The notes under the pieces are model-generated. The model was given only the letters and a program-made list of their open reading frames with translations. It did no database searches and was not told the origin of the DNA. From a virus: DNA of 25,399 bases. Where the stretch lies: positions 1 to 25,399 of the IMG/VR virus record IMGVR_UViG_3300015371_000901. One strand, written 5' to 3'. Position numbers and translations under genes: made by a program. Positions within the stretch are counted from its first letter, which is position 1. The number at the start of each line of letters is the position of its first letter. Below, piece by piece: positions 1-25,399 of the stretch.

Positions 1-1
1 G

Positions 2-100
2 CTCGTCAGAGCTGACTTGGAAGACGGTGACTACCCGGTTGAGCTTCGGGACGGAGATGAAGTGCTCATCGAGTTCAAGAAGCCCGAGCCTCCACGATGA
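2..100 (+). CDS. C-terminal end of an unidentified protein (partial)
   Basis: An open frame enters from the left edge and stops with TGA at 98-100, giving 32 residues that begin LVRADLEDGDYPVEL and end FKKPEPPR. The stop overlaps the ATG of the next gene (ATGA), the usual junction in this phage, which supports it as a real coding end. The peptide is acidic, with alternating hydrophobic residues suggestive of beta strands. Too little is visible to name a family. Confidence 0.6.
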   Translation, partial: LVRADLEDGDYPVELRDGDEVLIEFKKPEPPR

Positions 101-534
101 AGCTTCCGATCCTGAGGCCAGTCTTCGAGGTGGATCGAGACTCACGCACGCTCTCATACTGGGTGCCGCGTCTACGCCGGTACCACCTGACGCTCATCTG
201 GAAGATCACCGTGGGCATGGTCGGTCATGAGACCCCCAGCGGCGTGTTCTCGATTGAATGGAAGACGCGCACGCCATCGTGGAAGGCGCCCGACTCGGAC
301 TGGGTGAAGCCGCCTGTAGTGGTTGGTCAGACATATGACTTCACCGACCCGATCAACCCGTTCGCGGGAGGCTTCATCTCATTCAGCAAGCGTGACGGGG
401 TGGGCATCCACGGGACCAAGTTCCCGCCGCAGACGGGCACGGCCTCATCGCACGGGTGCGTGCGTATGGCGGTGAAGGAGCTCGATCAGCTGTGGCCACT
501 GGCCAAGGTCGGTAGCCTGGTGTTCGTGTATTGA
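97..534 (+). CDS. L,D-transpeptidase (YkuD-fold) protein
   Basis: The 145-residue product is a single YkuD domain. L,D-transpeptidases cross-link, or attach proteins to, peptidoglycan stem peptides through an active-site cysteine. Visible hallmarks are HETPSGVFSI (44-53), the catalytic GIHGT (103-107) and SHGCVRM (118-124), with Cys121 as predicted nucleophile and His119 and Arg123 in the expected places. No signal peptide or cell-wall-binding domain is present, so it would need a holin or a virion to reach the wall. The ATG overlaps the previous stop. A phage copy could be a lysis enzyme, a wall remodeller or a virion-associated enzyme. The domain call is strong; the role is an inference. 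Confidence 0.88.
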   Translation: MKLPILRPVFEVDRDSRTLSYWVPRLRRYHLTLIWKITVGMVGHETPSGVFSIEWKTRTPSWKAPDSDWVKPPVVVGQTYDFTDPINPFAGGFISFSKRDGVGIHGTKFPPQTGTASSHGCVRMAVKELDQLWPLAKVGSLVFVY

Positions 535-548
535 GCGGCAGGCGACCC

Positions 549-866
549 ATGACTCCCGAGCTGGAGAAGCTCTGGGCCAACCCTCCGAACTGGAGAGAGG
601 TGACCATCCGCTGCCCCGAGCGCCGGCTGCGCTCATCGATGATGGACAACACGATGGGCACGCCTCAGCCCATGCGTGACCCACACCGAAGCACAACCCT
701 GATGCTGATGCTGACGGTGGATACGGCCATGATCGTGGACCTGTGGGAAGCTGGGTATGACCTGGATGTTCGGGCGCGCACACGGGAGCTTCTGATCGAG
801 CAGGTGGACATGATGCTGGATGAGATGCTTGAGCAAGGACGGTCCAAGGTGAAGGGACACCCGTGA
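549..866 (+). CDS. Hypothetical protein, acidic helical C-terminus
   Basis: The ATG at 549 gives 105 residues. A TTG at 531, overlapping the previous stop as TTGA, would add six; neither has a convincing ribosome site. The C-terminal half is rich in Met, Leu, Asp and Glu and looks helical, including the stretch LIEQVDMMLDEMLEQG, which could be an oligomerisation helix. The stop overlaps the GTG of the next gene, so the two are probably co-translated. I do not recognise a family. Confidence 0.6.
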   Translation: MTPELEKLWANPPNWREVTIRCPERRLRSSMMDNTMGTPQPMRDPHRSTTLMLMLTVDTAMIVDLWEAGYDLDVRARTRELLIEQVDMMLDEMLEQGRSKVKGHP

Positions 867-1372
867 CCCTGGAGTACCGAAGCTCGCGCCGTAACCGCGT
901 CTACCAGCGCAAGTTTGACCACGATCAGGCGCGGGGCATGTACGCTACCGGCGCGATTAGCCAGCGTGAGTTGGCTGAACACTTCGGTGTATCAGTCTCT
1001 GCCGTTGCGCGTGTTGTCTCGGAGGAGGCGCGGGAGTACCGAGCGCGTTACTACCGCGAGGTGCGCACCCTGACGGAGTGCGTGGACTGCGGTGGGCCAG
1101 CGTACCGCGATCCCTCCACCCCCGGCGAAGCTCGTTGCCGTCGCTGCTCCAATCTTCTGAAACGCTCACGCTTTCGCTATGACGATCTGGGGCAGCTCGC
1201 GGCGGTGCGCTGTAACCTGCGCAACTGCGCGAACGGGGAGCGCTGGCAGCCGCCCGAGAACTTCCCACGCGGCATGCACTACAAGGACGTGCGCCCGGGC
1301 GGCATCCACACTTCCTGTCGGGCGTGCAACACCCGTAGCCGCAGGGAACGCCGAGCACGAGGTCGCCCATGA
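863..1372 (+). CDS. HTH and zinc-knuckle DNA-binding protein
   Basis: A 169-residue protein starting at GTG 863, overlapping the upstream stop (GTGA). Residues about 21-53 form a helix-turn-helix, with GAISQRELAEHFGVSVSAVA as its core. Two cysteine clusters follow: C73/C76 with C92/C95, and C117/C122 with C152/C155. The last part (ENFPRG, then HTSCRACNTRSRRERR) resembles the zinc-bound half of phage endonuclease VII/HNH-like proteins but lacks an obvious catalytic histidine pair. It could be a transcription regulator, an atypical recombination nuclease or a divergent packaging factor. Very basic C-terminus. The zinc and HTH readings are fairly clear; the function is open. Confidence 0.7.
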   Translation: MTLEYRSSRRNRVYQRKFDHDQARGMYATGAISQRELAEHFGVSVSAVARVVSEEAREYRARYYREVRTLTECVDCGGPAYRDPSTPGEARCRRCSNLLKRSRFRYDDLGQLAAVRCNLRNCANGERWQPPENFPRGMHYKDVRPGGIHTSCRACNTRSRRERRARGRP

Positions 1373-1393
1373 TTAAGAGGGGGAGGGGTGATG

Positions 1394-1426
1394 TACCCCC
1401 CCCCTCGTGAAATGAACGGGGGGGTA
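1394..1426 (+). repeat. Inverted repeat of homopolymer arms
   Basis: Arms TACCCCCCC and GGGGGGGTA form a 9-bp perfect stem around a 15-base loop. No T-run follows, so it is not a standard intrinsic terminator. It could act as a packaging/cos structure, an RNA structure or a length-variable tract. Confidence 0.6.
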
Positions 1427-1489
1427 TCAGCAGTGGCCCCCCGCGCATCGAGGGTGGGTGCCTATGAAGGGTAGCCCCTACCTTAAGGG

Positions 1490-1523
1490 CCCCCCCCCCT
1501 CGCACCCCCCGCCTCTTCCCCCC
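1490..1523 (-). other. Candidate G-quadruplex on the minus strand
   Basis: On the minus strand this reads as G6, a short loop, G6, a short loop, then G10, enough for four guanine tracts. It fits the general G-quadruplex pattern. Whether it folds, and why a phage keeps it, cannot be told from sequence. Confidence 0.4.
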
Positions 1524-1563
1524 ATCCAGCCCTACCTCCCACCCATAAGGAGGTGATGGAGCG

Positions 1564-1824
1564 TTGACACTACGGTACGGGAAGACCCTCACGATCACCC
1601 AGCTTCAGTACCTGCGCACCCCGCTTGAGATGTACGCATACCGCATCATGGGCAGATGGCCCGAGTCGGTGCACCAGCGCAACGCCCGCATCCTCGAGGA
1701 GGCCAGAAGCGGACCCGTTCATGCTGCACCACTCCGATGGCACACCGTACATGAGTGCCTGGGACAGGTAGGCGGGGCACCCCACCCCCTCTGTGAGCCG
1801 CTGTCTGCGCGACTGCCTGCCTGA
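1564..1824 (+). CDS. Hypothetical protein, possibly frameshifted
   Basis: A TTG start at 1564 lies 10 bases after the GGAGG of a textbook ribosome binding site. The first ~47 residues (MTLRYGKTLTITQLQYL onward) look like genuine protein. After EEARSG the frame becomes protein-unlike, while the +1 frame continues plausibly as PEADPFMLHHSDGTPYMSAW and stops at 1769-1771. A +1 shift near the CCC of GGA-CCC-GTT (about 1711-1716) would yield a 68-69-residue product. This could be a sequencing error, a mutation or programmed frameshifting. No family is recognised. Confidence 0.45.
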   Translation: MTLRYGKTLTITQLQYLRTPLEMYAYRIMGRWPESVHQRNARILEEARSGPVHAAPLRWHTVHECLGQVGGAPHPLCEPLSARLPA

Positions 1825-1873
1825 GACTCAGGTGACTACATAGAGCACGCATCAGCCTGACGCTCGCAGGCGT

Positions 1874-1886
1874 TAGCCGAAGACCG
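1874..1886 (+). repeat. Start-associated 13-bp repeat, copy 1
   Basis: TAGCCGAAGACCG lies 22 bases (first base to start codon) upstream of the HNH ATG at 1896. No Shine-Dalgarno sequence lies between. CTGACGC just upstream can pair with GCGTTAG, which runs into the repeat. Confidence 0.75.
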
Positions 1887-1895
1887 CACGCCTCG

Positions 1896-2309
1896 ATGAT
1901 CTACTTCATCTGCCCTGTCTGCAAGGCGCAACTGGTCTCGGAGAAGGGACCGTGCGCAACGTGCGCCCGGGATCGGGAGCAGCGCCGCGGCACCGCAGCT
2001 GAACGAGGTTACGATGCCACCCACCGGAGGCTGGCGGCGCGGGCCATCCGTGCCCACCCATGGTGCATCGTGTGCGGTTCAGACCAGGACCTCACGGCTG
2101 ACCACATCACGCCCCTCGCACGCGGAGGTCGTAACGTGGTATCCAACTATCAAGTCATGTGTAGAACATGCAACTCAGCTCAAGGTAAGAAGGGAGGGGG
2201 TGGGAGGGTCCGCGAAAGCAGCCACTCCAACTACCCCTTCGCCAGAATTTCGGGCAGAACACAGGACGAAGCCAGGGGCAAGTCCACAGGCGGCATCCAG
2301 GTTGGCTGA
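1896..2309 (+). CDS. HNH endonuclease next to the terminase
   Basis: This 137-residue protein has an N-terminal zinc pair (C6/C9, C20/C23), then the typical phage sequence RGTAAERGYDATHRRL (31-46). An HNH core follows: C57/C60, ADHITPLARGG (68-78, His70), Asn84 and CRTCN (89-93). HNH proteins of this type beside the terminase can assist cos cleavage and packaging in HK97-like phages (established for that group). The start has no Shine-Dalgarno sequence but carries the 13-bp repeat. The ~38 residues after GKK are low in complexity and are encoded partly by a G-rich tract. The HNH call is firm; a packaging role is inferred from position. Confidence 0.88.
   Translation: MIYFICPVCKAQLVSEKGPCATCARDREQRRGTAAERGYDATHRRLAARAIRAHPWCIVCGSDQDLTADHITPLARGGRNVVSNYQVMCRTCNSAQGKKGGGGRVRESSHSNYPFARISGRTQDEARGKSTGGIQVG
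2192..2208 (+). other. Candidate G-quadruplex in the HNH 3' end
   Basis: The tract reads G3-A-G5-T-G3-A-G3, with three single-base loops, which is the most stable class of the G-quadruplex pattern. It lies just after the conserved HNH core, where the protein becomes Gly-rich. Function unknown. Confidence 0.55.
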
Positions 2310-2315
2310 GCTGCG

Positions 2316-2516
2316 CTACTTCGGGTCTGGCGCAAAGGTGCGCTTGGTTCCGGGTTGGTTGCGCGGCTTCACAACGTCCTTCGGGTCCAGCGCCGTGCCC
2401 TCGAGCTGGTTGGCGGCGAGCCGTAGCCAGTTGGCAAAGCTCATCGCGTTGTCCTTGGCGCATGCCTTCCAGCGGGCCATGTCCTCGTCGGGTGCTTTGA
2501 ACAGGTACGAATCCAC
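2316..2516 (-). CDS. Small ribbon-helix-helix-type regulator
   Basis: A leftward 66-residue gene. Its GTG start has a good ribosome site (GGAGG, 8-base spacing), and it ends 6 bases from the HNH stop, so the two converge. Residues 3-40 (SYLFKAPDEDMARWKACAKD, then SFANWLRLAANQLE) match a CopG/Arc-like pattern: a short strand, helix A, a turn and helix B with the usual Trp-hydrophobic spacing. The C-terminal tail is basic and proline rich. It sits beside an inverted repeat overlapping a rightward promoter, so autoregulation and control of the packaging operon are attractive but inferred. It could instead be an antitoxin-like protein. Confidence 0.65.
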   Translation of the reverse strand: MDSYLFKAPDEDMARWKACAKDNAMSFANWLRLAANQLEGTALDPKDVVKPRNQPGTKRTFAPDPK

Positions 2517-2525
2517 CTATATAAC
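2497..2525 (+). promoter_or_regulatory. Sigma70-type promoter for the packaging/head operon
   Basis: TTGAAC (2497-2502) and TATAAC (2520-2525) are separated by 17 bases. They match TTGACA/TATAAT at 4/6 and 5/6 positions in an otherwise G+C-rich genome. Transcription would begin near 2532, about 30 bases before the ATG at 2561. The -35 box lies inside the leftward RHH gene. Confidence 0.6.
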
Positions 2526-2556
2526 CTCCACGTTGGTTCGATGAACTATATACAGG
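2516..2556. promoter_or_regulatory. AT-rich inverted-repeat operator
   Basis: CCTATATAA (2516-2524) and the complement of 2547-2556 (CCTGTATATA) form an imperfect inverted repeat, CCTRTATA, spaced about 22 bases apart. The left arm overlaps the rightward -10 box. The right arm contains TATAGT on the minus strand (2550-2545), a plausible -10 for the leftward gene. This is the layout expected of an operator bound by a small dimeric regulator. The arms are seen; the binding is inferred. Confidence 0.5.
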
Positions 2557-2560
2557 CGGT

Positions 2561-2776
2561 ATGTCCATCGTGAGCAGCAACCATCTGGCGCTCTGGGCGG
2601 GTCTCACGGCGCTGTTCGGGAACCTGGCGGCGGTGCACGTCATCGCGCTGTTCTCCAACGGGGACTCTGAGCGGTCGAAGGCGACCGGGGCGGTCATCAC
2701 AGCGATCTGCGTCGGGGCCAGCGTCTACGCCAAGCAGAAGTGGGATGACGCCAAGGAGGCGCGGAAGCGTGGCTAA
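2561..2776 (+). CDS. Two-helix membrane protein, holin candidate
   Basis: The 71-residue product has two hydrophobic segments, about residues 8-31 (HLALWAGLTALFGNLAAVHV) and 42-58 (TGAVITAICVGASVYA). They are split by a charged turn (NGDSERSK), and the tail is basic (KQKWDDAKEARKRG). Size, two helices and a charged C-terminus fit class II-like holins, which permeabilise the inner membrane for lysis. It could instead be another small phage membrane protein, as the neighbours are packaging genes and the L,D-transpeptidase lies 2 kb upstream. The ATG follows the divergent promoter; the ribosome site is weak. Confidence 0.6.
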   Translation: MSIVSSNHLALWAGLTALFGNLAAVHVIALFSNGDSERSKATGAVITAICVGASVYAKQKWDDAKEARKRG

Positions 2777-4304
2777 GCAGCCCTCGTGCTCATGCCACGC
2801 CTGTCACGCCGGGTTGAAGCCGTTCACGCGCAAGCACTTCAGGGTCTGGGCGATGCAGCTGACGCTGGACACCGGCGACCCGTGGATCCTTGACGGCTGG
2901 GAGCTTGACTTTGCCGACGATCTCTTCCGGGGCGTGAAGGAGTGCTGGCTGGTTGTCCCGGAGGGGAACGGCAAGACCACGTTCGTCGCGGGCCTGGCGC
3001 TCTACTACCTGGAGCACACGCCCATGGCTGAGATACCGATTGCCGCCGCAGCGATCATCCAGGCAAACACGCTGTTCAATCAGGCGCAGGGCCTCGTGAT
3101 CAGCTCACCTCACATGTACGCGCTCGCTCCCGACAGGCTGGCGCAGGCAACAGGTAAGGCCAAGATGTACATGCCCCGCTTCGAGTGCCAGCGAGGACTG
3201 AAGCGCATCCGGCACCACACGGGCGGCTACATCGAGATCCGCTCCAGCGACGAGAACACCTCCGACGGAGTCATCCCCGGAGGGATCGCGGTGTGCGAGG
3301 AGCTGCATCGGCACAAGACCATGGAGCTGTACAAGATCTGGAAGGGGAAGCTCAAGAAGCGGAACGCTCAGATGGTGGTCATCTCCACCGCCGGTGAGCC
3401 GGGATCGCAGTTCGAGAAGACGCGGTCCAGCTTCCGCACCGTCGGGGAGGTCACGAGGCGCGGGTGCAGGACGCGGGCGCTGAACGGGAAGCTGTCGGTC
3501 ATCCACGACTGGGCTGTCCCCGAGAAGGGAGACGTGCTGGACCTGAAGCTCGTGGCCAGGGCCAACCCCAGCAAGCGGATCACGGTGGAGACGCTGGCGA
3601 TGGAGCGTGAGTCTCCGTCATGGGAGATCAACCACTGGCGCCGCTTCACCTGCAACCTCCCGACCCGTTCTCACGGCGCCGCCATCACCGAGCAGGAGTG
3701 GCTGGCAGCCGAGGACCAGGGAGCGGAGATTCCGGTTGGTGAGTCCATCGTCGCGGGGCTTGACCTGGGGTGGAAGTACGACACGACAGCTATAGTGCCC
3801 CTGTGGTGGAGGGACTCAGAGTACCGACTGCTGGGAGAATCGCGTGTACTGGTGCCACCGCGCGATGGGCACTCCCTCCACCCAGATCTGATCAAGTCTG
3901 CGCTGATCGAGCTGAACGAGCGCAACCCCATCCACACGCTGGTCATGGACGTCAGCAACGGCCACGACATCGCCAACTGGGTGGACGATGAGCTGCCCTG
4001 CACCACCGTTGATCGCGGGCAGAGCAACAGCTTCGCCTGCGCAGACTACGAAGCATTCATGGAGGCGCTCCGCAACGGGTGGCTGCGCCATGTGGGTGAT
4101 CCCGACCTGACCCAGCATGCGCTGAACGCAATCACGCGGGTGGCCACGTACGGTGACCTGCGATTCTCCCGCCCGGCGGACGGGCAGAGCAGCGCCCGCC
4201 TCCAGGAGGTCCGGGTTATCGACGCTCTGGTCGCCGCTGCGATGGCTCACTCGGTCGCGGCCGAGGCGCTGAACAGGAGCGGAATCCAGGTGGCGTTCGC
4301 CTGA
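2769..4304 (+). CDS. terL: Terminase large subunit
   Basis: The 511-residue packaging motor and nuclease cuts concatemeric DNA and pumps it into the prohead. The GTG at 2769 is chosen because AAGGAGG lies 9 bases upstream and it overlaps the previous stop; an in-frame start at 2745 lacks this. The ATPase domain shows Walker A VPEGNGKTT (63-71), Walker B GGIAVCEE (171-178) and the coupling motif ISTAGE (205-210). The RNase H-like nuclease shows LDLGW (Asp332), VMDVS (Asp394) and VIDALVAA (Asp485). The N-terminus carries a Cys/His cluster (CSCHACH, 7-13) of possible zinc-binding kind. No classical small subunit is recognised in the window. Confidence 0.95.
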   Translation: MAKQPSCSCHACHAGLKPFTRKHFRVWAMQLTLDTGDPWILDGWELDFADDLFRGVKECWLVVPEGNGKTTFVAGLALYYLEHTPMAEIPIAAAAIIQANTLFNQAQGLVISSPHMYALAPDRLAQATGKAKMYMPRFECQRGLKRIRHHTGGYIEIRSSDENTSDGVIPGGIAVCEELHRHKTMELYKIWKGKLKKRNAQMVVISTAGEPGSQFEKTRSSFRTVGEVTRRGCRTRALNGKLSVIHDWAVPEKGDVLDLKLVARANPSKRITVETLAMERESPSWEINHWRRFTCNLPTRSHGAAITEQEWLAAEDQGAEIPVGESIVAGLDLGWKYDTTAIVPLWWRDSEYRLLGESRVLVPPRDGHSLHPDLIKSALIELNERNPIHTLVMDVSNGHDIANWVDDELPCTTVDRGQSNSFACADYEAFMEALRNGWLRHVGDPDLTQHALNAITRVATYGDLRFSRPADGQSSARLQEVRVIDALVAAAMAHSVAAEALNRSGIQVAFA

Positions 4305-5722
4305 TGTTCACTATCACGAACCCGCTCAGCCTGCTGCCTAACCGGAGACGTTCCTCAAGCGTGGTGCCGCTGGGGATGAATGAGCTTATGTCGTACTTCA
4401 GCTACGGGAGCAGCATGTACCCGATCTACGGGAACACGTCGTTCGGGAGCAACCCGCAGGTGGAGATTCAGAGCACCATGGCGTCCCTGGGGGCGGAGGC
4501 GTACAGTGCCAATGGCCCGATCTTCGCCTGCGTCATCGTCAGGCTCTCGCACTTCGCGGAGGCGAGGTTCCAGTACCGTCAGCTGCACAAGGGCAGGGCG
4601 GGCGACCTGTTCGGCAAGCAGGACCTTCGCGTACTGGAGAAGCCCGGCCCTAACCAGACCACCGGCGACATGCTGGGGCGGGCGCTCCTGGACGTTGACC
4701 TTGCCGGCAACTGGCTGGCGACCAGGCGTGACGACAAGATCATCCGCATGAGACCGGACTGGGTCAGCGTCGTGGTGGGGAGCAGGCAGGAGGGCATCGC
4801 TGGACGTAACTCGCTGGACGCTGAGACACTCGGCTATATCTACCATCCGGGAGGACGTGGGAGCGGGGAGGAGCCGGAGCTGCTGCTGGCCGAGGAGGTG
4901 GCGCATTTCATGCCGTACCCCGACCCGGTCGAGCCGTACAAGGGGATGAGCTGGATCACGCCGGTGATCAGGGAGGTCATGGCCGACAACGCGGCTCGGG
5001 ATCACAAGCTGGCATTCTTCGAGCGCGGGGCCACGTCCAACCTGGCGATCAACATTGACCCGGCCCGTGTGAACGAGGAGGAGTTCAAGGAGTTCGTCGA
5101 GGCGTTCCGGTCGAAGCACGAGGGGCTGTCAAATGCGTACAAGACGATGTTCCTGCGCGGTGCGGCTGACATGACGGTGATCGGGAACAACTTTGAGCAG
5201 ATGGACTTCAAGATCGTGCAGGGCGCAGGTGAGACCAGGATCGCCGCCGCTGCTGGCGTCCCACCGGTGATCGTCGGGCTGAGCGAGGGTCTCCAGGCTG
5301 CGACATACTCCAACTACGACCAGGCCCGCAGGAGGTTCGCCGATGGCACGCTCCGCTTCCTGTGGAGGAACATCGCTGGGTCGCTGGAGACCCTGGTCCC
5401 GCCGCCTGACGATCAGACGCAGCTGTGGTATGACGATCGCGACATCGCGTTCCTGCGGATTGACGCGCAGGAGGAGGCATCGCTGCTTCAGTCAAAGGCC
5501 ACAGCCATCAAGACCCTCGTGGACGGCGGCTTCGAGCCGGATAGCGCCACCGCTGCCATCGACACCGGCGACCTGTCGCTCCTGATCCACACTGGCTTCC
5601 CGACCGTCCAGGTGAACGCCTCGGCAGGGGTGAACGTGAACGAGAGCGTGGATCAGCAGCCCCCGTCACCGGCGATCGGTAACGGGACCCAGCCGAAGGC
5701 AGTACCGGCCAAGACTCCGTGA
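4304..5722 (+). CDS. Portal protein (HK97 family)
   Basis: The 472-residue product forms the dodecameric ring at the unique vertex through which DNA enters and to which the tail attaches. Position directly after the terminase (ATG overlapping the TGA), length and motifs such as GPIFACVIVRLSHF and AGETRIAAAAGVPPVIVGLS fit phage portals of the HK97/SPP1-like fold. The C-terminal ~40 residues are proline/asparagine rich and probably disordered. Near the end, 5690-5702 contains a chance or decayed version of the 13-bp repeat. Confident call. Confidence 0.93.
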   Translation: MFTITNPLSLLPNRRRSSSVVPLGMNELMSYFSYGSSMYPIYGNTSFGSNPQVEIQSTMASLGAEAYSANGPIFACVIVRLSHFAEARFQYRQLHKGRAGDLFGKQDLRVLEKPGPNQTTGDMLGRALLDVDLAGNWLATRRDDKIIRMRPDWVSVVVGSRQEGIAGRNSLDAETLGYIYHPGGRGSGEEPELLLAEEVAHFMPYPDPVEPYKGMSWITPVIREVMADNAARDHKLAFFERGATSNLAINIDPARVNEEEFKEFVEAFRSKHEGLSNAYKTMFLRGAADMTVIGNNFEQMDFKIVQGAGETRIAAAAGVPPVIVGLSEGLQAATYSNYDQARRRFADGTLRFLWRNIAGSLETLVPPPDDQTQLWYDDRDIAFLRIDAQEEASLLQSKATAIKTLVDGGFEPDSATAAIDTGDLSLLIHTGFPTVQVNASAGVNVNESVDQQPPSPAIGNGTQPKAVPAKTP

Positions 5723-6321
5723 ACGTCGAGCACCTGGCGACGGACTTTGACGCCTACAGAGAAGCGTACGGAGAGCTGAGCCACACCGACCGGCGTCGGC
5801 TCTCTGCGCTGTGGGCGGAGATGTACCCAGACCAGCGCCACGCCGACCACCTGAACGCCACCTGGTTCTTCGAACGGTACAGCCCAGAGCGCGTCATCGA
5901 GCTTGGAGGCTGGGACGGCTACCTGGCGCTGTGCATGATGAGCACGTTCGCGTGTATCCGATCGTGGCGCAACTATGAGATAGCCGAGCCGCAGTCGGTC
6001 TGCTCGCTCAAGGGCTACAGGAGGGTTCTGCTAGGCAAGCCCATCTGGGAGTACCGGAAGCTGAGCGCGGATTCGTTCGTGGCCACCCATGTCATCGAGC
6101 ACCTGTCAGCGAGTGAGCTCAGTCTTCTGATCCCGCTGCTGGACGTGAAGACCTGCCTGATCGAGGCGCCGCTGGAGGTGTCGCCGCGCTCGTGGAGAGG
6201 GCAGCTTAGCTCGCACGTTTTGGAGGTTGGGTGGGACGCTGTCGACAGGATGTTCGCTGAGAGCAACTTCGCTCCAGACCACCTCTGGAGCAACGGGCGC
6301 TTCTACATTCATCGGCACTAG
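5719..6321 (+). CDS. Class I SAM-dependent methyltransferase-like protein
   Basis: This 200-residue protein starts at a GTG overlapping the portal stop (GTGA) with no ribosome site, so translational coupling is likely. Motif I is VIELGGWDGYLA (59-70), the acidic strand-2 end is NYEIAEP (85-91), and HVIEHLS (124-130) matches the region found in small-molecule methyltransferases. It would transfer a methyl group from S-adenosylmethionine; the substrate is unknown. Placement between portal and prohead protease is unusual. A second protein of the same broad type (10808-11293) shares the HVxEHL motif. It ends in a TAG that is also the start of a truncated 13-bp repeat. Confidence 0.75.
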   Translation: MNVEHLATDFDAYREAYGELSHTDRRRLSALWAEMYPDQRHADHLNATWFFERYSPERVIELGGWDGYLALCMMSTFACIRSWRNYEIAEPQSVCSLKGYRRVLLGKPIWEYRKLSADSFVATHVIEHLSASELSLLIPLLDVKTCLIEAPLEVSPRSWRGQLSSHVLEVGWDAVDRMFAESNFAPDHLWSNGRFYIHRH

Positions 6322-6326
6322 CCGAA
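6319..6326 (+). repeat. Truncated start-associated repeat
   Basis: TAGCCGAA, the first eight bases of the 13-bp repeat, supplies the TAG stop of the upstream gene and lies 20 bases before the ATG at 6339, close to the 19-base spacing of full copies. Alone it could be chance. Confidence 0.4.
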
Positions 6327-6338
6327 TCCAGGACTGAC

Positions 6339-7361
6339 ATGCCCTGGGACGTGAAGAAGGACCGACGCTGTCCATCCAGCCGTCCGTGGGGCGTGGTCAA
6401 GCAAGGTGACAAGACGCTCGAAGGGTGCCACGTCTCGCAGGTTCATGCAGAACGCCAGCAGGCAGCCCTGTACGCAAACGAGCCATCTAGCCGAAGACAG
6501 TCGCCGATGGCAAGGAGCGAGGAGGACAACGTGGACGACGTCATAAACGAAGAGGTCGAGCTGGGAGGTGGAGACGCGGTCAGCTTCTGTCGGGCCACGT
6601 TTGACGGTTCTGGTATGGAGATTCAGGACTCGGACGCCTCCATGCCGATGCTGGTCGGGAAGTTCGCCAGCTACGGCAACTGGAACGAGATTTACAGCCC
6701 CGGAGAGGCCCGCGAGATGGGCCTGCGAGGGGATCGCTACATGGAGCGGGTTCTGGGTGGTGCGTTCACTAAGACTCTCCAGGAGCGAGCGGGGCAGATT
6801 CGGCTGCTGTTCAACCACGGCCTCGACCCCAGTGTCGGCAAGAAGCCGCTGGGTGAGATTGTTGAGGTGGAGGAGCAGGAGGACGGCCCGCATTATCGCG
6901 CCAAACTGTTTGACGCATCGTACGTGCGTGACCTGATTCCAGCGCTCCGGGCCAACCAGTTCGGGAGCAGCTATCGCAGCGACCTGGTCAAGGGCAAGCT
7001 GCGCAAGCGCCCCGGAGACTCCGAGCACAACCCGGAGGGCCTGCCTGAAGCTACGGTGGCTGAGGTCAGGCTCAAGGAGTTCGGGCCGGTAACGTTCCCG
7101 GCTGAAGCAAAGGCAACGGCGGGTGTTCGCTCCCTCACCGATTGGGCGAGGAGCGAGGACCTGGCGCTTGCGCTGAGACGGATGATCGTGGAAGAGCCGA
7201 TCGTCCAGGATGATCCCAAGTCGCGTCACTCGGACGATGACGAGCAGCCGGATCCGGAGGTCGAAGCCGTTCGGGCCACTGCAGTCTCATTCAAGAGCCG
7301 ACGCACTCGGAAGGGCAACTATCTGAGTGCTAAGGAGGTGAGACCAAAGTGGCGTCTGTAA
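6339..7361 (+). CDS. Prohead (capsid maturation) protease with N-terminal CHATKA-like domain
   Basis: The 340-residue product cleaves the scaffold part of the capsid protein during head maturation. Residues 1-47 (MPWDVKKDRRCPSSRPWGVV, then GCHVSQVHAERQQAALYAN) are a small module common at the front of phage head proteins. The S57-like protease domain covers ~80-260: LLFNHGLDP (predicted catalytic His160), GSSYRSDLVKG (predicted Ser210 or Ser211) and LKEFGPVTFPAEA (246-257). AGGA precedes the ATG at 6339. An internal in-frame ATG at 6507 (MARSEEDN) follows a full 13-bp repeat and would give a 284-residue form without the N-terminal module. The C-terminus overlaps the capsid gene. Confidence 0.88.
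   Translation: MPWDVKKDRRCPSSRPWGVVKQGDKTLEGCHVSQVHAERQQAALYANEPSSRRQSPMARSEEDNVDDVINEEVELGGGDAVSFCRATFDGSGMEIQDSDASMPMLVGKFASYGNWNEIYSPGEAREMGLRGDRYMERVLGGAFTKTLQERAGQIRLLFNHGLDPSVGKKPLGEIVEVEEQEDGPHYRAKLFDASYVRDLIPALRANQFGSSYRSDLVKGKLRKRPGDSEHNPEGLPEATVAEVRLKEFGPVTFPAEAKATAGVRSLTDWARSEDLALALRRMIVEEPIVQDDPKSRHSDDDEQPDPEVEAVRATAVSFKSRRTRKGNYLSAKEVRPKWRL
6488..6500 (+). repeat. Start-associated 13-bp repeat, copy 2 (inside the protease gene)
   Basis: TAGCCGAAGACAG lies within the linker of the protease gene, read through as SSRRQSP. It sits exactly 19 bases before the in-frame ATG at 6507. The TAG is out of frame with the protein, so the gene stays open. Confidence 0.75.
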
Positions 7362-8857
7362 TCGAGACGCTCCGAGACGAGATTTCGGAGCTTGAGTCCC
7401 AGGTGAACGAGATGAAGGTCGAGTTCGCCGGGAAGCGATTCGACGACGCAGCCCGCGCTAAGTGGAACGAGCTGAACGAGTCCCTGGACGACAAGCAGGA
7501 GACTCTGGAGGAGAACGTGATTCGCGAGGAGCGGGTACGCGAGCTGTCGAACGATGACAGCAACGTGGTACCGATCGAGGACAAGAGGTTCCAGACCCGG
7601 AGGGCAAACGTCCCCACGGGCGAGGCCATCTACGACCTCTCAACGATCCAGCGAGACTGGTCGGATCCGGAGGTCGAGGGCAAGGAGCTGAAGGACCGGG
7701 CCAAGAGGGCCATCGAGGACTCCGACTACCCGTACCGCGGGCAGTACGGCCACGAGTCGTACCGAACGGAGGAGGACCTGCAGGGCTCCGCCGAGGACCT
7801 GATCATGCAGCACGACACGCGGGAGGGACTGCTCGCCCGCCGCATCCTGGTCACCGGCGCCCCCGCCTACAAGCGGGCGTGGGGCAAGCAGCTTCTCGGT
7901 GAGTACCTGACGACGCATGAGTCGCAGGTCCTCGCCATGGGCACCGAGCGTGCGTTGAGCCTGACGACAACCGCGGGAGGCTTCGCGGTTCCGTTCACGC
8001 TTGACCCGACGGTGATCCGCGTGTCCAACCTGGCGGTCAACCCGTTTAGGGCTATCAGCCGGGTGATCCCCGTACCGACCGACGACTGGAAGGGCGTCGC
8101 GTCCACAGGCATCACCGCTGCGTTTGGGACCGAGGCCGCGGCAGCGACCGACAGCGCCCCGGCGTTCACGCAGCCCTCCGTCTCCACCGAGAAGGCGTTC
8201 GCGTTCGTCCCGTACTCGATTGAGATCGGGATGGACTGGGACGCGCTCGGCACCGAGATGGGTGGGATGCTGGCCGACGCCAAGGACGAGCTGGAGGCGA
8301 GCAAGTTCGCCGTCGGCACAGGTACCAACGAGCCAAAGGGTGTCGTCACGGCCATCTCGGCCTCGATGTACACCGCAGCCGCGACAAACGCCATCGTCTA
8401 CGCCGACCTGGACGGCCTGGAGGCTGCTCTGCCTCCGCGCTTCCGCTCCAGGGCGGTCATGGTGGCGAACAGGGCGACCTACCAGAAGATCCGGCACTTT
8501 GACTCCGCGGGTGGCCGTGGAGCATGGGAGGCCGGGTATCAGCTGGAGTCCGGTCTGCCGAACGCCGTCCCGACGCCAGGCTCTCTCAACGGGCGCCTGC
8601 TCGGTTACCCGGCGTATGAGGCCAGCGCCATGTCGAGTACGTTCACGACAGGACAGCTGGTTGGTCCGATCATCGGTGACTTCAGAAACTTCATCATCGT
8701 GGATCGGATCGGGCTCACGACGGAGACCATCCCGCACCTGTTCGACACCACGAACAACATGCCCACCGGTCAGAGGGGCCTGTACGCCTACTGGCGCACC
8801 GGCTCCGGGATCACGACCACGACCGCAGCCGGCTTCAAGATCCTCAAGCTGGCGTAG
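7349..8857 (+). CDS. Major capsid protein with N-terminal scaffold domain
   Basis: The 502-residue HK97-fold shell protein. The GTG start lies 10 bases after AAGGAGGTGA, a very strong ribosome site placed inside the protease gene and fitting the most abundant virion protein. Residues 1-65 are a charged coiled coil (ISELESQVNEMKVEFAG and similar), the delta/scaffold segment that the upstream protease should remove. The mature shell domain begins by about residue 200 (TTTAGGFAVPFTLDP is the usual N-arm motif) and runs to the C-terminus (YWRTGSGITTTTAAGFKILK). The exact cleavage site is not visible. Confidence 0.95.
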   Translation: MASVIETLRDEISELESQVNEMKVEFAGKRFDDAARAKWNELNESLDDKQETLEENVIREERVRELSNDDSNVVPIEDKRFQTRRANVPTGEAIYDLSTIQRDWSDPEVEGKELKDRAKRAIEDSDYPYRGQYGHESYRTEEDLQGSAEDLIMQHDTREGLLARRILVTGAPAYKRAWGKQLLGEYLTTHESQVLAMGTERALSLTTTAGGFAVPFTLDPTVIRVSNLAVNPFRAISRVIPVPTDDWKGVASTGITAAFGTEAAAATDSAPAFTQPSVSTEKAFAFVPYSIEIGMDWDALGTEMGGMLADAKDELEASKFAVGTGTNEPKGVVTAISASMYTAAATNAIVYADLDGLEAALPPRFRSRAVMVANRATYQKIRHFDSAGGRGAWEAGYQLESGLPNAVPTPGSLNGRLLGYPAYEASAMSSTFTTGQLVGPIIGDFRNFIIVDRIGLTTETIPHLFDTTNNMPTGQRGLYAYWRTGSGITTTTAAGFKILKLA

Positions 8858-8868
8858 GGGAGGAGGTC

Positions 8869-9150
8869 ATGCCGTTGGCCAGCAAGGACAATCCGGCTAC
8901 ACCCGCCGCCGCCGAACTGGCGGAGGAGAAGGGCGTGGACCTCACAACCGTGGAGGGATCAGGCGAGGGCGGCAAGATCACGAAGCCCGACGTCGAGGCT
9001 GTCGCAGGTGAGGCAGAGCAGGTGATCCCCGACGAGGACAGCCCGGCCGCTCAGACTCCGAGCGGGTATGCGCTCAGGGAAGCTGATGGCGACCCCGAGA
9101 AGTACGCGAAGGCCCGGGCGTACATGCGGTACGGCTACGACGGCTCCTAG
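8869..9150 (+). CDS. Small head-region protein with E3-binding-like domain
   Basis: The 93-residue protein is preceded by GGGGAGGAGG. Residues 9-44 (PATPAAAELAEEKGVDLTTV, then GSGEGGKITKPDVEA) match the peripheral subunit-binding fold of 2-oxoacid dehydrogenase E2 subunits. This small three-helix module also appears in phage head-gene neighbourhoods. The rest is an acidic linker and a Tyr-rich tail (YMRYGYDGS). Next to the capsid gene it may be a decoration, scaffold or head-completion protein. The domain match is good; the role is inferred from position. Confidence 0.7.
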   Translation: MPLASKDNPATPAAAELAEEKGVDLTTVEGSGEGGKITKPDVEAVAGEAEQVIPDEDSPAAQTPSGYALREADGDPEKYAKARAYMRYGYDGS

Positions 9151-9171
9151 GCGAGGGAGGGTCTAGCCGAC

Positions 9172-9206
9172 GGGGGTGTTAGAGTCCACGCGACCCTAGC
9201 ACCCCC
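9172..9206 (+). terminator. Stem-loop between head genes
   Basis: GGGGGTG (9172-9178) pairs with CACCCCC (9200-9206), and four more pairs, one of them G-U, extend the stem to 11 bp. No U-tract follows. It may attenuate read-through or protect the mRNA end. TAGCCGA, the start of the 13-bp repeat, lies just before it at 9164-9170. Confidence 0.45.
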
Positions 9207-9226
9207 TCGCCGCGAAGGAGATCAAG

Positions 9227-9439
9227 ATGGCCCGTCCAAGGAAAGAGGAGCCCCTGTACTACATCGCCAAGGAGGGCGGCTACGCCGTCATCGGCGACGA
9301 GCACTGCTCATTCCAGGCAGGGGTGACCACGGTGGAGCGCGGACACCCGCTGCTTGACTCGTGCCCGGACTCGTTTGAGCCGTTCGTGCCCACGTACCCG
9401 GTCAAGCCGCGTGAGCACCAGCCCGCTTCCGCGTCCTAG
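9227..9439 (+). CDS. Small conserved head-region protein
   Basis: The 70-residue protein has a clear ribosome site (AAGGAG, 6-base spacing). It begins MARPRKEEPLYYIAKEGGYA and contains a beta-rich core (VIGDEHCSFQAGVTTVERGH), with an aromatic acidic stretch (SFEPFVPTYP). Small proteins with this start and layout often follow actinophage capsid genes; the function is not established. Its 3' end overlaps the next gene. Confidence 0.7.
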   Translation: MARPRKEEPLYYIAKEGGYAVIGDEHCSFQAGVTTVERGHPLLDSCPDSFEPFVPTYPVKPREHQPASAS

Positions 9440-9761
9440 AGTTCTCCCGCTCGATGAGCATGAGCGCATCTGCGAGGCGCTGCACTGCCACTACCGCGCG
9501 GAGCTTGGAAAGGTGGCGATGCAGGTGGTCGTCTATCGGGCCGCCCTCGAGGACGCTGGTCTGGTGCCACCGGACAAGGACGGCGAGGAGCTGCTCGCCA
9601 TGTGGAGGGATGCAGCGGCGGTGATCAGCACAGCCTCAGAGTTCGTTCACCGTTTAGGAACGAGCCGAGAGTTACTAGACTCCGAATGGAGAAACGGACC
9701 GGATCGTTGGAAGGCGCCCTTCGGGCGCTGGAGAGAGGAGGAGAAGAAGCATGGGGCTTGA
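9411..9761 (+). CDS. Hypothetical helical protein
   Basis: GTG 9411 gives 116 residues and overlaps the previous gene by 29 bases. It is the best in-frame start, because no ATG occurs before the conserved-looking part. That part (LDEHERICEALHCHYRAELG, YRAALEDAGLVPPDKDGEEL) is helical and charged and ends in a basic/acidic tail (WREEEKKHG). The frame also opens at 9354, but that section reads as low-complexity Arg/Ser and is likely a shadow of the upstream gene. No family is recognised. Position suggests a head-assembly or accessory role. Confidence 0.6.
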   Translation: MSTSPLPRPRVLPLDEHERICEALHCHYRAELGKVAMQVVVYRAALEDAGLVPPDKDGEELLAMWRDAAAVISTASEFVHRLGTSRELLDSEWRNGPDRWKAPFGRWREEEKKHGA

Positions 9762-10743
9762 CGTGTTGGTCCTCGGTGCGGGAGGTCCCGCCGGGGTGAA
9801 CGTCTGCGGGGCCCTCGAGGCGGCGGGGCATAACCCGATCGCAGCCGATCAGAACGCGAAGCATCTCGTCTGGACGCATCCCTGGGAGACTGCTCCGTGG
9901 CCACCCCGGCTGGGAGCAGCTGAGTACGACGTTGCGATGGCGCAGCCCGATGGATTAGTCACGTGGTTGTCCGATCGGCGAGAGGAGGCTGGTACGACGT
10001 TCCTTCCCTCAGCCCAGACCATCGCCCTCTGCCAGGACAAGTACGAGTGCGGGCTGCAGTGGAGACGGACGGGGCAGCGGCAGGACAAGGTGTTCCTGGT
10101 TGACAGCGAGGTGAGCTACTGGGACGCGAGCGCAATCCTGGGTACGCCGTTCTGGATGCGAGCGCGGCACGGCGCCGGAGCGCGAGGCGCCATCGTCGTG
10201 CGGGAGCCCGAGCAGGGGCACTACTGGTACCGATTCTGGAAGAGTCGGAACTGGGATACGGACTTCATCTGCGAGGGCTACCTGCCCGGCGCGGACTACT
10301 CGTGGTGCGGCGTCTTCGACGAGGGCCTGATGGCGAGCTTCCAGCGTCAGCGGATTGAGTACATCTACCCGCACCTGTCACCGGAAGGACTGACAGGCAC
10401 GCCGACCATCGCGGAGATCACTGCTGAGCCCGTTATCCACGACGCTGCGCTCAGGGCGGTGAAAGCCGTTGACCGGAACCCGCGCGGCGTGTTCTGCGTG
10501 GATCTGAAGGAGGATGAGGAAGGCTACCCGCGTCCCACTGAGATCAACGCTGGGCGCTTCTCAACGACGGTCGGGCTATGGTCGCAGTTCGGGACGCGGT
10601 CCAACTTCGTGGCGCTCGCAGCTGAGCTGGCGGTGGGTGATCGCTCGCGTCTGGATGATTGGGAGAAGCTCCCGACGGGGCTGACGCTCTCGCGTCACAT
10701 CGACTGTGGTCACGTCTTCACGAGAGAGCAGGTGCTGGTATGA
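9751..10743 (+). CDS. ATP-grasp ligase (CarB-like fold)
   Basis: A 330-residue protein starting inside the previous gene. The N-terminal Rossmann-like pre-ATP-grasp domain starts DVLVLGAGGPAGVNVCGAL (4-22). The ATP-grasp part shows PFWMRARHGAGARGA (133-147, the glycine-rich loop), ICEGYLPGADYSWCGVFDEG (173-192) and the metal-binding region GVFCVDLKEDEEG with PTEINAGRFSTT (Asp251, Glu264 and Asn266 predicted). Such enzymes use ATP to join a carboxylate to an amine or thiol through an acyl-phosphate. The lysine often seen in the Gly-rich loop is replaced by Arg. The substrate is unknown. Its neighbours are methyl- and glycosyltransferase-like genes, suggesting a modification pathway (inference). 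Confidence 0.85.
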   Translation: MGLDVLVLGAGGPAGVNVCGALEAAGHNPIAADQNAKHLVWTHPWETAPWPPRLGAAEYDVAMAQPDGLVTWLSDRREEAGTTFLPSAQTIALCQDKYECGLQWRRTGQRQDKVFLVDSEVSYWDASAILGTPFWMRARHGAGARGAIVVREPEQGHYWYRFWKSRNWDTDFICEGYLPGADYSWCGVFDEGLMASFQRQRIEYIYPHLSPEGLTGTPTIAEITAEPVIHDAALRAVKAVDRNPRGVFCVDLKEDEEGYPRPTEINAGRFSTTVGLWSQFGTRSNFVALAAELAVGDRSRLDDWEKLPTGLTLSRHIDCGHVFTREQVLV

Positions 10744-10811
10744 GCTGGGTCTGGGTGGGAATGATCGCGGTAGCAGCTATTACGGTAGTCGTCTTCAGCA
10801 CGGGCCGATGA
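10740..10811 (+). CDS. Tiny single-helix membrane peptide (23 aa)
   Basis: ATG at 10740 overlaps the ATP-grasp stop (ATGA), and its own TGA overlaps the next ATG (ATGA). The peptide begins MSWVWVGMIAVAAITVVV and ends FSTGR: one transmembrane helix with a single basic C-terminal residue. Perfect overlap at both ends makes chance less likely. Two similar peptides occur at 11290 and 22463. Function unknown. Confidence 0.55.
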   Translation: MSWVWVGMIAVAAITVVVFSTGR

Positions 10812-11293
10812 AGCTCAACCTGGGATGTGGAGAGTATCCGATGCCCGGGTACACCAACGTTGATCTGTACGTCCAGCCTCGGGACATTCACGACATGGAC
10901 GCCGAGTTCATCAAGGGTGACTTCCGCGAGATGGAGTTCGAAGACGTGGAAGAGGTGCAGATGCAGCATGTGCTGGAGCACCTGCCCTGGGGTGAGTCGC
11001 TCCCGATCCTGAAGCAGGTTCACGGCTGGATGCGGGAGGGAGGCTTGATCGTTGTGGAGGTACCCGACATGGTGCAGATCATGGCCGCAGGGTCCCGTCT
11101 CGATGACTGGTACCAGTTCGTCTACGGCTCGCAGCAGCACGCAGGGGAGTTCCACCTTGCCGGGTTCACCGCTCAGATGCTGTGGGACGTCATGTACCGC
11201 GCTGGGTTCCACCACATCGAGGTGAAGGTGTTCGCCACCGAGCATCCGATCCGGAAGAACCTCCCGTGCCTCGAGGGTCGTGGCTACGCGTGA
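10808..11293 (+). CDS. Class I SAM-dependent methyltransferase
   Basis: The 161-residue protein shows motif I NLGCGEYPMPGYTNVDL (4-20) with an acidic residue at the end of strand 2, FIKGDFRE (34-41), HVLEHLP (54-60) and EGGLIVVEVPDM (77-88). This matches UbiE/predicted-SAM-methyltransferase proteins common in sugar-biosynthesis clusters. The start at ATG 10808 is chosen because motif I begins there; an open frame to 10706 is only read-back into the previous gene. It sits between two membrane peptides and is translationally coupled on both sides. Substrate unknown, plausibly a sugar or amino-acid derivative. Confidence 0.85.
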   Translation: MKLNLGCGEYPMPGYTNVDLYVQPRDIHDMDAEFIKGDFREMEFEDVEEVQMQHVLEHLPWGESLPILKQVHGWMREGGLIVVEVPDMVQIMAAGSRLDDWYQFVYGSQQHAGEFHLAGFTAQMLWDVMYRAGFHHIEVKVFATEHPIRKNLPCLEGRGYA

Positions 11294-11370
11294 GCGGTAA
11301 GATCGTGTTCCTCGTCTGGTGGTTCTCGCTTCTGATCTTTATCGCGCTGGGATCGGTGTTCGGTCGGTGA
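11290..11370 (+). CDS. Tiny single-helix membrane peptide (26 aa)
   Basis: GTG 11290 overlaps the methyltransferase stop, and its TGA overlaps the GTG of the next gene. It reads MSGKIVFLVWWFSLLIFIAL then GSVFGR: one hydrophobic helix with short basic ends. It has the same architecture and the same double overlap as the peptide at 10740. Function unknown. Confidence 0.55.
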   Translation: MSGKIVFLVWWFSLLIFIALGSVFGR

Positions 11371-11981
11371 AGGAGCTTCTGGTCATCCTCAACCCCCGGG
11401 AGATTGAGAGCTGCCTGCGTTCGTACGAGGAGCTTGACATCGACCAGCTGTTCCTGAAGCGTATGACCGAGATTGAGATCGGAGAGCGCTGGAAGGAAGT
11501 GATGGAGCTGGCCAAGGGTTACGACTGGCTGTGGATCCAGAGTGACGACGGGATCGTTCGCCAGCATGCGCTCGATGCGGTCAGGTTCATCCGCACGACC
11601 AACATGTACGAGTGCGTCACCGGCTACTCCAACCTGACCGTCCACGCATCGGTGGTCAACATGTCGATGGCGCCGCTGCCTGACTTCCCGACTCCGGCCT
11701 GGCAGCGCACCTGGATGAGTCTCAGCTCTGTCATGACCTGGCCGACCTGGGTGATCAACACGCAGTTCGCGGGGTTTGCTCTCACAGGCATGTCCTTGGA
11801 GCTATGGAAGCGGTATCCGTACAACCCGGACCTGAGCGCGGACTTCAACCTGTCTCGGCGCCTGAAGGCATCGAAGATCAAGATTGCCGGTGTCAGGGAT
11901 GCGCTGGTCTGGCACCTGAAGGGCTCGCAGACGTTCCCGTTGCTGACCGATGGCCCGAGCGAGATGGTGCTGGAGACTTGA
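11367..11981 (+). CDS. Glycosyltransferase-like protein (GT-A type)
   Basis: The 204-residue protein (GTG start overlapping the membrane peptide) has YDWLWIQSDDGIV (52-64), which resembles the DxD metal/nucleotide-sugar site of GT-A enzymes. Further on are GFALTGMSLELWKRYPYNPD (136-155) and a C-terminal DALVWHLKGS (178-187) like the ED/HxxG region of such folds. It is shorter than typical GT-A enzymes (~230-300 aa), so the fold assignment is moderate. It may transfer a sugar to a virion or cell surface molecule together with the two other glycosyltransferase-like proteins in this block. Confidence 0.65.
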   Translation: MKELLVILNPREIESCLRSYEELDIDQLFLKRMTEIEIGERWKEVMELAKGYDWLWIQSDDGIVRQHALDAVRFIRTTNMYECVTGYSNLTVHASVVNMSMAPLPDFPTPAWQRTWMSLSSVMTWPTWVINTQFAGFALTGMSLELWKRYPYNPDLSADFNLSRRLKASKIKIAGVRDALVWHLKGSQTFPLLTDGPSEMVLET

Positions 11982-12163
11982 GCGAGGAGCTCACCCGGAG
12001 CGAATGCATGATCCTGATCATCGTCCTCCTGGAGTTCAGGCAGAAGGTAAATGACAACACGTCGCTGACGCGACTGTACGACAAGCTTCAGCGCATGGCG
12101 GTTGACCTGGAGCGAGATGATAGTGACTTCATTCCCTTGATGCCAGAAAGGGGGGAGACGTGA
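11978..12163 (+). CDS. Hypothetical small helical protein
   Basis: TTG 11978 overlaps the upstream stop (TTGA) and gives 61 residues. ATG 12008, preceded by CGGAG, is an alternative giving 51. It has a hydrophobic helix (CMILIIVLLEFRQKV) followed by a charged helix (SLTRLYDKLQRMAVDLERDD), so it may be membrane-attached or oligomeric. The stop overlaps the next GTG. No family is recognised. Confidence 0.55.
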   Translation: MSEELTRSECMILIIVLLEFRQKVNDNTSLTRLYDKLQRMAVDLERDDSDFIPLMPERGET

Positions 12164-12516
12164 GCACGCTTGAGCTGGGATTCGTGATCCCGGACACCGT
12201 TGACGAGCTTCTGGAGTTCTGGGGGATGAATGAACGGTGGGAATGCTCACTGCTCCACCAGCCATTAGTCCGAAGGTGGGCTTGGGAGATTCACGCAACC
12301 CAGGAGTTCGTGCCCGAGCGTCTTCCAACCAGGATCGGCGAGCGGGTTCTGATCGCAAGGCTTGCCTTTGACGTCACCGGGGAGTGGAAGGTGTCACACG
12401 GGCAGCTCGTGGGACCTGACTACCCGCGCACAATCTTCCCCGTAGACGATGGTCGGTTCACGGTGTATCCGGGAGATAGGATCAACCTCAACGTCCACAT
12501 GGTCGGTGTGCGGTGA
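12160..12516 (+). CDS. Hypothetical protein
   Basis: The 118-residue product starts at GTG 12160, with AGGGGGGAGA upstream. It is Trp-rich in the first half (LLEFWGMNERWECSLL, RRWAWEIHAT) and beta-rich in the second (IARLAFDVTGEWKVSHG, GRFTVYPGDRINLNVHM). No cysteine cluster, signal peptide or known motif is visible. The stop overlaps the next GTG, so it is co-translated with the glycosyltransferase that follows. It may be an accessory or carbohydrate-related beta protein (weak inference). Confidence 0.6.
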   Translation: MSTLELGFVIPDTVDELLEFWGMNERWECSLLHQPLVRRWAWEIHATQEFVPERLPTRIGERVLIARLAFDVTGEWKVSHGQLVGPDYPRTIFPVDDGRFTVYPGDRINLNVHMVGVR

Positions 12517-13274
12517 CAACCGGTCAGGCACCTAAACGTAAGGGCAGCGACCAGGTGCTCATCGCTGCGACAATGGGTGATCCCGGTGTCCGCTTCCACG
12601 ATTTCATTGCCTCGCTGCTGAACCTGAAGACGTACATGAGGGACCGAGCGCTGATCAATATGCTGCCCGGGGTCAACGTCACGCACAACTGCAACGAGGC
12701 GTGCAAGATGATGCTGGAGAAAGGGATGGAGTGGCTGTGGCTGATCGGGGACGATCACGTGTTCGCGCCCAACATTGTCGAGGAGCTGATGAAGCATGAC
12801 GTGGACGTCATCGTGCCCCACTGTTTGAAGCGAGTCCCGAGCTTTGAGCCGGTGATCTACGCCGAGTCCGACGAGGATGACATTCACACCCCGTACCTGG
12901 ATATCCCGGCGACCAGGATGCCGAGACTTCCAGAGAGCGGACTGACCCCGGTGCACGCGGCCGGTACGGCCGGGATGTTGATCAGGCGCCGCGTCCTGGA
13001 GCAGATGGAGCAGCCGTACTTCAGAACGTACGGGCATCAGAACGAGGATCTGATGTTCTGCAAGCGCATCCGGGAGATGGGCATTCAGATCTACTGTGAC
13101 CCTGAGATCAAGCTGGGGCATATCGGGTTGGTAGCGGTATATCCGATCGGGCTGCTGGCGCCTAACGATGGACGCTGGCTCGGATGGGGAGTGGAGCTGA
13201 GCCTCGGAGCCGAAGACATCAACATGAACGTTCACCTGCGACGTATCGCCGGGAACAGCCTGGCCCCGGCATGA
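12513..13274 (+). CDS. Glycosyltransferase (GT-A fold), paralog A
   Basis: The 253-residue protein carries the GT-A signature WLWLIGDDHVF (74-84, with DDH as the metal-binding DxD equivalent), VDVIVPHCLKR (97-107), HAAGTAGMLIRR (148-159), NEDLMFCKRIREMGIQIYCD (177-196) and LGH (201-203). The order and spacing match GT2-like enzymes that move sugars from nucleotide donors. The protein at 14528-15376 shares each of these motifs, so the two are paralogs. Sugar donor and acceptor are unknown. The GTG start overlaps the previous stop. Confidence 0.82.
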   Translation: MTTGQAPKRKGSDQVLIAATMGDPGVRFHDFIASLLNLKTYMRDRALINMLPGVNVTHNCNEACKMMLEKGMEWLWLIGDDHVFAPNIVEELMKHDVDVIVPHCLKRVPSFEPVIYAESDEDDIHTPYLDIPATRMPRLPESGLTPVHAAGTAGMLIRRRVLEQMEQPYFRTYGHQNEDLMFCKRIREMGIQIYCDPEIKLGHIGLVAVYPIGLLAPNDGRWLGWGVELSLGAEDINMNVHLRRIAGNSLAPA

Positions 13275-13285
13275 GGAGCTGACAC

Positions 13286-13669
13286 ATGGCACAGACTCAT
13301 CTACCCCAGCACTGGCGTCTTCGCCTGCTGGACCTGTTCGAGAAGCCACGCAGCGAGGCAAACCTGGACTTCCTCCAAGCCTGGTCTCAGGCCGAGGGAG
13401 GGACAGCGACTCGCAACCCGCTCAACACCACCTACCCGCTGCCGTGGGGATCAAGCGACTACAACACGTCGCACGTCAAGAACTACAGCACGCCGCTCCA
13501 GGGGATCGCGGCGACCGCTCTGACCCTCGATCAGGCCACGTTCGCTCCCATTCTCGCTGCGCTGAGCGCGGACGAGACAGCGGAGACCAAGGTGGACCTG
13601 TGCGAGGAGGCCTTGCGAGTGTGGGGCACGAACCCGCAGCTGATGCGGGAAATTCTTGAAACGATGTAA
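13286..13669 (+). CDS. Lysozyme-like (putative muralytic) protein
   Basis: A 127-residue protein with a good ribosome site (GAGGAG). The pattern FLQAWSQAEGGTATRNPLNT (29-48), SSDYNTSHVKNYSTPLQGI (56-74) and TALTLDQATF resembles a small lysozyme/transglycosylase-type domain found in many actinophage proteins. Glu37 is the likely acid, and NPLNTT, YN and a Y-x-x-x-x-x-G core are present. If active it would cut peptidoglycan glycan strands, as an endolysin or a virion-associated enzyme. It has no signal peptide or wall-binding domain. The family pattern is recognised with moderate confidence; activity is inferred. Confidence 0.65.
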   Translation: MAQTHLPQHWRLRLLDLFEKPRSEANLDFLQAWSQAEGGTATRNPLNTTYPLPWGSSDYNTSHVKNYSTPLQGIAATALTLDQATFAPILAALSADETAETKVDLCEEALRVWGTNPQLMREILETM

Positions 13670-13682
13670 GACGGGAGGCACG

Positions 13683-14501
13683 ATGAGGAAGAAGAACCGC
13701 GCACTGAGTGACCTGGGCCCGCAACTGCTTGGCAGGGTGCAGAGCAAGCCCGACGCACGTAACTGGAATCTCTCCGCCTTTCTGGGAGACGCCGCGAGCC
13801 TTCGTGATCAGGCCGTAGCCGAGCTGAAGCAGACCTCCGTGGGTTACACGTACTTCAAGTCACACTCCATGCCAGCGTCCAGCCACTGGGCGAAAGCTCT
13901 CGCGCTCCTCGCTCAGATCAACGGCCCCGCGCCGTCTCCGACGGGAGACAAGATCTGGGCTGATCAGGAGCCGATCCTGGACCAGGGGCAGACGCCACAC
14001 TGCGTTGGCTTTGACGGCGCTCAGTGGGGCAACACGCTTCCCGTTGACGATCACTACACCAACGAGGACGGCCATGCCATCTACTACGACTGCAAGGTTC
14101 TCGATGGGCAGCCGAAGGTGGAGAACGGAACGTCCGTTCACTCACTCGCTCGCGTCCTGAAGAATCGTGGCAGGCTGAGCGCATACGCCTGGGCTGGAGA
14201 TGTGACGACCATCTCGGACTGGCTGCGTACGAAGGGCCCGATCATGGCTGGCACCGACTGGCACAACAACATGTTCAACCCCGACTCCAACGGGATCATC
14301 AAGCTTGGCGGCGGGATCGCTGGAGGCCACGGTTACCTTCTGGCTGGGGTGGAGACGTTCGGCTCGGCGCTGTACTACCGGATCAGAAACTCCTGGTCAG
14401 CGAACTGGGGGATGAAGGGAGAGGCGCGGATTCTCGTCTCTGACTTCGCTACCCTGCTGAGCAGCAACGGTGAGGCTCTCGCCGCTCTAGAGCTTCCGTA
14501 A
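13683..14501 (+). CDS. Papain-like (C1) cysteine peptidase
   Basis: The 272-residue protein has the full papain set: oxyanion Gln101 and nucleophile Cys107 in DQGQTPHCVGF (100-110), His216 in GGHGYLLAGVE (214-224) and Asn236 in RNSWSANWGMKGEARI (235-250). There is no signal peptide, and an inhibitory pro-segment is not obvious, although residues 1-85 precede the catalytic domain. ATG 13683 is chosen because GGGAGG lies just upstream; the frame is open to 13656. It directly follows the lysozyme-like gene. Possible roles are virion protein processing, cleavage of host surface or cross-linked peptides, or anti-host action. The family call is firm. Confidence 0.88.
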   Translation: MRKKNRALSDLGPQLLGRVQSKPDARNWNLSAFLGDAASLRDQAVAELKQTSVGYTYFKSHSMPASSHWAKALALLAQINGPAPSPTGDKIWADQEPILDQGQTPHCVGFDGAQWGNTLPVDDHYTNEDGHAIYYDCKVLDGQPKVENGTSVHSLARVLKNRGRLSAYAWAGDVTTISDWLRTKGPIMAGTDWHNNMFNPDSNGIIKLGGGIAGGHGYLLAGVETFGSALYYRIRNSWSANWGMKGEARILVSDFATLLSSNGEALAALELP

Positions 14502-14508
14502 AGGCCCC

Positions 14509-14521
14509 TAGCCGAAGACAG
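14509..14521 (+). repeat. Start-associated 13-bp repeat, copy 3
   Basis: TAGCCGAAGACAG lies 19 bases before the ATG at 14528, after a TAA stop. It is identical to the copies at 6488 and 21473. Confidence 0.78.
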
Positions 14522-14527
14522 CGGGTG

Positions 14528-15376
14528 ATGGCCACCGTACTCCCGCTGCCAGTCAGCACACAGGAACGTCTCACCTACCCTCCGGGGACAATCGTGATCC
14601 CGTGTCACGATCTGGCGCGGTACCACCAGTTCACGCATGACATGCACCTGCTGGATGTTCCGGACGGGACCATCGCCAGCTACCAGCGCAGCCTCTCGAT
14701 AGTTCAGAACCTGAACGAGGCCGTTAAGGCCATGCTCCAGGAGCAGAAGCCGCCGGTTGACGAGGCAGGCAATCCCAAGCTCGATGAGTTCGGGGAACCG
14801 CTACCGGCTCCTCCTGACAGCCAGTGGGCCTGGTTCATCGCCGATGACCACTGCTTCTCGCGCACCGTGGTCGTTGACCTGCTCCGGCGGGACGTTGACA
14901 TCGTGGTCCCTCTGGTCTGCCGTCGTGGACCGCCGTATTCACTCGTGATCTTCGACGACGAGCGCGGAGAGGACGAGCACGGACGGACGATGTACCATCA
15001 GGTGCAGTATGATGAGCTTCCGGAGGACGGCGGACTGTTTGAGGTGCACGCGGCGGGTAGCGCCGGGATGATGGTCAAGCGCCACGTCTTCGAGGAGATC
15101 GGGTTCCCGTGGTTCGAGAACAGCGACGGGATCAGCACCAACGAGGACGTGGAGTTCTGCCGGAAGGCGAGAGAGGCAGGATTCAAGATCTGGTGTGACA
15201 CCGATGTACGTCTCGGGCACCTGGGAGCCGTTGCTGCCTGGCCCGCTAGGCGGGAAGGTGAGTGGGGGATCGTGTTCGACTTTCAGGGGGTCGGTCAGAA
15301 CCAGATCTGGATGCCGGGAGGAGTTCGAGCGTCCGACGAAGGCGTGGGCACGGCCACTGGGCAGGTTGACTGGTGA
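14528..15376 (+). CDS. Glycosyltransferase (GT-A fold), paralog B
   Basis: The 282-residue protein is a paralog of the one at 12513. It has WAWFIADDHCF (100-110), VDIVVPLVCRR (123-133), HAAGSAGMMVKRHV (174-187), NEDVEFCRKAREAGFKIWCD (205-224) and LGH (229-231). It carries an insert (about residues 73-98, Pro/Glu rich) and a longer C-terminus than paralog A. The ATG at 14528 follows the 13-bp repeat at 19 bases; a GTG sits just before it at 14525. There is no clear Shine-Dalgarno sequence. Duplication and divergence suggest two sugar-transfer steps or two acceptors (inference). Confidence 0.82.
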   Translation: MATVLPLPVSTQERLTYPPGTIVIPCHDLARYHQFTHDMHLLDVPDGTIASYQRSLSIVQNLNEAVKAMLQEQKPPVDEAGNPKLDEFGEPLPAPPDSQWAWFIADDHCFSRTVVVDLLRRDVDIVVPLVCRRGPPYSLVIFDDERGEDEHGRTMYHQVQYDELPEDGGLFEVHAAGSAGMMVKRHVFEEIGFPWFENSDGISTNEDVEFCRKAREAGFKIWCDTDVRLGHLGAVAAWPARREGEWGIVFDFQGVGQNQIWMPGGVRASDEGVGTATGQVDW

Positions 15377-15576
15377 TCGGGCCAGACCCCACCATCACCG
15401 GACACCCCAGCGTAGAGCTGGAGAGCGCCGTGCCCACCGCGCTCCCTGTGGTCATCACGGTCTGCGCCGAGTGCGGCGAGATGCGCTCCGTGCTCTGGCT
15501 GAACAAGGACCGCTGGTACTGCCGAAGCTGTCGCGCCAACGGCGCGGCTCCACCCAACATGTTCCCACTAGCGTGA
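15373..15576 (+). CDS. Small zinc-ribbon protein
   Basis: The 67-residue protein (GTG overlapping the previous stop, GTGA) carries one zinc ribbon: CAEC (31-34) and CRSC (50-53), separated by a basic aromatic segment (LWLNKDRWY). The N-terminal 28 residues are proline/acid rich. It could bind nucleic acid or a protein partner. No specific role can be assigned. Confidence 0.65.
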   Translation: MIGPDPTITGHPSVELESAVPTALPVVITVCAECGEMRSVLWLNKDRWYCRSCRANGAAPPNMFPLA

Positions 15577-15588
15577 GGAGGACGAGCA

Positions 15589-16017
15589 ATGCCTGAGATC
15601 TGGCCGGACGAGGGACTGGACCTCGCACTGGCATACTTCCCGAGGTCGGGTACGGCGCTCCCGGCCAACACCTGGATGGCGCTGTTCACGGCGTTCACCG
15701 CCAACACGGTCGGGACCAACACGGGCACCATGGGCGCCTACACCGAGCCAAGCGGCGGCAACTACGCTCGCCAGACGATCAGCTCGGCGTCGTGGGGTGC
15801 GCAGGCCGCGGCCACGTCGGGACGCAAGAGCGCGTGCTCGCAGATCACCTTCGGGACAGCGTCAGCTTCCTGGGGGACGGTCAACGGGTTCACGATCACA
15901 AACTCCCTCTCCGGCGGGAGCTGCTACTTCGCCGCCAACTTCGATGACACGACTGCGGTGCCGATTCAAAGTAACGACGTGATTAAGGTAACTCCTACGA
16001 TCCAGTACAATCAATGA
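15589..16017 (+). CDS. Virion surface/fibre-type protein
   Basis: The 142-residue beta-rich protein has a ribosome site (GAGGAGG). Its pattern, EGLDLALAYFPRSGT, then NTWMALFTAFTAN, GGNYARQTISSASWGA, TFGTASASWGTVNGFTITNS and a gel-like C-terminus, is the layout of small fibre/decoration proteins common in phage tail or capsid gene blocks. It is Ser/Thr/Ala/Gly rich with almost no charge. The family pattern is recognised with moderate confidence; attachment to head or tail is not shown. Confidence 0.55.
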   Translation: MPEIWPDEGLDLALAYFPRSGTALPANTWMALFTAFTANTVGTNTGTMGAYTEPSGGNYARQTISSASWGAQAAATSGRKSACSQITFGTASASWGTVNGFTITNSLSGGSCYFAANFDDTTAVPIQSNDVIKVTPTIQYNQ

Positions 16018-16032
16018 TCGGAGGCGTTGTAA

Positions 16033-16060
16033 TTCTCTCTTCCCTACCCGGAGGAGAGAA
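16033..16060 (+). promoter_or_regulatory. Hairpin hiding the HNH ribosome binding site
   Basis: TTCTCTCTTCC (16033-16043) and GGAGGAGAGAA (16050-16060) form an 11-bp stem with one G-U pair and a 6-base loop. The 3' arm is the Shine-Dalgarno sequence of the HNH gene, whose ATG is 3 bases further on. It should lower translation. Similar sequestration of homing-endonuclease start regions is known in T4. Confidence 0.7.
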
Positions 16061-16062
16061 CG

Positions 16063-16563
16063 ATGCAGTTCGACCAGTTCGTGGAAGTTCGGCCGGTTGG
16101 AAAATCCATCTCGCAGTGGGCCAAGGATGAGAATGGCAACTGGTGGTTCTATGGGCGCGGGATTAGCTACAGAGCGCGAATACCAGCAGAGGAAGCTCAG
16201 TGCCAGGAGTGCGGAGCGATGTTCATACGACGGACGCCTCGGCCCAGCGAATACGCGCAGGGCGCTCGCGGCTGGTACTGCTCACGTCAGTGCGCTAATC
16301 GCGCCTACAAACCGCTTCGACATCGTAAGGGCGCAGACCACCCGAACTGGAAAGAAAGGAACTATCGGCGCATCATGGCTGCACACATCGGGCGTGAGCT
16401 ACGGCCCGAGGAGACGGTCCACCATGTCAACGGCGATCGCGATGATAACCGGATCGAGAATCTGGAGCTATGGGCAAGTCGTCACCCTAAGGGCCAGCGG
16501 ATCGAGGATCTGGTCACATTCGCTCGGCAGATTCTCGCTGACTATGGAAAGCTGGTCCGATAG
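16063..16563 (+). CDS. HNH homing endonuclease
   Basis: The 166-residue protein has a treble-clef-like zinc pair, CQEC (47-50) and C73/C77 (CSRQC), followed by an HNH core: AAHIGRELRPEETVHHVNGD (106-125, His120/His121), DDNRIENLELWASRHPKGQR (127-146) and Asn133. This is the HNH_3-like free-standing homing endonuclease type. Such genes copy themselves into cognate genomes and are often inserted between structural genes, as here between two surface-protein genes. Translation appears to be restrained by the hairpin upstream. Confident call. Confidence 0.88.
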   Translation: MQFDQFVEVRPVGKSISQWAKDENGNWWFYGRGISYRARIPAEEAQCQECGAMFIRRTPRPSEYAQGARGWYCSRQCANRAYKPLRHRKGADHPNWKERNYRRIMAAHIGRELRPEETVHHVNGDRDDNRIENLELWASRHPKGQRIEDLVTFARQILADYGKLVR

Positions 16564-16597
16564 GCCGCACTGCACCTGCTTTGAAGGAGTAGTTTAG

Positions 16598-17791
<1,194 letters not shown>

Positions 17792-17794
17792 CTG

Positions 17795-19000
17795 ATGGCG
17801 GCTACCTGTCGCGTCATCGCTGGCCCGACTCCTGGCACCGATAACAGCGTTCACAAGCTGACGCTGACCGACAGCGTGGCGGCTGGAGAGACGATTGTGT
17901 TCCTCTCCGGGCTGTCTCTCTACGTCACCGAGGGGCTGGTTGGCTTCGCGGACGTGGATACCGGCCCGTACCTGAGCTTCGACTGTGAGTACAGCGCTAT
18001 CAGCAGCAATGGACGCGGAATCTCCTGCTTCTCGGCCTACTCTCCGAACGGGGTAGCGTCCGGGACGACGCTGCGCTTCAGCGTCAAGTACACGGCTGGT
18101 GCGTACTACCACGGGCAGTCTCCGTACGCAGTCGCTCTGGCTCTCAACTCCGGCGACGGTCGCTACATGGTGTTTGATACCTACGCTGCGGCGGACACCA
18201 ACCTGGATACCACCCCGCACACGCCCTCAATCACCAGCGCCGCGGACGCGATTATCCTCGGATTCTTCGCCGGGTACAACTCTGGTACTCCAGGGTGGTG
18301 GACTCCAGACGGGGGCGAGACCGAGTTTGCCGACGAGGCGGCAGGGACGGAGTCGGGCTACTGCATCGCTGGCAACTACCGGATCGTGACCAGCCCGTAC
18401 ACCGGAGCGTCCGGAGGCACCCTGGCTGGATCTACCGGGTTCGGGACGCTGATCGCGTCGTACAAGGCGACGTCGGCAGAGCCGAATCGAGGGCCGACCA
18501 TCCTGGCTGGCTCACGTGAGGTTGGCGTCACGGTATCCAACGACTTCTGGGAGGACGGGCACACCGGCGCATTTCCGTTCGTCTGCGCCACGACAGGCAC
18601 GTCCACGCAGATGGGCATGACCCCGATGCTGGAGAATGACACACCCAGCGCCATCACCGGAGTCAAGCTCGGGGTCTACACGCATGACTCAGGGAACAAC
18701 CGACCAGGCACGCTGATCGCGTCCGGTACGGTGTCACCTGACCCGGTCAAGGGCGGCAGGTTCATGGCTGACGTGGTCGCCTCCCTCAACTCAGGTACGA
18801 CCTACTGGCTGGCCTGCTCATCACATGGGCAGAGGTTCGACCTGGCCGGGGTAGCAAGTACCAACTTCGGCCGAGAGAGTCTCACGGAGATGCCCGGTAC
18901 CTGGTCTCAGACAGCGAATATGCAGGTCCAACCCGCCATCTGGATCGAGCAGCAGCCAACGGGGATCACCAAGGCCGGCACGGGGATCATCGGGCCGTAA
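17795..19000 (+). CDS. Virion surface/fibre protein ending in one repeat unit
   Basis: The 401-residue protein is Thr/Ser/Gly rich and beta-structured. Residues 1-230 (TLTDSVAAGETIVFLSGLSL, then AYYHGQSPYAVALALNSGDG and GGTLAGSTGFGTLIASYKAT) form one unit. The second (~245-390) has a jelly-roll/carbohydrate-binding look (ITGVKLGVYTHDSGNNRPGT and LNSGTTYWLAC). The C-terminal ITKAGTGIIGP matches the first half of the short repeats that fill the next protein, which starts immediately after this stop. It may be a tail fibre or head-surface protein. I recognise no exact family. Confidence 0.6.
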   Translation: MAATCRVIAGPTPGTDNSVHKLTLTDSVAAGETIVFLSGLSLYVTEGLVGFADVDTGPYLSFDCEYSAISSNGRGISCFSAYSPNGVASGTTLRFSVKYTAGAYYHGQSPYAVALALNSGDGRYMVFDTYAAADTNLDTTPHTPSITSAADAIILGFFAGYNSGTPGWWTPDGGETEFADEAAGTESGYCIAGNYRIVTSPYTGASGGTLAGSTGFGTLIASYKATSAEPNRGPTILAGSREVGVTVSNDFWEDGHTGAFPFVCATTGTSTQMGMTPMLENDTPSAITGVKLGVYTHDSGNNRPGTLIASGTVSPDPVKGGRFMADVVASLNSGTTYWLACSSHGQRFDLAGVASTNFGRESLTEMPGTWSQTANMQVQPAIWIEQQPTGITKAGTGIIGP

Positions 19001-21475
19001 GTGGCCGCTGCTGTCACCCACCTCGTCACCACCCCCGACACCGGCAACCTGACCAACGTCTCGGGCGGGTTTACCCCCATCGCTGGTGATCTGATTGTCG
19101 TCTTCGCCACCGTTGAGGGGAACACCGCCGATCGAACGCTGACCTCCTCAGTCGGGAGTGCGCTTACCTTTACCCAGGTGCGCAAGGAGCTGTTTCGCAC
19201 CAGCGCGGACTCCCTCTATGTCTTCGTGTCCAACCAGCTGGTCACCGATACCACGGCTAGCCAGACGGTAACCATCGGTGGTTCAGGCTCGGGCTCAAAC
19301 ATCACCGTGTTTCGAATAAGCGGCCTGGGTCCCGGGTATCCCGACGTGGTTCGCGCTCAGGGCGGGCAGTCAAACAAGGCTGCGGCGAATGCGCCCAACC
19401 CGGCTTTCCCGCAGGCTGCGCTGACAGCTAACTGCGTCATCGGTGGCATGGGCAACTCCACCAACCCGGCCGGGATGACACCGCCCGCTAGCTGGACGGA
19501 AACCGCAGCTGCAGACTCTGGCTATACCACTGGTCAGGTGACCGGGATTGAGAGCTGCTTCCGCAACAGCGGTGAGACCAATACAACGATCACCTGGGCA
19601 TCCAACTCAGCGTCTATCTCAGCGTCAATCATTCTGGAGCTATGGCTGGGAGTCACGTACACCAAAGCAGGCTCTGGCATCTCGGCCTACTCCGGTACGT
19701 CAGGAGTTGAGGCGGTCATCTTCACCGAGACTGGTTCCGGCATTCGTGTGGCGGCGGGTAGCGGTACGCATGATCTTCCACCGCAGACATACGTCAAAGC
19801 GGGCATGGCCGTTCTCGGGCTCAAGGCGTCCGGGAACACGTACTCTAAGACCGGGGTTGGAATCCAGGATCGCAGTGGCACTGCGTCAGATACCCTGCTG
19901 TGGACTGAGAGCGGTACCGGGACTCTGGTCAGAACCGGCGCTGCTGCTGACGCTCTCTCAACGGTGGAGACCGGCGCTGGGATTCAGCCCAGGGCAGGTG
20001 GCGGTGTCAGTTCCAGGGGAGCCACCTATCAGAAGCAGAACGCTGGGATCAGCGCGTTTATCGGCTCCGGTGTAGACGCCTCTGCATTCGCCGAGTCAGG
20101 CGCGGGGATCAGCTCAAGGGCTGGGACCTCTGGACCAGACGCCAACGTGTTCACGGAATCCGGGAGCGGCGTCAGCTCACGGGTGGGAACGTCCGGCGCA
20201 GAGGCGGTAACATTCTTCGAGAGCGGCTCCGGCGTCAGCTCCAGGACTGGCACATCCGGGCCTGACGCCAACGTCTTCACCGAGACAGGCTTTGGTATTC
20301 AGAGCAGGGTCGCTAGCGGTGGTGAGACCAAGTCCGGAGGGACGATCTATCAGCCTACTGGCTCGGGAGTGCAAGCCCTGGTCGGATCAGGCACGGACTC
20401 CACGGCATACTCTGAGAGCGGAGCTGGAGTCAGCTCACGTGCGGGAACCTCCGGGCCGGACTCAAACATCTTCAGCGAGAGTGGATCTGGAGTTCTGGAG
20501 GAGGTTGGATCGGGCGCCAGCCAGAAGACCAGTCCCAGCGGAACTACCTACCAGAAGCAGAACACCGGCGTTAGAGACGATATCGGGTCTGGTCTCGATG
20601 CGTTCCAGCCTACGGAGAGCGGCACCGGGACGCTCACGGGGATCGGGTCTGGTTCCAGCGCCAGGGCTGGAGTCCAGGCTAAGACCGGCGCGGGAATCTC
20701 CGATCGCGTGGCGTCTGCCACAGACGCCTTCTCATCGACGGAGAATGGGGCTGGCGTTCTGGATCGGGCTGGTTCGGGCGCCAGTTCCCGCGCCGGGCAG
20801 CAGGTAAAGACAGGATCAGGCGTCTCCGATCGAGTCGCAGCAGGGGCGGACTCGTTCCAGCCTTCGGAGAGCGCAGGAGCAGTCGTCTCCGCTGTCGGTA
20901 GCGGTGGAGACGCCTATTCACCTTCGGAGAGTGGGAGCGGGATCCTCGCAGGCTCCGGCAGCGGCGCGTCTTCTCGCGCGGGGGTTGGTTCAAAGTCAGG
21001 CACGGGGATCCGTCAGCTCTCGGCTGCCGCTACCGATGCCGTCACCTACACCAAGAGCGGGACCGGGGCCATCGACCGCGCTGGTGCGGGAGCCGACGCG
21101 GCCACCCACCCCGAATCCGGCCTTGGAGTCCTGGCGGCAGTCGGTAGCGGCGCAAAGGTTGCGCAGTTCGGTGCCACCTACGTCAAGAGCGGGAGCGGCG
21201 TGAGCACGTTCACCGTTCAGGGGGCCAAGGTTAGGTGGGCGCTGAAGACGGGTACAGGGATGCTCGATCGGGTCATCTCGGGGACTGACTCGATCATGTG
21301 GACAAAGACGGCGCCCGGCGTCCTGGTCATGAGCGCCGGAGGTGAACGCAAGTACGGCGTGGTGCCGGGCGACGTCACCGTGATCCCGTCGCAAGTCTCA
21401 ACCGTGGAGTCAAACGGAAGCGGCCAGATCGTCACGCTGGACGTTACCGATGATCAGATCATGACGGTCAGCTAG
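19001..21475 (+). CDS. Large repeat fibre protein (about 27 short repeats)
   Basis: The 824-residue protein starts at GTG 19001, one base after the previous TAA. Residues 1-215 are a beta-rich N-terminal domain (LTNVSGGFTPIAGDLIVVFA and similar). Residues ~220-785 are about 27 units of ~20-23 residues with the consensus (T/S/Y)-x-(E/K)-(S/T)-G-x-G-(I/V)-x-x-R-x-G-x-x-x-D-A. Units with K alternate with units with E in longer blocks (for example SESGAGVSSRAGTSGPD). A 40-residue C-terminus closes it. Cysteine is nearly absent and Gly/Ser/Ala dominate, suggesting a beta-solenoid or flexible rod. It is probably a virion fibre; the target is unknown. Confidence 0.65.
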   Translation: MAAAVTHLVTTPDTGNLTNVSGGFTPIAGDLIVVFATVEGNTADRTLTSSVGSALTFTQVRKELFRTSADSLYVFVSNQLVTDTTASQTVTIGGSGSGSNITVFRISGLGPGYPDVVRAQGGQSNKAAANAPNPAFPQAALTANCVIGGMGNSTNPAGMTPPASWTETAAADSGYTTGQVTGIESCFRNSGETNTTITWASNSASISASIILELWLGVTYTKAGSGISAYSGTSGVEAVIFTETGSGIRVAAGSGTHDLPPQTYVKAGMAVLGLKASGNTYSKTGVGIQDRSGTASDTLLWTESGTGTLVRTGAAADALSTVETGAGIQPRAGGGVSSRGATYQKQNAGISAFIGSGVDASAFAESGAGISSRAGTSGPDANVFTESGSGVSSRVGTSGAEAVTFFESGSGVSSRTGTSGPDANVFTETGFGIQSRVASGGETKSGGTIYQPTGSGVQALVGSGTDSTAYSESGAGVSSRAGTSGPDSNIFSESGSGVLEEVGSGASQKTSPSGTTYQKQNTGVRDDIGSGLDAFQPTESGTGTLTGIGSGSSARAGVQAKTGAGISDRVASATDAFSSTENGAGVLDRAGSGASSRAGQQVKTGSGVSDRVAAGADSFQPSESAGAVVSAVGSGGDAYSPSESGSGILAGSGSGASSRAGVGSKSGTGIRQLSAAATDAVTYTKSGTGAIDRAGAGADAATHPESGLGVLAAVGSGAKVAQFGATYVKSGSGVSTFTVQGAKVRWALKTGTGMLDRVISGTDSIMWTKTAPGVLVMSAGGERKYGVVPGDVTVIPSQVSTVESNGSGQIVTLDVTDDQIMTVS
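19658..21355 (+). repeat. Protein-coding tandem repeat array
   Basis: About 27 imperfect units of 57-70 bases encode the repeats of the fibre protein. DNA identity between units is modest except for the block at about 20090-20290, where three adjacent units are close copies, indicating recent duplication. Confidence 0.7.
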
Positions 21476-21485
21476 CCGAAGACAG
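21473..21485 (+). repeat. Start-associated 13-bp repeat, copy 4
   Basis: TAGCCGAAGACAG supplies the TAG stop of the fibre gene and lies 19 bases before a TTG start with no Shine-Dalgarno sequence. It is identical to the copies at 6488 and 14509. Confidence 0.78.
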
Positions 21486-21491
21486 ACCGCG

Positions 21492-22466
21492 TTGGCCACC
21501 CGGACAAAGATCGAGCATCTGGACGTAGGGGATCGCTGGACTCCCACCGCCGTGTGGAAGGTGCGGAACGTCCTCACTGACCCGAGTCAGATCGTGGTCA
21601 AGCAGCTTGACCCAACGGGTACCGTGACCACCGTCACCACCTCCAGCAGCCCCTCGACCCTGACTAGCGCCAGCCAGCCCCTAGCGCGTATTGACACCGG
21701 GAGCTTCCAGCTGATCCCTGGCATTCAGCTCACGGGCGCTGGCTACTGGAAGGCGAGGTTCGAGGGGACGGGCGCAGCTGAGGCTGCCGAGGACTTCACG
21801 TGCGTAGCCGACCCGAGCGAGTTCGTGACCGGAGGCGCCGGGCTGAGCTCCCGCGCTCTCGTCACGCTCTCGGAGGCGCACGACTGGCTGAATGAGCAGA
21901 CCAACTTCACCGGCGAGGACCTGGAGATTGCTCGGGCGATCAACGACATGTCGGACTCGTTCCACTACGAGAGTGGGAGGGAGTTCAAGGTCAACGGGAC
22001 CAACCCCCAGGCAAGGTCATTCTTCGTCGACCAGCGCACCCCATTGGTCAAGATCGATGACGCCTCGACCGTCTCCGCCGTGAAGCTCATCTCCCAGACT
22101 GACTGGTCCACCGTGCTCTACACGTACAGCTCATCGGAGTACGTGCTTGAGCCCGAGTCCAAGAATGCGTCCGCCCCGTACACGGGGATCAGGTTCAGGC
22201 CCAGCACGCTGAGCCCGTGGCCTGGGCAGAGGGTCGAGGTCACCGGGTCATACGGCTGGCCATCCATCCCTGGGCGTGTCCGCCAGGCCGTGCTGGAAGC
22301 CGTCGCTGATCTTCTGGACCGAGATGTGGAGCACTACCGGCAGGATGAGTCCGCGACCAACACGGGAGACACGACAGCCGTCCCGTCTCGCTTCTACCAG
22401 TTCCTCCCCCTGCCTCCCCGAGCGCTGTCCGTCGCCCGCAGCTACCAGGGGGTCAGCGTCGGATGA
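21492..22466 (+). CDS. Head-tail connector with extra N-terminal domain
   Basis: The 324-residue protein starts at TTG 21492. Residues 1-110 form a beta-rich domain (LDVGDRWTPTAVWKVRNVLT to YWKARFEGTGAAEAAEDFTC) of a kind seen in phage surface proteins. Residues ~121-320 look like a head-tail adaptor of the gp6/gp15 type (RALVTLSEAHDWLNEQTN, VEVTGSYGWPSIPGRVRQA, PLPPRALSVARSY). Adaptors are normally 100-200 residues, so this looks like a fusion. In its family the adaptor docks onto the portal after packaging. The stop overlaps the next ATG. Confidence 0.75.
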   Translation: MATRTKIEHLDVGDRWTPTAVWKVRNVLTDPSQIVVKQLDPTGTVTTVTTSSSPSTLTSASQPLARIDTGSFQLIPGIQLTGAGYWKARFEGTGAAEAAEDFTCVADPSEFVTGGAGLSSRALVTLSEAHDWLNEQTNFTGEDLEIARAINDMSDSFHYESGREFKVNGTNPQARSFFVDQRTPLVKIDDASTVSAVKLISQTDWSTVLYTYSSSEYVLEPESKNASAPYTGIRFRPSTLSPWPGQRVEVTGSYGWPSIPGRVRQAVLEAVADLLDRDVEHYRQDESATNTGDTTAVPSRFYQFLPLPPRALSVARSYQGVSVG

Positions 22467-22546
22467 AGTTCACGTTCGCAGACGTGTGCCTGGCCGTGAT
22501 CGCTGCATGCCTCATCATCGCGCTGTTCACGCATCGAGGCTTCTGA
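22463..22546 (+). CDS. Tiny single-helix membrane peptide (27 aa)
   Basis: ATG 22463 overlaps the connector stop (ATGA); its TGA is followed at once by the GTG of the next gene. It reads MKFTFADVCLAVIAACLIIA then LFTHRGF: one transmembrane helix with a short basic tail. It shares architecture and placement style with the peptides at 10740 and 11290. Function unknown. Confidence 0.55.
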   Translation: MKFTFADVCLAVIAACLIIALFTHRGF

Positions 22547-22930
22547 GTGTCCAAGGTCATCCTGGAGTCCCGTCTTCCAGAGATCATGCTCGGGACTGAA
22601 GCGATCACCCAACACTCGATCCACAAGGCGGTGGAGGCCGGAGCGGACGTGGCTCAGCAGAAGGTGACCTCGCAGGCAGCGTCTCGCGGCTACGCTCTCC
22701 AGGTGGGGATCGGGGAGGACTACTGGAGCGGCGGCGGGAAGTTCTACCCAGCGACGCATACAACGTCATGGGGAGACGACCCGTGGTTCCTGCGGTTCTT
22801 TGAGTACGGCACCGTCGCTATCGAGCCGATGCCGTTCATGCGCCCGGGATCGCGGAAGATGCGCAAGGTGTTCATCGAGACGTACGGCCCCGAGTTCTCG
22901 GGCTGGGTCAAGAAGAACAGGGTGCGATGA
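22547..22930 (+). CDS. Neck protein (HK97 gp10-like)
   Basis: The 127-residue protein has the size and layout of the HK97 gp10-like head-tail joining family. An N-terminal helix (EIMLGTEAITQHSIHKAVEA) is followed by VTSQAASRGYALQVGIGEDY, WFLRFFEYGTVAIEPMPFMR (the conserved F-x-E-x-G-T...P-x-x-P-F-M/L-R pattern) and a basic C-terminus. It follows the connector and precedes the terminator, as in HK97-like gene order. It would seal or join the head to the tail. Confidence 0.8.
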   Translation: MSKVILESRLPEIMLGTEAITQHSIHKAVEAGADVAQQKVTSQAASRGYALQVGIGEDYWSGGGKFYPATHTTSWGDDPWFLRFFEYGTVAIEPMPFMRPGSRKMRKVFIETYGPEFSGWVKKNRVR

Positions 22931-23367
22931 GCACCACGTCCGTGAACGAAGAGGTTCTGGCGCAGACGTACCTGATCGACTACCTGAGCAGCGACAGCTC
23001 GCTGATGAACCTGGTCAACGGGGTAAGCGGACGCTCCGCCTGGGCATCGCTCAAGCCCCCGTACGTGAAGGTGGCCCGCCTGGATGCGGCTGACCTGTTC
23101 GTGATCGGGCCGAAGAGGATCTGGGCAGACCTGACGTATCTCGTCCGTGGCATCGACCAGTGGACGGGACAGGACCTACCCGACTGGGGGCCGGTGCAGG
23201 AGATTGCTAACCGCCTGGACCAGCTGCTCCAAGCTCACGAGGTGGTTACCGCGGACTTGGAGCTTCACTCGTTCCGCGAGGAGAGCTTCACGGATGAGAC
23301 TGTGGAGAGCGGAGACCTGTATCTCCACGCTGGCGGGATATACCGCGTTCGCGCTCACGCGCTTTAA
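22927..23367 (+). CDS. Tail terminator protein (gpU-like)
   Basis: The 146-residue protein overlaps the previous stop (ATGA). Size, order and fold signals (DLTYLVRGIDQWTGQDLPDW, IANRLDQLLQAHEVV and a beta-rich C-terminus ending GGIYRVRAHAL) fit a tail terminator, the ring that ends tail-tube growth and joins it to the head. The tail tube gene that should follow is displaced by ~1.7 kb. Confidence 0.72.
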   Translation: MSTTSVNEEVLAQTYLIDYLSSDSSLMNLVNGVSGRSAWASLKPPYVKVARLDAADLFVIGPKRIWADLTYLVRGIDQWTGQDLPDWGPVQEIANRLDQLLQAHEVVTADLELHSFREESFTDETVESGDLYLHAGGIYRVRAHAL

Positions 23368-23376
23368 GCTACGCCT

Positions 23377-23436
23377 GGGCGGTGAGAGGGAGGCCCCGCA
23401 CCCGGTGAACGCACCCTGCTCCGGGCACCGCCCTTT
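23377..23436 (+). terminator. Rightward terminator-like hairpin
   Basis: GGGCGGTG (23377-23384) pairs with CACCGCCC (23426-23433), directly followed by TTTCT. An inner CCCGG/CCGGG stem lies next to it. It sits just after the tail-terminator gene. The loop side is long, so the strength is uncertain. Confidence 0.5.
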
Positions 23437-23738
23437 CTAGACATCTCGGGATGAACCGTCTACGCTCGCCGAGTCGATCCGACGGGATTGGCAAGGAGTG
23501 ACCGACTCGAACACTCGTCTTCCGACCCAGGGGCGAGAGGTAGGGAAGGTGCTGGCGAGTCAGGAGTGAAGGCGCGCGGTGAGGCAGGTAGCATCTGCTC
23601 GCTCCGGCGCTCGGCCCGTGTGAGCTACGGGTACATCTGACGAAGCGGAGCAAACCCGCGAGAGCTGGGCAGACCGAACCGGCCTGGTCAAGGCATGGGT
23701 ATAGGTCTTAGAGGTAGCCAACCCTCTCTCCACACTTT
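23437..23738. other. Noncoding stretch
   Basis: About 300 G+C-rich bases between convergent genes. Only short open frames occur and none has a ribosome site plus protein-like sequence. No tRNA cloverleaf or T-loop signature is seen. Weak pairings occur (AGAGG with CCTCT near 23709-23727). It could be leftover DNA from insertion of the leftward cassette or hold an unrecognised small RNA; nothing specific is supported. Confidence 0.5.
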
Positions 23739-23766
23739 TTGAGCGGGCGCTTCGGCGCCCGCTCAA
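23739..23766. terminator. 12-bp UUCG hairpin between convergent operons
   Basis: TTGAGCGGGCGC and GCGCCCGCTCAA form a perfect 12-bp stem closed by a TTCG tetraloop, with a T-run just before it on the + strand. It sits at the meeting point of rightward tail genes and the leftward cassette, whose last stop codon ends 2 bases away. It lacks a T-tract after the stem on either strand but is very stable, so a bidirectional terminator is the best reading. Confidence 0.7.
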
Positions 23767-23767
23767 C

Positions 23768-23836
23768 TCATTGCTCGCGCTGAAGTGTGATTAGCTGGAT
23801 GAACTTCCACCAGAGCCGCTTCAGCCTACCGATCAC
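23768..23836 (-). CDS. Leftward basic micropeptide (22 aa)
   Basis: GTG overlaps the preceding stop (GTGA), and the frame ends directly before the terminator hairpin. It reads MIGRLKRLWWKFIQLITLQR then EQ. It looks like a cationic amphipathic helix rather than a transmembrane one. Exact fit between the upstream stop and the terminator supports it. Function unknown. Confidence 0.45.
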   Translation of the reverse strand: MIGRLKRLWWKFIQLITLQREQ

Positions 23837-24057
23837 TCGCCCTCGCTCTCGGCAGAGAAGTCCACGACGTAGTTCATCGCGCCGTACTTGACCCGCACCT
23901 GAGCGTCAGGGTAGCGGTCATGCGCTCGCTCGATGGCGTACTGGAGATGCTCGAAGCCCTGCTCTGACTCCTCGACCACCTGGTTGTTGGATGCCTGGGC
24001 TGAGTAGCGGAACTTGCCTTCATCGTCCTTCGTGACCTTCACTCGCACAACGTCCAT
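23833..24057 (-). CDS. YegP/DUF1508-like small protein
   Basis: The 74-residue protein starts at ATG 24057, with GAGGAG 5 bases upstream; a GTG at 24072 overlapping the previous stop is the alternative. EGKFRYSAQASNNQVVEESE (residues ~13-32) follows the strand-turn-strand pattern of the YegP/DUF1508 family, then a helix with HLQYAIERAHDRYPDA. The molecular role of that family is unknown. Part of the leftward cassette. Confidence 0.6.
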   Translation of the reverse strand: MDVVRVKVTKDDEGKFRYSAQASNNQVVEESEQGFEHLQYAIERAHDRYPDAQVRVKYGAMNYVVDFSAESEGE

Positions 24058-24068
24058 CTCTGCTCCTC

Positions 24069-24269
24069 TCACTCGGGGTATCTGTACGGCCAGGCCTTCG
24101 TCTGCAGCTGCGTAGGCTGCTCGGATGCGTCAAACGTGTCTACATCTTCGATGACGCTCCGGCAGCGTGTGCAGTAGAAACGGCGCGTCCTGCTGACCCT
24201 CGGCTTCGCCACCTCGCTGATCAGCCTCCAGGAGTGTGCCTGGCTTCGGTCGGCACAGGGTTCTGTCAC
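24069..24269 (-). CDS. Small zinc-knuckle protein
   Basis: The 66-residue protein starts at GTG 24269, overlapping the Arc-like gene's stop (GTGA). RRFYCTRCRSVIED holds a CxxC pair that, with Cys5 and His12 in CADRSQAHSWR, could bind a zinc ion. The C-terminus is acidic and aromatic (PTQLQTKAWPYRYPE). It may bind DNA, RNA or protein. No family is recognised. Confidence 0.55.
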   Translation of the reverse strand: MTEPCADRSQAHSWRLISEVAKPRVSRTRRFYCTRCRSVIEDVDTFDASEQPTQLQTKAWPYRYPE

Positions 24270-24430
24270 GACCCGCTCCGGTATCCATCGAAGCTCCGCT
24301 GCAAGCGGATGACCATCTCGTTGTTCAGGCTGCGGTGCTGGCGACGTGCGGCGTCCTCCAGACGCTTCTTGAGCTCAGTCGGGACGCGGAGCTTCATCTC
24401 GCTGCGCTCCGTACCCCTGGGTGCGTTCAA
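24266..24430 (-). CDS. Arc-type ribbon-helix-helix repressor
   Basis: TTG 24430 overlaps the previous stop (TTGA) with GAGG 7 bases upstream, giving 54 residues; ATG 24397 would give 43. The core MKLRVPTELKKRLEDAARRQ then HRSLNNEMVIRLQRSFDGYR is a classic Arc/Mnt ribbon-helix-helix: a beta strand (KLRVP) that reads the major groove, helix A, the HRSLNNEMV turn and helix B. Such proteins dimerise and repress phage promoters. A nearby CTCTCTCTGAT / ATCTGAGAGAG inverted repeat (24991-25038) could be its operator (inference). Strong family call for so short a protein. Confidence 0.82.
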   Translation of the reverse strand: MNAPRGTERSEMKLRVPTELKKRLEDAARRQHRSLNNEMVIRLQRSFDGYRSGS

Positions 24431-24633
24431 TCCTGGACCTCAGCGTCCTTGGCCAGAGCGCTGACAACGTTCAGCAGTCGGTCATCTCCAGCCGCTCGGT
24501 AGTGGATGAGGACGATATCTCCAACCTGCGCCTCGATCACGATGCGCTGGCAGTACTCTGGGACAAGGCCCGCGTCTATGAGAGCCTGGATGAACACTGT
24601 CCCGACCAGGACCCTCGGCTTCTGGACGCTCAT
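24427..24633 (-). CDS. Hypothetical small beta/alpha protein
   Basis: The 68-residue protein begins MSVQKPRVLVGTVFIQALID and contains YCQRIVIEAQVGDIVLIHYR and a helical acidic C-terminus. ATG 24633 overlaps the previous stop. The strand-helix-strand order suggests a compact fold. No motif is recognised. It is part of the tightly overlapping leftward cassette. Confidence 0.6.
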   Translation of the reverse strand: MSVQKPRVLVGTVFIQALIDAGLVPEYCQRIVIEAQVGDIVLIHYRAAGDDRLLNVVSALAKDAEVQD

Positions 24634-24980
24634 GTGCTCACGCGCTGCTGGACCTGCTCGCGCCAGAGACCGTCAAGCTCCTCCCAGGCATTGAGCTCCT
24701 CGTCTCCATCGAGCGGAAGGAACCCGTAGTGCTCGGCGTCATACACGCTGGAGAGCTTCGTCCCGTTGAGCTGAATGTACACGCCCAGATCGTCTGCGTC
24801 TTCCATCGGGTTCGACTGTGAGACCAGCTCCAGAGTCCCGGCCACGCACTTCTCCCACGCGCTCATGTCGAAGTAGCCCTCGGTCATCGCTCGCCGGATC
24901 GTCCGTTCCCACCCAGGCATAACCTCATCGAGCTTCCGGGCGCCGCGCTCTACAGCTTCCCTCTGCCGATCCGTATGCAT
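24630..24980 (-). CDS. Conserved phage protein of unknown function
   Basis: The 116-residue first gene of the leftward cassette has a GAGGAG ribosome site. The layout RKLDEVMPGWERTIR, then MSAWEKCVAG, EHYGFLPLDGDEEL and a C-terminal W-R-E-Q helix is recurrent in actinophage small proteins (a lead helix with P-G-W, a C-V-x-G turn, then GF). I recognise the pattern but no function is assigned to it. It is probably transcribed from the divergent region at 24981-25049. Confidence 0.6.
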   Translation of the reverse strand: MHTDRQREAVERGARKLDEVMPGWERTIRRAMTEGYFDMSAWEKCVAGTLELVSQSNPMEDADDLGVYIQLNGTKLSSVYDAEHYGFLPLDGDEELNAWEELDGLWREQVQQRVST

Positions 24981-25049
24981 CCCTGCTCCTCTCTCTCTGA
25001 TAGCGGTGGAGTCATACTAGACCCAGAATCTGAGAGAGGCTAGATCCGT
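24981..25049. promoter_or_regulatory. Divergent control region with inverted repeat
   Basis: CTCTCTCTGAT (24991-25001) and ATCTGAGAGAG (25028-25038) are inverted repeats with 10 of 11 matches, spaced 26 bases apart. TAGTAT on the minus strand (25020-25015, a 4/6 match) is a possible -10 for the leftward cassette. A rightward promoter is not clear. This is the natural place for an operator of the Arc-like repressor. Confidence 0.5.
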
Positions 25050-25062
25050 TAGCCGAAGACCG
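25050..25062 (+). repeat. Start-associated 13-bp repeat, copy 5
   Basis: TAGCCGAAGACCG lies 40 bases before the ATG of the tail tube gene. Unlike the others it is followed by a normal ribosome site (AAGGAG at 25078-25083). Confidence 0.72.
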
Positions 25063-25089
25063 CCCCAGCAAACCTCGAAGGAGACGACA

Positions 25090-25399
25090 TGCCTGAAGTT
25101 TCATCACTCTTCAACGGCGTACAGATCGGGGTTGAGACCACGGCAGGGACGGCCGTCTCCGCCTCGAAGGTACTCAACTACCTGAGCCTCGCGCCAGGTG
25201 TCTCGCTTGAGTTCAACCGGTTCCGACCGATGGGCCAGCGTGTCGCCTCAGCGGTGACGCCAGGGAAAGACTTCACGACCTGGGACATGAGCGTGACCAG
25301 GTCGTACTCGGAGTGGATCTCCCCGTCCAGCTCCCTGTGGGGCAAGGTCACCGCGTCCACGATTGAGACCACGGGGAAGCGCTGGACCTGGACACCGAC
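25090..25399 (+). CDS. Major tail (tube) protein, N-terminal part
   Basis: ATG 25090 follows AAGGAG at 6 bases; the gene runs off the window end (103 residues visible). MPEVSSLFNGVQIGVETTAG, then TAVSASKVLNYLSLAPGVSL and GKDFTTWDMSVTRSYSEWIS fit phage tail tube proteins, which begin with GxExTxG-like turns and form stacked hexameric rings. Gene order (after the tail terminator) agrees. The leftward cassette separates it from its usual neighbour. Confidence 0.7.

Follow-up and report, generated by a model that had tools for sequence, protein, structure and literature searches.

The window, an entire virus record of 25.4 kb from a soil-type phage, carries behind its major capsid protein (MCP) gene a cassette that probably glycosylates the phage's own particle. 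The cassette comprises positions 9751 to 12516 together with the glycosyltransferase genes starting at 12513 and 14525, and would be expressed late in infection. Among relatives of this phage, the co-location of such glycosyltransferase genes with the MCP gene exceeds chance, the neighbouring tailoring genes vary, and the position just after the MCP gene (hereafter the post-MCP slot) is best read as a virion-glycosylation slot.

Genes behind the capsid gene

The positions and order of the genes between 9751 and 15376 are those given in a first-pass annotation of this DNA: the MCP gene is followed by genes for a putative ATP-grasp ligase, a methyltransferase, three GT-A-type glycosyltransferases, a peptidase, and an orphan protein, with fibre and connector genes beyond (Table 1). 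An HNH endonuclease gene is also found within the region. The genes are tightly packed, with several overlaps of 4-11 bp: the ATP-grasp gene shares 11 bp with the gene preceding it, and overlaps of 4 bp link the genes at 12160 and 12513, those at 14525 and 15373, and the portal gene with the one at 5719.

Table 1. Features of the post-MCP region and its surroundings in the window, with the matches behind each assignment (E-values unless given as identity).
Feature	Position	Strand	Match
Possible methyltransferase	5719..6321	+	48% identical to L017:9009-9611
HK97-type MCP	7349..8857	+	phrog_10 major head protein 2.4e-36
Small protein o9354	9354..9761 (true start probably later in frame)	+	phmmer relatives in L048, L041/42, L028/29, L024
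Putative ATP-grasp carboxylate ligase, carbamoyl-phosphate-synthase-like type	9751..10743	+	49% identical to L020:4242-5240
SAM methyltransferase, NLGCG motif	10808..11293 (ORF open from 10706, likely start 10808)	+	phrog_6636 methyltransferase 7.9e-6
GT-A-like glycosyltransferase B, SDDG motif	11319..11981 (start may be 11367)	+	Glyco_tranf_2_3 0.0049
118-aa protein	12160..12516	+	no relatives or family matches (Pfam, PHROGs, relatives' slots)
GT-A glycosyltransferase 1	12513..13274	+	phrog_1574 1.2e-10; Anp1 4.4e-5; Glyco_tranf_2_3 9e-5
127-aa orphan	13286..13669	+	no match
Papain-type (C1A) cysteine peptidase	13656..14501 (start may be 13683)	+	Peptidase_C1 1.5e-7; phrog_16701 5e-35
GT-A glycosyltransferase 2	14525..15376	+	phrog_1574 1.1e-15
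gp80-type fibre protein, Ser/Thr-rich (24%)	15589..16017	+	Gp80 8.4e-15

The family calls made earlier for the peptidase and for two paralogous glycosyltransferases hold, while the third glycosyltransferase is a more distant match. Glycosyltransferases 1 and 2 are 32% (E 4e-39) to 34% identical, and both have intact active sites with the hallmarks of GT-A enzymes, i.e., a metal-binding DxD-type motif, a catalytic xED acid, and a C-terminal His. The residues D81, E178, D179, and H203 are invariant in 27 sequences, both window copies included. The AF2 model of glycosyltransferase 1 (pLDDT 85.7) has a Rossmann-like GT-A fold and matches GT-A enzymes of the PDB with probability 1.00. Its best match is A197 of the virus STIV (E 1.2e-10, TM 0.52/0.67), the next-closest folds are collagen galactosyltransferases, which act on proteins, and a glycosyltransferase of mycobacteriophage Che8 is among the viral matches. 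One might have expected the two copies to result from a recent tandem duplication. We rejected this explanation because their nearest sequences, from phages with a single copy (L015, 49%, for glycosyltransferase 1 and L048, 50%, for glycosyltransferase 2), are closer to them than they are to each other (34%). For glycosyltransferase B, a search of solved structures gave nothing useful. Its relative in L004 matches Glyco_tranf_2_3 at 0.0005, and in L004/L023 and L015 the corresponding slot holds relatives with 45-48% identity to glycosyltransferase B.

The ATP-grasp and methyltransferase calls draw their support from relatives, notably those in L020. The window ATP-grasp protein has no family match at a useful E-value in Pfam or NCBIfam. 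Its counterpart in L020 matches NCBIfam NF009402 (carbamoyl-phosphate-synthase-like ATP-grasp) at 1.1e-8, below the curated cut-off, and K97, D251, E264, and N266 are kept in these two known copies. A single-sequence scan of viral contigs returned no further relatives, an alignment scan only L020, and phage records none; the AF2 model (pLDDT 36) was too poor for a fold search. The assignment, made by sequence likeness to one relative, is tentative. A methyltransferase gene adjoins the ATP-grasp gene in both phages. The window methyltransferase has weak Pfam matches, its L020 relative a better one (Methyltransf_23, 6e-5), and another relative is found in L078. The second methyltransferase proposed earlier, at 5719, is not confirmed: the protein has only a motif-I-like stretch (ELGGWDG) and no match in Pfam, PHROGs, NCBIfam, or solved structures, but its L017 relative is encoded in that phage's post-MCP slot, directly 5' of the glycosyltransferase gene.

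The peptidase matches cysteine peptidases of the PDB at 3.7e-8 and has the catalytic Cys, His, and Asn residues, in HCVGF, GGHGYLLAG, and RNSW. Around the His and Asn, the sequence aligns with C1A peptidases of solved structure, and around the Cys with a phage cysteine protease. Among annotated proteins, the closest relatives of the peptidase are cysteine proteases of actinophages, including one encoded within a lysis cassette. The 127-aa orphan had been called lysozyme-like, a description that is not confirmed: it has no match in Pfam, PHROGs, NCBIfam, or phage records, no profile or sequence match to any wall hydrolase looked for, and two PDB matches at chance level (E about 0.2). Nor does it resemble the small neighbouring gene or the lysin of Arthrobacter phage Mufasa8. 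As neither protein has a counterpart in any relative's slot, we rejected both as members of the glycan set. Both genes are read as passengers. Their products probably act on the wall or in lysis, with the virion as a further candidate place of action for the peptidase.

Position of the glycosyltransferase genes in relatives

We gathered 80 relatives with an MCP profile, searched 40 of the contigs from end to end, and counted the glycosyltransferase positions in these. The GT-A family of glycosyltransferases 1 and 2 is present in 26 of the 40. Rather than being scattered independently among relatives, a result that would have weighed against the first-pass reading, this main family has a gene at most 2 kb after the MCP gene in 22 of the 26 carrying contigs (1.7 expected by chance), which, given the shared ancestry of the relatives, are not independent events. 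The family gene lies 7-9 kb from the MCP gene in L048, L056, L057, and L067. The identities between MCPs and between glycosyltransferases are correlated (Mantel r 0.77). Since the relatives also share ancestry, the co-location may partly reflect inheritance.

The neighbours of the glycosyltransferase in the slot vary among relatives and include sugar dehydratases, acyltransferases, and O-methyltransferases. The idea of a decoration set for virion proteins is well supported by these recurring glycosyltransferases and tailoring enzymes, but the peptidase and the orphan fall outside the recurrent set. Relatives of o9354 are encoded directly 5' of the glycosyltransferase gene in L048 and close to it in four other relatives, and relatives of the gp80-type fibre protein just 3' of it in L048 and L004.

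Proposed pathway and alternative roles

We propose that soluble GT-A enzymes would transfer sugars from the host nucleotide-sugar pools, in the cytoplasm, to the capsid protein or to head or fibre proteins encoded just downstream. The MCP, which anchors the slot, is a candidate acceptor, and so is the gp80-type fibre protein. Glycosyltransferase B and the second copy of the main family may extend or branch the glycan, one or more methyltransferases may cap it, and the ATP-grasp ligase would attach an amino acid or another carboxylate through an amide bond. The more specific product suggested by the ATP-grasp ligase, the methyltransferase, and the three glycosyltransferases together, a methylated capsid glycan that is aminoacylated or carries another amide-linked group, is put forward as a tentative possibility.

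The same enzymes could instead alter the host cell surface, as in serotype conversion or superinfection exclusion, so that receptors change during infection. Glycosyltransferases, epimerases, and acyltransferases are indeed the usual tools for modifying surface polysaccharides, and there are C-terminal matches to the polysaccharide glycosyltransferases HpsN and a rhamnosyltransferase. However, the GtrA flippase (PF04138), which we detected in 7 control genomes, is absent in 25 records, and the cassette proteins have no transmembrane-like stretch. The genes also lie in the head operon, whose expression is expected late, when exclusion helps little. We thus regard a role at the host surface as unlikely.

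The slot might also be a mere insertion hotspot for unrelated cargo, whose glycan enzymes have no common target. The peptidase, the orphan, and the HNH endonuclease gene of the window region would fit such a hotspot, as would the HNH or endonuclease VII genes in the slots of a few relatives. Yet slot ORFs are strongly skewed toward glycan functions: a Pfam tally of 118 of them was dominated by glycosyltransferases, sugar epimerases/dehydratases, rhamnosyl-type O-methyltransferases, and hexapeptide transferases. By contrast, 120 ORFs farther downstream gave tail tube and mixed families. Moreover, a glycosyltransferase of the unrelated GT-B fold occupies the same post-MCP slot in 8 contigs, and glycosyltransferases appear to have been exchanged between phages while keeping their position. 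This makes a mere hotspot for unrelated cargo quite improbable.

That the glycosyltransferases act on phage DNA, with base hypermodification conferring resistance to host nucleases, is very improbable: there is precedent for phage glycosyltransferases acting on DNA (a paper on Shewanella phage Thanatos, PMC12838424), but the thymidylate-synthase-type hydroxymethylase (PF00303), found in the positive control, is absent in 25 records, many of them fragmentary, and the fold matches are GT-A enzymes with protein and glycan acceptors. A search for Tet/JBP oxygenases gave no match in the records and none in the control genomes either.

Comparison with known systems

To our knowledge, few cases of phage virion glycosylation have been described. 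The presence of a fixed, glycan-rich slot in many uncultured phages, and of the same layout in several unrelated cultured ones, points to capsid glycosylation being far more widespread than assumed. Phages worth analyzing by mass spectrometry could be picked out by a simple genomic marker, a gene of PHROG 1574 or GT4 immediately behind the MCP gene. Glycosyltransferases 1 and 2 are members of PHROG 1574, as is the vir323 copy according to its annotation. This family is listed without function in PHROGs, whereas here it is placed as a capsid-linked GT-A glycosyltransferase, and so gains a likely function. If the amide-linked glycan is real, an uncultured phage clade keeps a dedicated, exchangeable "coat-chemistry" slot beside its capsid gene, resembling the way bacteria vary their surface polysaccharide loci. 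The pairing of ATP-grasp and methyltransferase genes among the slot genes is shared with one relative, L020.

Among cultured phages, Pontimonas phage phiPsal1, Microcystis phages Mae-JY09 and Mel-JY34, and Synechococcus phage S-CBS4 have one or more glycosyltransferase genes inside the head gene cluster, accompanied in phiPsal1 and S-CBS4 by a methyltransferase gene. Their sets are smaller than that of the window, with no ATP-grasp gene annotated, and the search with the window MCP missed them. STIV A197 is, like glycosyltransferase 1, a minimal viral GT-A enzyme; it is essential and possibly acts on the glycosylated STIV capsid protein, to which it has been linked (PMC10551542). STIV differs in being an archaeal double-jelly-roll virus, and the sequence similarity of A197 is borderline (E 0.0099). 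In the virion glycosylation of mycobacteriophages Che8 and Rita, the glycosyltransferases are also phage-encoded, and the glycans are covalently bound to the major capsid protein (for Che8, PMC11256854, citing Freeman et al. 2023). The text of PMC11256854 used here describes no ATP-grasp ligase or dehydratase set. In these Che8-type phages, the glycosyltransferase genes are remote from the capsid gene, being reported for an F1-cluster relative close to the 3' genome end. Hence, adjacency to the MCP gene is not a rule. Virion glycosylation is known from Che8 and STIV; what is new here is an MCP-linked, exchangeable cassette with a putative ATP-grasp step.

Gene content of the cassette

The window spans the full-length IMG/VR virus record (25,399 bases), with the head module in its left part. 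Two or three small genes separate the HK97-type major capsid gene (MCP) from the ATP-grasp gene, and the cassette genes that follow are tightly packed, with 4-bp overlaps at several junctions.

Table. Features of the window, with positions and matches
Feature	Position	Match or remark
YkuD (L,D-transpeptidase) domain protein	97-534	Pfam, 1.1e-18; upstream of terminase
HNH endonuclease gene	1896-2309	before terminase
Terminase	left part	phrog_9, 3.5e-48
Portal	left part	1.2e-40
Head maturation protease	left part	8.8e-15
HK97-type MCP	7349-8857	2.4e-36
ATP-grasp (putative)	9751	via L020 relative
Methyltransferase (putative)	10706/10808	
Glycosyltransferase-like B	11319	
Orphan	12160	
Glycosyltransferase 1	12513	
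Orphan	13286	
Peptidase	13656	
Glycosyltransferase 2	14525	
gp80-type fibre gene	15589	downstream of cassette
HNH endonuclease gene	16063-16563	after gp80-type gene
Product with hydrophobic signal-like N-terminus	16598-17791	weak fn3 match; proline run encoded by a CCG repeat at 16871-16917
824-aa repeat protein	19001-21475	degenerate ESGSGVSSRAGTSG-like repeats, 26% Ser+Thr

The ATP-grasp assignment is suggested by a 49% identical protein of the related locus L020, which matches a carbamoyl-phosphate-synthase-like family at 1.1e-8, under the curated cut-off; the catalytic-type residues D251, E264 and N266 are common to both. Weak but consistent sequence signals point to a methyltransferase at 10706/10808, and the peptidase is a C1A enzyme. 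The first-pass annotation had called the orphan at 13286 lysozyme-like, a label for which we found no supporting match in any library searched. This 127-aa gene and the papain-type peptidase (together 13286-14501) sit between the two glycosyltransferases. A relative of the peptidase in Arthrobacter phage Mufasa8 is located in a lysis cassette.

Glycosyltransferases 1 and 2 both belong to PHROG 1574 (32% identity over 225 residues) and have weak GT2-type matches in Pfam; a relative in L081 clears the Glycos_transf_2 cut-off (1.4e-9). Across 27 aligned relatives, D81 (DDH motif), E178-D179 (NED motif) and H203 never vary, as a functional GT-A active site would require. The AF2 model of glycosyltransferase 1 (pLDDT 85.7) has a predicted fold whose best PDB match is STIV A197, followed by collagen galactosyltransferases and mimivirus R699, with the Che8 glycosyltransferase among its viral fold matches.

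An exchangeable slot after the capsid gene

A single-sequence scan gave two MCP relatives, and an MCP alignment search gave 80 loci. Most loci with sufficient downstream sequence carry a PHROG-1574-type glycosyltransferase, usually 160-1900 bp past the MCP; 11 loci carry a GT-B-fold enzyme 230-350 bp past the MCP, in its place except in L048, which has both. In whole-contig searches of 40 records, the PHROG-1574-type family occurs as a single copy in each of 26, and 22 of these copies lie within 2 kb after the MCP where random placement expects 1.7 (P about 2e-23, a description rather than a true probability because the phages are related). PF00534 matches in eight of these records occupy the same slot, judged by locus coordinates. 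A glycosyltransferase immediately follows the MCP in 30 of the 40. In L056 (19703-20512), L057 (20098-20883) and L067 (14915-16714), the PHROG-1574-type gene lies about 8 kb past the MCP, and an unassigned gene right after it may be a tail gene.

A Pfam scan of the slot (118 ORFs, all no further than 3.5 kb from the MCP) returned glycosyltransferases (Glycos_transf_2, 12; Glyco_tranf_2_3, 11; Glycos_transf_1, 6), tailoring enzymes (NAD epimerase, 3; rhamnosyl O-methyltransferase/CmcI, 3; hexapeptide transferase, 2), gp80 in five ORFs and few other families. The 120 ORFs 3.5-9.5 kb downstream gave a short, mixed list, in which the glycosyltransferase matches include genes of longer islands in L048 and L064; both sets contain some spurious ORFs, since they are simple longest-ORF picks. 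These large alternative glycan islands past the MCP (L048, 11697-19120; L064, 11488-15252) hold GT-B, GT2, CmcI-like methyltransferases and more GT2, to which L064 adds a deacetylase-like protein.

The slot content is modular. It comprises a polysaccharide-type dehydratase, a hexapeptide acyltransferase and a glycosyltransferase in L002, and glycosyltransferase B, an acyltransferase and a glycosyltransferase in L004, a locus detected by glycosyltransferase alignment search. The ATP-grasp/methyltransferase pair recurs, adjacent, after the MCP in L020, and glycosyltransferase B in L004/L023 and L015. The gene at 5719, upstream of the capsid gene in the window, lies after the MCP in L017, immediately preceding its glycosyltransferase. 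In L048, the relative of the small window gene at 9354 leads directly into a glycosyltransferase 2 relative, then gp80. Since the first two of these genes adjoin there, the stretch 9751-14501 of the window seems to have been inserted between them. In 17 of 23 cases, the glycosyltransferase and the MCP point to different nearest relatives, and the identities of the two proteins still correlate.

Proposed mechanism and acceptors

In the simplest reading, virion proteins would be glycosylated in the cytoplasm, late in infection. No transmembrane-like stretches were found in the cassette enzymes, and no GtrA flippase in 25 records. Thymidylate synthase homologues were not found in 25 records, and a Tet/JBP search gave no match, nor did the control genomes. 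The MCP would be one candidate acceptor; others would be the Ser/Thr-rich products of 15589-21475, among which gp80 and the 824-aa repeat protein have 24-26% Ser+Thr. We infer donor sugar, acceptor and ATP-grasp product alike. The repeat protein, which has relatives in L027, L032, L030 and L037, may be a virion fibre that carries heavy decoration.

Comparison with known systems

The same layout occurs in unrelated phages. A PHROG-1574-type glycosyltransferase lies just past the MCP in MW202496, MW202711 and Microcystis phage Mel-JY34 (4962-5657, annotated as hypothetical), and methanogen virus vir323 carries one in its head region. GT-B enzymes follow the MCP in Mae-JY09 and phiPsal1, the latter with the order MCP, GT, methyltransferase, GT2, neck; in S-CBS4 they lie between portal and MCP. 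A Peptococcaceae element has the order portal, GT, GT2-like, methyltransferase-like, GT, MCP. The phiPsal1 paper does not discuss its MCP-adjacent glycosyltransferase and methyltransferase genes, and the literature searched gave no account of this layout. The general function is already known, since PMC11256854 reports glycosylated capsids in Che8 and Rita, and in STIV the essential GT-A enzyme A197 may glycosylate the capsid protein (PMC10551542). What is new is the MCP-linked exchangeable slot, with its tailoring genes and an ATP-grasp step of presumed product.
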